Source: Planctomycetota bacterium (GTDB lineage: Bacteria > Planctomycetota > Planctomycetia > Planctomycetales > Planctomycetaceae). From it: a DNA stretch of 64,000 nucleotides. Under the pieces are notes generated by a model. The model was not told the origin of the DNA and made no database searches. It saw only the letters and a list, made by a program, of their open reading frames with translations. Below are positions 1 to 64,000 of this stretch, in pieces. The stretch lies in assembly GCA_016872645.1 (NCBI GenBank), contig VGZH01000013.1:1-64000 (forward strand). The letters run 5' to 3'. The translations under genes were made by a program, and so were the position numbers. Every line of letters begins with the position of its first letter. Positions within the stretch are counted from its first letter, which is position 1.

Positions 1-2
1 AT

Positions 3-1907
3 CAGGAATTTGATCTTCGGCTGACAACGCGCCGAGTGATTCCAACGGATGGGACGGCATTTGATCTGTCGTTGCCTTTTGTGGCGGCCAGTGGACAGAA
101 GGCATCGACATTAGTGGTCGCACCCAGCAGCAACTTGGACGTGGAATGGTCTTCGAAAAACGAAGCGATCTCTCGACCGACGACGCCGGATAGGAAAGTC
201 CTCGACCAATTGGAATCAACTCGCAATGTCACCGCTTGGAGGTGGGAAGCGGGTTCGCCGGAGTTCACCGCCAAGGCGAAAGTTCAACAGCAAACGATCT
301 CCACCGATTCACTCAGTGACTTGGCCTTTGATACTCGCAGCGTGACGGTCACACAGCGAATTGGCTATGAGGTCGCCTTCGAACCATTGTCGCAGGCACG
401 ACTCATGGTGCCGCGCGGCATCTTGGAGCGGGTGCGGTTTCGATTGCGAGATTCGAATGGCCAATCAAAGTCACTGCCACCTCCCGTGTTCACCGCTTTG
501 GAGATTGACCAAGCTCGGCAATGCCGGCTGTCATTGGATCCGCCACAGGTCGGGAAATTTGAAGTGCTCGCCGACTTCGACGTGGAGCAGACTGTTGACA
601 TGACCGCCGATAAGCCCTCGCAGGTCAACATCCCAGTGTTACAGTCGTCTGATGCGGAGTTCAGCGCGACGCGAGTGAAATGGAATACCGGAGACACGTT
701 GGTTGCCTCGCTCGACGATCCCGCTTGGAAGCCGGAACTCGGTCCCGACAAGACTTCGTCGTGGAAAGCCAATGGAACCAAGTCCGTGATCCGCCTGGAT
801 GTGGCTCCGGCTGCTCATTCCTTGATGCAGGACTTCACGGTACATCGGGCACTCATTCGTACGGTGGTCAGCGAAGGCCGGCGACACTCGCAAGCGTTGT
901 TTGAATTGGATCATGACGTTCGCGAAATTACTTTGACACTTCCACCGGGTATTTCCTCCCAGCCGTTTCAGGCCTGGTGGAACCACACGCCAGTGACTGT
1001 GGAAACATCCGCTCGTGATCAAGCTACTGGCAACACCGAAATCCGATTGCGCCTGGCTCAGTCATCGGCAATTGCTACGGCTCTGCCAGAGACTGCTGAT
1101 CGCATCGACAAGATCAAAGGACAGCTTTGGCTCGATTATTATTCGGACGATTCCGCGCACTTTGGCTGGAGCAATCAGATTCAACTGGTGACACCACAAT
1201 TCGCAAGCACGGTTTGGGTGGCACAAACGATCTGGCAGGTCGCCCTGCCGGCGGATCAGCATCTGCTGACGACTCCTCGCGATTACGCCGCCCAGTTTCA
1301 CTGGGATCGCTCGCTGCTGTTGTGGAGCCGCCGGCCGAACTTCGGATACGATCGTATCAATCGCGTGCTCAACGACGCCGCTCCCAACGGAATTGACTCC
1401 GTCGCCTGGGAATCTGCCGTAACAGGCGAACCTACCGGCAACAACATTTACCCCGTGAGTTGCTTTGGCCCACCGCAACGGTTGGTTTTCTGGAGCATGA
1501 GCCGCTCCGCGGTGGTCGGCTGCGGCGCCGGACTGGCGTTGTTGCTTGGATTCCTGTTGATTCGCATTCCGGCGACTCGGCACGTACTGACGTTTCTCGT
1601 TGTCGGCTTCATCATGTCACTCGCCGCGCTGTGGTTCGCTGAACCGGTGAAAGTGTTACTACAACCAGCGATCTTGGGGGCTGCCATGTCGGTAATTGCC
1701 GCAGTCATTGACCGCGTCGGTCGTCGCCCAGCTCAATCGCCGATGGTCACTCTGGCGTCACCGAGCGATTTTTTGACCCCCTCGGGAACGAGTGCGCGAC
1801 TTCCCAACTTGTCCGTGATCGCCGACGCCTCGACGGCTCCGCCGCAAGTCGCGCTCCCCAGCGAACCGATCTCGGCTTCCGGGTCCATGTCAGGAGCCCG
1901 ATCGTGA
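3..1907 (+). CDS. Large exported/membrane protein, 5' end cut by the window edge
   Basis: The reading frame is open from base 3 with no stop, so the GTG at 36 is probably internal and the gene begins left of the window. About 480 residues of polar, beta-rich sequence without a domain I recognise are followed by three hydrophobic segments between about nt 1520 and 1720, then a short Pro/Ser-rich tail. The same order (large polar region, then a cluster of membrane segments) recurs twice in the next gene, so the three may be paralogous units; I did not see strong residue identity. The stop overlaps the start of the next gene, which indicates one transcript. A large extracytoplasmic domain anchored by a C-terminal membrane bundle is likely; the function is unknown. 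Confidence 0.75.
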   Translation, partial: QEFDLRLTTRRVIPTDGTAFDLSLPFVAASGQKASTLVVAPSSNLDVEWSSKNEAISRPTTPDRKVLDQLESTRNVTAWRWEAGSPEFTAKAKVQQQTISTDSLSDLAFDTRSVTVTQRIGYEVAFEPLSQARLMVPRGILERVRFRLRDSNGQSKSLPPPVFTALEIDQARQCRLSLDPPQVGKFEVLADFDVEQTVDMTADKPSQVNIPVLQSSDAEFSATRVKWNTGDTLVASLDDPAWKPELGPDKTSSWKANGTKSVIRLDVAPAAHSLMQDFTVHRALIRTVVSEGRRHSQALFELDHDVREITLTLPPGISSQPFQAWWNHTPVTVETSARDQATGNTEIRLRLAQSSAIATALPETADRIDKIKGQLWLDYYSDDSAHFGWSNQIQLVTPQFASTVWVAQTIWQVALPADQHLLTTPRDYAAQFHWDRSLLLWSRRPNFGYDRINRVLNDAAPNGIDSVAWESAVTGEPTGNNIYPVSCFGPPQRLVFWSMSRSAVVGCGAGLALLLGFLLIRIPATRHVLTFLVVGFIMSLAALWFAEPVKVLLQPAILGAAMSVIAAVIDRVGRRPAQSPMVTLASPSDFLTPSGTSARLPNLSVIADASTAPPQVALPSEPISASGSMSGARS

Positions 1908-4900
1908 TGCAGCAGCATTGCAAAATGCAAACTGCAAATTGCCATTCGCAATTTGAAAGGCGAGCAATCTCCCGTGCGAGTTCGCCGTCCAGTTTCCACA
2001 TTGGAATCTGCTGTTGGCAATTGGCCATTGCCTGCGTACTGCCTTGGATTCTGCTGCTCACGACGGCACAGGCCGAAGACCAGCTCCCAACGGTTCGACA
2101 AGTTTTCGTCCCAGTCGACAACCCCAAAGATTGGCCGAAAGGTGAGCGCGAGTTGGTCCCGTTCGAGGAGTACCTCAAACTTCGAGATGCGAATCCAAGC
2201 AGACGACCGGCGCGGCGCGGGACAAACATTGAATGGCAGTCTTTATCCGCGACGTTTGATCCGTCGCGCGGCGTGCTTACTGACGGACGCTGGGAGGCGG
2301 AGGTACGCGGAAGCGAGGATCAAACGAAATTGCTGTCGCTGGAGCCGCTCGACTTGCCGATCTCGGAGTTGAAGTGGGGCGATGGCGATGCCGTGTGGGG
2401 TACGAGTCCATCGGGCGAGACAATGTTGCTCGTCGATGCCGCGGAACGGCGCTTGGAAGGAAAGTTCTCGCGGCAAGGACGGCGTTTGCAGCGCACGTGG
2501 CAGTTTGATTTGCGATTGGCCACCGCCACCGTGTCGGAATTTAAGCTGCGAGTACCGACGAAGTATTCTCTGACCTGTTCCACCGCAACGATTCGCGGTC
2601 CACTGACGAGCGGCGAAGAAGGTTGGCGGCAGTGGCATCTCAACCTGGGGAGTCAATCTCGCTGTGAACTCTTGTTCGTCGAATCGCCAGCTGCAGCGCC
2701 CACGGTACCGCTGGTCGTCTACGAGCAGACCTCGTCGTACAAGCTGCGCGAAGCTGAAATCGAAGTGCAATGCGAGTTCGACGCCGAAATCTTTCACACG
2801 CCAAAAGCGACCTTGGAATTCGTCGTCCCCGACGATTTGTCGATCTACACCGTCGGATTCGCCGGAGATTCACGATTGCCATGGCGTGAATTGCCGCGTG
2901 CGCCGGGGCAACTCCGTCAGATCGTCGTCACGTTGCCGGAACCACAGATTGGACGCGTGCGAGCGTTGCATCTGCTGGGTGGCGTTGCCGTCAAGTGGCA
3001 TCCGGCACTGACTCTGCCGCGGGTGACACTGGCCAATGGTTGGTTCACGAGAGGCCAATGGAACGTATCGGTCGACGCACCGTTGGCGTGGCGCGCGTTG
3101 CGGCCGGTCGGTTTGCGGCTGACGGAAGTCAATGCGACCTCACCGACCACACGACGTCTGGCCTTCACACAGTACTTGCCGGATGCCGTATTGGGGATTG
3201 ACATCTCATCCCCGGAAGCGCGGTTGAGTTCGCATGGTTTACTACGACTCAGTGCTCGCGAAACGACGTGGCGGCTCACCAGCGAGTGGCTGTGGCGATC
3301 GAACACGGGCGTGGCATTTGGCACCCGCTGCCGAGTCCCGGTGGGTTGGGATGTCCTGGATGTGCAATCGTTGCCGGAATCAGCGCCGTCGGAAGTGCGG
3401 CACTGGGACGTCGTCAAGAACTCTGCCGGCGAACAAGTGCTGGTCATCGACTTTGCGACGCCTCTGGAAGGAACCGCAGCGCAGCGCATCCAAGTTGTCG
3501 CTCGTCGCGCGCGAGCACTCGCGGCGGAACGTGACTCGTTCGAATTGCCGATGCCGCTCGATTGCCGGCACTCGGAACAATTGCTGATTGTGCAGCCTCC
3601 TGCCGGTTGGCGATGGGACATGCCCAATACCGAGATCATGCCAGCTCCGATGGCCAGCAAGCGACTGGGCAGCCCGTGGCTGGACTTTGAATTGTGGAAA
3701 GAGGAGGCACCTTTTTGGACCACAAACTCATTCCTCAGTCGTACGACACAACTCAATGTGCCGTTGCGATCGATTGCCGCATTTATTCCCGACGCCGCTC
3801 AGCCGGTAAACATGCCGGCGCACTCAGCTGCCACCAGCGGACCAGTCACAACCGCAGCAATCGGCACTGATGATCCGTTGGCGAACTCCAACGCAGCGTT
3901 TCCCGAAGCGGCGACCGAGCAATTGGTGTGGACGTCCGCCAATTTGCGATCTCTGATTTTTCCGGGGGGCAATGGAGACGACATGCACCTGTTGTCGCTG
4001 CGAGCCGCGCAGGTCGCGCGCGTGGGACGTCTCGAATTCGACCTGTCGACACCTGCCGAAATGGTTTCCGTACGGATGAACGGGATTCGCGTCGAACCGC
4101 AGCGAGAAGGGAGCCGTTTTCGGTTACCGACTATTCCGCAAGGGGGATTGCAAACTTTGGAAATTCAATATCGCGTCCCCTCTGACCGTACCCTTTTGCG
4201 AAATCGCCAATCGATTCCAGTGCCGCGAGTCAATGCACCGGTCCTCGGCTTTCGCTGGCTGTTCGCGCTTCCACCCGAGGCACGACTGTCGGAAGAACCG
4301 AACGGTCTGCGCCTGTTACAATCACTCGAACCGACGCCGTGGTCACGGCGATTCTTTGGGCCATTGGGTCGCGACAGTTCGGAACTTTTCAATCCATTTT
4401 CCGAAAAGGCCTGGAGCAAGTTATGGGAACCTTCTCCGCCAGCGCAAAGCGAGGAGAGTACGCTCGAAACCATGTTCGCCCCGCCCGGCTGGCGAGTGCG
4501 TGAGGCAATTGCGGCGACCTTACCATCGGAGATTACTTGGCTGACCTGGAGCGGCGTTGAGGTCCGCGTTCTGGCTTGGATCGGGATGCTCGTGAGCGTC
4601 TCCGTTGGATGCCTGCTGCGTGCGCGATGCGTGAAGCCGCGTCTCCAAGTCGCCGCGTGTTGGATGGGTTTTTGCGCGGTGGGTGTGGTGCTTTCCGCTC
4701 CAGTTTATGCGGAAATCCTGGGTGGGTGCTTTGTCGGCGCAGTGATCGCCGCGCTCATCCCACGGCGAATGGTGATGAGCTACGCCCAACAGCATGAGGC
4801 GGCCGGCCGTGGCGCGTTCGAGGCAACTGTCGCGTTTCAGCGAGTTCTTGGCGCCCTGGTGGTCTCGGCAGTCATCCTGTCGTCCGCGTTTGCGCAAGAC

Positions 4901-7900
4901 ACGAAAAACACGGACGAGACAACTGCGACACAAGGCCAGGTGTTCGATGTGTTAATTCCCGTCGACAACCCCGCCGATGCGGCAGAGGAAGTTGTGCGTC
5001 CATCAGAAAAGTTGCCATTGGCCTTCGTGCCGAAAGAGCTGTTGCAACGCTGGCGAGAGCGACGTGCTCAATTTGCCGATCCAACCAGCTTGATTGAATC
5101 CGCGCGTTACGAAATGGACTGGCAAAGTGGTTCGGTCAGAGCCGAGTTTCGCGTGCATCGCTTGCAGTCTCAGCAGCCGCTGACCTTACGATTCCCTTTC
5201 GTCAACGTGCCGCTGGCGGGACCGAATGCCTGCTTGGTGGATGGTCAATCGCGCACAGTGACCGTCAGCGAAACTCATGACGAATTTCTGGTGGACTTGC
5301 CCGCAATCGATGCCAAACTTACCAACGAACAGGCCCGCGAAGGCTCGAATCCTGTCAGCAACGCGGCAACTTCGCCGCCAGATTCATCGGGTAACACGTA
5401 CCGAGTCGCCACTCACCTCGTCGTTTTTTCCCTGTTGCCCCCGATCGCCACCGAGGAGAGTTTGCAGCGAGTGCGACTGACGATTCCAACTGTGCTGGCA
5501 AGTCATGTCGTCGTGAAGTCCCCGCCAGGGTCAGAAGTAGACTTCCCTTTGGCGCGAGGCGAACAGCAAGGCAACTCTGCGGCGGCAGCCTGGACTGTGC
5601 GACTCGGAAAAATGCGCGAATGGACGCTGGATTTGCGACCTTCGGGGGTGGCTCGCCCCCGCAACAACGTGGAGTTCAAGGCCGAGGTGTCATGTTTGGC
5701 AGAACTCACACCACTCGTCTTGCGGCAACGTTATCGCGTGCGGTACGCGGTCGCATCCGGAGAAGTCAACGAGGTCGCATGGCTGCTGCCGCGCGGTGTA
5801 TTGCTGCGTGATGGCGAGGTCACAGCGGACGATCTGTTGCAATGGTCGCTGGAGCCACTGGCCGATGGTCGGCAACGCTTGATCGTGGAATTCGATCGAC
5901 CACAGACCGGCGATTTCGTCGTGGATGTCGCGGGCATCCAGCCGCCGCTGGGCACTCCAGAACAACCACGCTGGGAGCCTTGGATCATCGACCAGACCAC
6001 CAGCAGCGTGGCAGGTGAAGACGGCTCCAAGACGCGATCGTTCGCCTTAGGCATCTCAACTCTGCCGGGATTCAGAGTCACGTCTCCAACCGAGGCCGAT
6101 CGGACTGTGCCTCTGAGCGAAAACGCGTTCGTGAAGAGTTGGGGCACGGTAACGTTCGCTCGGCAACCGCAACTGACTTTGCAGGTGCTAACACCGGCGG
6201 AGTTGACATTTGCCATCACTCCGCTGGTGCCACAGCGAAAGGTGCGGCACGATCTGTTGCTCAAAGTCGGGCGCCAATCCTTTGAGTGGGAGTTGTACGC
6301 CGAAGTTGCGACAGTCGGTTCTCCTGCATTTCAGCATGACGTGACGTTGGCCCCAAGTTTTCAAGCCGACGAGGTCTCGGTCACCGAGGACGAAGCCGAG
6401 CGGCTCGTCAATTGGACTCAAACGGATCGCCGAATGTCGTTGTTCCTGCGCGATTCGACAACCGGAATTCAAAACATGGTCTTGAAGGGTCGCGACGCCG
6501 TACCCGCCGATGGCCGCCTGCCCATCCCCACACGCTGGTTCGCCGATGCGGAATCGGCAGAGTTCTTTCTGCGAGTGACGCACGATCCCAGTTGGCATGT
6601 CGAAGTGCTCGACGACCAGCAGGTTCCACTCAATCCCGGCGAACCCGGTGGTGTAATTCCCGATCAGACCGAATTATTGCTGGGCAAATTCCGCGCGGAT
6701 TCAAAGACTGAGTCGTTTGAAGTACGACTCACGCCACATCAACCCGCCAGTCATGCGGCGGCTTGGACGCAGGTGTCGCTGAGACCTCGCGATTCTTGGT
6801 CGTGGCGGCATGTCGAGCGATTGCTCGACGACGGTCAAATCATCGCCCGCATTTTTTGGCCAGCCACGTGGGCCAGCAGTGGCTCGATCCGATTGTCTCC
6901 CGCGCTAAAAGAACTCACACGTCGACCGTTGCCGGATGGCATCGAGTTGACCGTGCAGTCGTTGCCCGACATCGCGGGCCCGCGTGAAGTCTTGTTTGAG
7001 TCTCAACCAGCCGCACCGGCAGCGGACGTTGCGCCGCCAGTGAATTCCGCATCCCTTCGTATCACGCCTCCGACGTCATTGGATGTCGCCGAACGGGCGC
7101 ACCACTGGCTGGTCGCTGATGACTTGCAACTCTGGTTGCCAAACTCGGCGACAATTGGTCTGCAGCCGCTCGTGGATTTGAAGTCACTTCCGGATCACCT
7201 GCCGCATACACCGGCCGAAGATTCGGCGAAATGGCTTCAAATTCCCAGCATGTCCGTGCTCGAATTGACTCAGCCTGAACCGGCTCAAACACCGCCGTCA
7301 GCGAAACTGCTCGGGATGGAAACGACCCTATGGGTTGCCGATGGAGCGATCACTCATGGCCGTACCTGGCTGTTGCTGCAACCGCACGGACTGCGTGAGT
7401 TCGTGATGAATCGGCCAGACAACGTGAATTGGATCGCGGCATTCGTTGGCGAGCGTCCCCGCATACTCACAGAAGAGTTATCGGAGAATTCTCTTCATCT
7501 CGACGAACTGCCGAACGAACCCGTGGTTTGGCTGTCGATCTTCTGGCGGATCGGCACGGCACAACGTGATCGCATCGTCGCGCGGCAGGATACCCAGTTG
7601 CCGATGCCGGCAGACGTGTCACTGCGCTCAGCGCGTCACGATTTGACATTGATTTCCTCCGGGCACAGCAACCTTTCTTCAACACACGGAGCACGCCGAG
7701 TCCAAGATTGGGATGGCCATCTCGCGCGAGCAGCGAGCATTCTGCAAGTCTTGCCGACGTCGCCGGCGGCAATGAACGGTTCACTGCGGCGCTTGTGGCA
7801 ACTGGCCGAAAACGACCTGGAGGAAGCTCGCCGATTGATTGAAGCGCTCCCCAATCTGGGTCGGATATCCAACTTGCCCTCATCCGCAAAATCCGAATCG

Positions 7901-8380
7901 AGCAGCCCGATGGATAACATGCCCCACGAAACAGCGCGTGAGCAACTGCGAACCGTGCTCGCAGACGCGGCGGCCGTGCGCTCGCGCTTTGCCTCGTCAT
8001 TACCCGCTTTGGTGTCTTCAGCTGACATGGAACCTTGGACCAGTGACGTGTGGCGCCAGGCACCGAACTCCTGGACCGCAATTGCCGAATCGCGTCCCTC
8101 CGCGCGTTTGTCGATCATTGTGGTGGATCGCCGCTGGCTCACTTGGATGATCGCGTTGCTGGCGGTCGTACCGGTTATTTTCCTGTTTCGTGCGTGGCTG
8201 CGCTGGCAAACCGGCGAGTGGCTGGCGTTGCATCCGTTTCTCGCGTGGGCTTGCCTGGGATTCATTTGGTGGACGTGTCTGGCGCCCAGTTTGATCGGCT
8301 TTGGACTCCTCGTGGTCACGGCAGTCATTGCGATTCGACATCGTTGGCTGCCACCTTCGAAGGTTCAGGCCGCCAACTGA
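1904..8380 (+). CDS. Giant envelope protein made of two tandem secreted/membrane units (2158 aa)
   Basis: Starts at GTG 1904 or ATG 1907, overlapping the previous stop (1905-1907). Residues 1-55 contain a heptad-repeat-encoded stretch and a hydrophobic core ending near AQA-ED, a plausible signal peptide. A VDNP motif at residue 71 recurs at residue 1020, encoded by the same 12 bases. Residues about 886-955 are a membrane cluster. Directly after it, from about residue 956 (in-frame ATGs at 4769 and 4775), comes a second signal-peptide-like segment ending AFA-QD, then the second unit with its own C-terminal membrane cluster (about 2073-2150). No enzymatic motif was recognised. The layout suggests fusion of two once-separate genes like the one upstream. 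The last bases run into a heptad repeat before bioA. Confidence 0.85.
1920..2030. repeat. Heptanucleotide repeat pair at a gene start
   Basis: The left arm (1920-1954) is five 7-base units of the GCAAANT/GCNATTN type; the right arm (2003-2030) is four units of the GCAATTG/GCCATTG type, roughly complementary in reverse. Both arms lie inside the signal-peptide region of the giant gene. The right arm encodes part of the hydrophobic core. Confidence 0.6.
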
Positions 8381-8391
8381 CGAATCTCGAC

Positions 8392-8426
8392 TGGTCATTG
8401 ATCATTGGCTGTTGGGCGTTGATGAT
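8392..8426 (+). repeat. Heptanucleotide repeat, single arm, between the giant gene and bioA
   Basis: Five consecutive 7-base units of TGGTCAT type (TGGTCAT, TGATCAT, then three diverged copies). It fills most of the 52-base gap before the bioA start. No complementary partner arm is evident nearby. Confidence 0.5.
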
Positions 8427-8432
8427 TTGCGA

Positions 8433-9791
8433 ATGACATCTGCATTGCTTCGCGACCTGGACAACGCTCACGTCTGGCATCCGTTCTGCCAGATGCGTGA
8501 ATTCGTCGCCGATGACGCCCCGATCATCACCTCCGCCAAAGGCTTCGAGTTGATCGACACGGATGGTCGTCGTTACCTCGATGGTGTCTCGTCGCTGTGG
8601 TGCAACGTGCATGGGCATCGCGTGCCAGAAATCGACCTTGCTCTGCGCGAGCAACTCGATCGAGTCTCGCACAGCACGCTGCTGGGGCTGTCCAATGTTC
8701 CCTCCATTGAACTCGCCGCCGATTTGGTCCGTCGCGCGCCGACCGGACTGACGCGTGTGTACTACTCCGACGACGGAGCGACGGCTGTCGAAGTCGCGCT
8801 TAAATTGGCATACCAATTTCATCGACAGAAGCCTCAGCCGGAATCACGCGACCTGTTCGTCGGCATTTCTGCTGCGTATCACGGCGATACGGTGGGGACA
8901 GTCAGTCTCGGCAACATCGACGTCTTCCATCGCAGCTATGAGCGGTTGCTGTTCCCAACGTTGCGAGTCCCCTGCCCTGCGGTTACTCAACTGCCACCCA
9001 GTTTCGATGCCGCCTCTTGGCAGCAGCACTGCTTGGATGAACTCGAACGAACTTTGGCCGCGAATGCCGGTCGTGTTGCCGCATTTGTGATCGAACCGTT
9101 GGTGCAAGCCGCCGCGGGAATTTTGGTGCATCCAACGGGATATCTGCGTCGCGTGCGTGAGCTCACTCAGCGACATGGAATCCTGTTGATCGCCGATGAA
9201 GTCGCCGTCGGATTTGGACGGACGGGAACGCTGTTCGCGTGCGAGCAGGAAGAGGTCGTCCCGGATTTCCTGTGCCTGTCGAAGGGGATCACTGGCGGCT
9301 ACCTGCCGCTCGCCGCGACGCTGACAACCGACGCCGTTTACGAGGCATTCCTCGGCGACGCGGCCTCGGGACGGACCTTCTTTCACGGACACACCTACAC
9401 CGGCAATCCGCTCGGTTGCGCCGCGGCACTGGCATCACTCAAACTGTTCGAGACGAATCGCGTACTCGACAACGTCGCCGAGTGCTCAGCGCTGTTGACT
9501 CAGCGATTGGAGGAAATTCGCGACTCGCCTAATGTTGGCCAGATCCGACAAAAAGGCATTCTCGTGGGCATCCAATTGGTCGCCGACAAAGCGACTCAAC
9601 AAACCTTCGCCCCGGAGCAGCGCATCGGTCATCAAGTCACGCTGGCAGCGCGAAGGCGAGGACTCTTCACGAGACCGCTTGGCGATGTGCTGACGATCGT
9701 TCCGGCTCCCGCTATGCCGCCCGAATTGGTCAACCGAGTTTGCGATCGGCTATTTGAGTCGCTTCTGGATGTACTTATTCATCGCACGTGA
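8433..9791 (+). CDS. bioA: Adenosylmethionine-8-amino-7-oxononanoate aminotransferase (BioA)
   Basis: PLP-dependent class III aminotransferase that converts 7-keto-8-aminopelargonate to 7,8-diaminopelargonate with S-adenosylmethionine as amino donor, the antepenultimate step of biotin synthesis in the cytoplasm. The 452-residue length fits the family. Diagnostic features are the N-terminal HVWHPF motif, the substrate-side [10 protein letters not shown] stretch, the [13 protein letters not shown] block that holds the PLP-contacting Asp, and SKGITGG with the predicted Schiff-base lysine at residue 284. The frame is open upstream to 8301, but ATG 8433 immediately precedes the conserved start; the longer version would translate the heptad repeat. 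No other biotin gene is in the window. Confidence 0.95.
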
Positions 9792-10249
9792 GCAAGTACT
9801 GTCTGGGTGAAGTTTTTGTAACAAGCTAAAAATGACTGCGCGTGTCATGTCGCGCTGGGCAACGACTCATTCATTTGGCTGTGCGTGCCTGACGCTGGTC
9901 GTCATCGGTGCCAGCTCCGTGTTTGTTCTTTTCGTACAAAACTTCATTGAAGCGCCACAATAAAAATCGAAGCGAATCCTTCTTATCGACGTGATCCGAA
10001 ACGCGAATGAGTCACAAATCCGTGTCATTGATTGCGATTTGCTTTCACACCAAATACGAATCACGGCTCCTAAAGACTTGGAATTCATCGAATCCCCGGC
10101 CGCCTCGGCTCCTATTTACTCTTGCCAATGTCTCTGATGGCGGCGGAGTGGTCGCATTCTGAAGGAATTTGGCGCCTTCACGGGGAGCGAGTCAGTCGAT
10201 GCAATTTCCTACGAATGACTGTGTATCCGCAGATGCTTGGGGTCACCTT
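9792..10249. other. Intergenic stretch without a convincing gene
   Basis: About 460 bases after bioA hold only short, unconvincing frames. Bases about 9950-10080 look AT-richer than the surrounding coding DNA. It could be a long 3' untranslated region, a small RNA locus or a decayed gene; I see no protein family and no tRNA-like structure. Confidence 0.5.
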
Positions 10250-10288
10250 GAGTTCAAAGCACCCCTTTGAGCTCACTATTTTTATTCA
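10250..10288 (+). terminator. Probable intrinsic terminator (+ strand)
   Basis: A 10-bp stem (GAGTTCAAAG 10250-10259 with CTTTGAGCTC 10265-10274, one G-U pair) closes a 5-base loop and is followed by a T-rich tract from about 10278. In the reverse orientation no T tract follows, so it should end rightward transcripts, either bioA or an RNA from the preceding gap. Confidence 0.6.
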
Positions 10289-10391
10289 GGATCGCGTGAT
10301 GCTGAAGTAAAACAAGCAAGGCAGGACGTAACGTTTCGTCGCAGCGTTCGGCCATTTTCTGAAGCACTCGCCAACTGTAAAAGCACGAATG

Positions 10392-11363
10392 TCACGAGCG
10401 ATTCAGCCATGTAAAGTCCGGCGGCGAGTCCGTGGCTTTCGACGGCAGTGCATCGCACCGGCGTGAACGTCTTCGGAAGACCATCTCCACTGTCACCGCG
10501 ACGGCGAGAAACGTCGCCAGAATGCCGACAGCCAAATACGTCAGCGAGTGACTGCCCCCCCCAGAGTGGGACGTGGGCGGCTTGGGCCGCGACAACACGG
10601 TCAATGTTTTCGCTAACACAAGCGGAGCGGTATGAAAATCGTGGGCCGTCGCGTAGCTGTATCGCTTGAAGAAGTAGCCAGAGAGACGAGCACGAATCGG
10701 TGGCTGCAAATCCTCCCCGAGGCGAACATCGTCTGGCAGGCTGGCACAAATCACTCGGTACGGATTCATCCCCGAGTCGACGGTGAACAGCCACGCCTCG
10801 AAAGACTGGTCCGTCAATTTATTGAGCCGTCGAATGTCTCCTTCAATCGTCAGGAGTTCGCCGCGAAAGCGATCGCTGTCGAGCATTAGCAACGCAAACG
10901 GCACATCCTTTTGAGCCAGCGGTTCAAGCTCCGCCAAGGACGTGTTGCGAACCTTCGCCAAGATCGCGTCGTAGGCCGGAATCTCCGCGGCGGTGACTCC
11001 GAACGTATTGTCTTTGATCGAAGTCAAAATCGACTTGTCGAGCCGCGCATCGCTGGCGGATGGTGGCGCGGAAGACTCGCCGACATCAATCGTGAATTGC
11101 TTCGAAGCCGCGACCACGCGAATCGAGTCGTCTCGCAAAGGCGACGAAACATCCTCCCGCGGTTCCTTCAGAATCCGTCTCAATCGCTGAGTCTCTTCTG
11201 CGCTGATCTCCGCCGAACCAAATTCAGGTTTTGGCATTCGAGCCTGCCGGAGCGACCAGCTCAGGATCAGCAAAGACGGCGCGAGGGTCATGGCCCATAG
11301 AATCATTCGCCAACTCGGCCCAAGTGGCGGCGGCGACACGTTGGAAGAAGTATTAAATCTCAT
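10392..11363 (-). CDS. Double-anchored membrane protein, paralogue of the gene at 13431
   Basis: Predicted 323 residues from ATG 11363; the frame is open to 11471. One hydrophobic segment lies near the N-terminus and one near the C-terminus, with an extracytoplasmic domain between them. The central part parallels the 13431-14471 protein: an LEPLAQKDVPF block versus LEKLSRRDVPY, then FRGELLTIEG versus YRGQPIRLKL, then a GYFFKRYSY block versus GYFLKWMSY. The alternation of short strands around these blocks suggests an OB-like fold (inference). The gene is divergent from exbB at 11516, and its paralogue ends that operon, so both probably act with the ExbB/ExbD motor. Function unknown. Confidence 0.75.
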   Translation of the reverse strand: MRFNTSSNVSPPPLGPSWRMILWAMTLAPSLLILSWSLRQARMPKPEFGSAEISAEETQRLRRILKEPREDVSSPLRDDSIRVVAASKQFTIDVGESSAPPSASDARLDKSILTSIKDNTFGVTAAEIPAYDAILAKVRNTSLAELEPLAQKDVPFALLMLDSDRFRGELLTIEGDIRRLNKLTDQSFEAWLFTVDSGMNPYRVICASLPDDVRLGEDLQPPIRARLSGYFFKRYSYATAHDFHTAPLVLAKTLTVLSRPKPPTSHSGGGSHSLTYLAVGILATFLAVAVTVEMVFRRRSRRCDALPSKATDSPPDFTWLNRS

Positions 11364-11515
11364 GGATGAGATTGTCTTGAGTCGCCATGCAGTTGTCATC
11401 GCTTGGGGACTCGCTGCCGAGTTTCGCATTCGTTGTTGACTGCGTTTGAAAATCGGACGGCGCGTCGTCACGATACTCCCCGACCTGCCGTTTTGATTTT
11501 TTTGGGAGTATGCTC

Positions 11516-12346
11516 ATGCTGCGCAATAGTTGCCGTGGAGTTTCCGCCATTGCTCCGTGGTTCGTCTTGATGGGAATGCTGACTCTGGCTGGAACAGCAC
11601 TTTCGCCGGCCTTTGGCCAGGAAGAGGACGAACCCGCCGCAAAACCTGCCGCGAAATCCACCGACGTGGGAGGCGATACTGCGGACGCGCCGGCCGAAAG
11701 CCAATCGATGCTGATGTGGCTGATCGAAACATCGGGACTGATCGGAGCGGTCATTCTGGTCATCTCGATCTTCTTCGTGCATCGCGTTGTGACTTTGTTT
11801 CTGGAATTCAGACCCGAGATCGTGGCTCCGCCAGACTTGTTGGAACAGATCGAAGGTTTGCTGGCAAAACGCGACTACAACGGCGTCTATCAGGCCGCGA
11901 AGAAGAGTGAATCATCGTTGGGACAATTGTTGATTGCCGGCATGACGGCGATGTCGACAGGCCTCGGTGAGGCTCGCGAGGCGATAGACCGCACCGGCGA
12001 AGCCATCACCGTTCACATGGAAAAGCGAATCAGCTTGCTGGCGGTCATCGGCTCGCTGGGGCCGATGATCGGACTGCTGGGAACGCTCAAGGGCATGATC
12101 GGCGCGTTCAGCGGAATCGCTCTTTCGGGAACACAACTGAAGGCCAGCGAAGTCGCCGGCAACATTTCGGAAGCTCTCGTGCTGACATTCGAGGGTGTGG
12201 CCATCTCGGTACCGGCCATTTATCTCTTCGCATTGTTCAAAGATCGAGTTTCGACACTGACCGTCGACGTGCAGAATCTCTCGGACGAGTTGATTCGCAA
12301 GATGCACGCGGCGGCGCATTCTAAGACGGCCCCTCCGCAAGCATAG
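11516..12346 (+). CDS. ExbB/TolQ/MotA-family proton channel, set A
   Basis: Inner-membrane subunit of a proton-driven motor of the ExbB/TolQ family. The N-terminus has a cleavable-looking signal (core followed by AFGQE), then an Ala/Pro-rich linker, a first membrane segment (GLIGAVILVISIFF), a cytoplasmic stretch, and the conserved pair of membrane helices with SLGPMIGLLGTLKGM and LTFEGVAISVPA. The signal peptide plus linker is a feature I associate with planctomycete-type ExbB. ATG 11516 is chosen over 11510 because GGGAG at 11504-11508 then sits seven bases upstream. Two exbD genes follow, so the operon is exbB-exbD-exbD-paralogue. No tonB-like gene is seen. Confidence 0.9.
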   Translation: MLRNSCRGVSAIAPWFVLMGMLTLAGTALSPAFGQEEDEPAAKPAAKSTDVGGDTADAPAESQSMLMWLIETSGLIGAVILVISIFFVHRVVTLFLEFRPEIVAPPDLLEQIEGLLAKRDYNGVYQAAKKSESSLGQLLIAGMTAMSTGLGEAREAIDRTGEAITVHMEKRISLLAVIGSLGPMIGLLGTLKGMIGAFSGIALSGTQLKASEVAGNISEALVLTFEGVAISVPAIYLFALFKDRVSTLTVDVQNLSDELIRKMHAAAHSKTAPPQA

Positions 12347-12431
12347 GTCAGCCTGACCAGGCCGACCTGGTGACTGACGAATCAACAGAGACCCTCAACA
12401 TTCGGGTCGGACTGGAACGCCCGACCTGCTA
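12344..12431. repeat. Inverted-repeat element between exbB and exbD
   Basis: The 96-base gap between the genes is nearly filled by small hairpins: GGTCA/TGACC near 12346-12358 and GGTCGG/CCGACC near 12405-12425. The outer ends are roughly inverted copies (TAGGTC against GACCTGCTA). The same words occur in the hairpin at 45594-45621, pointing to a dispersed REP-like family. It may tune exbB:exbD ratios. Confidence 0.5.
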
Positions 12432-12442
12432 GGAACTCGCCG

Positions 12443-12901
12443 GTGTCGCAATCATCCGAAGGAACGGCAGAGCCTGATCTCACGCCGCTGCTCGACATGG
12501 TTTTCCAGTTGATCACCTTTTTCATGCTGGTGATCAACTTCAAGGGAGCTGCGTTGGATCAATCGCTGCAACTCCCCGTGCTGGGGTCGGCTCGGCCGCT
12601 GGAATGGAAAGGTGACTACGAACCGCTGATGCTCAACGTGGATAACGAAGGGCGAGTCAAAGTCTTCGGGGCCGTCGTGTCGGCGGAAAAATTCATCACC
12701 GATGAGGCCGCCGATTTGAAGAAGAAACTCAAAGCTTCCGGCGAATCCAGCCCGAAGGAACTTCCCGTGCCTGTCGTGCTGCGTGCCGACAAAGGGACGC
12801 GGTTTCATCTGGTCAACCACGTCATCAAGCTCTGTCAGGACAACGGCTACGTCCAGTTCTCGCTCAGCGCGATGACCGGGACCGGCGAGGGGGGCCGTTG
12901 A
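12443..12901 (+). CDS. ExbD/TolR-family protein, set A copy 1
   Basis: Single-pass stator/plug subunit partnering ExbB. The GTG start at 12443 leaves a short N-terminus before the signature LTPLLDMVFQLITFFML, whose Asp18 corresponds to the proton-carrying Asp25 of E. coli ExbD. The periplasmic domain of about 110 residues ends with VVLRADKGTRFHLVN, the usual ExbD block around the conserved RAD. It is followed one base later by a second, different exbD. Two ExbD per ExbB suggests a heteromeric stator (inference). Confidence 0.9.
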   Translation: MSQSSEGTAEPDLTPLLDMVFQLITFFMLVINFKGAALDQSLQLPVLGSARPLEWKGDYEPLMLNVDNEGRVKVFGAVVSAEKFITDEAADLKKKLKASGESSPKELPVPVVLRADKGTRFHLVNHVIKLCQDNGYVQFSLSAMTGTGEGGR

Positions 12902-12902
12902 C

Positions 12903-13418
12903 ATGGGTCGTCGCCGTCGTCATCACAAAACCAGTGGAGCGGTCAAGCTGAATGTGACCGCCATGCTCGATATGGCCTTTCAGCTTCTGGCCTTTTTCAT
13001 TCTGACCTTCCGGCCAGCTCCGATTGAGGGGCACCTGTCACTGAACATGCCTCCGCCAATCCCGCAGACCAACGTGCAATCGACTCAGACCGTCGGCACC
13101 GAAGGGAATTCTGCCCCCAACCTGCACGCCCTGCATCTGTTCGTCACCGCGACGGAATCCGGAGATGTCGCCCAAATTCGCCTCGAATCCAATGTGATCG
13201 CAGCTGGTCGACTGACTCCAGCGACCGTGGCCGGGATCGGCCGCCGCATTGCTCCTTTGTTCGCCGCCGGAAACGTCCTCTACGATCGGATTCAAATCGA
13301 GGTTGATCGAGACCTGCGCTACGAAGAACTCTTGAAGCTGGTCGATGTCTGCGCCCAACAGAAGTTGCCCGATGGCAAGCCGCTCGGCAAAGTCAGCTTC
13401 GTCGAGATGCAGCGGTAA
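12903..13418 (+). CDS. ExbD/TolR-family protein, set A copy 2
   Basis: 171-residue ExbD homologue starting one base after the preceding stop. A basic N-terminus (RRRRHH) precedes VTAMLDMAFQLLAFFIL, with the conserved Asp kept. The periplasmic region is longer than in copy 1 and contains a Pro-rich segment (MPPPIPQ) directly after the membrane helix. The same MPPP feature appears in the second exbD of set C (26595), so the two sets share a type-1/type-2 ExbD arrangement. It pairs functionally with the ExbB at 11516. Confidence 0.88.
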   Translation: MGRRRRHHKTSGAVKLNVTAMLDMAFQLLAFFILTFRPAPIEGHLSLNMPPPIPQTNVQSTQTVGTEGNSAPNLHALHLFVTATESGDVAQIRLESNVIAAGRLTPATVAGIGRRIAPLFAAGNVLYDRIQIEVDRDLRYEELLKLVDVCAQQKLPDGKPLGKVSFVEMQR

Positions 13419-13430
13419 TCGGAGCCACTC

Positions 13431-14471
13431 ATGCGACGCCGCCTAGCACGTCCGTACGGGCACGCCCTTCCACCGATGCGCGGACTCTCGCTGCTGATGG
13501 GATTGCTCGTCATCGGCATGTTGTACCAACGTGCCAAGGAGCCACAGTTCTGGAGTTGGCTGACCAACGAAAGTCGAGCCGACAGCGCGGACGTGGATGA
13601 GAGTGCGCAGCCCAAGGAATCACTCCCGACTCCCCGCTCCGCGCTCGTTACTTCTGAAAATATTACTCCCGGTCCGAACGAGACCGACGCGGATGAACTC
13701 GCGCAGTTACGATCCAGCCTCAAAGTGGTACTCGATCGCCAACCGCTGCAGGACGTCGACATGTCGGCGTACTGGCAACTGATGCGTTGGAGCCGTACGC
13801 GGCCGATCGCCGAACTCGAAAAACTCTCGCGGCGCGACGTCCCGTACTCGCACTTGTGGGAAGAGCCGGACCTGTATCGCGGCCAACCAATTCGCTTGAA
13901 GCTGCACATCCGCCGAGTGCTGAAATACGAGCCGTCGAAAAATCCGCAAGACTTGAAAATAGTCTACGAAGCCTGGGGCTGGACCGAAGATTCCCGTTCG
14001 TTTCCGTTCTGCGTCGTCTTCCCGGAAAGACCGGACGGTTTATCGATCGGAACCGACGTGGACGGCGACTTCGTCTTTGTCGGCTACTTTTTGAAATGGA
14101 TGAGCTACCAAGCCTATGACGTGAAAAAGTACGCCCCACTGCTTATCGGCCGCCTGCGTCCTGTCACAAGAGCGGTGGGCTCTGCAAAAGCCAGCGACTG
14201 GGAAACCTCATTCCTGATGCTCGTCGGCGGCATGCTGCTGCTCAGCTTTGTCGGCTGGGTCGCTATTTACGGTTTGCGTCGCCCACGCACCATCATGGCC
14301 GCAACCACCGCCCTCCCAGATCAGTTGCCGGACAACTGGCTCGCCGGGGCCGCTGACGATTCACGCTCCGAACCGACTGCGGCGCGTCTCGACGTGGAGA
14401 GTGCCTCCCCGCCAAACGCCGACGCCATCGCATCACATCCGACCGTGACGACGCCCGAATCGACTCCGTAA
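13431..14471 (+). CDS. Double-anchored membrane protein, paralogue of the gene at 10392
   Basis: 346 residues. A basic N-terminus precedes a membrane segment (GLSLLMGLLVIGMLY). A polar Ser/Asp-rich linker follows, then a domain of about 130 residues with LEKLSRRDVPYSH, YRGQPIRL and GYFLKWMSYQAYD blocks, then a second membrane segment (MLVGGMLLLSFVGW) and a polar tail. It aligns with the divergent 10392-11363 protein over the central domain. It starts 12 bases after exbD, so it is the last gene of the set A operon and may couple the motor to an envelope target. No catalytic motif was recognised; an OB-like fold is a guess. Confidence 0.8.
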   Translation: MRRRLARPYGHALPPMRGLSLLMGLLVIGMLYQRAKEPQFWSWLTNESRADSADVDESAQPKESLPTPRSALVTSENITPGPNETDADELAQLRSSLKVVLDRQPLQDVDMSAYWQLMRWSRTRPIAELEKLSRRDVPYSHLWEEPDLYRGQPIRLKLHIRRVLKYEPSKNPQDLKIVYEAWGWTEDSRSFPFCVVFPERPDGLSIGTDVDGDFVFVGYFLKWMSYQAYDVKKYAPLLIGRLRPVTRAVGSAKASDWETSFLMLVGGMLLLSFVGWVAIYGLRRPRTIMAATTALPDQLPDNWLAGAADDSRSEPTAARLDVESASPPNADAIASHPTVTTPESTP

Positions 14472-14572
14472 GGCGTGAGTTAATTCCGCTCTTGTCTCGT
14501 ATTCCCACGGCAACGCTCTCTGGACTACCACTCGCAGCGCACACTGCACGCCTTGTGACCTTGGGAGCCATG

Positions 14573-15247
14573 ATGGAATGGATTCAGCAGGTGATCGACC
14601 TGTTTCTGCACTTCGACCGACATCTGCGAGAGATGCTCGACTGGGTCGGCCCCTGGACGTACGTCTTTCTGTTTTTGATCGTCTTCTGCGAGACGGGACT
14701 CGTCGTGACGCCATTCCTGCCGGGCGACTCGCTGCTGTTCGCGGCCGGAGCACTCGCGGCCACGCATTCGCTCAATTTGGCGGTGCTGCTGGTTTCGCTC
14801 GCGATCGCGGCGATTGTGGGAGACGCGGTGAACTATCTGCTCGGTGCAAAGTTCGGGGAGCGATTTCTCGCCGCTCAGAAGATCCCGTGGATTCGTCAAG
14901 AGCATCTCGATCAGACACATGCGTTCTTTGAACGCTACGGCAACAAGACGATCGTGCTGGCCCGCTTCGTGCCGATCGTGCGGACATTCGCTCCGTTCGT
15001 AGCTGGGATCGGCCAGATGAGCTACCGGCAATTCGGCGTCTACAACATCGTCGGGGGGTGCGTCTGGGTGCTGTCCTGCACGAGCGCCGGGTACTTCTTC
15101 GGCAGCCGAGAAATCGTGAAGAACAATTTTCCGCTGGTCGTGCTGGGCATTGTCGGAGTCTCAGTCCTGCCGATCGTGTGGGAGGCCGCTCGCAGTCGCG
15201 CTCGACGCCGAGGCGCAGCATCTCAGCCCTCGGACAAGCCACAGTGA
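14573..15247 (+). CDS. DedA-family inner-membrane protein
   Basis: 224 residues with the DedA (SNARE-associated/VTT) pattern: an early membrane segment, then FCETGLVVTPFLPGDSLLFAAGAL, GDAVNYLLGAKFG, and the block YGNKTIVLARFVPIVRTFAPFVAG with the conserved FxPxxR-type arginine. Some DedA proteins act in polyprenyl-phosphate or phospholipid translocation and need the proton motive force; that role is from family knowledge. The frame is open from 14492, but ATG 14573 (or 14570), just after GGGAG at 14563-14567, fits the family N-terminus. It stands alone between two ExbB/ExbD sets. Confidence 0.92.
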   Translation: MEWIQQVIDLFLHFDRHLREMLDWVGPWTYVFLFLIVFCETGLVVTPFLPGDSLLFAAGALAATHSLNLAVLLVSLAIAAIVGDAVNYLLGAKFGERFLAAQKIPWIRQEHLDQTHAFFERYGNKTIVLARFVPIVRTFAPFVAGIGQMSYRQFGVYNIVGGCVWVLSCTSAGYFFGSREIVKNNFPLVVLGIVGVSVLPIVWEAARSRARRRGAASQPSDKPQ

Positions 15248-15253
15248 CTGCAC

Positions 15254-15679
15254 TTATTCGTCGGACACTTCCCGCACCGAGAACAAGATTCGGCCGATGC
15301 CGGCAGCATGGCAGGCGGACATCACCTCAGCCACTTTTTGATGCGGAACACGACCGTCGGCGCGGATCATCACCCCTTGATCCGGGTAATTCTTGCGGGC
15401 CGCTCGCAGCCGAGCCGTCGCCTCGGAGATGTCAATGACGTCATCGTTGTACGCGATGGTCCCTTCGCGTGAGACACGCAACTTGATGTCGTCCGGGACG
15501 TCGGTCAGAGGTTGAGCGCTCGACACCACCGGGACTTGGACGTCCAGCTTCTGCTCATCCCAGTCGTAGAGCTTCGTGGCGGCCATGAAGAAAATCAGCA
15601 GCGTCAAAATCACGTCGATCATCGGCGTGAGATTGATGAACAGTGACTCGTCGGTCATCGTGGATTTGCTGTGCAGCAT
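15254..15679 (-). CDS. ExbD/TolR-family protein, set B
   Basis: 141 residues. The N-terminus carries INLTPMIDVILTLLIFFMAAT, which keeps the conserved membrane Asp and is closer to classical ExbD than the set A and set C copies. The periplasmic domain ends with VMIRADGRVPHQKVAEVMSAC, the usual ExbD RADG block. Start at ATG 15679 or 15658. It lies 17 bases after the set B exbB stop, so the two form a minimal operon. The stop is 6 bases from the convergent dedA stop. Confidence 0.92.
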   Translation of the reverse strand: MLHSKSTMTDESLFINLTPMIDVILTLLIFFMAATKLYDWDEQKLDVQVPVVSSAQPLTDVPDDIKLRVSREGTIAYNDDVIDISEATARLRAARKNYPDQGVMIRADGRVPHQKVAEVMSACHAAGIGRILFSVREVSDE

Positions 15680-15696
15680 CGTGTTTCACAGATCGG

Positions 15697-16611
15697 TCAA
15701 GCGGACTTCTGTTCGCTGGCAAGTGCAGGAATGCGTCGCGGCTTCTTGTCGGCATCGCTCGGTTGCCCATCGCTGGAGACCAAGGCGACCGCTTGATTCG
15801 TCAGCACGTCCATTTCCTGAATCAGCCGATCGACTCGGCCCAGCAGGTAGTAGTACGCGGCCGAGGCGGTGATCGCGACACCCAATCCGCTGGCGGTTGC
15901 GATCAATGCCAGGCTGATGCCCGACGCAAGCAACTCGGTCTTGCCGCTGCCACTTTGCTGCGACAACGCGTGGAACGCGCTGATCATGCCCAGCACGGTC
16001 CCAAACAAACCAAGCAGCGGCGCCAGCATCGCCAGGCCGCTGATGGCGCGGATGTGCTTTCGCAAATGAAACAGTTCAGAGTCCGCAAAATCGCTGACGG
16101 TGACTCGAATCTCAAAGGCCGGACGGCCGGCGTTGGCGACGACAATCGCGAAGAAATTCGAGATCGGACTGCCGTTCTCGCGGCAGACCTCGGTGAGCTC
16201 CTGAACTTTCGCAGCATCCAGCGGACCTTCGCGCAGGCGTTGCAGAAAGCGAGTCACAAACGCTCGTGGCATGACCCGGCGAGACTGTAAGGCCGTCAGT
16301 CGCTCAATCACCAACATCACGGTCAGGACGGAACAGCCCACAAGCGTCCACATTGGCACGCTGCTGAAGCCGAGAAATAACTCACGCAGTTGCGTCCAGC
16401 CGAGCGTCAATCCGGCCTGACCGACTTCCGCGCGATCCGTTTTGCCTGGTGCGGTTTTCTCCGCCGAGGACTTTGTGGATTCGACGGCTGGAGAGGAAAC
16501 GGCCGTGATCGCCTCGGCCTCTTGAGCGGGCAGCAGCGCCGGCGAAATGAACGAGCCGAATCCCTGCACGATCAGCGCCAGTAGAGCAAAACCGAACAGC
16601 CGTGTTTTCAT
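15697..16611 (-). CDS. ExbB/TolQ-family proton channel, set B
   Basis: 304 residues with a signal peptide (core ending near LLPAQE), a Ser/Thr/Lys-rich linker, a first membrane helix (VPMWTLVGCSVLTVMLVIERL) and the two-helix core LAPLLGLFGTVLGMISAF and ISLALIATASGLGVAITA. The GLFGTVxGM motif is typical of ExbB/TolQ. It is the upstream gene of an exbB-exbD pair. It differs clearly from the set A and set C ExbB proteins, so the three sets are old paralogues rather than recent duplicates (judged by eye). Confidence 0.92.
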   Translation of the reverse strand: MKTRLFGFALLALIVQGFGSFISPALLPAQEAEAITAVSSPAVESTKSSAEKTAPGKTDRAEVGQAGLTLGWTQLRELFLGFSSVPMWTLVGCSVLTVMLVIERLTALQSRRVMPRAFVTRFLQRLREGPLDAAKVQELTEVCRENGSPISNFFAIVVANAGRPAFEIRVTVSDFADSELFHLRKHIRAISGLAMLAPLLGLFGTVLGMISAFHALSQQSGSGKTELLASGISLALIATASGLGVAITASAAYYYLLGRVDRLIQEMDVLTNQAVALVSSDGQPSDADKKPRRIPALASEQKSA

Positions 16612-16713
16612 GGAAGTCTCGGAAGAGGCCTCGATCGAATCCGTGAGCGGCGGGACTATATGCGATGCTCGCGAAAGCTGTGAAGACGAGCCGAAACAAT
16701 CGCGGCGACCGAT

Positions 16714-16817
16714 CCCCCCTTCTCCCCTTGGGAGACGGGACCGGAGGCGGGATTCATTTGACGTTGGACTTTCCGATGTCTCCCTCGCCCGGACCCTCTC
16801 TGAAATGGAGAGAGTCC
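16714..16817. repeat. Pair of REP-like hairpins upstream of the Nramp-like gene
   Basis: Two hairpins in the 284-base gap between divergent genes: TCTCCC/GGGAGA (16721-16735, 3-base loop, C-rich left flank) and GGAC-CTCTCT/AGAGAGTCC (16791-16817). The same words occur in the rbsB-rbsA gap at 51886-52008, pointing to a dispersed family. Confidence 0.55.
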
Positions 16818-16910
16818 AGGAAGAATGCGACGCAGCCGTCCCGACGCTTGCATTGCCGGCTCAAGCCTGGAACATGAGCGGTCGGTGACTCCACCGTGAA
16901 AGGACTGCTG

Positions 16911-18371
16911 ATGTCGGAAGCCCTCCAATACGACCCGTATGCCCTGCCGAGCGATGCCATCCAGGAACCGCCCGTTTCGCTGTGGGCCGCGCTGCGGAAG
17001 ATCGGCCCGGGAATCATCTTGGCCGGCTCGATCGTCGGATCTGGCGAGCTGCTTCAGACCACTGCTCTGGGGGCGAGGCACGGTTTCCTTTTCCTGTGGC
17101 TGATCCTGTTTAGCTGTGTCATCAAGGTCTTTGTGCAGACCGAACTGGGCCGTTACGCGATTTCATCCGGCAAGCCGACGCTGGGAGCCATCAATGAATT
17201 GCCGGGGCTGAAGTTCGGAGCACATTGGATCCTCTGGTGCTGGCTCATCATGATGCTGACAACGATCTCGCAGCTTGGTGCGATGACCGGCACGGTCGGG
17301 CAGTCACTGAATCTCGCGTTCCCGAATGTGTCGGAGAGTTTCGTCCAATTGCTGAGCGGCCCCCTGCCGTCGTGGGCGAAATCCATTCGCGCAAGGCCGG
17401 AGATTCCATGGGCCGTGCTGACCTGCTTGACTGCGATCGGCTTGCTGTGGAGCGGCAGTTATCGACGCATCGAGTTCATCACGACGGTTCTGGTCGTCGG
17501 TTTGACGTTCATCACGCTGACGGCCACCTGCGCGCTACCAGCCACGAAGTATCCCATTCCGTGGCCCGACGTGGCTCAGGGACTGACGTTCGCTGTGCCA
17601 GCTTTGGGAATCGCAGCGGCGTTCAGTGCGTTTGGCATCACCGGAGTCGGAGCCTCGGAGCTTTTCTACTATCCGTACTGGTGTTTGGAAAAAGGCTATG
17701 CTCGCTATGCCGGCCGCAGTGAGCCGAGTGAGGCGTGGGAGCGACGTGCTCGCGGCTGGATTCGCGTGATGCACCTGGATGCCTGGGTGAGCATGATCGT
17801 CTTCACGATCTCGACGGTCGCGTTCTACTTCATGGGAGCGACGGTGCTGCATCCGCAGAAGCTCTACCCGGAAGGGACCAAGATGATCGAAACGCTGTCG
17901 CACATGTTTGTGGACACGTTTGGCGGTTGGACTCAGATCGTCTTTCTGATCGGGGCCGGCGCGGTGTTGTTTAAGACTCTCTACATTTCGAGTGCGGGAA
18001 ACTCGCGGCTCCTCGCGGACTTTCTCAGTTTGGGTGGGTTTGTCCGATACACACGGCCCGAACAGCGTGCCGCGATGATTCATCGGATTTCGCTGATGAT
18101 TCCCGTGATCGCGCTGATTCTCAGCATCGTCTTTCCAGACCCCGCCAAATTGGTCACGGTCGGCGGCTTCGCTCAGGGTCTGATGCTTCCGCTGATCAGC
18201 GGAGTGACCATCTTCTTTCGCTACCGCCGCACCGATCGCCGGATCACGCCGACGTTGGTGCTCGATATCTTGCTGTGGATTGCCTTCGTGCTAATCACTT
18301 GTGTGGCGATGTACGCGGCTTGGAATCAGATCGGCAAATGGACGGCTCCGCCCCCTGTCACGGCCAAGTGA
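16911..18371 (+). CDS. Nramp-family-like transporter lacking the usual metal-site motifs
   Basis: About 486 residues with around 11 hydrophobic segments. The first helix reads KIGPGIILAGSIVGSGEL, which matches the Nramp (SLC11) helix-1 position, but the metal-binding DPGN is replaced by a GSGEL-type sequence. At the helix-6 position, where Nramp proteins have MPH, the sequence is GITGVGASELFYYP. The fold should be LeuT/Nramp-like; the substrate is not predictable and need not be Mn or Fe. ATG 16911 is chosen because AAAGGA at 16899-16904 sits six bases upstream; GTG 16896 is possible. The upstream gap holds REP-like hairpins. Confidence 0.8.
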   Translation: MSEALQYDPYALPSDAIQEPPVSLWAALRKIGPGIILAGSIVGSGELLQTTALGARHGFLFLWLILFSCVIKVFVQTELGRYAISSGKPTLGAINELPGLKFGAHWILWCWLIMMLTTISQLGAMTGTVGQSLNLAFPNVSESFVQLLSGPLPSWAKSIRARPEIPWAVLTCLTAIGLLWSGSYRRIEFITTVLVVGLTFITLTATCALPATKYPIPWPDVAQGLTFAVPALGIAAAFSAFGITGVGASELFYYPYWCLEKGYARYAGRSEPSEAWERRARGWIRVMHLDAWVSMIVFTISTVAFYFMGATVLHPQKLYPEGTKMIETLSHMFVDTFGGWTQIVFLIGAGAVLFKTLYISSAGNSRLLADFLSLGGFVRYTRPEQRAAMIHRISLMIPVIALILSIVFPDPAKLVTVGGFAQGLMLPLISGVTIFFRYRRTDRRITPTLVLDILLWIAFVLITCVAMYAAWNQIGKWTAPPPVTAK

Positions 18372-18397
18372 TCACGACGACTGATGAGAGCCCGCGT

Positions 18398-18538
18398 CTT
18401 GGGAGTGCTCCGTGTCAGCGGAGCTTTGGATTTGTTCGCGGAGTGACTTTCTTTGGAGGGCGTCGAATGCGAGCGATGCGGCAATCCAAAGGCTGCGCCG
18501 AAGAATCCAAAGCTGTGCTGACACACAGCACTCCAAAG
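18398..18538. repeat. Inverted pair of REP-like palindromes
   Basis: Two 35-base arms (18398-18432 and 18504-18538) are reverse complements at 30 of 35 positions. Each arm holds its own small hairpin around TGTCA: GCTCCG/CGGAGC in the left arm, GCTGTG/CACAGC in the right arm (read on the opposite strand). Four of the five differences fall in paired positions of these stems and keep the pairing. The arrangement is like a BIME of inverted REP units. Confidence 0.75.
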
Positions 18539-18680
18539 TTATTTCCACTCGCGAGCGAATTGCAGGGCGCGTTGGCGGACGGGTTCGCTGAGGGTTTGGT
18601 CGGCCGCGATGGCGTCGAGCCATTCGGCCTTCGGCTTGTCTTGACTTTGCAGCCAACGAGTCCGCGCAATGTCGGAAGAT
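18539..18680 (-). pseudogene. Possible remnant of a planctomycete-type protein tail
   Basis: In one minus-strand frame (open 18539-18730) the sequence reads like the C-terminal tail of large planctomycete protein kinases or repeat proteins, with blocks such as QTLSEPVRQRALQFAREW. No start or upstream domain belongs to it, and it partly overlaps the end of the kinase gene in another frame. It may be an old tail of that kinase separated by a frameshift. The resemblance is from memory and weak. Confidence 0.3.
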
Positions 18681-20159
18681 TCACTTGCTATGTGTTGAAT
18701 TCCCTGTCGTTCTATCACCCAGCGTTGCACCGAGACCGATCAGCAGTCCAAATCCGGCTCCCCCTGTGATAAAACTCTCCAATGAAGGAGTTTTCAAAAG
18801 GCCAAAAACTGGGCCGAAAAGGTTTAACAAAAACCAGGCGAAGGCGGACAACAATGCAAATGTGATCCCGCCTCCCGCCACAACGACAAGTGCATCGTCG
18901 AAGGATTTTGTTTCAGATTTTTTCTCCGCAGCTTCGGTAAATCTTTTCGTCATTTGAAGAATAAACGGGTAAGACACCCCAATGCCCAGGCAAGTCCAGG
19001 TGTCGATCGGCATGACCCAACTCCACACCAGAATGAACGCGACATACGCCATTAAGTACATGAACGCCTTCATCGGTTTTCGACGGCACCAGCGCCATGC
19101 TCGCTCAAAATCTCCAATCGGTCGCGCAAGGATGGGTTCATCACAAAGCCAGCGGCGGAGTTCGGCGGAGAGTTCGGCGGCGGAGGGGTAGCGCCGCGCG
19201 GGGTCTTTCTCCAAACACTTGGCACAGATCGTTTCGACATCGCGCGGGATGCGGGCGTCGAGCTTGCGTAACGGCGGCGGCTCTTCGTTCAGAATCTGCT
19301 GGAGCAGCATTTGGCTCTTGCCGCGAAACGGCAGTTCGCCCGTGACCAGCCGGAACAGGATCACGCCCAGCGAGTAGATGTCGCTGCGGCGGTCGGCGTG
19401 ATGCGCCTCGCCGCGAGCTTGCTCCGGCGACATGTACGCCGGCGTGCCGAGGATCGCCCCCTCGACCGTCATCGTGATCTCGCCCGCTTCACGCTTGGCG
19501 AGGCCGAAGTCGGTGAGGAACGGGGTGAGGCCAGAGGTCAGAGCGGCAGAACCGGCGAGCGTGCTTGTCTTTTCTGACTTCTGTCCGCTGACATCCGATC
19601 TCTCCGCCCGCACCAAAATGTTCTGCGGCTTGAGGTCGCGATGGACGATGCCGGCTTCGTGAGCTTGGTGTAGAGCTTCAGCGATTTGGGCGCAGAGTTC
19701 GACGGACTCGCGGACGCTCAGCGGGTGGGTTTCGATCCATTGATCGAGGCTGGGGCCGTCGATGAAGTCGCTGGCGATGTAGATGCGGCCATCCTCACGC
19801 CCGACTTCGTGAACCGAAACGATGTTCGGATGCCGCACCTGCGCGGCGGCTCGCGCTTCACGCAGGAATTTTTCGGCGTCCGCTTCGGTGAGGTTTTCCT
19901 TGCGCGGAATCTTGAGGGCAACGATCCGGTCCAGCTTCGTGTCGCGGGCTTTCCAAACGGCTCCGAACGCGCCTTGCCCCAGGCAGTTCAACAACTGAAA
20001 ATGGCCGAGCCTCTTGACGCCCGAGCCATCGTCCTGCGCCGTCTCGATGTCCTTAGCGAGATTGAAACAACTTCCACACGACGGGCACGACACGTCTCCC
20101 GACGGGTCGTCGTTGACCACTTCAATCGGATTGTGACAGTGGGGACAACGGACTTGCAT
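18681..20159 (-). CDS. Membrane-anchored Ser/Thr protein kinase with N-terminal zinc ribbon
   Basis: 492 residues. Residues 5-28 form a CxxC...CxxC zinc ribbon (C5, C8, C25, C28). The PknB-type kinase domain follows: glycine loop GQGAFG at 61-66, VAIK-type lysine K83, catalytic HRDLKPQN with D175, DFG with D217, then [10 protein letters not shown] and [10 protein letters not shown]. All catalytic residues are present, so it should be active. Between the catalytic loop and DFG there are about 24 extra residues (about 184-212), encoded by a heptad-repeat pair. Three to four hydrophobic segments after residue 360 anchor it. The N-terminal start is supported by the zinc ribbon directly after ATG 20159. 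Substrate unknown. Confidence 0.93.
19527..19601. repeat. Heptanucleotide repeat pair inserted inside the kinase gene
   Basis: One arm is built on GAGGCCA, GAGGTCA and a diverged third unit (19527-19547). The other is built on CTGACTT, CTGTCCG, CTGACAT and CCGATCT (19574-19601), roughly complementary in reverse. Together they encode the extra residues between the catalytic loop and DFG. The reading frame is kept. Confidence 0.6.
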
Positions 20160-20227
20160 GATTTTGTCAAGCTAAAAAGTCATCCGCGGAGTTGCAATCA
20201 CGGACGTCCAAGTCGCCGTCATCGCTC

Positions 20228-20255
20228 CGCGTGACGAGCCTTTTAGGCTCACGCG
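20228..20255. repeat. Small hairpin between the kinase and TPR genes
   Basis: CGCGTGA...GCC pairs with GGC-TCACGCG around a TTTTA loop, with a 3-base bulge on the left side. It lies between divergent genes, so it is not a terminator for either; a REP-like element or a regulatory site is possible. Confidence 0.4.
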
Positions 20256-20433
20256 TTCGCTTTTGGAGAGACAGCGGGGCGGGCAAAAGCCGATGGCGGA
20301 AGACTCCTCACGCGGAGCGGTGATGGGAACTTTTGTTGGACCATATGGCCGGTTCTTGCGATTGGTTTTCGGGAGACGTACTCTTCGGCTGATCTCGGGG
20401 ATGTCTGTGCGAGGGATCGAAACGGGAGTTGCC

Positions 20434-23400
20434 ATGAGGCTGCGTGGGTTATGGATGATGGTCGTGGGAGCCGGACTCGTGCTGAGTCTCGGTGGGCGCG
20501 GTCACGCCGCTGAACCGATGCGCGAGTTCCTCGACGGGCTGCGGGGGCGACAGCATTACGACTGGGCGATGCTGTATTTGGATCAGTTGCAAGAACGCGC
20601 TGATCTGCCGGCCGAATTGAAGGCAATCATCCCTTACGAACGAGCGATGACGCTCAGCGAGTCGGCCAAGTATTCGGTCAGCCCGGAGACTCAGCAGCGA
20701 CAGCTCGATCAGGCGCTGGGGTTCCTTGAGCAGTTCGCCAAGGACAGTCCGCAGCATCCGCTGGCGGCGACGGCGAACAGCACGCGGGCCAGCTTGCTGC
20801 TCAGCAAGGCTCGCGTGGACATCATGCAGGCCAAACTGCCGACGAATAAGGACAGCCGCGAGGAATTTCAGAACAAAGCTCGCGACCAAATCACGCTGGC
20901 TCGCGGCGTGTTTGACAAGGCGCACGATCAGTACAAGGCCGCTTGGGAGACGTTCCCCAAGTTCGTCGACAAGACGGCCGAGCCGGCGAAGTTCGAGGCT
21001 CGGCAACGGGCCGAGACCAACTACATGCGGGCTCAATTGGATGTCGCGCTGTGCGAGTTCGAAGAATCTCAGACCTACGACCCCAACACGTCGAATCGCG
21101 CGTTTCACCTGAAGAAAGCGGTCGAATTGTTTCGTGGCATCTTCTTGAAGTACCGCGCGACGGTCGGCGGCCTGCACGCGCAGATGTGGGAAGCCAAGTG
21201 CTATGAAGAGATGAACGATCCGCAACGAGCTCTTGGCATCTACGCCGAGTTGCTGACGCATCCGTCCGACGGCCTGAAGTCGTTGCAGGATCAAGTGCGG
21301 CATTTCCGGTTGATCTGCCTCAACCACGACCAGCGTCGCGAATACACGATGGCGATCTCCGAAGGAGAGGACTGGCTGAAAGGGGCCAAGCAAATCGAAC
21401 AACGGGGAGCGGCCGGGCAAGGGATCCGTTGGGAGATAGTCGTCGCGCTCGAAAAGCTGGCGGACAGTAGCGGCGCCGCGTCGACTGAGAAGGACAAGCT
21501 GTTGCGGCAGGCGATCACGCACTTGACGACGCTGTCGAAGTGGCCGGGAGCGTACCGCGACCTCGCGCAGCAGCGAGTCCGCGATCTCAACATGCGGGTG
21601 AAGGGAAAGGACGGCACCGGCGACCCCAAAGATTTTGATTCGGCCCTCACGCTCGGCCGCGACCTCGTGAAGCGGTCGGGCGAAAAAAAGACGCTGCTCG
21701 ATTCGGCGATCCAAAGCAAGCAACCGCGCGAGAGCATTGAGACGCTACGAGCCGACTTCAACGACTTGGTCAAAGATCAAATCCGCGTGCTGCGGCTCGC
21801 GCTCAGCCTGGCGGACAGATCGTCGCTGCGTACCGACGTGAACCAGGCTCGTTACTTGTTGGCCTATGGCTACTACTTGGCGGAGAAGCCCTATGAGGCA
21901 GCGGTCTGTGCCGAGGCGGTCGCATTCAATCCAACCAAAGACAAGCAAGACGAACAGACGGCACTCGATGCCGCGTACCTGGCGGTCGCCAGTTACATCA
22001 AAGGGATCAACCAGATCCCCAGCGAATTGAAGGCCCTGCGGGACGTCGACATGCGGTTGATGATTCGGTTGGCCGAGTTCATCACCTCCAAATGGCCGTC
22101 GCACTCGAAGGCCAACGAGACGCGGATGCTCGTCGGCCGCACGTTTGCACAGTCTGATCAACCAAAGATCGCCGCCGAGTGGTTCCAACGAGTACCCGAA
22201 ACAGCGGAGAACTTCCCGGAAGCTCAATGTGCCGCCGGACAGGCCCTGTGGCAGCAGTACCTGCTGGCGTCGATCGAAGAAGACGCCGCGCTGCGCGCGT
22301 CGGCAGACGAGTTGCCGAAATGGCGCGCCGACGCCCAGAAGTTGCTGACGAACGGCATCGACCGCCTGCAAAAGAAAATCCCCGAACAAACCAAGACACC
22401 CGATGACCTCGTCGCAGCGAAATCGGCTCTGGCCGAAATCCTGCTCAGCGCAGGGCAATATCAGCCAGCGTTGGACTTGCTCAGCAATGTGCCGCACAGC
22501 GTGCTGGTCGCGACCAACGTCGACGACCAAACACGTCGTCCGCCGAGCCCCAGCGTCCGCAGTGCGAAGTTCGCGTCGCACATTTATCAGTTGCTGCTGC
22601 GAGCTCGCGTCGGCTTGCAGCAATTGAACGAAGCTCGCGAAGTGATGGCCCAATTGGAACAGCTCGCCGAACACAGCGGCGGCGCCGACGCGGTCACGGC
22701 GGTTTATGTGCAGTTGGGCAAAGAGCTCGAAAAGGAACTCATCCGCTTGAAGGGAGCCGGAGACAAGGCACGGTTCAACGAAGTCCGCAAATCGTTTGAG
22801 CAATTCCTCGACGGCCTGTACCAGCGCGAGGACCAGAACCTGTCGTCGCTGACCTGGATCGCTGAAACGTACTACGGTCTGGCCCAGTCGTCCCTCGACA
22901 ACGCTGACGAGTCGAAGACTTATTTCGAGCGTGCGGCTTCGACCTATTTGTCGATCCTCGACCGTGCTAAGAAAGAGAAGGCGTTCAGCGACAAAGACCG
23001 CATCGCTGGCATCCGATTGCGACTCGCCAACTGCAAACGCCGACAAGGTGACTTCGACGAAGCCGAAAAACTGCTTCGAGTCCTGATCGCCGAGCGTCCG
23101 CGCGCGGCTGACGTGCAATTCGAGATGGCCTACGTCTGGTTCGACCAGGGCAAAGCGGGAAAAACGGAGTTTCTCAAAAAATCCGTCGAGGGTGAGAAAA
23201 GAGGCCAACAAGGAGAAGTCTGGGGCTGGACGGAACTCAGCACGCGACTGCAACGACTGGTCGCCGACGGGCGGCCGGAGACTCGCGACCGGTACGGGGA
23301 CAAGCTCTATGAGGCTTGGTACAACACGTCGCTCTGCCGACAAAAGTTGGGTCAAGCGCAGCCCACAACGGCGAAGAAGCAGGCGGAACTGGAAATCGCC

Positions 23401-23934
23401 AAGAGCATTGTGCAGACCTTCGTCCGCATTTCGGTCGATATCCCGGACGACTGGTGGAAAAAGTTCGATCGGCTGTACCGCCAGATTCAATCAGACTTGG
23501 GGCAGTCTCCCAACCCGCTGGAACGCCCGACCACGATCGTTCTGGCCAGTGCGCCGGACAAGAACAAACCTCGCGTCGACGAGACCAACGAAACAACCAC
23601 CAAAACCGCTGCCGAAAAAACGACCGCCAAGAAGGATTCCGAAGCCGCAACGCACAAGTCTGGTAGCGGTACAACGTCGGTGGCCGTATTTTTACTGATC
23701 ATCGTCGGTGGCGGCGGAGCCTCTATTTGGATGATGATCAACAAAAAGTCACGCAAAAAATCGATCCGCTTGGCTCATGACATGAACGTCAGCAACGTGA
23801 CTTTTATGGCTGCCGATAACGACCTTTCGGGCGATCTCGATTTTGAAATCCCTGTGGTCGCTACTCTTCCCAAAGCTTCGTCGGCTAAAAAAGCAGGAAA
23901 TGCCAAAAAACCAAGCCGGCCGAAAGGCACATGA
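20434..23934 (+). CDS. Large exported TPR-type protein with C-terminal membrane anchor
   Basis: 1166 residues from ATG 20434, which has GGGAG at 20424-20428 five bases upstream and begins a clear signal peptide (core GLWMMVVGAGLVLSL, end HAAEP). The frame is open further up to 20263. Most of the protein is alpha-helical with repeated TPR-like segments (for example RALGIYAELL, ANCKRRQGDFDEAEKLLRVL). A Lys/Thr/Ala-rich linker precedes one membrane helix near the C-terminus (SVAVFLLIIVGGGGASIWMM) and a short basic tail. It heads a run TPR-TPR-exbB-exbD-exbD-mgsA and could be the periplasmic scaffold of ExbB/ExbD set C (inference). No enzymatic motif was recognised. Confidence 0.88.
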   Translation: MRLRGLWMMVVGAGLVLSLGGRGHAAEPMREFLDGLRGRQHYDWAMLYLDQLQERADLPAELKAIIPYERAMTLSESAKYSVSPETQQRQLDQALGFLEQFAKDSPQHPLAATANSTRASLLLSKARVDIMQAKLPTNKDSREEFQNKARDQITLARGVFDKAHDQYKAAWETFPKFVDKTAEPAKFEARQRAETNYMRAQLDVALCEFEESQTYDPNTSNRAFHLKKAVELFRGIFLKYRATVGGLHAQMWEAKCYEEMNDPQRALGIYAELLTHPSDGLKSLQDQVRHFRLICLNHDQRREYTMAISEGEDWLKGAKQIEQRGAAGQGIRWEIVVALEKLADSSGAASTEKDKLLRQAITHLTTLSKWPGAYRDLAQQRVRDLNMRVKGKDGTGDPKDFDSALTLGRDLVKRSGEKKTLLDSAIQSKQPRESIETLRADFNDLVKDQIRVLRLALSLADRSSLRTDVNQARYLLAYGYYLAEKPYEAAVCAEAVAFNPTKDKQDEQTALDAAYLAVASYIKGINQIPSELKALRDVDMRLMIRLAEFITSKWPSHSKANETRMLVGRTFAQSDQPKIAAEWFQRVPETAENFPEAQCAAGQALWQQYLLASIEEDAALRASADELPKWRADAQKLLTNGIDRLQKKIPEQTKTPDDLVAAKSALAEILLSAGQYQPALDLLSNVPHSVLVATNVDDQTRRPPSPSVRSAKFASHIYQLLLRARVGLQQLNEAREVMAQLEQLAEHSGGADAVTAVYVQLGKELEKELIRLKGAGDKARFNEVRKSFEQFLDGLYQREDQNLSSLTWIAETYYGLAQSSLDNADESKTYFERAASTYLSILDRAKKEKAFSDKDRIAGIRLRLANCKRRQGDFDEAEKLLRVLIAERPRAADVQFEMAYVWFDQGKAGKTEFLKKSVEGEKRGQQGEVWGWTELSTRLQRLVADGRPETRDRYGDKLYEAWYNTSLCRQKLGQAQPTTAKKQAELEIAKSIVQTFVRISVDIPDDWWKKFDRLYRQIQSDLGQSPNPLERPTTIVLASAPDKNKPRVDETNETTTKTAAEKTTAKKDSEAATHKSGSGTTSVAVFLLIIVGGGGASIWMMINKKSRKKSIRLAHDMNVSNVTFMAADNDLSGDLDFEIPVVATLPKASSAKKAGNAKKPSRPKGT

Positions 23935-23938
23935 ATTC

Positions 23939-23966
23939 TCGGATTTCCAATTCCCAACCCGATTCC
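23939..23966 (+). repeat. Possible heptanucleotide repeat, single arm
   Basis: Begins with TCGGATT followed by three diverged 7-base units, in the 46-base gap between the two TPR genes. The word TCGGATT is the same as at 28901-28928. Confidence 0.3.
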
Positions 23967-23980
23967 GCGGACCTCACACC

Positions 23981-25084
23981 ATGCACAAATTCCGAATCTT
24001 CACCGTTCTCACTGCGTCCGTCGCTCTGTCGGCCTCGCCACTGTGGGCCGTCGACACCATCAACGTCCGCAGCACCGGCAAGCCGGTTCAAGGGGAAATC
24101 ACAACCATCAACAAAACGGAAGTGACGATCAAGCCGCGCACCGGTGAAGCGCAGAAAATCCCCGCCAACGACATCGCCAGCATCAAGTGGGACAGCGAGC
24201 CCGCGAAACTCATGATCGCCAGAGGGGACGAGGAACGTGGCAACTACGAGAAGGCGCTCGACATCTACACGGAAGCCCACAAGGATGCGACCGGCAAGTT
24301 GAAGACTTACCTGGATTTCCTGATCGCTCGCACAATGGCCAAACAGGCGCTCGATGACGATTCGAAAATCGACGACGCCATCAAAAAGATGGAAGCCTAC
24401 CTCAAGGCCAGCGCCGATCACGTCGGCCACTACGAAGGCCAGAGTTTCATGGGCCAACTCTTCGGGGCGAAAGGGGATTACGCGAAAGCGCAGACCGCGT
24501 TTGAAGCATTGGGCAAAGCTCCGTGGAAGGATTACCAGATCGCGGCGAAGGTCGCCGTCGGCCGCATGCAACTCAAGCAAAACAACATTGACGGAGCCAC
24601 CAAGACCTTCGTCGAAGCAGCCTCCAGCAACGCCGAGTCCGCTTCTGAAAAAGCTCGTCGCGCGGAAGCGCTGGTCGGACAGGCCGCCTGTCTCATGAAG
24701 CAGTCGAAGCACGACGAGGCTCTCAAGCTGATCGATGAGGTTATTAAAGCCACCTCAACCGACGAGGCTGCAACGATGGCCTTCGCCTACGTCGTACAAG
24801 GGGACTGCTATCAGGCCCAGAACAAGACGAAGGACGCCGCGCTGGCGTATCTGCATGTCCCGGTGCTGTTCCCAAAAGAGAAAGCCGCACACGCCGAGGC
24901 GCTGTATCACCTCGCAAAAATCTCCGGCACGATCGGGCAACCGGATCGAGCCGCTGAAGCCCGAGATCAGTTGCTGGAGGACTTCCCGAAAAGCGAATGG
25001 GCCAAGAAGCTGCAAGCCGAGTCCGGCGCAGCCGCTCCCGCTGCGGCGGGTGCAGAAAAGACCAAAGAGAAAGAGAAAGAGTAA
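23981..25084 (+). CDS. Exported TPR protein
   Basis: 367 residues from ATG 23981, which begins a standard signal peptide ending LWAVD. Residues about 20-60 form a small beta domain (VRSTGKPVQGEITTINK...IPANDIASIKW) similar in style to the start of the 39334 gene. The remainder is TPR-like helices (RGNYEKALDIYTEAHK, GDYAKAQTAFEALGK, KHDEALKLIDEVIK), and the tail is Ala/Lys/Glu-rich. It sits 46 bases after the larger TPR protein and 83 bases before exbB. A periplasmic assembly role next to the ExbB/ExbD motor is inferred from position only. Confidence 0.88.
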   Translation: MHKFRIFTVLTASVALSASPLWAVDTINVRSTGKPVQGEITTINKTEVTIKPRTGEAQKIPANDIASIKWDSEPAKLMIARGDEERGNYEKALDIYTEAHKDATGKLKTYLDFLIARTMAKQALDDDSKIDDAIKKMEAYLKASADHVGHYEGQSFMGQLFGAKGDYAKAQTAFEALGKAPWKDYQIAAKVAVGRMQLKQNNIDGATKTFVEAASSNAESASEKARRAEALVGQAACLMKQSKHDEALKLIDEVIKATSTDEAATMAFAYVVQGDCYQAQNKTKDAALAYLHVPVLFPKEKAAHAEALYHLAKISGTIGQPDRAAEARDQLLEDFPKSEWAKKLQAESGAAAPAAAGAEKTKEKEKE

Positions 25085-25167
25085 CACGGGAAGAAGATCG
25101 TTGATCATTCGGACGGGCAGGAGTGCCGATCCTGCGGAGTTATTCGAGCAGCAGAATGGAGACCTCA

Positions 25168-26022
25168 ATGTCGCTGGATTGGCTTTCGCTCAGGATGACT
25201 CGCCCGTTCGGCTTCCTCGTGGTGTCGCTTTCGCTGACCGCTGGCCTGACTCATTTTGCATTGCCGGCATTTGCCTTTCAGAATACTGCCAATGAAGCGA
25301 TGCCTGACGCCGGACCGACAGCCGCTCAACCCGCCGCGCCCGATGGCAATCTCCCGGTGCCGAAGACTTTTCTGCAGTGGCTGATCGACGCCTCGGGACC
25401 ATTCGGAGCGTGCGTTTTCCTCGAGTCGTTCATCATGGTGTCGTTGATCATCATGTGCCTGCTGCAACTGCGCCGGTCAGTGTTCATGCCTCCGGAATTC
25501 TTGTCGGAGTTTGAAGGCAAGCTCACCTTGCACGACTACCAAGGAGCTTACAACCGCGCAAAGGAAGACGAGTCTTTGCTGGCTCGGCTGATCGTGGTGG
25601 GGATGACCAAACTGCAAAAAGGCCAGGATGAGGCGATCATCGCGATGGGCGAACTGGGTGAGGACGAAAACATGTCCCTCGAACATCGCCTGAGCTGGTT
25701 GGCTCTGATCGCCACCACCGCACCGATGTTCGGATTGCTCGGCACCGTGCAGGGCATGGTGCAAGCGTTCGACGAAATCGCGACGTCGAGTGCGACTCCC
25801 AAGCCGTCGGAGCTGGCCGAAGGGATTCAACTCGCATTGGTCACGACGCTAGAGGGACTCATCGTCGCGATCCCGGCGATGATCGCCTACAGCTTGCTGC
25901 GGAATCATCTGATTCGCTTGATGTTTGATGTCGGCCACTTGGCCGAAGACCTGCTCAAACGGATTCAAGCTCGGCCAGTGGTCGCTGCTCCTCTGCCTTC
26001 AGCCCCCGGCGTTCAGCCATGA
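25168..26022 (+). CDS. ExbB/TolQ-family proton channel, set C
   Basis: 284 residues with a signal peptide (core GFLVVSLSLTAGL, end PAFAFQ), an Ala/Pro linker, a first membrane helix (FGACVFLESFIMVSLIIMCLL) and the core WLALIATTAPMFGLLGTVQGMVQAF plus LALVTTLEGLIVAIPAMIAY. The GLLGTVxGM and TTLEGLIVAIPA motifs are standard for ExbB/TolQ. Start alternatives are ATG 25156 and 25123; ATG 25168 is preferred because GGAG sits six bases upstream. It overlaps the following exbD at ATGA, so translation is coupled. Confidence 0.93.
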   Translation: MSLDWLSLRMTRPFGFLVVSLSLTAGLTHFALPAFAFQNTANEAMPDAGPTAAQPAAPDGNLPVPKTFLQWLIDASGPFGACVFLESFIMVSLIIMCLLQLRRSVFMPPEFLSEFEGKLTLHDYQGAYNRAKEDESLLARLIVVGMTKLQKGQDEAIIAMGELGEDENMSLEHRLSWLALIATTAPMFGLLGTVQGMVQAFDEIATSSATPKPSELAEGIQLALVTTLEGLIVAIPAMIAYSLLRNHLIRLMFDVGHLAEDLLKRIQARPVVAAPLPSAPGVQP

Positions 26023-26489
26023 AATTTCGATCGCCCCCCATGCCGTCGGCAGAAATGGACATGACGCCGATGATGGATCTCACGTTCCAGCTCATCAGCT
26101 TTTTCATGATGGTCACGAACTTTGACCAGACCCAGATCGACGAGCGTGTGCGACTGCCGACCGATGCGCTCGCCAAGCCGCCAGAGGTCCGGGTTGAGCA
26201 TCAATTGGTCGTGAACATCGGGTACAAGCGAGCCAAAGACGGCACGCGGCTTGATCCTCAACCCTTTGTCTTTCTGCAAGGCGAGGAGCTGCGCATCCCC
26301 GAATATCGGTCCCGGCTGCAACAAGAGGCTCGCATCTACCAGGCGAAAGAGGTCAACCTGAACGACGTCACGGTTGTCGTCCGTGCGGACTCGGATGTCC
26401 CGACCGGCAACGTGCAGGAATTCATCAAGATGTCGCAGGACGCCAAGTTCGAGAAGTTCACACTGAGAGCACAGCAGCCGATCGACTGA
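26019..26489 (+). CDS. ExbD/TolR-family protein, set C copy 1
   Basis: 156 residues starting in the ATGA overlap with exbB. The segment MDMTPMMDLTFQLISFFMMV keeps the conserved Asp. The periplasmic domain is followed by VVRADSDVPTGNVQEFIKMSQDA, the usual RAD block. Like set A copy 1 it lacks the Pro-rich stretch after the membrane helix. It is translationally coupled to its ExbB, the clearest motor pair in the window. Confidence 0.93.
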   Translation: MKFRSPPMPSAEMDMTPMMDLTFQLISFFMMVTNFDQTQIDERVRLPTDALAKPPEVRVEHQLVVNIGYKRAKDGTRLDPQPFVFLQGEELRIPEYRSRLQQEARIYQAKEVNLNDVTVVVRADSDVPTGNVQEFIKMSQDAKFEKFTLRAQQPID

Positions 26490-26594
26490 CGCGTTCGTTC
26501 AATTAGCCCGACACGCAAGCGCGGGGTTTACTCAGTCATGGAATCAGCCACTCGCTAGCGCGTCGTGCTGGAATTAAGTCGAGCTCAGTTCCCC

Positions 26595-27089
26595 ATGAAG
26601 ATCAAACAGCAAGCACCCGCGAGCCTTCAGCAGCAAACGACGCCGTTGATCGACGTCACGTTTCAACTGCTGACGTTCTTCATGTTCACGCTGCGGATTG
26701 TCGGGCCGGAAGGTGACTTCAACATCAATATGCCGCCGCCCGGTGCGGGTGCGGCGAAGTCCGAAATCCTGCCAGACATAAAAGTCCAATTGCTGGCTGA
26801 CGTGAACGGGAACCTCGCCAGCTTGAAGCTCGGCGAACGGCAACTCGGCATCGGGCCGGGGGCGTATCAACTGCTTAACGCCGAAATCCTCAAGCTGGTC
26901 GGCGGAGCCAACGCCGCGCGCAGTACGGACATCGAGATTGAAATCGACGCCGACTACAACCTGCACTTCGACAATGTCGTCAAGGCCATCGGAGCCTGTA
27001 CCGGGCGACTCGGCCCCGACGGCAAGACGATCATCCGCTACGTCGAAAAGATCAAATTCGCCCCGCCGAAAGCCAACCCGGATGCCTGA
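26595..27089 (+). CDS. ExbD/TolR-family protein, set C copy 2
   Basis: 164 residues from ATG 26595 (frame open to 26565). The segment TTPLIDVTFQLLTFFMFTL has the conserved Asp. As in set A copy 2, the membrane helix is soon followed by MPPPGAGA and the domain is longer, with a Gly-rich middle. The last 8 bases overlap the likely mgsA start. The recurrence of one short and one long (MPPP-type) ExbD per ExbB in sets A and C is a noteworthy regularity. Confidence 0.9.
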   Translation: MKIKQQAPASLQQQTTPLIDVTFQLLTFFMFTLRIVGPEGDFNINMPPPGAGAAKSEILPDIKVQLLADVNGNLASLKLGERQLGIGPGAYQLLNAEILKLVGGANAARSTDIEIEIDADYNLHFDNVVKAIGACTGRLGPDGKTIIRYVEKIKFAPPKANPDA

Positions 27090-27468
27090 CGCCATGATCG
27101 CACTTATCGCTCACGATCAGAAAAAAGCCGCGATGTTGGAGTTCGTTCGCCAGCATGTGGACTTCTTCCGTCGCCAAAAGCTTGTCGCAACGGGCAACAC
27201 AGGCAAGCTGCTGGCAGAGCAACTCGGCCTGGACATCGCACGAGTCACTCACGGCCCCAACGGGGGCGACTTGATCATCGGCGGTCGAGTCGCTGAGGGA
27301 CACATCGAAGCGGTGCTCTTTTTTCGCGACCCGCTGACCGCTCAGCCGCACGAGCCAGACGTTTCGGCGTTGATGCGAGTCTGCGACGTCCATTCGATCC
27401 CACTCGCGACGAATCAAGCCACGGCCGAGGCGGTCGTCCGATTGTTCTCGGAACGCACCAGTACTTGA
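27082..27468 (+). CDS. mgsA: Methylglyoxal synthase (MgsA)
   Basis: Converts dihydroxyacetone phosphate to methylglyoxal and phosphate, a bypass of lower glycolysis that releases phosphate. The 128 residues carry all family catalytic positions: D12 in AHDQKK, the phosphate-binding ATGNTG at 36-41, D63 in GPNGGDLIIGG, D83 in FRDPL, and H90 and D93 in PHEPDV (equivalent to E. coli D20, D71, D91, H98, D101). Start at ATG 27082 (overlapping the exbD stop) or 27094. It is slightly shorter than the E. coli enzyme. The 3' end overlaps the convergent ftsW-type gene by 55 bases. Its place behind an exbD is unusual. Confidence 0.93.
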   Translation: MPDAMIALIAHDQKKAAMLEFVRQHVDFFRRQKLVATGNTGKLLAEQLGLDIARVTHGPNGGDLIIGGRVAEGHIEAVLFFRDPLTAQPHEPDVSALMRVCDVHSIPLATNQATAEAVVRLFSERTST

Positions 27469-28562
27469 TCGCGAACGACCATCGACTCACCGGGAGACAT
27501 CTTCGACAAGCTCACTACGATGCCGATCGACACCAAGCTGATGACCAAGTTGCTGCCACCGTAGCTGAGCAACGGGTGCGAAATCCCTTTCGTCGGCATC
27601 ATCGAGGTCACGACAGCGACGTTCATTACCGCCTGCAAAACCATCTGGCCGAGTAACGTGACTCCGACAAGGTATTCGAAGCTGCGGCGCTCGTGATGGC
27701 GGAAAAGAGTCATGCCGGTGACGAAAAAGCCCGCCCACAACAGTACAAGCCCCAGTGACCCGACCAGTCCGAGTTCTTCGCCTACGACCGCGAAGACGAA
27801 GTCGGTGTTTGCCTCCGGCAGATAGCTCAGTTTCTGCCATCCCTTACCGATGCCGACTCCCATTAAGCCTCCAGAACCGAACGACAGCAGCGACTGCTTG
27901 ACTTGGTAGGAAGCTTGATCGATGTCGGACCACGCGGCCGCGAAGTCTGTGATCCGTTTCCACTGGTACGGCTTGAGCGTCATTGCCACGATCGCGGCCG
28001 GGATCATTCCCAGAGCAAAGTTCCGGATCGGCCAACCGCCGAGGAACAGCAGCAGGCCGCTCGACATCGCAAGAAATGCAGCGGTGCCCAGATCCGGTTC
28101 CTTTAAAACCAGCGGCAGCACCATCGCGATTGGCAAAATGAACGGGATCGTTCCGGCGATCGGGCGTCGCAACTTCTCTTGCCGCTTGACGAGCATCGCT
28201 CCCAGCAACAACGGTAGCGTTATCTTCGCCAGCTCCGAGGGCTGCATCTGAAACGGGCCGAATCGAATCCAGCGTTGCGAGTCGTTGATCCGCGTGCCGA
28301 TTCCCGGAATCAGCACCGCGATCAGCAGTGTGACGCTTCCACCGAACAGCCACGGTGCGGACACTTTCCAAAACCGCGACGGCAGCAGCGAACACAGACT
28401 GGCGGCGATCACCCCCAAGATCAGATGGATCGCGTGACGTGACAGGTAAACCTGCTCGAACTCTGTCGGCCACGAGGTGACACTGGCACTATGGACCATC
28501 AGCACGCCGAAGCCCAGTAGCACGCACACGAGCGTCAGAAACAGATTGCGATCAGAGTTCAC
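27414..28562 (-). CDS. FtsW/RodA/SpoVE-family protein (SEDS peptidoglycan polymerase type)
   Basis: About 382 residues from GTG 28562; the frame is open to 28640. There are around ten membrane segments with SEDS hallmarks: GTRINDSQRWIRFGPFQMQPSELAKI, LKEPDLGTA, and the C-terminal block PTKGISHPLLSYGGSN. SEDS proteins polymerise glycan strands from lipid II at the inner membrane, usually with a class B PBP. FtsW type is likelier than RodA from the GPFQMQPSE and KGISHPLLSYGG wording, but I cannot separate them with certainty. Planctomycetes lack FtsZ yet make peptidoglycan, so an FtsW-type protein alone here is of interest. No pbp or mur gene is adjacent. Confidence 0.9.
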   Translation of the reverse strand: MNSDRNLFLTLVCVLLGFGVLMVHSASVTSWPTEFEQVYLSRHAIHLILGVIAASLCSLLPSRFWKVSAPWLFGGSVTLLIAVLIPGIGTRINDSQRWIRFGPFQMQPSELAKITLPLLLGAMLVKRQEKLRRPIAGTIPFILPIAMVLPLVLKEPDLGTAAFLAMSSGLLLFLGGWPIRNFALGMIPAAIVAMTLKPYQWKRITDFAAAWSDIDQASYQVKQSLLSFGSGGLMGVGIGKGWQKLSYLPEANTDFVFAVVGEELGLVGSLGLVLLWAGFFVTGMTLFRHHERRSFEYLVGVTLLGQMVLQAVMNVAVVTSMMPTKGISHPLLSYGGSNLVISLVSIGIVVSLSKMSPGESMVVRDQVLVRSENNRTTASAVA

Positions 28563-28626
28563 AACAGCCTCAGCACGAGTACTTCGTCGCCTTGTTCGCC
28601 AGAAGGTGGGACTGACGGGCGAACAC

Positions 28627-28646
28627 CCACGTTCTGGCAAACGTGG
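28627..28646. repeat. Small hairpin upstream of the vWA cluster
   Basis: CCACGTT (28627-28633) pairs perfectly with AACGTGG (28640-28646) around a 6-base loop. It lies in the 369-base gap between divergent ftsW-type and vWA genes. A REP-like dispersed element or a regulatory site; no gene is seen in the rest of the gap. Confidence 0.45.
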
Positions 28647-28900
28647 CTACCCGCTCAATCGGCCCGGCCGAACGAATGTCTCGACACCTTATCCCGTGCG
28701 CTGGACTATGAGGGCGAGAACTTCGTCCGAGTGCGACGCAGCCACAAAGTGAATCGAGCGTTACCGGCTGAGTTTGCCCGACCGGCACAGGACGAATGCA
28801 CGGAGTTGCCAGTTTGCTCGGCGAAATCGTGGCCGGTGGCGGGCGTTTGCGGCGGGTGTGCAACCTGATTACTGTTCCGCCTGCGTTGCTCATTGACGTC

Positions 28901-28928
28901 TCGGATTTCGTGTCTCGGATTTCGCATC
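28901..28928 (+). repeat. Heptanucleotide repeat, single arm, at the start of the vWA gene
   Basis: Four 7-base units: TCGGATT, TCGTGTC, TCGGATT, TCGCATC, ending four bases before the chosen start ATG 28932. The upstream in-frame extension to 28893 would translate it. Confidence 0.5.
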
Positions 28929-28931
28929 CTT

Positions 28932-31232
28932 ATGCCTTCTTGGCTGCTGCAACATTTTCTGAACCCCGGCTTTGTGATGGCTGGCACGGCGTTGGTCGCC
29001 GCGCCGATCATCATCCATTTGATCAATCGACTGCGGTTTCGGAAGGTCCGGTTCGCAGCGATGGAATTCCTGCTCGCCAGCCAGCAGCGGAACCGCCGCC
29101 GCGTGCTGATCGAGCAATTAATCTTGTTGCTGCTGCGAATCCTGTTGGTGCTGGGATTCATGTTGCTGATCGCTCGGCTGATTCTCGATCCAAGCCAGCT
29201 TTCGGTGTTTCGCGGAGCTCGCACGCATCACATGGTTTTGTTGGACGACAGCGGCTCTATGCGCGACCGGCTGGGAGACACGACGGCGTTTGGCGAGGGA
29301 GTGTCGGTCATTAAGAAGTTGGTGGCCGAGGGGACTCGACGGCCGGGGACGCAGTTGTTTTCTCTCGTGCTGCTGTCGAACCCGGAGCAGCCAGTCTTCT
29401 CGCAGCGGGATGTCAGCGAGTCCTTCGTCGCGGAGCTCGACACGAAACTGGAAAACCTCAAGCCAACGCACCGAGCGTTGTCTTTGGTCGACGGATTGAA
29501 CGCCGCTCAGACGCTCTTCGGCGACAAGGAAGAACGGGGTTCGATGAAGCATTTGCATGTGCTCTCCGACTTCCGAAATCGCGACTGGCAAGACCAGAAG
29601 GCGTTGTCGGCGGCGGCCGAGACGCTCGACGCAGCGGACGTGACGCTGAACTTCGTGAAAACGGTCGGGCAACGTCACGCCAACCTCTCGCTGACTGACC
29701 TCTCCGGCGATCTGCAGATCGCAGCGGCCGGAGTCCCCGTGCGGTTGCGAGCCACCGTCAAGAATTTCGCCGACCAAGCGGCGACCGAAGTCCGGCTCTC
29801 CGTGTTTCAAGACGGCCAGAAGCTGCCGATGACGCTGACGTTCGACAAAATCGAAGCGGGCGAATCAGTCGAGCGCGAGTTCGATCTCGTGTTCGACACG
29901 CCCAAGAAGCACGACGTGCGAGTCAGCCTCGAAGGAGATTCGCTCACGGAGGACAACTCGCGGTTGCTCGGACTCGAGACGTCGGCGGTCCACAAGGTCT
30001 TGATCGTCGACGGTGATCCCAGCGGCGATGAAGGTTCGTACGTCGTCGATGCTCTCGCCGCCGATCCGCGGATTACGGGCTTCTCGCCGCAAATCGAGAC
30101 GGTCGATTATCTGCGTCGGCGACCCATCGACGAGTTTCAAGCGATCTACCTGCTGAACGTCGCCGACTTGCCAGCCGATGCGCTCGACCCGCTGGAGAAA
30201 TACGTTGCGGCCGGAGGGGGCTTGGCATGGTTCGTTGGCGCGTCGGTGAAGACGGCGTTCTACAACGAGTCGCTGTTCAAAGCGGGTCAGGGGTTGTTTC
30301 CGGTCCCGCTCGAAACGGCTCCGCGCGATCTTCCGGTCGTTGAGGATTCCGGTCCGGACCTCGTGCTCGCGTCGCATCCGATCTTCCGAGTTTTTGAAGG
30401 ACAAGAAAATCCGTATCTCGATGTGACGCGCGTCGCGAAGTTTTTCCCAGCCGCTGCCAGTTGGCCGCGCGACGATCAGGCTCGTGGCGACGGCGTGCAG
30501 ACAATTGCAACGCTCCGCAACCGACAGCCGCTGATGTTTCATCATCGTTTCGGCAAAGGGAACGTCGTCAGCTGTCTGACGACCTGCGGCCCCGCCTGGA
30601 ACAACTGGGCCAAGTACGCCAGCTACGTCGTCCTGCAACTGGAACTGCAAAAGACGATCGCCCGTTCGGATCGCCAATTGGAAGGTCGACTCGCCGGTGA
30701 ACCGATTGAACTCTCGCTCAACCCCAGCGAGTTCACGGAGGTCATCGACATCATCGTTCCTGATGTCGCCGGCGAACGAACCGTCCGGCTGCAGGCCGCG
30801 CCTGATGCAGGAACGGCCAGGGACAAAAGGGACGGAAGCGACGATAAGACGGCTCCGGAAACTGGAAACGCGAAGCCCGAAAACTCTCTTCGCCTGAGCG
30901 CCACCTTTCGGGACACCGACCTGCCGGGCATTTATCGCGTCCGGTTGCTCGATTTGAATCAAGTGCCATTCGAGCGTTGGATCACCTATAATTTCCCGGC
31001 CGACGAGAGCGATCTCACGCTCGCAACCACCGAACTGATCCGCAAACAACTCGGCGAGAAGGTCCGCGTCAGCATCCAAGAGCCAGGTGAGTTCTCCTGG
31101 ATTGCTGGTCGCGACATCGGCAGTGAAGTCCGGGACGCGCTTTTGCTATTGCTTGCAGTCCTGCTGATCGCGGAACAATTCATGGCGTACCGCTTGAGCT
31201 ACCATCACCGACCAAGTCCTGCGGCACGATGA
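28932..31232 (+). CDS. BatA-like membrane protein with vWA domain and amidotransferase-like domain
   Basis: 766 residues. The N-terminus matches the BatA-type region: an early membrane segment, then APIIIHLINRLRFRKVRFAAMEFLLAS, and a second membrane segment near 63-85. A vWA domain follows with an intact MIDAS DxSxS (D105, S107, S109). After a beta-rich middle part, residues about 360-480 resemble the class I glutamine amidotransferase-like fold seen in planctomycete vWA proteins. A membrane segment ends the protein. Start at ATG 28932; upstream codons would read the heptad repeat. In Bacteroidetes, Bat proteins sit behind MoxR and DUF58 genes, but neither is here. It heads a run of nine + strand genes. 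Confidence 0.88.
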   Translation: MPSWLLQHFLNPGFVMAGTALVAAPIIIHLINRLRFRKVRFAAMEFLLASQQRNRRRVLIEQLILLLLRILLVLGFMLLIARLILDPSQLSVFRGARTHHMVLLDDSGSMRDRLGDTTAFGEGVSVIKKLVAEGTRRPGTQLFSLVLLSNPEQPVFSQRDVSESFVAELDTKLENLKPTHRALSLVDGLNAAQTLFGDKEERGSMKHLHVLSDFRNRDWQDQKALSAAAETLDAADVTLNFVKTVGQRHANLSLTDLSGDLQIAAAGVPVRLRATVKNFADQAATEVRLSVFQDGQKLPMTLTFDKIEAGESVEREFDLVFDTPKKHDVRVSLEGDSLTEDNSRLLGLETSAVHKVLIVDGDPSGDEGSYVVDALAADPRITGFSPQIETVDYLRRRPIDEFQAIYLLNVADLPADALDPLEKYVAAGGGLAWFVGASVKTAFYNESLFKAGQGLFPVPLETAPRDLPVVEDSGPDLVLASHPIFRVFEGQENPYLDVTRVAKFFPAAASWPRDDQARGDGVQTIATLRNRQPLMFHHRFGKGNVVSCLTTCGPAWNNWAKYASYVVLQLELQKTIARSDRQLEGRLAGEPIELSLNPSEFTEVIDIIVPDVAGERTVRLQAAPDAGTARDKRDGSDDKTAPETGNAKPENSLRLSATFRDTDLPGIYRVRLLDLNQVPFERWITYNFPADESDLTLATTELIRKQLGEKVRVSIQEPGEFSWIAGRDIGSEVRDALLLLLAVLLIAEQFMAYRLSYHHRPSPAAR

Positions 31233-31248
31233 CGGCGGAAATGACTCG

Positions 31249-33777
31249 ATGCTGAATATTGAATTCAATTTAGTGAACCTCGCAGCCGACACGCGGATGG
31301 CATGGGAGGTTGATTTGCCGAGCAGCCCGGTGGCTTGGCTGGGATGGCTGGCGTTGGCCGTCATTGGCGTCGCATGGATCGTCTCGCTGTACTTGCGAGA
31401 CACTCAGGAATTGCACCCGGCTTGGAAGGTGTGGCTGCTCTTGTTGCGGCTCGGAGCATGGGCCGGGTTGATTGCCGTTGCTGTCAATCCGCAGGAGCGA
31501 ACTCAGACAACCTCGTTTCGGGCGTCGCGGGTCGCAATCGCTGTGGACACGTCGCTGTCGATGCAGTTGCCGGAGAAGTCCCCTGAAGAATTGACGGGCT
31601 CTGCGGAGCCCGATGGAGCCAGGGGCGAGTCTCACGATCCTGCCCCGTCCGCAATGGCTCGCTCGCGTGCAGACGCGGTGCGCGAGTTGTTGGAACGCTC
31701 GCCATTGATCGCCGAATTGCAGAAGAATCACGACGTAAGCCTTTTCACGTTCGACTCGGCGCAGGCGGGGCCGCATTGGCAGTTTCGGACGAAAGATCTG
31801 CGTGTCGTCGGGCAGGCGGCGAGCCTGCCGGGAGATCAATCGAAGGACGAAAAAAAGAACGACACGGCAGTTGCGGATAAGCCCGCGGTGCTCCAGTGGG
31901 ATGAAGTCTTGAAGCCGCGCGGTGTCGAGACGCGGCTCGGCGAGTCGCTGCTGGAGCTCGTGCGGCAGATCAGCGGAAAGTCGTTGTCAGGGGTTGTCGT
32001 CATCTCGGACGGAGCGGCGAACTCCGGCATTGATCCCGCCTCGGCCAGTCATTTCGCGGCGCAATCGAACACTCGGTTGCTGACGGTCGGAGTCGGCGGA
32101 ACAAAGTCGCCGGTGAATCTGGCAATCGCCAGCGTGCAGGCTCCGACCGACGCACATCTGGGTGATCCGTTTGAAATCACAGCGTTCGTGCAGGCCGAAG
32201 GACTCGCCGGCAAGACCGCGATCGTCGAACTGTTGTCTCGCCCAGAAGGAGAGACGTCTGAGCCGAGCCTCCTCGAAGCGAAAGAAATCGCGTTGGCCGA
32301 CAACGGCGTGCCGTTGGAGGTTCGATTTCAGCAGAACCCAGCGACGGCGAATTCAGTCGAGTATCTGCTGCGTGCGAAGACCGCTGCCAAGATCAACGAA
32401 CTCAGCAACGCCGACAACGATCGTCGCAAAACGATTCGCGTCACCGATCGCAAGACGAAGGTCTTGCTCTTCGCCGGCGGCCCGATGCGCGATTACGTGT
32501 TCCTCAAGAACATGCTCTTCCGGCACTCGGCTATCGAGGTCGATGTGCTGCTGCAAACAGCTGACCTTGGCACGGCGGTCAGTCAGGAATCCAAGAAATT
32601 GCTGTTCGAGTTTCCGAAGACGCGGGAGGAGCTCTTCCCGTACGACGTCATCGTGGCCTTCGATCCAGACTGGCGCAAAGTCACCGCCGAACAACAAGCC
32701 GCACTGCGCGAGTGGGTCTTCTCGCAATCCGGCGGACTGATTCTCGTGGCGGGGGACGTCAACACGTCGTCGCTTGCAAGCGGCGGCGAAGAAGTGAAGC
32801 CGATTCAGGAGTTGTGCCCGGTGACACTCAGCTCGCTGGCGTCCGACTTGCTGGCCGACGCGAGCGGCCCGCAGGCATGGCCGATTGGCTTCTCGCGAGC
32901 GGGTCTGGAAACGGGCTTTCTGCAACTGACCGACGACACGATTAGCAGCGCGGCCGTTTGGAAAGAGTTCCCCGGAATCTACCGCTGCTATCCAACCGCT
33001 GGCTCGAAGGCCGGAGCAACCGTGTACGCGAACTTCACCGACCCTCGTTCGGAGACCAGCTACGGTGCGCCGGTCTGGCTCGCGTCGCAGTTCTACGGAT
33101 CGGGCCGGACGCTGTACGTCGGAGCCGGGGAACTCTGGCGACTACGCGCGATCGACGAAGACTACTTCGATCGTTTCTGGACCAAAGCGATTCGAGAACT
33201 CAGCACGACACGGCTGAGGCGTGGTACCATGCGAGGCATGTTGCTACTTGAACGGAATCAGTATCTGCTCGGCCAAACGGCGCATGTGCGAGCGTTGCTC
33301 AGCGACGCTCAATTTCAACCGCTCGTCGCCGAGGCGATCAACTGCGACATTTACGATCCGGCTGGCCGGCCGCAACTTCCGCCGCTCAAACTGATGCCTG
33401 ACCGCCAGCGTCCCGGCCAGTTCGTCAGCGACTTCCGCCTGAGCCTTCCAGGAACGTACCGTCTCGAACTGCTGGTCCCCGACTCGACTGACAAGCTGTC
33501 TGAGAAATTGGACGTTTCGCTCCCGAACTTGGAAACCGCCAACGCCCAACAGAAAGTCCAATTGCTTCGAGCGATGGCCGAAGAAACCGGCGGAAAGTAC
33601 CTGCCACTCGACGAGAACACGGCTGCCGCTCTGCCGAAGCTGCTGCCCAATCATGGCGAAGAGTTTCTGGTCGACGAACGGCTGCGAACCCTCTGGGACC
33701 GTGACTGGGTTCTGTATGTGCTGGTCGGATTGCTGTCTGCCGAGTGGCTCACGAGGAAACTGCTGAAACTGGCCTAG
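31249..33777 (+). CDS. Second vWA membrane protein with amidotransferase-like domain (BatB-like position)
   Basis: 842 residues. Two N-terminal membrane segments (WLGWLALAVIGVAWIVSLYL; VWLLLLRLGAWAGLIAVAV) precede a vWA-type domain with DTSLS (D100, S102, S104). Residues about 400-620 are amidotransferase-like (KVLLFAGGPMRDYVFLKN). The C-terminal third has a beta-sandwich look and ends in a membrane segment. A small hairpin at 31811-31829 (GGCAGGC/GCCTGCC) lies within the polar insert of the vWA domain and encodes part of a GQAASLPGD stretch. It starts 16 bases after the previous stop. Together the two vWA proteins may form a metal-dependent adhesion or complex scaffold (inference). Confidence 0.85.
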   Translation: MLNIEFNLVNLAADTRMAWEVDLPSSPVAWLGWLALAVIGVAWIVSLYLRDTQELHPAWKVWLLLLRLGAWAGLIAVAVNPQERTQTTSFRASRVAIAVDTSLSMQLPEKSPEELTGSAEPDGARGESHDPAPSAMARSRADAVRELLERSPLIAELQKNHDVSLFTFDSAQAGPHWQFRTKDLRVVGQAASLPGDQSKDEKKNDTAVADKPAVLQWDEVLKPRGVETRLGESLLELVRQISGKSLSGVVVISDGAANSGIDPASASHFAAQSNTRLLTVGVGGTKSPVNLAIASVQAPTDAHLGDPFEITAFVQAEGLAGKTAIVELLSRPEGETSEPSLLEAKEIALADNGVPLEVRFQQNPATANSVEYLLRAKTAAKINELSNADNDRRKTIRVTDRKTKVLLFAGGPMRDYVFLKNMLFRHSAIEVDVLLQTADLGTAVSQESKKLLFEFPKTREELFPYDVIVAFDPDWRKVTAEQQAALREWVFSQSGGLILVAGDVNTSSLASGGEEVKPIQELCPVTLSSLASDLLADASGPQAWPIGFSRAGLETGFLQLTDDTISSAAVWKEFPGIYRCYPTAGSKAGATVYANFTDPRSETSYGAPVWLASQFYGSGRTLYVGAGELWRLRAIDEDYFDRFWTKAIRELSTTRLRRGTMRGMLLLERNQYLLGQTAHVRALLSDAQFQPLVAEAINCDIYDPAGRPQLPPLKLMPDRQRPGQFVSDFRLSLPGTYRLELLVPDSTDKLSEKLDVSLPNLETANAQQKVQLLRAMAEETGGKYLPLDENTAAALPKLLPNHGEEFLVDERLRTLWDRDWVLYVLVGLLSAEWLTRKLLKLA
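31811..31829. repeat. Small perfect hairpin inside the second vWA gene
   Basis: GGCAGGC and GCCTGCC form a 7-bp stem with a 5-base loop inside the coding sequence, in a polar stretch of the vWA domain. The site resembles other inverted repeats of the window that fall in tolerant protein positions. Confidence 0.4.
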
Positions 33778-33786
33778 GACTCGAAC

Positions 33787-36231
33787 ATGTTCGATCACAT
33801 CCAACTCCCACCTGAAGTCGACGCGATTCTCACGGAATTGAAGTCGCGGATTCGGCGATACGTTTTGTGGCAGGGACTGGCGTTGGTGGTTGTGGCCGTC
33901 GGCTTGTTCTTCTGGTTCAGTTTGGGATTTGACTGGGCGGTCTTTTCAGTGCGGCGATTGGAGCCTCCGCGTTGGTTGCGAGTCGGCTTGGACTTGGCGG
34001 TGGTCGGCGGGGTGACGGCTGTCCTGTTTTCTTTCGTCTTGTTCCGAGTTTTCCGCAGTTTTCGGACCAAGTCGCTGGCACTGATCTTGGAAAAGCGATT
34101 TCCGGAATTAAACGATCGGCTGGTCACGGCGGTTGAGTCGTCGGGACAGGCGGAGTCTCACACAGCGCTGACGTCGGCGATGTTGGAACGCACGATGCTC
34201 GATGCGGTCAGCATGCTCAAGCAGGTGGATGTCGGCGTTGTCTTTGACCAACGACCGCTGCGGCGAGTGATGACGGTGGCGAGCGTGCTGCTGGTTTCGC
34301 TGATTGCGTTCGCCACGATGTGTCCGCAGGCATTCGCTCGCTGGCGAGCGGGTTATCTGGGCCTGGAAGAAACGTATTGGCCGCGCGATGTGGAACTCAT
34401 CGCGACGGTCTTGGCTGAACCGGGAGATCGCGTGAAGCTGTTCGTCGATGGCGAATACAAACATCCTCGCGGCGGCGATCTCGTGTTGCTGTTCGATGTC
34501 CCCGCCGGCAAAAAGGTGCCGGAGCGTGTTGAACTGCAATACAAGCTCGGCGGCGGTCGTGGTTATGGCCGAGCGACCTGTTTCGCTGCCGGAGAACGCC
34601 GCTTCAAGCACGCGATTGATGACCTTTTGGACGACGCCGACTTCTGGGTCACGGCCGGTGACTTCACCAATCGCCAAGCGTATCGCGTGCGAGTCGTCGA
34701 TCCGCCGCGAATCGACGTGTTGACCGCCGAGAGCCTGTTTCCCGAACACACGAAGCGACAGAAGCTCGACGACGAATCGGGCACGCCGGTGCGTGAAACC
34801 GTCTCGGTCCAAGGGACGCAGATGTCGCTGCCGATCGAGACCGATTTCCTGCTGCGAGCGAAAACTAACAAGCCGCTAGTCCAAGCTCGACTGCAATTCG
34901 GCCCGCACGAACTGACGCTGTCACCGACGCAAGCCTCACTGAAAACTCCTTCCGCGGACGGCCAAGCGATGCAGGTCGAGCCGATCTCGGCAGACCGCGC
35001 CGCAAAGTACTTCGACGCCGCTGGACGCGAGTTCGTCGTCCCGTTCGTGCTCTCCGAATTGGCGACACCAGCTGCTCGTGAACGGTTTGAGAAATTGGAC
35101 ACGCCATTCGGCAAGCCGATCGTGATGCCGCCGGACGTCGCGCTGAAGATCTTCCTCGAAGACACCGACGAAATCATCGGAGCCGAACCGGCCAAGATCA
35201 CGATTCATGGCATTGCCGACAACCCGCCAACCATCGCCGCCGAACTCAAGGGGATCGGCACGTCGGTGACTCGCAAGGCGGAGATTCCTGTCGCGGGAAT
35301 CATCGCCGACGACTACGGACTCAAGGACGTGCGATTTGAATTCCTGATCGACGAAAAAGAACCGTGGGAAGTCCGCTCGTTGTCGAAGTCCCCCAGCGGC
35401 GAGCCGCGCGAATTCAAACTGCAAGCAGACGCTGATGACCCGACCGAACGACTGGAAATCCTGAAGATGGATCTCGCGGTCGGCCAAAAGCTAACACTGA
35501 CCGTTGTTGCTGAGGACGCAGACAACCTCAACGGCCCGCACGTTTCGCGCAGCCAGAAGTTCACGTTCAAGATCGTCAGCAACGAAGAACTGCTGTCGTT
35601 GCTCTATCAACGGGAACTCAATCTGCGCCGTCGGTTCGAGCAGATCATTTCCGAGGTCAAACAGACGCGAGCCGATCTGATCCTGCATCGCTCGAAAGCC
35701 GACGGGGCCGCGAAGCTGTCCGCCGAGGAAAAGGCGAACGCCACCGAGGTATCGACGGCAGTGGTCGCCAGCGTCGTTCGTTCACTGCATGCGATTCGCA
35801 AGAACGCCACCGAGACCATTTCCGTCGAGGAATCCTTTCAAGATATCCGCGAAGAATTGATCAATAATGCGGTTCACACCCCACAAATGTTGGAACGAAT
35901 CGACGAGAAAATCGTAAAACCTCTCCACGCGCTGAACACGGGAGATTATCCTTCTGTGGACGAATCGCTGGGGGCTTTGAAGCTCTTGCTGGACGACGGC
36001 CGCGATCCCTTGCCGGGCCTGGACGAATCGATCGCCCAGATCGGCGTGATGCTCGACCAGATGGACACGATTCTCAAGGAAATGCAGCGGCTGGAGACAT
36101 TCCAGGAAGCCATCGAACTCCTCAAGTCGATCATTGATCAACAGCAGCAACTCGAAGAACGCACCAAGTCCGAACGGAAGAAACGCCGCATTCAAGAACT
36201 GAAAGGGCTTTCCGATGAGACCGAAAAGTGA
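33787..36231 (+). CDS. DUF4175-like membrane protein
   Basis: 814 residues. Two membrane segments near residues 27-50 and 70-92, a third near 160-180, then a large polar extracytoplasmic region, and from about residue 600 long heptad-like helices rich in Glu/Lys/Arg that look coiled-coil. The architecture resembles DUF4175-type proteins found beside vWA/Bat genes; I am moderately sure of that. It starts 9 bases after the previous stop and its stop lies inside the next gene (overlap 17 bases), so translation is coupled. It likely forms part of a multi-protein envelope complex with the two vWA proteins. Confidence 0.78.
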   Translation: MFDHIQLPPEVDAILTELKSRIRRYVLWQGLALVVVAVGLFFWFSLGFDWAVFSVRRLEPPRWLRVGLDLAVVGGVTAVLFSFVLFRVFRSFRTKSLALILEKRFPELNDRLVTAVESSGQAESHTALTSAMLERTMLDAVSMLKQVDVGVVFDQRPLRRVMTVASVLLVSLIAFATMCPQAFARWRAGYLGLEETYWPRDVELIATVLAEPGDRVKLFVDGEYKHPRGGDLVLLFDVPAGKKVPERVELQYKLGGGRGYGRATCFAAGERRFKHAIDDLLDDADFWVTAGDFTNRQAYRVRVVDPPRIDVLTAESLFPEHTKRQKLDDESGTPVRETVSVQGTQMSLPIETDFLLRAKTNKPLVQARLQFGPHELTLSPTQASLKTPSADGQAMQVEPISADRAAKYFDAAGREFVVPFVLSELATPAARERFEKLDTPFGKPIVMPPDVALKIFLEDTDEIIGAEPAKITIHGIADNPPTIAAELKGIGTSVTRKAEIPVAGIIADDYGLKDVRFEFLIDEKEPWEVRSLSKSPSGEPREFKLQADADDPTERLEILKMDLAVGQKLTLTVVAEDADNLNGPHVSRSQKFTFKIVSNEELLSLLYQRELNLRRRFEQIISEVKQTRADLILHRSKADGAAKLSAEEKANATEVSTAVVASVVRSLHAIRKNATETISVEESFQDIREELINNAVHTPQMLERIDEKIVKPLHALNTGDYPSVDESLGALKLLLDDGRDPLPGLDESIAQIGVMLDQMDTILKEMQRLETFQEAIELLKSIIDQQQQLEERTKSERKKRRIQELKGLSDETEK

Positions 36232-38101
36232 CAACTGCAGCGTGACAAGCGCAAAGTGCAAAGTGCATGGCGTCCAGTCTCGTCATTTGCACTTTGCACT
36301 TTGCACTGCGTTCGTCACGATCGTCATTGGGCTGTCTCTGGGTGGTATTTCCGTCAGTCAAGAGACGACTCCACCGCCGAACAAGCCCAACCTGGCCAAC
36401 GATCAGGATTCAATCAAGGCACGCTACAAACGGTTCAATCTCACGCTGCAACAGATGGCGGAGATTCTTCGCAAACAAGATCCTGAACGGGCGGACTTGC
36501 TGTTCCGAGCACTCGGCAAATCGCAGGAGACGCGAATTGAAGACCAGATGAACCTGATCTTCTCGCTGCTCAACAAAGAACAACCGCAACTCGGTGAGGC
36601 AATCGACCGCCAAGAAGAATTGGTCGGACAGCTCAAAAACCTGTTGGACCTGTTGCAGTCCGAAGATCGCCGTTCAGAAATCGAAAAGGAAAAACAGCGG
36701 CTGCAGGACTTGCTCAAAGACATCAACAAGATGATCGGCAAGGAGAAGGACGTCCGCGCCGGCACCGAACGGGGCGATGACACCAAGAAACTCGCCGGCA
36801 AACAGGAAGACATCGCAAAGGATGCCGACAAGCTTGGCCAGAAGATCGACAAACAGGACGCCGAGAAGAACGGAGAACCTCCGCCAAACTCAAAGTCGCA
36901 GAAGTCTGATTCAAAGCCGGGCGACCCCAAGAGTACCGATCAAAAGCCGAGTGACAAAGACGGCAAGCCGATGGACGACAAGTCCGACAAGCCGGCCGAA
37001 GACCAGAAACCGGGTGACACCAAGAAGCCGGACGACAAAGACAAGAACAAAGACAAGAACGACAATCCGTCTGACATGAACAAGTCGGATAAGCCGATGG
37101 ATGGCTCCAAGCCGCAGGACAAGGAGGGCAAACCATCCGACCAGAAACCGATGCCCAACAAAAGCCAGCAAGGCAAGCCAATGGATGGCCAACCGCAAGA
37201 CAGCCAGCCGATGCCAATGCAGGACGGGCAGCAACAAGACGGCCAACAGGACAACCAACAGCAAAACGATCCCAAAAAACAAAAAACACCTGGCCGCAAG
37301 CAACTTGAAGAGTCTCGCGATGCGATGCAACGGGCAATTGAAGAACTCAAAAAGCAGAAGCCGGCTGACGCTTCGAAGGAACAAGACGATGCAATCCGTA
37401 AGCTGATGGAGGCTAAAGAGAAAATCGAGGAGATCCTCCGGCAGCTTCGCGAAGAGGAACAAAAGCTGATGCTCGCCGCACTCGAGGCTCGCTTCAAAAA
37501 GATGCTCGCGGCACAGCTCATCATCTATCACGACACCGTGCGACTCTCGAAGGCTGGCGATTCCGAGAAGGCAACGGCCCAAGCTCGTGCCGTGAAACTG
37601 TCGCAGGGCGAGCAGGAAATCTTGATTGATGCCGATAAGGCGTTGATCTTGCTCAAAGAAGAGGGATCGTCGATCGCCTTTCCTGAATCGGTCGCAGGCA
37701 TTCGGCAAGACGTTCAAAATCTCGTCGGCTGGTTGCAGGACGCGAAGGTCGGCGAACTGACCCAGGCGGTTGAGAAAGATGTCATCGAGGCTCTCGAAGA
37801 ACTGATTGAAGCGTTGCAAAAGGAGATGGAGAAGTCGGACGAGGACAAGAAGAAACAACAACAGCAGCAGCAACAACAGAATCAGGAGCAATCTCAGCCG
37901 CTCGTCGATCAACTCGCCGAGTTGAAGATGCTGCGATCGTTGCAACTGCGAGTGAACCGCCGCACGAAACAACTTGGCCGCACGTTTGAAGGGGAGCAGG
38001 CCACTCAGGACGAAGCTGTGCAGCAATTGCAGCAACTCTCTGGCCGACAAGCCCGCATCCAGCAAGCGACCTCGGACTTGGTGAAGGGGAAAAACAAATG
38101 A
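36215..38101 (+). CDS. Exported coiled-coil protein with long disordered Lys/Asp/Gln-rich linker
   Basis: 628 residues. ATG 36215 overlaps the previous gene by 17 bases. The N-terminal 50 residues hold a hydrophobic core (HLHFALCTAFVTIVIGLSL) encoded by one arm of the heptad-repeat hairpin at 36251-36304; this acts as signal peptide or anchor. Residues 75-190 are coiled-coil-like helices. About 205-350 is a low-complexity linker of repeated DKP, KPD and QQ words. A second helical region follows, and near 550 a run of nine Gln precedes the C-terminal helices. No fold-specific motif was recognised. It shares the operon with the vWA proteins and may act as a flexible spacer or scaffold across the periplasm (inference). 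Confidence 0.82.
   Translation: MRPKSDNCSVTSAKCKVHGVQSRHLHFALCTAFVTIVIGLSLGGISVSQETTPPPNKPNLANDQDSIKARYKRFNLTLQQMAEILRKQDPERADLLFRALGKSQETRIEDQMNLIFSLLNKEQPQLGEAIDRQEELVGQLKNLLDLLQSEDRRSEIEKEKQRLQDLLKDINKMIGKEKDVRAGTERGDDTKKLAGKQEDIAKDADKLGQKIDKQDAEKNGEPPPNSKSQKSDSKPGDPKSTDQKPSDKDGKPMDDKSDKPAEDQKPGDTKKPDDKDKNKDKNDNPSDMNKSDKPMDGSKPQDKEGKPSDQKPMPNKSQQGKPMDGQPQDSQPMPMQDGQQQDGQQDNQQQNDPKKQKTPGRKQLEESRDAMQRAIEELKKQKPADASKEQDDAIRKLMEAKEKIEEILRQLREEEQKLMLAALEARFKKMLAAQLIIYHDTVRLSKAGDSEKATAQARAVKLSQGEQEILIDADKALILLKEEGSSIAFPESVAGIRQDVQNLVGWLQDAKVGELTQAVEKDVIEALEELIEALQKEMEKSDEDKKKQQQQQQQQNQEQSQPLVDQLAELKMLRSLQLRVNRRTKQLGRTFEGEQATQDEAVQQLQQLSGRQARIQQATSDLVKGKNK
36251..36304. repeat. Perfect 17-bp inverted heptanucleotide repeat at a gene start
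   Basis: Left arm GCAAAGTGCAAAGTGCA (36251-36267) and right arm TGCACTTTGCACTTTGC (36288-36304) are exact reverse complements around a 20-base loop. Each arm is two and a half copies of a 7-base unit. The hairpin lies 36 bases into the gene, and the right arm encodes the start of the hydrophobic signal region. It should form a strong structure in the mRNA near the start codon. Confidence 0.8.
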
Positions 38102-38119
38102 ACCGCCAAGCAGCCCATC

Positions 38120-38147
38120 TGGTCCGTCAATGGTCCGCAGTCCATCG
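38120..38147 (+). repeat. Heptanucleotide repeat, single arm
   Basis: Four 7-base units beginning TGGTCCG; GTC recurs every seven bases. It lies just after the stop of the coiled-coil gene, in the stretch before the next signal peptide. Confidence 0.4.
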
Positions 38148-38277
38148 CTGCCAGCGACCCCGAAAACTCGCTACCGCTAGAATCGACCACCCCGCCAAGT
38201 TTGGTTCGAATCGCCGGACCGATTTCGGGATAACGATTGTGTCTGAAGAGGGTGTATGCGCGAGAGTTCTATTGAGC

Positions 38278-39327
38278 ATGTCGCTCTTCCTTCAGCGTGC
38301 AAATTGGTTCGCTCTGTTTTTTGTTTCGCTGTTCTTTTCTCTGAGTCCAGCCTTCGCGGCCAACGAAGTCTTCTCGCCTCCAGCGCCCGCCGACGTTCGC
38401 ACGAAGGCTCTGCAATGGGTGGCCGAACGAGGCGTCACCGATAAGTCCGTTCTCGAAAACATTGGCCGCGAATGGGTGCTCGAAGGAACGTCGCTCACCG
38501 CCGAAGAAACGTTGCAACGAGTCATCCGCACTCTGACACTGGCCGATCCGACCGCCAAGCAAGTCGTCGAAGCCTGTCGTGAAGCGGTTCCCGTGGCGAC
38601 ATGGCCGCGCGATGTGATCCCGCTGACCGATGCGATGCCCGATCTTGCTCGGCAGCATTTACGACTGTTTGTCGGGCGGTTTCTTGCTCAACGGCAGTTG
38701 TACGAGGAGGCATTGGAAGTCCTGGCCGCCGTCGATCCGAAGCAGGTGGTCGATCCCGCGAGCTACTTCTTTCAACGTGCGATTTGTGAGCACCAGCTTT
38801 TGAAGAAAAGCGACACACTGAAGTCACTCGGCAACTTGCTTGATAACACGCAGAACGTGCCCGAACGCTACAAAGCCGTGGCGTTGCTGATGCGGCACGA
38901 CATCGAGCAACTCAAGGAGGCGTCGCTGGGGGAAGTCGCGAAGAAGATGTCGGATGTCGAACGTCGGCTGATCCTCGGCCGAGGTGGCGAGAAGACGCAG
39001 AAGGTCGAAGAAGAGATCGTCGAGGCTCTCGACGAGATCATCAAAAAGGTCGAACAGCAGCAACAGAACTCCGGCGGCGGAGGTGGCCAAGGGGGGAATC
39101 AAAACCAATCGGGTGGTGCCGCCGGTGACAGCAGCGTGAAGGGGGCCACCGCTCCCGGCGAAGTCGACAAGAAAGACATCGGCAACAAGGCCGGCTGGGG
39201 TTCGCTGGCCCCAAAGAAAGCCGCAGAGGCGAAGAACGTCATCAACCGCAACTTCCCCTCGCACTATCGCGAGGCGATCGAGCAGTACTTCAAGAAGCTG
39301 GCGAACCGACCGGCCGGAAAAGAGTGA
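38278..39327 (+). CDS. Exported coiled-coil/TPR-like protein with Gly/Gln linker
   Basis: 349 residues from ATG 38278, which begins a clear signal peptide (core LFFVSLFFSLSP, end AFAANE). The frame is open back to an ATGA overlap at 38098, but that extension is polar and holds a heptad repeat, so I prefer the later start. Helical repeats of TPR style occupy residues 30-230 (QLYEEALEVLAAVDPKQ), followed by a Glu/Lys helix, a Gly/Gln/Asn/Ser-rich linker near 265-290, and a C-terminal block ending NFPSHYREAIEQYFKKLA, a wording typical of proteins beside the vWA/Bat cluster. Function unknown; it is probably a complex partner. Confidence 0.8.
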   Translation: MSLFLQRANWFALFFVSLFFSLSPAFAANEVFSPPAPADVRTKALQWVAERGVTDKSVLENIGREWVLEGTSLTAEETLQRVIRTLTLADPTAKQVVEACREAVPVATWPRDVIPLTDAMPDLARQHLRLFVGRFLAQRQLYEEALEVLAAVDPKQVVDPASYFFQRAICEHQLLKKSDTLKSLGNLLDNTQNVPERYKAVALLMRHDIEQLKEASLGEVAKKMSDVERRLILGRGGEKTQKVEEEIVEALDEIIKKVEQQQQNSGGGGGQGGNQNQSGGAAGDSSVKGATAPGEVDKKDIGNKAGWGSLAPKKAAEAKNVINRNFPSHYREAIEQYFKKLANRPAGKE

Positions 39328-39333
39328 CGACCG

Positions 39334-40506
39334 ATGAATTTGTTGTCCGCTGTTTTGCTGGCCGTGTTGGCGGCTCCTCAAGTGGAAGTAGTTTCGTTCC
39401 AAGGTGAGCCTCGTGTCGGCGAGTGGCGCGGATTGGCAGACGGCCGAATCACGATCGCTCAAGCCGGCAAAGAGGAATCGCTGCCGCTCAACGAGGTGCT
39501 GGAGGTCCGATTCCGAGGCGAAGCGGCAAAGCTCGATAAGCCGTCGGCGATCGTGTCGCTGTGGGACGGTTCGAAGCTCGGCACCGCTCGATCGCAAATT
39601 GTTGAGAAGCGATTGAAGCTCACGTCAGCAGTACTCGGCGAGTTTTCGTTGCCGCAAACCGAGGTCGCTAGCGTGCGATTCTCGGATCGTTTCGATGAGG
39701 ACGAACAGTGGTTGAGGCTGGTTGAGCGAGACAACAAAACTGATCTGCTGGTGATTCGTAAAGAGCAGACGCTCGACTATCTCGATGGAGTCGTGGTCGA
39801 GGTCACTGACAAGTCGGTGAAGTTTCTGCTCGACGGCGAAGAGGTCTCGACGAAACGCGAGAAAGTCTTCGGCTTGATCTTTGCCCGTCGTCCGAGCACC
39901 CCCAAACCTCCGGCTGTCCGAGCGGAACTTGGCAACGGCGACGTGCTCATGGCCTCCACGATCGCGGCGACACCGACCGGAATCTCCATGACGACGGCGA
40001 CGAAAACCGAAGTTACGGTGCCGCTTGAAAAACTCAAGTTGCTGGATTTCAGCCAAGGGAAGCTGCGATACCTGTCGCAAGACACGCCGCGTGACGTGAA
40101 GTACACCCGCGGGATTCAAGACGGACCGGCGTTCGTCCAAGACCGGGCGTTCTATGCCCCGGAGTTGAAGCCGATGGGGATGCGAGTCTTTGCCCGTGGT
40201 CTGTGCATCCGTCCAAAGACGTCGTTGCGGTATCGGCTCGGCGGAGACTACCGCCGGTTGCAAGCGATCGTCGGGATCGATGAAAGCGTGAAAGACGGCA
40301 ACGGCGATTGCGACCTGGAAATCTTTGGAGACGGCAAGTCGTTGATGAAGCTGCGAGTGACGTCGCGCGACGCCGCTCGGCCCATTGATTTGGATGTGAC
40401 CGACATGGTCATGCTGGAAATCAACGTCGGCTTCGGCGGCGACGCGGCGACGAATGTGGACCTCGGAGATAATCTCGATTTGGCGGACGCCAAGTTGATC
40501 AAGTGA
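39334..40506 (+). CDS. Exported protein with C-terminal NPCBM-like domain
   Basis: 390 residues. A short hydrophobic N-terminus (LLSAVLLAVLAAPQ) acts as signal peptide. The first third is beta-rich (VSFQGEPRVGEWRGLADGRITI, similar in style to the N-terminal module of the 23981 TPR protein). From about residue 265 to the end there is an NPCBM-like module (novel putative carbohydrate-binding module), with LKPMGMRVFARGLCIRPKTSLRYRLGGDYRRLQAIVGIDES. NPCBM domains are proposed carbohydrate or glycan binders; in planctomycetes they occur on many secreted proteins. It starts 6 bases after the previous stop. Confidence 0.78.
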   Translation: MNLLSAVLLAVLAAPQVEVVSFQGEPRVGEWRGLADGRITIAQAGKEESLPLNEVLEVRFRGEAAKLDKPSAIVSLWDGSKLGTARSQIVEKRLKLTSAVLGEFSLPQTEVASVRFSDRFDEDEQWLRLVERDNKTDLLVIRKEQTLDYLDGVVVEVTDKSVKFLLDGEEVSTKREKVFGLIFARRPSTPKPPAVRAELGNGDVLMASTIAATPTGISMTTATKTEVTVPLEKLKLLDFSQGKLRYLSQDTPRDVKYTRGIQDGPAFVQDRAFYAPELKPMGMRVFARGLCIRPKTSLRYRLGGDYRRLQAIVGIDESVKDGNGDCDLEIFGDGKSLMKLRVTSRDAARPIDLDVTDMVMLEINVGFGGDAATNVDLGDNLDLADAKLIK

Positions 40507-40510
40507 GGAA

Positions 40511-42292
40511 GTGATGATCGGTCAACGCAAAGTGGCGAAGGGAAAAAGGGGCGGAGTGTTGTGCTTCGGTTGTCTGTGTTTGTTGGCGACCTCATTGACG
40601 GCTGCTGAGCCGCAAGTTCGCGAGGCGGAACTGAAACGAGTTGAGGTCATTGAGAAGGTGGCCCCGACCGTCGTTGCGGTCTTCGCGAAGGGTGGAGCCG
40701 GCGGCGGTTCGGGAGTGCTTATCAGCAAGGAGGGGTTCGCACTGACCAACTTTCACGTCGTCACCGGACTGGGGCCGTTCATGAAGTGCGGCCTGAATGA
40801 CGGAGTCTTGTACGACGCGGTGCTGGTCGGGATCGATCCGACTGGCGATGTCGCGCTTGTCAAATTGCTAGGCCGGGACGACTTCCCGGTGGCGACGCTC
40901 GGCGACAGCGACAAACTGGAGATCGGCGATTGGACGTACGTCATGGGGAATCCGTTTCTGTTGGCGACCGACTTTCAGCCGACCGTGACCTACGGCATCG
41001 TCAGCGGCACGCATCGCTATCAGCCTCCGGCCGGGACTTGGCTGGAATACACCGACTGCATACAGGTCGACACCTCAATCAATCCCGGTAACTCTGGCGG
41101 GCCGTTGTTTAGTTCGGCGGGGGAACTTGTCGGCATCAATGGCCGCGGTTCGTTCGAGAAGCGTGGCCGAGTCAACTCTGGCGCGGGGTATGCGATTTCG
41201 ATCAATCAGATCAAGTTTTTTCACGACCAACTGAAAGCCGGGCGAGTTGTCGATCATGCGACGCTCGGTGCGACGGTGACGACGGAGGCCGATGGGGCCG
41301 TCGTGGTCAACGGCATCTTGGAGACCTCGGACGTCTATCGTCGCGGGCTGCGATCCGGCGATGAGTTGGTCAGTTTCGCGGGGCGCCCCGTTCGCAGCGT
41401 CAACCAGTTCAAAAACATTCTCGGCATCTACCCAAAGGACTGGATGCTGCCGATCGTCTTCCGCCACGAGGGAGAACGCCGCGAGATTCATGCGCGGCTG
41501 CGCGGCCTGCACGCGAAGACCGAGTTGATGCCCGGCCCTCGACCGCAACCGAAACCACGTCAGCCGATGCCAAAGAAAGACAAGGACGGCAAACCGGAGA
41601 AAACTCCCGACCTGCCTCAGGCACCGCCATCTGATCCACACGCGGAAGCGAAGAAGACGGCGATCCCCGAACAATGGAAAAATTGGTTCGTCGCAAAACC
41701 CGGCTTTGCCAACTACCGCTTCAACCAATTGGAGCAGGACCGCGTGTTCGTTTCGTTGAAGGGCTTAGGGGATTTCGCATCAGCCACAGGCTCGTGGCGA
41801 TTGAGCGGTCAGTCGATGGCCGGCGACAAGTTTGAGCTGACGCTCGCGGCCAAAGGGGTCGGCTTGGAAATTCGGGACGGCGCCTTCTTCCAGCAACTCG
41901 AAGACACAGACCCGGCGGACGAACCACAGGGAACCGGCGGATTCTTGATCGCGGCTCATCAACTCCGGCTCCTGCTGCAAGCAGGAGCGAAGGGCTTCAC
42001 CGAATGCCACTACTTTGGCAGCGAACCGCTCGATGGGCGTGGCGAGTTGGCAGATGTGATCGTCACGACTCTGGGAGCAATCGAGACACGCTGGTTCTTC
42101 AGTCGTGCTTCTGGCCTGTTGCTCGGACTCGACAGTCGGCTGCTTGAAGATGCAGAGCCTTGCCAAATCCGGTTCGACGGTTGGAACGACTTCAGTGGCC
42201 GACGCCTTCCTGCGACATGGCGGGTGACGAGTGCCGACAAAGAATTCGCGACACTGAAAGTTGAGAAGGCGGAAGTCGCGGGCAAGAAGTGA
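40511..42292 (+). CDS. HtrA/DegP-type serine protease with PDZ domain (intact triad)
   Basis: 593 residues. A signal peptide (core VLCFGCLCLLATSL) is followed by a trypsin-like domain with the full triad: H82 in TNFHVV, D113 in DPTGDVALVKL and S195 in NPGNSGGPL. A PDZ domain spans about residues 245-330. The C-terminal third, after a Pro/Lys linker, is a beta-rich domain I do not recognise. It is the only one of three adjacent HtrA-like proteins that keeps a full triad. Start at GTG 40511 or ATG 40514, with GAGGA just upstream. HtrA proteins degrade or refold misfolded periplasmic proteins; here it closes a vWA/coiled-coil operon. Confidence 0.9.
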   Translation: MMIGQRKVAKGKRGGVLCFGCLCLLATSLTAAEPQVREAELKRVEVIEKVAPTVVAVFAKGGAGGGSGVLISKEGFALTNFHVVTGLGPFMKCGLNDGVLYDAVLVGIDPTGDVALVKLLGRDDFPVATLGDSDKLEIGDWTYVMGNPFLLATDFQPTVTYGIVSGTHRYQPPAGTWLEYTDCIQVDTSINPGNSGGPLFSSAGELVGINGRGSFEKRGRVNSGAGYAISINQIKFFHDQLKAGRVVDHATLGATVTTEADGAVVVNGILETSDVYRRGLRSGDELVSFAGRPVRSVNQFKNILGIYPKDWMLPIVFRHEGERREIHARLRGLHAKTELMPGPRPQPKPRQPMPKKDKDGKPEKTPDLPQAPPSDPHAEAKKTAIPEQWKNWFVAKPGFANYRFNQLEQDRVFVSLKGLGDFASATGSWRLSGQSMAGDKFELTLAAKGVGLEIRDGAFFQQLEDTDPADEPQGTGGFLIAAHQLRLLLQAGAKGFTECHYFGSEPLDGRGELADVIVTTLGAIETRWFFSRASGLLLGLDSRLLEDAEPCQIRFDGWNDFSGRRLPATWRVTSADKEFATLKVEKAEVAGKK

Positions 42293-42299
42293 GGAGGAT

Positions 42300-42462
42300 G
42301 CAAAGTGCAGAATGCAGAGTGCAAAGTGCAAAGTGTTGAACAGTCGGAGGGGCAGATTCCCCTAGCCGTACGTTTTCAGGCGCCTACCGCATCTCGATCG
42401 GCCCGTTCTCGCTCCGTCATGCAACTTGCAATCTGCACTCTGCACTTCGCACTCTGCACTGT
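42300..42462. repeat. Heptanucleotide repeat pair at the start of the first pseudoprotease gene
   Basis: Left arm: five 7-base units from 42300 to 42334 (GCAAAGT, GCAGAAT, GCAGAGT, GCAAAGT, GCAAAGT). Right arm: six units from 42421 to 42462 (GCAACTT, GCAATCT, GCACTCT and relatives), complementary in reverse. The left arm contains the GTG start and the right arm encodes the signal-peptide core. Confidence 0.75.
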
Positions 42463-43453
42463 GTTGTTTCCGTTCTCGGCCCACGCTCAATCGACTCGCG
42501 ACACCATCTCTGCCCTTCAGCCCAAGGTCGTCAAAATTTTTGGTGCCGGCGGGATCAAGAGCCTGGCAGCTCACGGGACGGGGTTCTTCGTCAGCAAAGA
42601 AGGTCACATCGCGACGATCTGGAGTCATGTGCTCGATGCCGATCTCGTCACGGTCGTGTTGTCGGACGGCCGCCGCTTTACGGCACGCGTGTTGGGGGCG
42701 GAACCGCAACTTGCTTTGGCCGTGCTGAAGCTGAACGGCGCGGAGGGGGTTGAGTTTCCGTACTTCAATCCCGACGAGGCAATTTCGGCGGGGACCGGGA
42801 CGCGAGTGCTCGGATTTAGCAACATGTTTAACGTCGCGGCGGGGGACGAACCGGTCTCGGTGGTGCATGGAGTGATCGCGGCGAAGACGGTGATCGAGGC
42901 GCGGCGTGGCGTGTTCGACAGTCCGTATTCAGGCCCGGTGTTTGTGGTTGACGGGGTGACGAACAACTCCGGCGCGGCAGGCGGTGTGCTGACGACTCGC
43001 GATGGGTTGCTGCTGGGGATGATCGGCTTGGAACTGCGGAACGCGAAGTCGAACACCTGGATGAACTATGCGATTCCCGTCAACGAACTGGCCAGTCCGA
43101 TTCAGCAAATCATCTCCGGCAAGTTCGAACGGAAGAAAGACCCGCACGAAGACGAGCCGTCCTTAAAGCCGCGGCGCTACAAGCCGCTCGATTTTGGTTT
43201 CCTGCTGGTACCTGATGTCGTCGAGCGGACTCCGGCGTTCATCGACTCGATTCAAGGCGACTCTGCGGCTGCGAAGGTTGGCCTGAGATCTGACGACCTC
43301 GTCCTGTTCGTCAACGACGAGCTGATCCAGTCCTGCCGAGCTTTGCATGAGGCGATTGGCCGCTTGGAATCTGGCGATCAACTCCGCCTGGTGGTCCGTC
43401 GAGGCAACGAACTGGTCAACGTCGAGATGCCGGTCCCGAAAAAGAAAGAGTGA
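42305..43453 (+). CDS. HtrA-like protein with degenerate catalytic triad (pseudoprotease)
   Basis: 382 residues from GTG 42305 (GAGGAGG at 42291-42297 gives a 7-base spacing); ATG 42419 is a shorter alternative that keeps the signal peptide. The signal core (LAICTLHFALCTVLF) is encoded by a heptad arm and followed by SAHAQ. The trypsin-like domain aligns with its upstream neighbour, but only the His is kept (H108 in SHVL). The Asp position is Leu (about 137) and the nucleophile position is Ala225 (GAAGGV instead of NSGGP). A PDZ-like C-terminal domain follows. It should not cut peptides; a regulatory, binding or decoy role beside the active protease is likely. It overlaps the next gene at GTGA. 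Confidence 0.85.
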   Translation: MQNAECKVQSVEQSEGQIPLAVRFQAPTASRSARSRSVMQLAICTLHFALCTVLFPFSAHAQSTRDTISALQPKVVKIFGAGGIKSLAAHGTGFFVSKEGHIATIWSHVLDADLVTVVLSDGRRFTARVLGAEPQLALAVLKLNGAEGVEFPYFNPDEAISAGTGTRVLGFSNMFNVAAGDEPVSVVHGVIAAKTVIEARRGVFDSPYSGPVFVVDGVTNNSGAAGGVLTTRDGLLLGMIGLELRNAKSNTWMNYAIPVNELASPIQQIISGKFERKKDPHEDEPSLKPRRYKPLDFGFLLVPDVVERTPAFIDSIQGDSAAAKVGLRSDDLVLFVNDELIQSCRALHEAIGRLESGDQLRLVVRRGNELVNVEMPVPKKKE

Positions 43454-45597
43454 CCACGATGCAGCAAGTTGCAAAACCGAATCGTCTGGCCGATAGCCGT
43501 GAACCGAAAGCCGATGTTTGTTGTCTTTTTTCCGAGTGGAAAAGGATGACGGCAATCGGCTGTCGGCCATCGGCCATCGGCCGGGCAATCGCGAACTTGT
43601 TGTTGATCCTTTTGTGCCAGCCGGCGTGGTCCTGGCAATCGCCAACACGCGAATTGGAAGAGGCCGAGGAGCAAGCCTTCAAGCGAGCGGTGTCGCAGGT
43701 GGCTCCATCGTTAGTGCGGATCGAAACGGTCGGCGGGCTGGATCAAGTCCAGAACTTCTTGCTTGGTAACGGGCCGACGACCGGGGTAATTGTGTCGGCG
43801 GATGGTTATGTGATTTCGAGTTCGTTCAATTTTCTGTCGAAGCCGGCGTCGATTCTGGTGACGACGACTGATGGAAAACGACTGGCGGCGAAAGCGATCG
43901 CGAACGACACCGTGCGGATGCTGACGCTACTGAAAGTCGATGCGGAGGGATTGGTTCCCGCTCGGCCGACGGCAAAGCCTTCGATTCGGGTCGGACAATG
44001 GGCGATCGCGGTCGGACGGGCGCTCGATGCGAATGCGCCGAACGTGTCGGTCGGGATCGTCAGCGCGGTGAATCGAGTCTGGGGGAAGGCGATCCAGACC
44101 GACGCGAAAGTCTCTCCGGTCAATTACGGCGGAGCACTGGTGGACGTGGATGGCTCGGTGTTGGGAGTGCTCGTGCCGCTATCGCCGCAGGACAATTCGC
44201 CAGTGGCGGGGGTTGAGTGGTACGACTCAGGAATTGGCTTTGCGATTCCTCTGGCCGATGTGCTCGCGACGCTCGACCGGCTCAAGCAAGGGAAAGACCT
44301 GCGGCTGGGCTTGGCAGGTTTCAATTTCGCGTCGACCGACCTGTACGGCGGCGACACGAAGATCGACCGTGTTCGTTACGACTCACCGATGTATCGCGCG
44401 GGTTTCAAAGACGGCGACTTGATCCTGGAACTCGACGGCCACAAGGTGACGCGGCCAGCGCAGGTGCGGCACGTACTCGGCAGCAAGATCGAAGGTGACA
44501 AACTGGCGATCTCAATCAAACGGGGCGAGGAAACGAAGCGTGCCGATCTGACGCTCGTTGCCGAACTGCCGCCGTTCGAGGCGGGGTTCTTGGGAGTCTT
44601 GCCGACGCGAGAGAAGGTCGGCAGTGGATCCACCGAAGGGGGAGCAGCCGGTGACGGGGTCGGCGTGCGTTGGGTGTATCCCGATAGTCCGGCGGCCAAG
44701 ATTGGATTGAAGCCGCGAGATCGGATCATCAAGTTTCGCGATCAGAGCATCACCTCCGCCGCGCAATTGATCGACCAGGTCAGTCGCGTCCGTCCAGCCG
44801 AGAAGGCCGCCGTTATCATTCGTCGCGATGGCAAAGAGCAATCGTTGGAGGCGACGCTGGTTGGCTATCCAGCCGATTTGCCAAAAGACTTGCCGACTTC
44901 CGCCATCGAAGCGGTTGCCGATGCCGAATCCAAAACACCGGATGACAACAAGGGAGGGGAAGCAGAGAAGCTGCGCACCGGACGCTTCGCAGAAGAAGTC
45001 GCCGAAAGCAAGAACGCTTGGTGGGCGTTCGTCCCGGAAAGCTACAACCCAGCTTACGCGTATTCACTGCTCGCGTGGCTGCATCCGCCGGGTGACACGC
45101 TCGAAGCGACGGTCTACGACTCATGGAAACTTGAAGCCGAACGGCGTGGAATCATTCTGCTGGGGCTGAAGGCGGCTAACATCAACTCCGGATGGCAAGC
45201 CAATGAAGCCGAGTTCGTTCATGAAACAGTCGTCTCATTTCAGAAGAAGTATTCGGTCGACACTGGCCGCATCGTGCTGCATGGCTACGACAAGAGCGGT
45301 CCGTTCGCGACGCACTTGGCGTTCAAGCACCGCGACTTGTTCCGCGGTCTGCTGCTCGCGGCGTCGGCGGTTGCTGAGCGGCCACCCGAGAATCTGCCGG
45401 AGTATCGGCTGCAATTCCAATTGATCTGCGGTTCAAAAGACCCGGCTCATGCGACTCTCGAAAAGATGGCCAAGAGCCTGCAAGGTATTAAGTACCCGGC
45501 GAACTTCACCAGCCTGTCTGACTTGGAGCATCGGTATCCGAATGCTGAGGGAATCGATGCAATGGCCCGGTGGATTGATTCGCTCGATCGGTTGTAG
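43450..45597 (+). CDS. HtrA-like pseudoprotease with two PDZ domains fused to an alpha/beta-hydrolase-like domain
   Basis: 715 residues from GTG 43450 (overlap with the previous stop) or ATG 43459. The signal core (AIANLLLILLCQ) follows a heptad-repeat-encoded stretch. The trypsin-like domain has lost all three catalytic residues: the His position is Phe126, Asp is Met157, and Ser is Tyr226 (NYGGAL). Two PDZ-like domains follow (about 283-360 and 395-475). After a polar linker, residues about 520-715 resemble an alpha/beta hydrolase (IVLHGYDKSGPFATHLAFKHRDLF), but the nucleophile elbow reads GYDKS, with Asp where Ser is expected. So both lobes look catalytically dead or altered. A sensor or adaptor for the active HtrA is a reasonable idea. 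Confidence 0.85.
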   Translation: MTTMQQVAKPNRLADSREPKADVCCLFSEWKRMTAIGCRPSAIGRAIANLLLILLCQPAWSWQSPTRELEEAEEQAFKRAVSQVAPSLVRIETVGGLDQVQNFLLGNGPTTGVIVSADGYVISSSFNFLSKPASILVTTTDGKRLAAKAIANDTVRMLTLLKVDAEGLVPARPTAKPSIRVGQWAIAVGRALDANAPNVSVGIVSAVNRVWGKAIQTDAKVSPVNYGGALVDVDGSVLGVLVPLSPQDNSPVAGVEWYDSGIGFAIPLADVLATLDRLKQGKDLRLGLAGFNFASTDLYGGDTKIDRVRYDSPMYRAGFKDGDLILELDGHKVTRPAQVRHVLGSKIEGDKLAISIKRGEETKRADLTLVAELPPFEAGFLGVLPTREKVGSGSTEGGAAGDGVGVRWVYPDSPAAKIGLKPRDRIIKFRDQSITSAAQLIDQVSRVRPAEKAAVIIRRDGKEQSLEATLVGYPADLPKDLPTSAIEAVADAESKTPDDNKGGEAEKLRTGRFAEEVAESKNAWWAFVPESYNPAYAYSLLAWLHPPGDTLEATVYDSWKLEAERRGIILLGLKAANINSGWQANEAEFVHETVVSFQKKYSVDTGRIVLHGYDKSGPFATHLAFKHRDLFRGLLLAASAVAERPPENLPEYRLQFQLICGSKDPAHATLEKMAKSLQGIKYPANFTSLSDLEHRYPNAEGIDAMARWIDSLDRL
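43489..43585. repeat. Heptanucleotide repeat pair at the start of the second pseudoprotease gene
   Basis: Left arm 43489-43516 (GCCGATA, GCCGTGA, ACCGAAA, GCCGATG); right arm 43551-43585 (GGCAATC, GGCTGTC, GGCCATC twice, GGCCGGG), roughly complementary in reverse. The word differs from the GCAAAGT class but the 7-base period is the same. Confidence 0.7.
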
Positions 45598-45621
45598 ATC
45601 AGCCGTTCCAGGCTGGCCTAC
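45594..45621. repeat. Hairpin over the stop codon, related to the 12344 element
   Basis: GTAGATCAGCC (45594-45604) pairs with GGCTGGCCTAC (45611-45621), 9 of 11 positions, with a 6-base loop. The TAG stop (45595-45597) lies inside the stem. Confidence 0.5.
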
Positions 45622-45637
45622 AAAGCCCTACGACGAC

Positions 45638-45677
45638 AAAAAATGGCAGCCGGCTCGCACCGGCTGCCCTTTCGATT
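45638..45677. terminator. Bidirectional intrinsic terminator
   Basis: GGCAGCCGG (45645-45653) and CCGGCTGCC (45660-45668) form a perfect 9-bp stem with a 6-base loop. Six A (45638-45643) on the left give a T tract for leftward transcripts; TTTCGATTT follows on the right. It lies between convergent genes (45597 and 45703) and can serve both. Confidence 0.8.
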
Positions 45678-45702
45678 TCTGAAGCACTCGAACCGCAGCC
45701 GC

Positions 45703-47103
45703 TCAGGCGGTGACCTCGAAGCCTTTGCGTTGTTCGCGAGCTTGCCACTTGTTCGCGTCGGCATCGCCGGTGATCTCCTGTTTTTCGGGATCCCAGTTCA
45801 GCTTGCGGCCGAGGCGGATCGCGATGTTCGAGAGATGGCAGGTCGTCATTGCTCGGTGATGGGTGTAGACGTCGCTGATCGGCTGAGTCCGATCGACGCA
45901 GCACTCGAAGAAGTTCCGCATGTGGTCGCCCGGTTGCTTGCCCTTGTAGAGCTTGCTGATGGCGTCGGCCGGCAGCGGATTGGATTCGAGGTCTTCGACC
46001 GGCTTGCCCTTCAGCGAGCCACGACTGACGAAGATGCGACCTTCGGTCCCTTCGATCAGCACGCCGTTTTCCTCGTCGTTGCGGATCAGCATATCGATGC
46101 CATTGGCGTACTTCACATTGATCTTGAACTCGTGAGCCGCGTTGTAGCGGTTGCTCACGGTCGGGTGGCCGTTCTCGAACGGGACCGGATGCTTGGCGGT
46201 TCCTTCGACGCTGATCGGGCCGCTGTTCTCCATGCCAATCGCCCAGGTGGCGATGTCGACGTGGTGGGCTCCCCAGTCGGTCAACTTGCCGCCGGAGTAT
46301 TCGTACCACCATCGGAACTCGTAGTGCGTGCGGCTTTCCGGGTAGCTCTTGTTGTTGCCGAAGCCTCCCTGCAGGTAGTCAGTCATCGGCGCTTGTCCCA
46401 GCCACATGTCCCAGTTGAGATGCTTGGGGACTTCCGCCGTCGGGATGTCGGAACTGGTGGGAGCTCCGCCGATGCGGCACTCGACCTTCTGAATTTTTCC
46501 GAGCCGTCCCGATCGAGCCAGCGCGACGGCCACCAGAAACTGCTGCTGAACTTTCCCGCCGTTGGCGGACATCTCGCTCCGCTGTTGCGTGCCGACTTGG
46601 AAGACCCGCTTGGTGGCGTCGAGCACCTTGATGATCTTCTTGCCTTCGTCAATCGTCAGCGTCAGTGGCTTCTCGCAGTACACATCCTTGCCGTGCTTCA
46701 TGGCGTCGATCGATATTTTTGAATGCCAATGATCCGGCGTGACGACGGTGACGATTTGTGTCTCTGGGTGCTTGTCGAGCAGGTCGAGATAATTTTCGTA
46801 GACCTTCACCTCCTTGGCCGAGCCTTTCTTGTTCTGAGCATTTTCGACTCGCTTCTTCCCTTTCTGAGCGTGTTCAGAATCGACATCGCAGACGGCAACG
46901 CAATCGCCAAACTTCAGCGCGTTTGGTCCGACAGCGTTCCAACGGTCACCAGTGCCAATGCAGGCGATGAGCGGCCGCTCGTTGGGCGACTGAAACGCCT
47001 TGGCCGCAGCAGGGTCACGGAAGAACCAATACGGCATCGAACTGGCGGCGGCCGCCGCCAACGTTGTCTGCATAAAGTCACGCCGAGTTTGCCTGTTGCT
47101 CAT
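45703..47103 (-). CDS. Tat-exported Gfo/Idh/MocA-family oxidoreductase
   Basis: 466 residues from ATG 47103, with AGAGGA upstream. The N-terminus carries a twin-arginine signal (TRRDFMQTTLAAAAASS), so the protein is probably exported folded with its NAD(P) cofactor. The Rossmann domain begins ACIGTGDRW. The family signature CEKPLTL contains the conserved EKP lysine, and the C-terminal domain has GGKLTDWGAHHVDIATWA. Planctomycetes carry many such secreted oxidoreductases, often linked to sugar or polyol oxidation; the substrate is unknown. It sits beside other carbohydrate-type functions. Confidence 0.93.
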   Translation of the reverse strand: MSNRQTRRDFMQTTLAAAAASSMPYWFFRDPAAAKAFQSPNERPLIACIGTGDRWNAVGPNALKFGDCVAVCDVDSEHAQKGKKRVENAQNKKGSAKEVKVYENYLDLLDKHPETQIVTVVTPDHWHSKISIDAMKHGKDVYCEKPLTLTIDEGKKIIKVLDATKRVFQVGTQQRSEMSANGGKVQQQFLVAVALARSGRLGKIQKVECRIGGAPTSSDIPTAEVPKHLNWDMWLGQAPMTDYLQGGFGNNKSYPESRTHYEFRWWYEYSGGKLTDWGAHHVDIATWAIGMENSGPISVEGTAKHPVPFENGHPTVSNRYNAAHEFKINVKYANGIDMLIRNDEENGVLIEGTEGRIFVSRGSLKGKPVEDLESNPLPADAISKLYKGKQPGDHMRNFFECCVDRTQPISDVYTHHRAMTTCHLSNIAIRLGRKLNWDPEKQEITGDADANKWQAREQRKGFEVTA

Positions 47104-47147
47104 GACATTTCCTCTAAAATGCTGGATCTCAGCCGAGTAATTCACCT

Positions 47148-47175
47148 TCAGACGCGAGCGGCTCCTCGCGCCTGA
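47148..47175. repeat. REP-like hairpin in a divergent promoter region
   Basis: TCAGACGCGAG (47148-47158) pairs with CTCGCGCCTGA (47165-47175) except one position, with a 6-base loop. It lies in the 177-base gap between the divergent Gfo/Idh/MocA and YdjM-like genes. Confidence 0.5.
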
Positions 47176-47280
47176 CGAAACTTCCCCGCGGAGTCTAAAC
47201 TTGTCTCGCGAGGAACGAAACTCTGGCTGCGAAGGACAGCCCAATCTCCATTCGTCCTTCCGAAGAGGAAGTCACTTCCA

Positions 47281-47871
47281 ATGATCCCACCGACACATTT
47301 CCTAATCAGTTGGGTCATCGCCGACGCGACGACGAGGACCCGCCGCGACCGAGCACTCGTCACGTTGGCAGGAGTCATTCCGGATCTCGACGGCTTCGGC
47401 TATCCGATTGAGAATTGGCTCACGATCAACTGGGAGACTCCGCTGCTGTGGCACAGCGAGTATCACCACATCCTGTGTCACAACATCGGCTTCGCGGCGT
47501 TCGTCACGGCCGCTGTCGCCTTGTTGTCGAAGAGGAACTGGAAAACGACCGTGCTCGCCTGCCTGACGTTTCATCTGCACTTGTTTTGCGACGTGATCGG
47601 CTCACGTGGCGCGGACGGATATCAGTGGCCGGTGCCATATCTGTTGCCAATCTCGAACGCTTGGCAGTGGACTTGGTCCGGCCAGTGGGACTTGAACGCC
47701 TGGCCTAATCGAGCAATCGGTGTCGGTTGCTTCGCGCTGACGTCGTGGCTGGCTCGGCTGCGAGGATTTTCGCCGCTCGAAATGATCTCCACGAGAGCCG
47801 ATCAAGCCTTCGTGCGCACGCTGCGAAAATGGTGGCCGAACCGCGAACCGCCCACGAGCGTCACTTCTTGA
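47281..47871 (+). CDS. YdjM/DUF457-like membrane protein, putative metal-dependent hydrolase
   Basis: 196 residues with several membrane segments. The start MIPPTHFLISWVIAD and the metal-ligand-like groups (PDLDG, HSEYHHILCHN, HLHLFCDVIGS) match the YdjM/LexA-regulated inner-membrane and putative metal-dependent hydrolase family. The repeated His/Asp groups near membrane segments suggest a zinc-type active site. The reaction is unknown in the family. Its 3' end overlaps the convergent esterase gene by 11 bases. Confidence 0.75.
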   Translation: MIPPTHFLISWVIADATTRTRRDRALVTLAGVIPDLDGFGYPIENWLTINWETPLLWHSEYHHILCHNIGFAAFVTAAVALLSKRNWKTTVLACLTFHLHLFCDVIGSRGADGYQWPVPYLLPISNAWQWTWSGQWDLNAWPNRAIGVGCFALTSWLARLRGFSPLEMISTRADQAFVRTLRKWWPNREPPTSVTS

Positions 47872-48955
47872 GATGCTTGTCGAAGAAATCGTACGCGACC
47901 TTGCGAACGTCTTCCGGAAAGTCGTGAGCGCAATTCGGGTAATTGGCTTGCAAGGCGTCGCTCGCACCGAGCAATTCGTAAATTGGCTTCGCGGAAGCGA
48001 TCGAGTCTTTGACGCCGCTGACTTCGAAATTGCTGTCGCCGATCGGGCTGCTAGCGAGGAATGGGCGCGGGGCGAAGCCAGCGACGATCTCTGGGAAGTC
48101 GAACGGGACTTCGTCCGGGCTGTTGTGATGCCGCGAGTCGATCAGCGGCATGTAGCGCAAGCTTGTCCAACCCTTCAAAGCTCCGCCGTAATACTTATGA
48201 AACCGAGTGAAGCCGCAGTTCGAAACCAGGCATTTGATGCGTGGCTCGAAGAACGCAGTGAACATCGTGTTGTGTCCGCCAAGCGAATGGCCGATGCAGC
48301 CAATACGATCCTTGTCCACTTCGGGTAGCGACTGCAACAAGTCCACCGCGCGAATGTTGTCATAGATCGCCTTCATGCTGCCGCTTGTGTAGCCGTGGGC
48401 CGGAGCGAAGTCGAACTGGTATTCGCCGAAGCTCGGATAGTCCGGAGCGAGCGTCACGTAGCCGCGTTGTGCCAGGTGCAGGCCGTAGTGCAGATTGGAG
48501 CTTCCCCCCAACCCTGCCGGTTCTCCTTTACCAATACCAATCGTTTGATGCAGGCACAGAATGGCCGGCTGGGAGACCTGCCCCACTCGAGGGAGAAACA
48601 GGAAGGCCTTTACCCGTCGCTCGGTCGAGTCGGTCTGATAGCTGATCTTCCTGCGAGTCAACTCGCCGACGCTGACCTCTTCCTCAATCTTCACGTCCAG
48701 CGATACCGGCTTGTCAGGCTTCGGCAGTGGCCCCATGACCGTCTGCATCCACGCGGCGATGTGTTCGCGCCGCTGGGCCCAGTCGGCAGCGGTTTTAATC
48801 GGCTGCTTCTGACCGCTAGCGTCCACAAAGTACGATAAGTTTTGATGCTCGAGGTAACTCGGAGCGGGATCGGCCGCCAAGCAATCAGAGTTCCAAAGCG
48901 AAAAGGCGATCACAAATAACGCTGACCACACGAAACACACAACACGAACTCGCAT
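47861..48955 (-). CDS. Secreted alpha/beta-hydrolase, acetyl-xylan-esterase-like
   Basis: 364 residues with a signal peptide (core FVWSALFVIAFSL, end CLAADP). The hydrolase domain has LCLHQT, then IGCIGHSLGGHN with the nucleophile Ser in GHSLGG, an Asp-bearing strand near SPIGDSN and a late His in CAHDFP. This is the abhydrolase_7/acetyl-xylan-esterase type frequent in planctomycetes. The likely substrate is an acetylated or otherwise esterified glycan. Just before the first conserved block, PRVGQVSQP resembles a repeat-derived insertion seen elsewhere, but this is uncertain. It is co-directional with the ABC importer upstream and 107 bases away, so it may belong to the same transcript. Confidence 0.88.
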   Translation of the reverse strand: MRVRVVCFVWSALFVIAFSLWNSDCLAADPAPSYLEHQNLSYFVDASGQKQPIKTAADWAQRREHIAAWMQTVMGPLPKPDKPVSLDVKIEEEVSVGELTRRKISYQTDSTERRVKAFLFLPRVGQVSQPAILCLHQTIGIGKGEPAGLGGSSNLHYGLHLAQRGYVTLAPDYPSFGEYQFDFAPAHGYTSGSMKAIYDNIRAVDLLQSLPEVDKDRIGCIGHSLGGHNTMFTAFFEPRIKCLVSNCGFTRFHKYYGGALKGWTSLRYMPLIDSRHHNSPDEVPFDFPEIVAGFAPRPFLASSPIGDSNFEVSGVKDSIASAKPIYELLGASDALQANYPNCAHDFPEDVRKVAYDFFDKHLKK

Positions 48956-49062
48956 GACCTCGACTCCTCTGAGGGGGTTCTTTTCTTTGTTGCCTGCTGT
49001 TCAACACACTCTGACAAAGAAATTGGAGCAGAACCGAACGATGGAAACAAAACAGTGGCGAT

Positions 49063-50325
49063 TCATGATTGTCTTCCTCCAGCCGTCCTCTGACGCAATT
49101 GATCCAGCGTCACAGCGGCGACAATGATGACCCCCAAGATCATATCTTGGACAGGATTCTCCAACCCGAGCATCGTGCAGCCATTGCCGATCACCGACAT
49201 GATGAGTGCTCCCAGAAGCGTGCCGAGCACCGAACCGCGCCCACCACTGAGGCTTGCGCCGCCGATGACAACGGCGGCGATGACTCGCAATTCGAGACCT
49301 GTCCCCGACGTTGGGTTGCCGACCGTCAGACGCGAAAACTGATAAATGCCGCCGATGCCAACGAACAGACCGCTGAGCGTGTAGACCGCGATCTTGTTCC
49401 AGCGGACATTGATGCCGCACAATCGAGCCGTCGCTTCATTCGAGCCAAGCGCGAAGACGTAGCGGCTGAAGACCGTCCAATGCAACACGGCTGCGAGCAG
49501 TGCGGCGAGCAGCAGCGTCAACCAAACACCACTCGGAAGCCCCAGCCACAAAGCGTCGGCGCGGACGCTGAGAAGATCGACCAGGCTGTCGGAGACCTGG
49601 CTGAACCGATCCGGTCGCACCGTTGTTTCGCGAGCAATCTGTTTGGACAACCCCAAATACAACTGCATGGTCCCCAGCGTCACAATAAATGGGACAACTC
49701 GCAGATAACTGACCAGCAATCCGTTTGTAAAACCGCAGAGCGCACCACACGCGAGCGACATGACAACCGCGACCGCAGCGGAAAGCGACTTCATTTTTGT
49801 CAGCCGACGTTCGTATTGCCGAAGCGCTTCTTCAGCGTCGCTTTTTGCCATCAGCTTTGCGGCGACTTGTGAAACGTTGAAATCGCCACCGGCCAAAGCC
49901 TCAATCTCTCGATCGATTCGCTTCAAGTCACTCTTGGCGTCATTGATCGACTTCGCAACGGACGCGGTTGACTCATTTGCGAACCAGCGCGGGCCGAGGT
50001 CCTCTTTCAAGCTCCATGCCAAGACCGTCGCACAAAGGGCGATTGCCGTCCCGGCCGCCAGATCGATGCCACCGGCGATGATGATGACCGTCATCCCCAG
50101 CGCCGCGACGGCCACGGTTGCCATCTGCGAAGAGATGGTCACCAGATTGCGACTCGTCAGAAACGTCGCCTTCTCACCATTGATCCCACGATCGGCGATC
50201 GCAAAGAACAGGACGACCGCGGCGAACGCGAGGAACGGACCAACAACATCCATGATTCGGTTCCAAGTCCGACGGGGTTTCGTGCCGTCCCTGGACGTTG
50301 GCTGCGTTGTTGGAATCTCGATCAT
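49063..50325 (-). CDS. RbsC-type sugar ABC importer permease with an unusual insert
   Basis: 420 residues, the inner-membrane permease of a ribose/xylose/galactose-class importer. Conserved pieces are [43 protein letters not shown] and the C-terminal [19 protein letters not shown]. Between the early helices, residues about 100-185 form a polar, Lys/Glu/Ala-rich helical insert ([34 protein letters not shown]) not found in standard RbsC; it predicts a coiled-coil. The stop lies 738 bases of operon downstream of nothing else. Order in the operon is binding protein, ATPase, permease. Ligand unknown. Confidence 0.92.
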
Positions 50326-50340
50326 CGGTCTTCCTCGTGG

Positions 50341-51876
50341 TCAGGCCACGGTGTCATTCACACTGACGGCAACAGACATCACGGACTCCTCGGTCCAATC
50401 GCCTGCCGCGCGAATTTCTTTTAATCGGCCGCGCGACATCACCGCTACGCGGTCGCAGACAGCCAGCAATTCGGTGAGGTATGAGCTGACGAAGATGATC
50501 GCCTTGCCGGCAGCGGCTTGCGCCCCCATCAGTCGGTAAATCTCCGCTTTCGTAGCGACATCGATACCTCGTGTCGGTTCGTCGAGCAGCAAGATTTCCG
50601 CATCCTGATGGAGCACACGCGCAATCGCGACTTTCTGCTGATTGCCGCCAGAGAGTTCTCCGACCGATTGCTCTGGCGACGCAGCTTTGACCTGCAAACG
50701 TCGCATCCAGTCGGCGACTGCGAATCGACGACGCTTGAGATTCAGCCAACCCAATCGCGAGTACGGTGCCATCCGACTGTAGGTCATGTTGTCCGCGATC
50801 GAACGGGACTGCGCGAGGCCCTCGGTCTTTCGGTCTTCGGAGACGAGGCCAAAACCATTCGCGATGCGATGCCGTGGTGAGACTCTGTTTCTTGAACTCC
50901 CATGTTCAAGCATTCGGCCGGGGGCGGCCAAACGTAAAACGACTTCACCGCTCGCGACCGCTTCCAAACCAAACAAGCAACGTAACAGTTCCGTCCGCCC
51001 TGCCCCGATTAAGCCGGCAATGCCAAAGATCTGACCGCGCCGCAATTCGAGCGATACATCGATGGGCGATGATTCGCCGCTTAAGCCAACGACTCGCAAC
51101 ACGATCTCGCCGGGGGTGCGTTTCACGGACGGGAACAACTCCGAGACGTCACGACCAACCATCAGGCGAACGATATCCGTGTCTGTCGTGTCTAACAGCT
51201 CACCGCTGCCGACTGATTGACCGTCGCGAAGCACGGTGTAGCAGTCGCTGACTTGCCGAATCTCTTCCAAAAAATGGCTGATGTAGACGATGCCGAGTCC
51301 CGCCGCTTTCAATCGGCGAATGACCGCAAACAGATGCTCGACGTCCGAGCGTGTCAGCGAGCTGGTTGGCTCGTCGAAGATGATGACCTTGCAGTCAGAC
51401 GCGAGGGCCCGCGCGATCTCGACGAGCTGCTGCTGAGCGATCGGCAGCTGGCGAACGGGCGTGCCTGGCTCCAAATCTGGATGACCAAGCAGCTCGAGTA
51501 CTTTGCGGACTTTGGCTCGTTGAGTCGTGCGGTTGAGAAGACCGAGTTGGCGGTGCTCCTGACCAAGCATGATGTTGTCTTCGACGCTCAAGTCTGGCGC
51601 GAGGTTCAGCTCTTGATAGATCATTCCGACGCCCGCCAATCGCGCGTCATTCGGTCCGCCTGGCGTGAACGCTTGACCGTTCAACAGCATCGTTCCCGTG
51701 TCGGGAGCGTGTGCTCCGCTGAGCACTTTCATCAGCGTACTTTTGCCGGCTCCGTTCTGACCAATCAGAGCCAATACTCGTCCGGCCGGCACTTCGAGCG
51801 AAACGCCTCGCAGCGCTTGCGTCGCACCAAACGACTTTGTGATTCCGGACATGATCAGAATAGGAGGAGCAGACAT
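50341..51876 (-). CDS. RbsA-type sugar ABC importer ATPase (two ATP-binding domains)
   Basis: 511 residues from ATG 51876 (AAGGA upstream); the frame is open to 52131 but the extension lies over the hairpins. Domain 1 has Walker A GQNGAGKS, a QLPIAQQQLVEIAR signature region and Walker B VIIFDEPTSSLT. Domain 2 has a degenerate Walker A (GLIGAGRTE), signature LSGGNQQK and Walker B ILLLDEPTRGID. This asymmetry is typical of RbsA/XylG/MglA ATPases. It powers the importer with the permease 15 bases downstream. The 148-base gap to the binding-protein gene holds REP-like hairpins. Confidence 0.94.
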   Translation of the reverse strand: MSAPPILIMSGITKSFGATQALRGVSLEVPAGRVLALIGQNGAGKSTLMKVLSGAHAPDTGTMLLNGQAFTPGGPNDARLAGVGMIYQELNLAPDLSVEDNIMLGQEHRQLGLLNRTTQRAKVRKVLELLGHPDLEPGTPVRQLPIAQQQLVEIARALASDCKVIIFDEPTSSLTRSDVEHLFAVIRRLKAAGLGIVYISHFLEEIRQVSDCYTVLRDGQSVGSGELLDTTDTDIVRLMVGRDVSELFPSVKRTPGEIVLRVVGLSGESSPIDVSLELRRGQIFGIAGLIGAGRTELLRCLFGLEAVASGEVVLRLAAPGRMLEHGSSRNRVSPRHRIANGFGLVSEDRKTEGLAQSRSIADNMTYSRMAPYSRLGWLNLKRRRFAVADWMRRLQVKAASPEQSVGELSGGNQQKVAIARVLHQDAEILLLDEPTRGIDVATKAEIYRLMGAQAAAGKAIIFVSSYLTELLAVCDRVAVMSRGRLKEIRAAGDWTEESVMSVAVSVNDTVA

Positions 51877-51885
51877 GATTCCTTC

Positions 51886-52008
51886 CCCTCTCGCTTGGAG
51901 AGAGGGTAGCCGAAGGCCGGATGCGGGCTTCGATTGGCGAGAGACGATTGACCTTCGGCGTCTTTTGAGAATTGGTTCCCCCACCCGATCCCTCTTCCCA
52001 AGGGATCG
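51886..52008. repeat. Two REP-like hairpins between binding protein and ATPase genes
   Basis: CCCTCTC/GAGAGGG (51886-51906) and CGATCCCT/AGGGATCG (51986-52008, perfect 8-bp stem, 7-base loop) occupy the 148-base gap inside the ABC operon. Similar words occur at 16714-16817. They could lower expression of the ATPase and permease relative to the binding protein. Confidence 0.6.
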
Positions 52009-52024
52009 GAGACCGCAGCAAATG

Positions 52025-53083
52025 TCATCGAAACTGTTGCGGCTTGAGCAGCTTCTCCATCTCGGGCGTCGACATGTTTTCCGGGGTGGCGACAAATTCA
52101 CCAGTGCCGATCCGCCTTTCGACTTTCTCACCTTTGAGGTGGGCCACCAGCCGTTTGACAGATTCGTAGCCCATCGTGACTGGGTCTTGCAGCACGATGC
52201 CGTGAACCTTGCCGTCGGCCATCCCTTGGATCAATTCTTTGTTCGGGTCGAAGGCCACGAATTTCACTTTGCCGGCCAGACCGGTTTCTTCGAGAGCTTT
52301 GAGGACTCCAGCGGCATTCGGCTCGCAGACGGCGAAGATACCGCTCACCTCGCTTTTGTGCTTCGTGAGAATTTGCGTCGCCTTGTCCAGCGACGACTCG
52401 GGAGTCGTCCCAGCGTACTCGTTCGACGACAGCACTTTGATATTTGGGAAGCTGGCCTTGATCGCATCGAGGAATCCGTCTTCGCGTTGTTCTGTGCTTT
52501 CGCTGCCGGCGTTGTACCGCAGCATGACGACGCTCCCCATGCCCCCCATTGACTCACCAAGCCGCTGACCGGCCAGCTGGCCACCTTTGAAGTTGTCGGT
52601 CGCGACATAGCTGATGGTGATGCTTTCGTCCTGCAAAGCGCTATCGAAGATCAACACCGGGATGTTCGCGGCCTGCGCATCTTTGACCGCATCAACCAGC
52701 GCCTGCTTGTCGAGCGGTGCGAGAATGATCCCATCGACCTTCTTGGTGACAAAATCCTGCACCACACTGATCTGGCCATCACGATCGTTCTCTAGCAGCG
52801 GACCTTTCCACAAGATTTGAATGTCGCCGATTTCCTTGGCCGCGTTCTCGGCTCCGGCGTGTACCGACTTCCAAAATTCGTGTGTCGTTCCCTTGGGGAT
52901 GACCGCTAATGTGTACTTTGGCGGGGCAACAGGAGCCTCGACTTGACCGCCGGGAACAAGTCCCCTCGGAATTAAAACATTCGGGGGTTCCGCGCTACCC
53001 GCTGGTGGTTGAGTCATTTGAGTATCGCCGCAGCCCAACGAGACGAGCAGCAACAGACAACTAGTCCAAAATCTTGCAGTCAT
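52025..53083 (-). CDS. RbsB-type sugar ABC importer binding lipoprotein
   Basis: 352 residues from ATG 53083 (AAGGG seven bases upstream). A hydrophobic N-terminus ends at Cys18 (VSLGCGD), a probable though non-ideal lipobox. The mature part is a periplasmic binding protein of cluster B (type I fold): AVIPKGTTHEFWKSVHAGAENAAKE, LAPLDKQALVDAVKDA, FDSALQ and SGIFAVCEPNAAGVLKALEE. It delivers a sugar or related ligand to the permease. The ligand cannot be read from sequence. It is first in the operon, followed by ATPase and permease. Confidence 0.93.
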   Translation of the reverse strand: MTARFWTSCLLLLVSLGCGDTQMTQPPAGSAEPPNVLIPRGLVPGGQVEAPVAPPKYTLAVIPKGTTHEFWKSVHAGAENAAKEIGDIQILWKGPLLENDRDGQISVVQDFVTKKVDGIILAPLDKQALVDAVKDAQAANIPVLIFDSALQDESITISYVATDNFKGGQLAGQRLGESMGGMGSVVMLRYNAGSESTEQREDGFLDAIKASFPNIKVLSSNEYAGTTPESSLDKATQILTKHKSEVSGIFAVCEPNAAGVLKALEETGLAGKVKFVAFDPNKELIQGMADGKVHGIVLQDPVTMGYESVKRLVAHLKGEKVERRIGTGEFVATPENMSTPEMEKLLKPQQFR

Positions 53084-53221
53084 CAGCAACCCTTTTCAAA
53101 ATCATTCGAATAACGTCACCGACCGAAGCTCTCCCGGTGCCGTGGAAAACAGACTTGTCCGAGCATCGTACCGCTTGCGAGTGACTTGTCACCTTTGCAA
53201 GAGGCTTCCGACAATGTCCAA

Positions 53222-53593
53222 ATGGCAATGAATTCAGAATTTGCCGACGAGGCGGTGGAGCGATTGCAACGTCTGGTCCCCGGACTGCAAGCTCGTCGGA
53301 TGTTTGGTGGCATCGGGCTGTATTCCGGCGAGTTGTTTTTCGGGATGATCGCGTTCGACCAACTCTGGTTCAAAGTCGACGATTCGAATCGAGCCGACTA
53401 CGAAGCACGCAGAATGAGACCGTTCAAACCGTTTCCTAATCGACCGACGGTCATGTCGTATTTCCAAGTTCCCGCCAACCTGTTGGACGACCCCGAAGAG
53501 TTGCGGGGCTGGGCGCAGCGTTCCGTGGCCATCGCTCGCCGAATTAAAACGTCACCCGCCCAGAAGTCCCACAAAACCTCAAGCCGCCGCTGA
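53222..53593 (+). CDS. TfoX N-terminal domain protein
   Basis: About 123 residues from ATG 53222 (or 53228); an upstream TTG at 53186 is possible. The sequence has the TfoX-N pattern: RRMFGGIGLYSGELFFGMIAF, LWFKVDDSNRADY and a late MSYFQVP block. TfoX N-terminal domain proteins of about 100-130 residues are widespread and their role is mostly unknown; only in some gammaproteobacteria is full-length TfoX a competence regulator. It is divergent from the ABC importer and 23 bases upstream of the next lipoprotein gene. Confidence 0.85.
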   Translation: MAMNSEFADEAVERLQRLVPGLQARRMFGGIGLYSGELFFGMIAFDQLWFKVDDSNRADYEARRMRPFKPFPNRPTVMSYFQVPANLLDDPEELRGWAQRSVAIARRIKTSPAQKSHKTSSRR

Positions 53594-53615
53594 CCAAGTG
53601 GCCCGGAGTGATTCC

Positions 53616-54380
53616 ATGACCGCCGCAACCATCCTGAGTCGTCGATGCAACGCTGTCTTATGGACAATGATCGTCATGCTGTTGGGGTGCTCATCTGAGC
53701 CGCCCGCTTCAGTCGCGACGATGCCCGTCAAGCCGATCGGCGGGCCGAAAGAAGGGGCCGCGGACGCGCGAATACCTTGGCTCGCCGACACTCTCAACCA
53801 TGACGAGTTCACTGCCGAGGACGGATTTCGATCGTTGACACTCAGCGACTTTGAGCCGTTCTTCGCGAAGCCGCTGCAGTCGCCACAGACGACCTGGCTC
53901 GCGATGCGCAGTGCCATCGTCTGCTTTGGCAAGCCGAAGGGGTACTTATACTCGAAGGAGAAATTCACCGACTTCACGCTGCGGCTGGAATTCCGATTTG
54001 CTCCGCCGACCGAAGAAGCAGCCACGAAAACCTTCAATCCGAACACCGGCGTCATGCTGCACATCACCGAACCGCACAAGCAATGGCCAAAGTCCCTCGA
54101 AGTCCAGGGACGATTCTCAGATTTGGCGACCATCAAGGAAAATGGCGGAGCGGCAAAAATGGAGATTGTCGACGACGGCGCAGCTCGCGAGTCAGCTCGG
54201 AAGCCGGTCGGCGAATGGAATGCGCTCGAGATCGTCTCGAAGTCGGGAACCGTTACCTCCCTGTTGAACGGGACAAAGGTCTGTGAAAGCCAGCCGAGCG
54301 ATGTAACCAGCGGAATGATCGGGCTTCAGTCGGAAGACTTTGAAGTCCATTTTCGCCGGCTGCGAATTCGGACAGAGTGA
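53616..54380 (+). CDS. DUF1080-type (3-keto-disaccharide hydrolase-like) lipoprotein
   Basis: 254 residues from ATG 53616 (GGAG eight bases upstream). The N-terminus ends in a good lipobox MLLGC with Cys25. The mature region resembles the DUF1080 / 3-keto-disaccharide hydrolase jelly-roll: YSKEKFTDFTLRLEFRF, a central GVMLHI and the late GMIGLQSEDFEVHFRRLRIR. This concanavalin-like domain is very common in planctomycetes and is linked to glycan breakdown. Catalysis by this copy is not proven. It precedes the sulfatase on the same strand, 142 bases away. Confidence 0.85.
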   Translation: MTAATILSRRCNAVLWTMIVMLLGCSSEPPASVATMPVKPIGGPKEGAADARIPWLADTLNHDEFTAEDGFRSLTLSDFEPFFAKPLQSPQTTWLAMRSAIVCFGKPKGYLYSKEKFTDFTLRLEFRFAPPTEEAATKTFNPNTGVMLHITEPHKQWPKSLEVQGRFSDLATIKENGGAAKMEIVDDGAARESARKPVGEWNALEIVSKSGTVTSLLNGTKVCESQPSDVTSGMIGLQSEDFEVHFRRLRIRTE

Positions 54381-54508
54381 CCCCACGGGGCCTCTGTTCC
54401 TCCGCCGATTTCTTCGACGAGTTGAACTTGCTGGAGCCAATCGAGAGGGGATTGATCGCTGGAGATCGGTCGATAAGCTGAGCCGCTCGCAGCAATCCCG
54501 GTCCCTTC

Positions 54509-54525
54509 AGGAGGTACGCACCATG
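54509..54525 (+). promoter_or_regulatory. Strong ribosome binding site of the sulfatase
   Basis: AGGAGG at 54509-54514 lies eight bases before ATG 54523. It fixes the start, although the frame is open back to 54340. Confidence 0.75.
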
Positions 54526-56028
54526 CCCTTTCGATTCATTGCCGTCCTTACGTTGAGTGGATTGTGGTTGAACGCTGCCGCCGGTGCCGAACCAAGTCGT
54601 CCCAACATCGTTTTCATCCTGGCAGACGATCTCGGCTACGGTGAGATCGGCTGCTTTGGACAGACGAAAATCAAGACCCCTCATCTGGACAAACTCGCTG
54701 CCGAAGGGATGCGGTTGACGCAGCATTATTCCGGCAACGCGGTCTGTGCTCCGTCCCGCTGCGTGCTGATGACTGGCAAGCACCCGGGACACGCCTTCAT
54801 CCGCGACAACCGCAGCACTCCACCGGAGGGTCAGTATCCGATTCCAGCCGACACCGTCACGCTGCCGAAGTTGCTCGGCAAGGCGGGCTACATTTGCGGT
54901 GGCTTCGGCAAATGGGGACTCGGCGGACCGGGGTCGGAAGGTGAGCCGCTCAAGCAGGGAATGAATCGCTTCTTTGGATTCAACTGCCAGGGAGTCGCGC
55001 ACAACCACTATCCGACGCACCTGTGGGATGACGACAAGCAGGTGCGGCTGAACAACCCGGAGTTCTCCGCTCAGCAACCGCTGGCGAAGAATCTCGACCC
55101 GCGCGATCCTGCCAGTTATTCGCAGTTCATCGGCAAAGAGTTCGCTCAGGATCGGATCATGGAGCAGGCGTTGAAGTTCGTGCGCGACAATCGCGAGCGA
55201 CCATTCTTCCTGTACGTTCCCAGCACAATTCCACACGTCGCGATCCAAGTCCCCGACGATTCGCTGAACGAGTACCTCGGCCAATTCGAGGAAACGCCGT
55301 ACGTTGGCAACAAAGGCTACCTGCCACATCGTACTCCGCGAGCCGCGTTCGCCGCGATGATCTCTCGGCTGGATCGCGACGTGGGACGGATCGTCGCCCT
55401 GGTCCGCGATCTCGGTTTGGAGGAAAAGACGCTGTTCGTCTTCTCCTCGGACAACGGACCGCTCGATCACGCCTATCAAGGCTACGCCGGGACGGACGGC
55501 CGCTTCTTCAACTCTGCCGGCCCGCTGCGCGGCCAGAAAGGTTCGCTGTACGAAGGCGGCTTCCGTGTTCCGACGATCGCCCGTTGGAAAGGAAAGATCC
55601 CGGCCGGCACGACGAGCGATCGCGTCAGCGGGTTTGAAGACTGGCTGCCGACGCTGCTCGAAGTCGCCGGAGCAAAAGACTCGACACCGAAATTGATCGA
55701 CGGCATCAGTCTGTTGCCAACACTGCGTGGCGAATCACAGCCAGAGCGGCCATTTCTGTACCGCGAGTTCCCCTCCTACGGCGGCCAGCAGATCGTCCGC
55801 ATCGGCGACTGGAAGGGTGTCCGCCAGAATCTCAAGCCAAATGCCAAGAACAAAGCTCCGTCGCTGACGATTGAACTCTACAACTTGAAAGACGACATCG
55901 CCGAATCGAAAGACGTCGCGGCCGAGCATGCGGACATCATCGCGCAAATGGAAAAGCTGATGCGTGAACAACACGCGCCGTCCGCCGAGTTCCCGCTCCC
56001 GGCGCTCGACCGGCTGGTCGCGAAGTGA
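54523..56028 (+). CDS. Secreted type I sulfatase (formylglycine-dependent)
   Basis: 501 residues with signal peptide (core FIAVLTLSGLWLN, end GAEPS). Type I sulfatase features: calcium ligands in ADDLGYG (D35, D36), the maturation motif C75-A-P-S-R whose Cys becomes formylglycine, GKWGLGG, and SSDNGP. The formylglycine-generating enzyme must act on it; none is in the window. Length and motifs fit aryl or polysaccharide sulfatases, which are greatly expanded in planctomycetes and release sulfate from glycans. Substrate unknown. Confidence 0.95.
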   Translation: MPFRFIAVLTLSGLWLNAAAGAEPSRPNIVFILADDLGYGEIGCFGQTKIKTPHLDKLAAEGMRLTQHYSGNAVCAPSRCVLMTGKHPGHAFIRDNRSTPPEGQYPIPADTVTLPKLLGKAGYICGGFGKWGLGGPGSEGEPLKQGMNRFFGFNCQGVAHNHYPTHLWDDDKQVRLNNPEFSAQQPLAKNLDPRDPASYSQFIGKEFAQDRIMEQALKFVRDNRERPFFLYVPSTIPHVAIQVPDDSLNEYLGQFEETPYVGNKGYLPHRTPRAAFAAMISRLDRDVGRIVALVRDLGLEEKTLFVFSSDNGPLDHAYQGYAGTDGRFFNSAGPLRGQKGSLYEGGFRVPTIARWKGKIPAGTTSDRVSGFEDWLPTLLEVAGAKDSTPKLIDGISLLPTLRGESQPERPFLYREFPSYGGQQIVRIGDWKGVRQNLKPNAKNKAPSLTIELYNLKDDIAESKDVAAEHADIIAQMEKLMREQHAPSAEFPLPALDRLVAK

Positions 56029-56100
56029 GAGCCTCACGAATTCGAAACGCGAGCAATGGCTCACCCTTCGCAAACGCCGATTTTGTGCCGAGTGAACCGA

Positions 56101-56172
56101 TGGGTGGCAAGAGTCATCGAACGGCGTGGATAATTCACACGCCTTTCGCAAAGCCTCAGGGCGTGCCACCCA
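56101..56172. repeat. Nested inverted repeat downstream of the sulfatase
   Basis: TGGGTGGCA (56101-56109) pairs with TGCCACCCA (56164-56172); inside, GGCGTG (56133-56138) pairs with CACGCC (56148-56153). It sits between the convergent sulfatase and halogenase-like genes. No T tract follows, so it is more likely a REP-like element than a terminator. Confidence 0.5.
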
Positions 56173-56251
56173 ATGGCTTCATGGCCAGCGGTTCCAAGTT
56201 TGTCCGGAATTCAGACGTTTGCAGCATTTGGCTGAAGGCTGGCGAATTCAG

Positions 56252-57565
56252 CTACGGCCGGAGCCCCTCCGGCAGGAACAGTTCATTGTGCTTCATCGCC
56301 GCGACCTCCGAAGGTGTTCCCGAATCCCAGCTTTTTGGAGGCGTCTTCTCGTCCGAGTACAGCGACTCCATCGGCTCCCACACGACGTCGACTTTGTCTG
56401 TGAACAGGTCGCCGATCAGCAAGTCGGTCACTTTCCCTTTGAGTTGCGGATAGTTTTTCACGAAGTTGCCGAAGTTGAAGCCGTCGTAGTACTCGCAGAC
56501 CAGCCGCCGCATCCGGTCGATCCCTTGGTTGAGCAAGGGCGTCCACTTGCCGAGTTGAGCCGCTGAGGTGTCTGCGACTTGTAGCCCCTCCACGATCGCA
56601 TCCGCAGCCATTTCGCCCGACTTCAGCGCCAGCAACACGCCCGAAGAATACAACGGGTCGAGAAACCCGAATGCATCGCCGATCGCCACCCAACCGTCGC
56701 CAGCCCCTTGCGTCGCACGATACGAGTAATCCTTCGTCGCAAAATACCCCGAGATCCGCTTCGCTCCGGCGATTCGCCGTTGCACATCGGGACACTTCTC
56801 AACTTCCTCGTGATACGTCTGCTCGTGCGAGCCGCGTCCTTTGAAGAGGTAATCGAACGGGCCGACGACCCCCAGGCTCAGCCGATCGTCATGCAGCGGA
56901 ATGTTCCAAAACCAACCCTGTTTGTTCGGCGTCTGAATGACGATCGTCGCACCCTCATCACGGCCGGTGTCGCGATACGCTCCCTGCCAATAGGTCCAGA
57001 TCGCTCCCTTGTTGAGGACAGGATCCCAGACTCGCAATTTGAACTTGTTCTGCAACAGCCCGCTCTGTCCACTGGCATCGACGACAACTTTCGCCCGAAC
57101 TTCCCGTTGCGTTCCGTTGGACTCTTGAAGCTTCACGCCAACGGCTTGTTCTCCCTCAAAGATCACGTCGAGCACACGAACTCCTTCGTGGGCCTCGACG
57201 CCGTGCTCGCGGGCATTGTTGAGCATCATCAAATCGAATTCGCTGCGGACGACCTGCCAGGTCTGCGAGCACTCGTGCGGCTTGTTGTCCCAAAAATAGA
57301 ATGGAGCCGACAGCTTCCCCGCTGCATTGACGAACTGCACGCTGTGCTTGTGGACGAATTTGCTGGCCCGCATCTTCGGTAGCATGTTGAGCCGTTCGAG
57401 CACCCAATAGGTCTCCGGGATCAATGACTCGCCAATGTGAAATCGAGGAAACTTCTCACGTTCAAAGAGTTGAACGCGATAGCCCTTCTGAGCAATTAAA
57501 GTCGAAGCGGTCGAGCCAGCCGGCCCGCCGCCAATCACGATGACATCGGCTTCAGTCGCAAACAT
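56252..57565 (-). CDS. Flavin-dependent halogenase-like FAD monooxygenase
   Basis: 437 residues. FAD-binding GGGPAG at 12-17, a GESLIP block at 45-50 typical of the halogenase and geranylgeranyl-reductase superfamily, and W218-F-W220-N-I-P223, a full WxWxIP motif characteristic of flavin-dependent halogenases. Later GWVAIGDAFGFLDPLYSSGV binds FAD. The motif pair makes a halogenase likely, but related planctomycete proteins without known halogenation also carry it, so I keep halogenase-like. It lies 106 bases downstream of marR on the same strand, so it is probably controlled by that regulator. Confidence 0.85.
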   Translation of the reverse strand: MFATEADVIVIGGGPAGSTASTLIAQKGYRVQLFEREKFPRFHIGESLIPETYWVLERLNMLPKMRASKFVHKHSVQFVNAAGKLSAPFYFWDNKPHECSQTWQVVRSEFDLMMLNNAREHGVEAHEGVRVLDVIFEGEQAVGVKLQESNGTQREVRAKVVVDASGQSGLLQNKFKLRVWDPVLNKGAIWTYWQGAYRDTGRDEGATIVIQTPNKQGWFWNIPLHDDRLSLGVVGPFDYLFKGRGSHEQTYHEEVEKCPDVQRRIAGAKRISGYFATKDYSYRATQGAGDGWVAIGDAFGFLDPLYSSGVLLALKSGEMAADAIVEGLQVADTSAAQLGKWTPLLNQGIDRMRRLVCEYYDGFNFGNFVKNYPQLKGKVTDLLIGDLFTDKVDVVWEPMESLYSDEKTPPKSWDSGTPSEVAAMKHNELFLPEGLRP

Positions 57566-57671
57566 GATCTACTCCTCACTGGTGAAACGGGCGGCGTAAG
57601 CCTCTGGACGCTTGATTCGAACCGATTCATCTGGGGGCTGACGCCACCCAGTTCCCCAAAGTACATGCTGT

Positions 57672-58163
57672 TCACAGCCAACTACTCTCTTCTTCTTCGT
57701 GCGGGTCACGAGCCTCACGCAGTAAGGCACAAAGTTGCTTCAACTCCACCGCCATCATGTGCCCTAGTTGACGAGCGTGACATTCCTGCAACGGCCCTGC
57801 GATCTTCTCCAACAAAGACAGCCCTGCGTCGGTGATGCCGATACGCACGACCCGTCGGTTTTCGGCGGGGCGGTCGCGAACGATCAATCCCCGCTCCTCC
57901 AGCTTGTCCAACATCCGAGTAATGTCCGGCGCACGCGACACCAATCGCTCGGCCAATGTCAGCGTTGGCAACATCTCAGGCCGAGCGGCTCGGAGCAGTC
58001 GCAGCACGTTGTACTGCTGCGGCGTGAGTTGAAATTGCCCGAACAGCCCGTCTTCCTGAATTCGCAGCCGGTCGTAGGTCCGCCACAGATTCAGAAATAC
58101 TTCCTGTTCGAGCGAATCGAACCTCGTCGCATGGCGAGTCAACTTGGAACGCAGTGTAGGCAT
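57672..58163 (-). CDS. MarR-family transcriptional regulator
   Basis: 163 residues with the MarR winged helix: QLTPQQYNVLRLL, LTLAERLVSRAPDITRMLDKLEERGLIVRDRPAENRRVVRIGITDAG, and a C-terminal dimerisation helix. MarR proteins usually repress their own operon and respond to small ligands. A perfect 16-bp palindrome lies just upstream (58190-58205). The downstream gene is the halogenase-like enzyme. A role in sensing a phenolic or other aromatic compound would fit, but is not shown. Confidence 0.93.
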   Translation of the reverse strand: MPTLRSKLTRHATRFDSLEQEVFLNLWRTYDRLRIQEDGLFGQFQLTPQQYNVLRLLRAARPEMLPTLTLAERLVSRAPDITRMLDKLEERGLIVRDRPAENRRVVRIGITDAGLSLLEKIAGPLQECHARQLGHMMAVELKQLCALLREARDPHEEEESSWL

Positions 58164-58189
58164 GGTTTTAAAATAGCCAGTCAGACAAC

Positions 58190-58205
58190 AGTTGTCTAGA
58201 CAACT
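58190..58205. promoter_or_regulatory. Likely MarR operator
   Basis: AGTTGTCTAGACAACT is a perfect palindrome of 16 bases, 27-42 bases upstream of the marR start. MarR regulators commonly bind such sites in their own promoters. Confidence 0.75.
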
Positions 58206-58279
58206 ATTATCGGCGGAACTCCCATCCTTTGACCACTGACTTGATGGCGAATCGACCTCGATCGAAAAACAATGCCATC

Positions 58280-58870
58280 ATGAGTCCTGCCATCGTTTCG
58301 ACCCAGTTCGAGAGTCTGCTCGCCGCGGCAACCGACGATGGCATCTCCCTGCTGGAATAGGCCGCGGACGCATAAGTCTCCCGCAACTTCGCGGCGATGC
58401 GTCGTCAGTACGCGGCCTTAATTGTGCCGGGACAACATCAGTGGCTCAGCCGACTGGTTGACCAAGTGGCCCTGTACTTTGAAGGCCATCTGGCAGTGTT
58501 CACGGTTCCAACCGCTCCGCGAGGGACTCCGTTTTGAGAGCGTTTTGGCAAGAAATTCGGCGCATCCCGCATGGCAAGACGACCAACTACGAAGAATTCG
58601 CGGCCCGCATCGGCCAGGCCACCGCCGTCCGGGCTGTCGCCAACGTGAACGATCAAAATCGAGTCAACATCTTGATTCCGTGTCATCGCGTCATCGGCAA
58701 GAGCGGAAGCCTGACCGCATACAGGTGGCGACCTGTCGTGCAAGCAGCGGTTGCGGGAGCATGAGCGGGACCTCTTGCTGCCACCTCAACGAATCACAAC
58801 TCCTGAATTGGCAAGCCAATTGCGGAGCCCGATCGACGAACCATTGCGACGCGAGACCGCAGGCTGTTAG
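58280..58870 (+). pseudogene. Decayed O6-alkylguanine-DNA alkyltransferase (Ogt/Ada C-terminal type)
   Basis: In one frame from ATG 58280 the sequence reads like the N-terminal part of Ogt/Ada (LLAAATDDGISLLE), but is broken by TAG at 58358 and TAA at 58373, continues with LIVPGQHQWLSRLVDQVALYFEGHLAVFTVP and RGTPF, then meets TGA at 58535. A shift in the T run at 58543-58546 moves the frame, which then gives FWQEIRRIPHGKTTNYEEFAARIG, AVRAV and the catalytic IPCHRVIG. Near 58720 a second shift returns to the first frame (TGGDLSCKQRLREHE) and a stop at 58868-58870. Three stops and two shifts mean a pseudogene, though the CHR site is still readable. The short intact piece is 58534-58764. Confidence 0.85.
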
Positions 58871-58954
58871 CGTTTTATCGCTCACGCGGAGTTCGGCCGA
58901 GTCCTTTGTATCGTGAGTCGCTTAAACAGACTTGACCGGTCGTGGTGGAATTCC

Positions 58955-61060
58955 ATGTCCGACAATTCAAGTGGTGCGAACGAATCGCACTCGCTGGCCG
59001 CACAGGCGAAGTCGTCCACGTTGAACGGCGACGCTGCTCTCGCTCAGAACTCGGCAACGGCAACTCAAAGGGCTCCTCAATCGGGATCACCTTCTGGACC
59101 GGAAACGAACTCTGGGTCTGCTTGTGAACCGGGTGATTCGCATGGACACCAGAGTTTCTGGGTCTGGGTGCTCTGCCTGACCGGCGTGGATTATTTCAGC
59201 ACGCTGGGGTATCAGCCGTCGATCGCGTTTGAGGCGGCCGGGCGGTTGTCTCCATTAGCGACGTTGTTGCTGGTGCTGGTGACGCTGTTTGGAGCGTTGC
59301 CGGTGTACTGCTATGTCGCCGGGCGATCGTTTCATGGACAGGGCTCGATCGCGATGCTCGAAAAGCTGGTGCGTGGCTGGACCGGCAAGTTCCTGGTGCT
59401 AGGACTGCTGGGCTTCGCGATGACCGACTACGTCATCACCAAGACGCTGTCATCGGCCGACGCGGCCGAGCATCTGATCCACAACCCGATTTGGGAAAGC
59501 CATGCGCCGGAGTGGCTGCAAGGCCAAGTGTTGCTGACGATGTTCCTGCTGGTCGGCCTGGGAGCCATGTTCCTCAAAGGATTCCGCGAAGTGATCGGGA
59601 TTGCGGTCGTGCTGGTCGCGTTTTATCTGACGATCAATGCGGTGGTGATTGGCTGCGGCTTGTGGACGCTCGCGACACATCCCGAAGCGATCTCCGATTG
59701 GTGGAGCAAAGTGCTGGCTGGCGGCGATGCCTGGATGCTGGCCGACGCACCGGCGCAAGGATCGGGGTTGGGGGCGGTCGCGCTGGTTTGCTTCCTGTGC
59801 TTTCCAAAGCTGGCGTTGGGGCTGAGCGGGTTCGAGACCGGTGTCATCGTGATGCCGTTGATTCGCGGCGACGCGACGGACACGTTTGAGCAACCCGACG
59901 GTCGCATTCGGAACGCTCGCAAGCTGCTGATCTCGGCGGCGGTGATCATGTCGGTGTATTTGCTCGGTTCGTCGATGGTCGTCGCGACGCTCATCCCGGC
60001 CGAGGAGTTGCAGTCGGGGGGTGCAGCGGCGAATCGCGCGTTGGCTTATCTCGCGCATGGCGAAGGCCCGATGCCGCTCGGTCCGATGTTTGGCGATGTC
60101 TTTGGCACGATCTACGACATCAGCACCGTGCTGATCCTGTGGTTCGCCGGCGCGAGTGCGATGTCGGGTCTTCTGAATCTGGTGCCGCGTTACCTGCCGC
60201 GATACGGCATGGCTCCCGAGTGGGCGACGCGGATACGTGGGCTGGTCGTGCTGTTCACGTTCGTCAATGTGCTCGTCACCGTGATCTTTCAGGCGGACGT
60301 GCAAGCTCAAGGTGGAGCCTATGCAACAGGCGTGATGGTGCTGATTTGCAGTGACTGCGTGGCCACGATCATCGACAAGTACCGCCGACGCAGCGGCTCC
60401 ACTGGAAGTCGCATCGCGTGGACCAACGTCGGGATCGCACTGACGTTCTTCTACGTCACGACGATGGTAATTTGGAAGAAGCCGGAAGGGATCGTGATCG
60501 CCAGTTGCTTCATCGCGACCGTCTTCGGCTCATCGCTGATCTCGCGCTGGCTGCGCAGCACGGAACTACGATTTGTGAAATTCCAATTCGTCAACCACGA
60601 GTCGCACTTCCTGTGGGACGCACTGCGGCATCTGGAATTCCCGGTGCTGGTCCCGCATCGCAGCGGTGCCGATCGGACGCTCGCCCAGAAAGAGGAGCAA
60701 ATTCGACGCGAGCATCATCTCGACCCGAATATGCCGATCGTGTTCGTCGAAGCGACTCTCGGCGATGTCAGCGAGTTCTATCAATCACCGGTCATCGAAG
60801 TCACCGAAGAGGGCGGCCGCTTCATCATCCGCGTGACCAAGTGCGCCTCGATTGCTCACACACTGGCATCGATCGCGCTGGAACTTTCGAAATCCGGCAG
60901 ACCGCCAGAACTGCACTTTGGATGGTCGGACGAGAATCCGCTGGCGATGAACCTGGGCTTCGTGCTGTTCGGCGAAGGCAACATCCCATGGATGGTCCGC
61001 GAACTGATCATCAAAGTCCAACCTGACCCTGCCCGCCAACCGCGAGTGATCATCGGCTGA
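58955..61060 (+). CDS. APC-superfamily transporter with C-terminal soluble domain
   Basis: About 701 residues from ATG 58955; GTG 58913 is possible. A polar Ser/Ala-rich N-terminus of about 60 residues is followed by 11-12 membrane segments with GVDYFSTLGYQPSIAFEAAG, LPVYCYVAGRSFHGQGSIAMLEKL and GLSGFETGVIVMPLI, a pattern I know from APC-type amino-acid/potassium permease families. The last 150 residues are a soluble alpha/beta domain (HHLDPNMPIVFVEATLGDVSEFY). Substrate not predictable; the KimA/KUP branch is one possibility. No partner genes are next to it. Confidence 0.8.
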   Translation: MSDNSSGANESHSLAAQAKSSTLNGDAALAQNSATATQRAPQSGSPSGPETNSGSACEPGDSHGHQSFWVWVLCLTGVDYFSTLGYQPSIAFEAAGRLSPLATLLLVLVTLFGALPVYCYVAGRSFHGQGSIAMLEKLVRGWTGKFLVLGLLGFAMTDYVITKTLSSADAAEHLIHNPIWESHAPEWLQGQVLLTMFLLVGLGAMFLKGFREVIGIAVVLVAFYLTINAVVIGCGLWTLATHPEAISDWWSKVLAGGDAWMLADAPAQGSGLGAVALVCFLCFPKLALGLSGFETGVIVMPLIRGDATDTFEQPDGRIRNARKLLISAAVIMSVYLLGSSMVVATLIPAEELQSGGAAANRALAYLAHGEGPMPLGPMFGDVFGTIYDISTVLILWFAGASAMSGLLNLVPRYLPRYGMAPEWATRIRGLVVLFTFVNVLVTVIFQADVQAQGGAYATGVMVLICSDCVATIIDKYRRRSGSTGSRIAWTNVGIALTFFYVTTMVIWKKPEGIVIASCFIATVFGSSLISRWLRSTELRFVKFQFVNHESHFLWDALRHLEFPVLVPHRSGADRTLAQKEEQIRREHHLDPNMPIVFVEATLGDVSEFYQSPVIEVTEEGGRFIIRVTKCASIAHTLASIALELSKSGRPPELHFGWSDENPLAMNLGFVLFGEGNIPWMVRELIIKVQPDPARQPRVIIG

Positions 61061-61097
61061 CAGAAACGGACTGCCCGCGACGGGTGCGTGCACACCT

Positions 61098-61937
61098 CTA
61101 GGGTTGTGATTTCGCAGGCAGCGTGATGTCGAGATAGCTCATTGCGTACTCGCCAACCGCGTTCGCCAATGTTAGCGCAGTCTTCTCGCGAGCCATCTTC
61201 TCACGATAGTCCGCTCCAAATTCCAGTTGCATCGCGTCGATGCCGAAACCACGATGGCTGCCGTAGGTCTGCACGATGTAGCCGCCCCGAAAGTTGGCTT
61301 GTTCAGTGCCGTCGAACGGATCGGGATGCACCTTCCATCCGTGTGACTTCAATCGACCAAACAAGCTCTTCTCGCCGACATGCGCTGCTTCGCCAAAGCG
61401 TTCACGTAAGAGCGTCACCGTTTTTCCGTTCTGAGATCCGCGAAACACCGAGTCCTTCGCCACTCCTTGTCCGTGAATATCAAGCAGCAGTCCCTTGTGA
61501 AACTTCTGTTGCACCTCACGGCACGAATCGCGCAGAGCCGCATGATACGCTTCATAAACTGGCTTCGCGTCGGCATCCTCGTAGGCGATCTCCGGCGGAC
61601 GATTCGGATCGAGATACTTGCGATGCGACCGGGCGATCACGAAATATGGCCTCTTGCCGAAACGATTCTCGATCGCCGTCGCGACTTGCTGAGTCAACTC
61701 TTCGGTACCAGTGTCGCGGTTGACGACAAACCCGCTGCCTCCGGTCGGCAAACCTTCGCCCTTGCGGACATCGACGTTGGGGACATCGAGCTTGCCGCCG
61801 TGCGGAGCCGACAAGATGATCGGCAACTCGCCTTTCTGAGTTTGCACGAATCGCGCAGGCTCTTCGCTGCGCGCCACCGTCGCGAGTGAATTGACCAACA
61901 CCAAAAACAGCAACTGACGAACGAAGTGGAATCGCAT
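61098..61937 (-). CDS. Secreted N-formylglutamate amidohydrolase-like protein
   Basis: 279 residues with a signal peptide (core LLFLVLVNSLATV, end ARSEEP). The body has SAPHGG near the start, RSHRKYLDPNRPPE, LLLDIHGQG and a late MQLEFGADYR, the pattern of the N-formylglutamate amidohydrolase (FGase) family of zinc carboxypeptidase-like folds. Candidate metal ligands are the His of SAPHGG and the His of DIHGQG. It is exported, which is unlike the cytoplasmic histidine-degrading enzyme, so it may act on a secreted amide or peptide. It is 45 bases downstream of the gamma-glutamyltransferase gene. Confidence 0.8.
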   Translation of the reverse strand: MRFHFVRQLLFLVLVNSLATVARSEEPARFVQTQKGELPIILSAPHGGKLDVPNVDVRKGEGLPTGGSGFVVNRDTGTEELTQQVATAIENRFGKRPYFVIARSHRKYLDPNRPPEIAYEDADAKPVYEAYHAALRDSCREVQQKFHKGLLLDIHGQGVAKDSVFRGSQNGKTVTLLRERFGEAAHVGEKSLFGRLKSHGWKVHPDPFDGTEQANFRGGYIVQTYGSHRGFGIDAMQLEFGADYREKMAREKTALTLANAVGEYAMSYLDITLPAKSQP

Positions 61938-61982
61938 GTTGACCTTTCAGGGCAATCAACGCTGTCTCCAAGATCGCTCGGA

Positions 61983-63623
61983 TTAGCGCATCGCCGGCCG
62001 CCAGACCCCCGCTTCTCGAACGACAGCGCTAAGCGTTGCACTGCCTCCCGGCTTGACGCGGTAACCGAGCTTGGCCAGTTCTGACGTTTCGCTCTCTGGC
62101 CACGACTTCTCGAATTCCAGTGTGTCGTCCCCCTCAGTGTGGCAGCGAGGTGCGGCAATTGCAGTCTCAAACCGCTGCCCGCGCACGACAAACTCCGTGA
62201 GCAACTCGAACATGGCATTCGGAATTTTACGGCCGCCGCGACCGCCCGCTGCCAACACCGGATGACCTCCTCGCGTGACGATTGTCGGTACCATGTTGTG
62301 CAATGGACGCTTGTTGGGACCTGGAGCATTCGGATGTTCGGGATGTGGATCGAAGCGTGACAGCCCGTGCCCCAAGGTGAGACCTAGCCCATCCACAGTC
62401 ACTCGTGCCCCGAAGCTGTTTCCGTGCGTCAGCGTCAATGCGGCGAGGTTGCCGTACTTGTCCGCCGCGCTGAGGTGAATCGTTCCGCTGTGATCGCGCC
62501 GCAGGATCGAATGGCTCAGATGCTTGCCATCTCGAACCGCAGTCGCAATGCGGGAGGCGGATTCCCGAGCGTATTCCGCGGAAAGCAATTTCGTCTGCGG
62601 CACACTCGCGGATTGGGGATCGCCCAGCAGTGTCAGCCGATCTCGCCATGCCAGCCGCAAGGCTTCAATGCGGGCCTGTGTCCGGGGCAACCCCGGAGTC
62701 AGCATGTCCCAGTTCATCGCCTGCAAAGTTGCGAGCGCCTGCAACACGGTCAATCCACCAGCTGTCAGCGGTGCGGTGTGAATCGTCTGCTCGTGCCATT
62801 GCAAGCTGAGCGGTTCCACCAGGCGTGCTTGATACGCCGCCAAATCGGACACCGTCACAAGGCCATTGTGCTTCTGGAACTCGGCGGCAATGCACTGAGC
62901 GACATCACCTCGATAGAACGCCTCGACGGAGTTTGCCTTGGCCAACGATTCGAGCATCTCCGCCAGTTCAGGGTTCCGAAATTTTTCACCCGCCGCGAGC
63001 GGTTGACCGTCGCGGAAATACAACTTGCGAGAGCCGAGATCACTCTCGAATTGCTTCGCGGCACCGCGGATCGTCGCTGCGAGGCTGGCCGGCCAAGGAA
63101 AGCCTTCGCGCGTGATGGCAATCGCCGGTTGAACTAGTTCACAAAATGAGCGTGTGCCAAAACTGTTGAGAACCAATTGCAACCCGGCCAGGATGCCGGG
63201 CACTCCTGTCGCCAGCCAGCCGAATTCGTTGACGCGCCCCGGCACCTGCCCTCTGGCATCGGGCTGGAAAGAGTCAGCACGCATCGCCGCTGGAGCAACG
63301 GTGTTTGCATCCAGAGCAACGATCCGTTTCCCTCCTTCGACCGCAAATATCCCTGCCGCGCCATATCCGCCGATCCCCGTCTGATGCGGTGCCGCGACAG
63401 CCGCCGCCAATGCCGCCGCGACAATTGCATCGACCGCGTTCCCGCCATCCCCCAGAATACGACTTCCGACTTTTTCAGCGGTCGGCTCACCGATCACACA
63501 GCCTTCCGGGGATTGCTCCCGTTGAGCAGCGATCAATCCGCGCGAGGCCCACGAAGCGGACAGGATCGCAACGGTCGAATGGTGCAACATGGTCCGACGA
63601 TTGATAAATCGGCCGCGACGCAT
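61983..63623 (-). CDS. Gamma-glutamyltransferase (exported)
   Basis: 546 residues from ATG 63623 (AAGGA about nine bases upstream; the frame is open far beyond). An RR-containing signal region near the N-terminus (NRRTMLHHS) suggests Tat export. Family motifs: GGNAVDAIVAAALAA, GIGGYGAAGIF, and the autoprocessing nucleophile Thr381 in HSGTIHLSA, followed by DKYGNLAALT, then GRGGRKIPNAMFELL. The precursor is cut before Thr to give two subunits that transfer or hydrolyse gamma-glutamyl groups, for example from glutathione. It forms a likely pair with the downstream amidohydrolase-like gene. Confidence 0.9.
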   Translation of the reverse strand: MRRGRFINRRTMLHHSTVAILSASWASRGLIAAQREQSPEGCVIGEPTAEKVGSRILGDGGNAVDAIVAAALAAAVAAPHQTGIGGYGAAGIFAVEGGKRIVALDANTVAPAAMRADSFQPDARGQVPGRVNEFGWLATGVPGILAGLQLVLNSFGTRSFCELVQPAIAITREGFPWPASLAATIRGAAKQFESDLGSRKLYFRDGQPLAAGEKFRNPELAEMLESLAKANSVEAFYRGDVAQCIAAEFQKHNGLVTVSDLAAYQARLVEPLSLQWHEQTIHTAPLTAGGLTVLQALATLQAMNWDMLTPGLPRTQARIEALRLAWRDRLTLLGDPQSASVPQTKLLSAEYARESASRIATAVRDGKHLSHSILRRDHSGTIHLSAADKYGNLAALTLTHGNSFGARVTVDGLGLTLGHGLSRFDPHPEHPNAPGPNKRPLHNMVPTIVTRGGHPVLAAGGRGGRKIPNAMFELLTEFVVRGQRFETAIAAPRCHTEGDDTLEFEKSWPESETSELAKLGYRVKPGGSATLSAVVREAGVWRPAMR

Positions 63624-63867
63624 GATGCCATTCCTTTCGCGATTCGTGCATGCACCTGTGGCGAACCAAATCAGGCTGGTTCCGAGGATCAACGCAGAAT
63701 AGGCTAACGTTCCCGCGTCGGATGTACGACCACCTCGGACTCGCTCAAGCGACACTCTCGGCTGGCTTCCGTCCTCCCGTCGATCCGCTACGATCTGCCT
63801 CGCGAGACGCTCGCGAATTGAGTGCTTGTTACCCCCGCCTTCCCGCCTTTTGCCGCACGAGGATGCC

Positions 63868-64000
63868 ATGCCAAGCTGGATGATCCGTGGACTTGTAATC
63901 GCGATCGCGTTGATCCCGACAGGGTTGCTTTTGTCTGTTTGCACTGCGGCCGACACCGACTCGCTGGTGAAAATGATCAAAGCGATCGGACGCGAAGGCC
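63868..64000 (+). CDS. Exported protein, 3' end cut by the window edge
   Basis: ATG 63868 has GAGG five bases upstream and opens a frame with no stop to the window end. The first 30 residues are a signal peptide (core GLVIAIALIPTGLLLSV, end CTAADT), followed by a polar, helical start (SLVKMIKAIGREG). Too little is present to name it. It is divergent from the gamma-glutamyltransferase gene across 244 bases in which I see no gene. Confidence 0.7.
   Translation, partial: MPSWMIRGLVIAIALIPTGLLLSVCTAADTDSLVKMIKAIGREG

Follow-up and report, generated by a model that had tools for sequence, protein, structure and literature searches.

One active HtrA protease and two conserved inactive relatives close a BatA-containing operon in Planctomycetota

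HtrA proteases are textbook homotrimers in which all subunits are active. In a 64,000-nucleotide stretch of contig VGZH01000013.1 from a Planctomycetota bacterium (hereafter the window), an operon ends with three neighbouring HtrA-type genes, of which only the first seems to encode a working protease. What do two dead copies do beside an active one, and are they kept or merely decaying?

All genes of the operon lie on the forward strand. The first one in this genome (28,893 to 31,232) encodes a BatA-type protein with a two-TM anchor, a vWA domain and CARDB, which matches Pfam BatA (44.8 bits; cut-off 25.9), CARDB and NCBIfam TIGR02226 (56.1 bits; cut-off 23.05). Thus the BatA N-terminal domain with vWA that marks Bat operons is present, with VWA matches slightly below their cut-offs. 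It is followed by VWA2, a large vWA-like membrane protein and conserved neighbour (31,249 to 33,777; no Pfam family above cut-off), D3, a membrane-anchored coiled-coil protein (33,787 to 36,231; no Pfam family), CC4, a coiled-coil or low-complexity protein (36,215 to 38,101), D5, a conserved operon protein (38,098 to 39,327), and an exported protein with a C-terminal NPCBM domain (39,334 to 40,506; Pfam NPCBM 69.2 bits, cut-off 23.9). The last four are syntenic in relatives, D5 also outside the class. P1 (40,511 to 42,292), P2 (42,305 to 43,453) and P3 (43,450 to 45,597) come next, with a gap of 12 bases between P1 and P2 and an overlap of 4 bases between P2 and P3 for the longest ORFs; the actual start codons of P2 and P3 are probably further inside. 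The first-pass annotation, which had described these three ORFs as overlapping or nearly touching and as the end of a vWA/coiled-coil operon, was right in both respects. Upstream of BatA, the window has an FtsW/RodA-type gene on the opposite strand instead of MoxR and DUF58, which are found immediately upstream in the four relatives checked (L301, L302, L303 and L309).

All three proteins have the Trypsin_2 protease domain that marks HtrA/Do membership, with 103.9 bits for P1, 55.9 for P2 and 71.5 for P3 against a Pfam gathering score of 27.6. None reached the 416.2-bit cut-off of the Do subfamily model TIGR02037 (P1 197, P2 88.7, P3 169.9) or the 800-bit cut-off of the NCBIfam MamE/MamO equivalogs (P1 against MamE 105, P2 against MamO 39.3, P3 against MamO 27.7). 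The subtilisin fold of the Csp proteases was not found either, as P1, P2 and P3 are of the trypsin/HtrA type by sequence, and P1 and P3 also by structure model.

Counts at the catalytic positions were made on 143 distinct P1-P2-P3 sets, with 140 complete rows for P1 and 142 orthologues for the Ser position of P3. P1 consists of a signal peptide, a protease domain, a degenerate PDZ domain and a C-terminal helix and beta domain. Alignment to solved HtrA proteases and to orthologues places its triad at H82, D113 and S195, as first annotated, and His-Asp-Ser is present in all 140 complete rows. Although the PDZ match of P1 in the window is weak (16.3 bits against a cut-off of 27), PDZ_2 is matched by P1 orthologues in 23 of 24 cases, with a best E of 3e-10, and the P1 structure model spans the PDZ of solved HtrAs and superposes on DegS, DegP and DegQ. 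The C-terminal domain is perhaps LolA/LolB-like: it had no PDB profile match and only sub-threshold Pfam matches (DUF4292, LolB and LolA_like), while the results of structure searches were taken up by HtrA matches.

P2 carries a C-terminal PDZ domain (34.5 bits; cut-off 27). It retains His108 and has Ala225 in place of the catalytic Ser, as proposed from the window, but the residue at the Asp position is Ala137 and not the Leu assigned earlier, because P1 D113-V-A-L-V-K-L aligns with P2 A137-L-A-V-L-K-L. In the majority of orthologues from other genera, position 137 is Asp or Glu, and many P2 orthologues retain both His and an acid, although the His108 column is variable (H/Y/Q/P/I/V). The Gly193-equivalent of the oxyanion hole is kept (G223). 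The Ser column, which corresponds to the Ala225 codon at 42,977 to 42,979 (forward strand), contains Ala in 99 and Gly in 26 and never Ser in the 143 distinct sets.

The triad of P3 is wholly lost, as the alignment bears out with F126, M157 and Y226. The codon of Tyr226, which replaces the catalytic Ser, lies at 44,125 to 44,127 (forward strand), and Tyr is found in 141 of 142 orthologues. Besides, the oxyanion-hole glycine is missing (V224), on which the first-pass annotation was silent, and this column is never Gly in the 143 distinct sets. The fold is retained: the AlphaFold2 model superposes over residues 64-375 on HtrA structures, among them DegS, DegP and DegQ, and the PDZ match (81.2 bits; cut-off 27) is strong, P3 having two PDZ domains. 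Its C-terminal part (44,980 to 45,588, forward strand; residues about 511-713) had been described as a hydrolase-like domain with a GYDKS nucleophile elbow. The elbow is real and the domain is backed by weak Pfam matches in orthologues, but the Asp at the nucleophile position, D614, is specific to this genus and is mostly Gly elsewhere (G39, D14, A13, E12 and others). The His column has His in 25 of 113 and the acid position varies too, so that no conserved nucleophile, acid or His of an active alpha/beta hydrolase was found among the orthologues. Because the nucleophile position is not conserved, this domain is probably a non-catalytic module as well.

Are these losses a peculiarity of one genome? 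It turned out that the three genes lie on the same strand in the order P1-P2-P3 at all 170 loci that hold them. The dN/dS values are 0.05-0.08 for P1, 0.035-0.08 for P2 and 0.066-0.09 for P3 (overall about 0.04-0.09), i.e. all three are under strong purifying selection. In the phylogenetic tree each protein forms one clade (support 99, 99 and 97 for P1, P2 and P3), and these clades extend into other classes of Planctomycetota. For comparison, 20 further planctomycete HtrA genes were taken from such genomes: 19 have GNSGG (NPGNSGG) and one had no motif match. Where genomes were searched for both P2 and P3, nearly all had either the pair or neither. P1 and P2 are fused in a single frame in three lineages (L173, L272 and L275). 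In some genomes, such as G017, G042 and G044, P3 lies apart from P1-P2. Orthologues with intact triads, which had been named in advance as evidence against dead partners, did not appear for P2 or P3. Since the dead-site pattern is fixed across the phylum, chance is excluded: in much of the phylum P2 and P3 have inactive sites and are nevertheless conserved. The idea of dedicated inactive partners is strongly upheld by the fixed dead sites, the selection, the constant linkage and order and the separate clades. That the dead relatives are kept under strong selection at the end of a conserved operon suggests a protease whose control lies with non-catalytic subunits of its own.

How could such control work? 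We lean slightly towards an HtrA complex of P1, P2 and P3, perhaps a heterotrimer, with the dead subunits sensing a signal and switching the only active one. We infer the physical complex from the P1-P2 fusions and the linkage; its trimer stoichiometry, direction of regulation, ligands and substrates are putative. In this proposal, three ancient HtrA paralogues would jointly make up a single regulated protease of the periplasm with P1 as the sole catalytic subunit, and P2 and P3, which retain the HtrA fold and PDZ but could not cleave, would contribute structure and regulation. The likeliest form, in our judgement, would be a mixed HtrA trimer with P2 and P3 at the positions that identical subunits occupy in DegS or HTRA1. 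P1 would be switched on by P2 and P3 via loop contacts of adjacent subunits, the trigger being ligands at their PDZ domains and at the extra C-terminal domain of P3, while the membrane vWA proteins BatA and VWA2, together with the MoxR ATPase and DUF58 that relatives encode upstream, might anchor or remodel the assembly. For the complex first suggested from the window, the fusions and published precedents offer indirect support, but in mean-field direct coupling analysis across the three protease domains (494 columns; 143 rows, with an effective number of about 105) no signal between the proteins could be interpreted, the top inter-protein pairs being based on scattered rare residues. The regulated or sensing role suggested along with the complex would be a reasonable one. 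At the known trimer-core and salt-bridge positions of HTRA1/DegS, an aromatic is kept at P1 W141 and P3 W184 and not in P2, and P1 Arg43 is near-invariant; this is suggestive of non-identical interfaces but carries no weight, the N-terminal alignment being too uncertain. Because P3 lies apart in some genomes, the complex may not require it as a third subunit.

The same observation also fits a different arrangement, which we consider somewhat unlikely: P2 and P3 would assemble, as homo- or heteromers, into a complex of their own, sense a signal or bind substrate and relay it to a separate P1 homotrimer, like CspC:CspA for CspB in C. difficile spores. The gene logic is shared with Csp (one active protease, two dead paralogues and an active-dead fusion), and C. 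difficile CspC co-purifies with CspA and not with CspB (PMC12880746); however, Csp proteins are subtilases with different assembly rules, whereas HtrA proteins are built as trimers. In expression, if nothing more, the P1-P2 fusions couple P2 to P1; as CspBA is a fusion too, they do not decide the matter.

That P2 and P3 act independently, as chaperones or as scaffold or ligand-binding proteins tied to P1 by a shared operon only, is unlikely: chaperone activity is known for DegP, PDZ domains are kept and P3 has an additional module, but joint presence and absence, invariant gene order and three P1-P2 fusions exceed what an operon needs. Catalysis through other residues, by a migrated nucleophile or the P3 hydrolase-like domain, is very improbable; the kept G223, the His and acid of many P2 orthologues and the elbow Asp of this genus would allow it, while the variable His108, the loss of the whole triad and the oxyanion Gly in P3 and the inconstant elbow, acid and His positions speak against it. 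Loss of catalytic residues could also mean decaying duplicates, i.e. pseudogenes in progress, to which we give practically no credence: dN/dS of 0.035-0.09 led us to reject it, and the extracted P2 and P3 orthologues are open reading frames with replacements fixed across the phylum.

Returning to the mixed complex, we propose tentatively, and with rather more doubt, a natural obligate hetero-oligomeric HtrA in which each particle combines one catalytic subunit with two that evolved separately and are permanently dead, the dead ones acting as the allosteric input of the single active site, coupled to an envelope MoxR/vWA machine. To our knowledge, no HtrA of such one-active/two-dead design has been described, and a literature search of open-licence papers found no published description of the P1-P2-P3 operon. 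By retaining two dead HtrA paralogues beside an active one, the phylum has in effect run an experiment of its own on the elements of the HtrA switch that can do without catalysis.

Several known systems resemble this locus in part. DegS, DegP and DegQ, on which the P1 and P3 models superpose, are homotrimers or bigger homomers with every subunit active. The Bat (aerotolerance) operon MoxR-DUF58-BatA shares BatA with the window and its other two genes with the relatives described above; we know of no Bat locus that contains an HtrA triplet. The HtrA trio would give MoxR-vWA (Bat) operons a concrete periplasmic output that lends itself to assays; in Leptospira biflexa, bat deletion mutants showed no phenotype in growth or under oxidative stress (PMC3557215).

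In the magnetosome system of Magnetospirillum, an active HtrA, MamE, is likewise encoded with a dead one, MamO, which is non-catalytic itself and required for MamE proteolysis; MamO has no Gly193 and carries a bulky residue in loop L1 (PMC4794232), much like P3 with its missing Gly193-equivalent and its Tyr. The magnetosome pair differs by having a single dead partner, against two here, and by the TauE transporter domain and the metal site (di-histidine, H148/H263) of MamO. CspB-CspA-CspC of C. difficile is alike in its one active protease, two dead signal-transducing paralogues and active-dead fusion in one gene (PMC12880746), but it is clostridial, of subtilisin fold and acts on the spore cortex, whereas P1-P3 are chymotrypsin-type HtrA proteins with PDZ in an envelope operon. 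Since physical interaction of MamE and MamO was undetectable (PMC4794232) and the two C. difficile pseudoproteases pair together, not with the active protease (PMC12880746), P2 and P3 may likewise make up a module apart from P1. A likeness for the mixed trimer is HTRA1, in which a dead S328A subunit can assemble with a defective one and restore activity, so that the mixed trimers are active (PMC11252331); that mixture was engineered from alleles of one gene, whereas the planctomycete subunits are encoded by separate genes.

The three HtrA-fold genes P1 (40511-42292, +), P2 (42305-43453, +) and P3 (43450-45597, +) end a run of nine co-directional genes (28893-45597, +) that are spaced 4 to 16 bases apart or overlap slightly. 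The operon encodes, in order, a BatA-type vWA protein, a second vWA-like membrane protein, two coiled-coil proteins, a conserved protein (D5, 38098-39327), an exported NPCBM protein (39334-40506), P1, P2 and P3. Since a MoxR AAA+ ATPase and a DUF58 protein precede the BatA gene in four relatives, we regard this as a Bat-type operon with the HtrA triplet as an extension, and its end from D5 to P3 is retained outside the class. No published description of the operon was found in a literature search limited to open-licence papers, so its novelty is unproven.

Around the operon, an FtsW/RodA-type gene (27414-28640, -) precedes BatA in the window, where relatives carry MoxR and DUF58. Shortly upstream, on the operon's strand, lies a Tol/Ton-type motor cluster (20263-27089) in which TPR proteins precede MotA/ExbB and two ExbD genes. 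On the far side, the operon converges with a Gfo/Idh/MocA oxidoreductase gene (45703-47244, -), whose end lies some 100 bases from that of P3. REP-like inverted repeats (GCAAAGTGCAAAGTGCA) lie at the starts of P2 (42300-42457) and of the coiled-coil gene at 36215-38101 (36251-36304), with 8 matches in the window where 0.03 would be expected, and two further exact copies occur on other contigs. The repeats have apparently become part of the sequence that codes for the signal peptides (LHFALCT).

P1 retains H82, D113 and S195 within the expected motifs TNFHVV, DPTGDVAL and NPGNSGGPL, and many solved HtrA proteases align with it across the protease domain, which bears out the intact triad of the first-pass annotation. 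P3, which aligns with DegS (E 9e-26), carries Phe126, Met157 and Tyr226 at the triad positions, the loss of all three residues that had been proposed. The AlphaFold2 models of P1 and P3 (mean pLDDT 83 each) can be overlaid on HtrA structures across the protease domain and the first PDZ domain (best Z 31.7 with an rmsd of 3.8 over 279 residues for P1; 27.0 with 3.9 over 273 for P3), which locates the substitutions in genuine HtrA folds. P2 aligns with DegP (E 3e-17), and judged from sequence its substitutions would also sit in an HtrA fold. Its His108 and Ala225 agree with the earlier reading, while the Asp-to-Leu change claimed there was one residue off, the aligned position being Ala137.

The C-terminus of P1 is modelled as a helix plus beta-sheet domain, for which sub-threshold matches to LolB, LolA_like and DUF4292 in a few orthologues provide a lead only. 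The hydrolase-like domain proposed for P3 is supported by weak Pfam matches in orthologues (best E 1e-5) and by the helix and strand order of the model, which is consistent with an alpha/beta-hydrolase-like fold. Its GYDKS elbow is limited to the window's genus, the residue being mostly Gly elsewhere; the acid and His are likewise variable, so this module also looks non-catalytic. Outside the class P3 is often shorter, and nothing in it then matches the second PDZ or the hydrolase-like region.

The pattern of one active and two dead HtrA proteins is not local to the window genome, whose closest named relatives are metagenome-assembled planctomycetes and the more distant ones Schlesneria, Gimesia, Planctomicrobium and Thalassoglobus. 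We collected the cluster from 130 same-class loci, 20 elsewhere in the phylum and 80 named contigs (some overlapping), and removal of identical and gappy rows left 143 distinct triple sets. The orthologue models were built from dead P2 and P3, with which Ser-containing orthologues are still detectable, yet the search was not trait-blind. His-Asp-Ser is present in all 140 gap-free P1 rows. P2 never has Ser at the Ser column (Ala 99, Gly 26, then Q, Y, P, F, H, T, D, E), while its His (H70, Y27, Q16, P12 and others) and Asp (D74, E34, A12 and others) columns vary. In P3, the Ser column is Tyr in 141 of 142 and the His column Phe, Tyr or Trp in 138 of 143. The residue matching chymotrypsin Gly193 is Gly in P2 in 143 of 143 and never in P3; hence the cleft of P2 may still bind substrate-like peptides, and P3 probably cannot bind them in the normal mode.

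All three genes are under selection, with dN/dS between the window and five congeners (P1 0.05-0.08, P2 0.035-0.08, P3 0.066-0.09) about as low as for the adjoining NPCBM gene (0.06-0.09). A tree of 104 protease domains places P1, P2 and P3 in one group each (SH-aLRT 99*, 99* and 97*), separate from 20 other planctomycete HtrA paralogues, although the branching order among the three is not settled by it. Thus the three lines were distinct, and two already dead, before most sampled classes diverged. GNSGG occurs in 19 of the 20 paralogues, the remaining one having no motif match. Two further triplets were noted: L280:3117-6205, in the same order, reads NPGNSGG, NQGDFGG and SPANTGG, with Thr in place of Tyr in the third member; the more distant L270:3790-7360, found elsewhere in the phylum, includes one member with NYGNSGG (Ser kept) and one with NPGSFGG (Ser lost), and could be an earlier stage or unrelated.

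Wherever the three genes lie together, their order is P1-P2-P3 on one strand (170 of 170 loci), and P3 is located away from P1-P2 in some genomes (G017, G042, G044). Among 298 genomes of the class, strong P2 orthologues (E < ~1e-57) occur in about 245 of 253 outside one family (f2) and in 0 of its 45 genomes; P3 was not found in those f2 genomes searched for it. P1 and P2 form a single reading frame in three loci (L173, 933 residues; L272, 1045; L275, 1290), which belong to different families, one within the class and two outside. Of the sequence data gathered here, these fusions speak most strongly for P1 and P2 acting together.

Of the possible readings, the evidence best supports P2 and P3 as non-catalytic subunits or regulators of P1. 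HtrA proteases form trimers, and P2 and P3, unable to cut, would control active P1 as subunits of one complex, an explanation we rank first and hold to be somewhat better than even. A strict hetero-oligomer of P1 with P2 and P3 is a more tentative proposal. The data themselves establish the dead sites and their fixation, the selection, the linkage, the fusions and the operon, and from these we infer the complex, its stoichiometry, ligand and substrate. The regulated or sensing complex suggested earlier might instead be a separate P2-P3 sensor, ranked second and rather unlikely, for which the dead Csp proteases of C. difficile, pairing with each other, offer an analogy (PMC12880746).

This ranking draws on known systems. 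Loop L3 of one HtrA subunit sets its neighbour's loop LD, and mixed HTRA1 trimers can regain proteolysis when a dead S328A subunit assembles with a defective one (PMC11252331). MamO, a dead HtrA, is required for MamE proteolysis, with physical contact between them not detected; its non-glycine at the Gly193 equivalent, which was argued to preclude an oxyanion hole (PMC4794232), resembles P3, whereas P2 keeps the glycine. The C. difficile signalling set likewise has two dead Csp proteases beside a single active one, with the active member fused to a dead one (PMC12880746), as P1 is to P2 in the three fusion loci.
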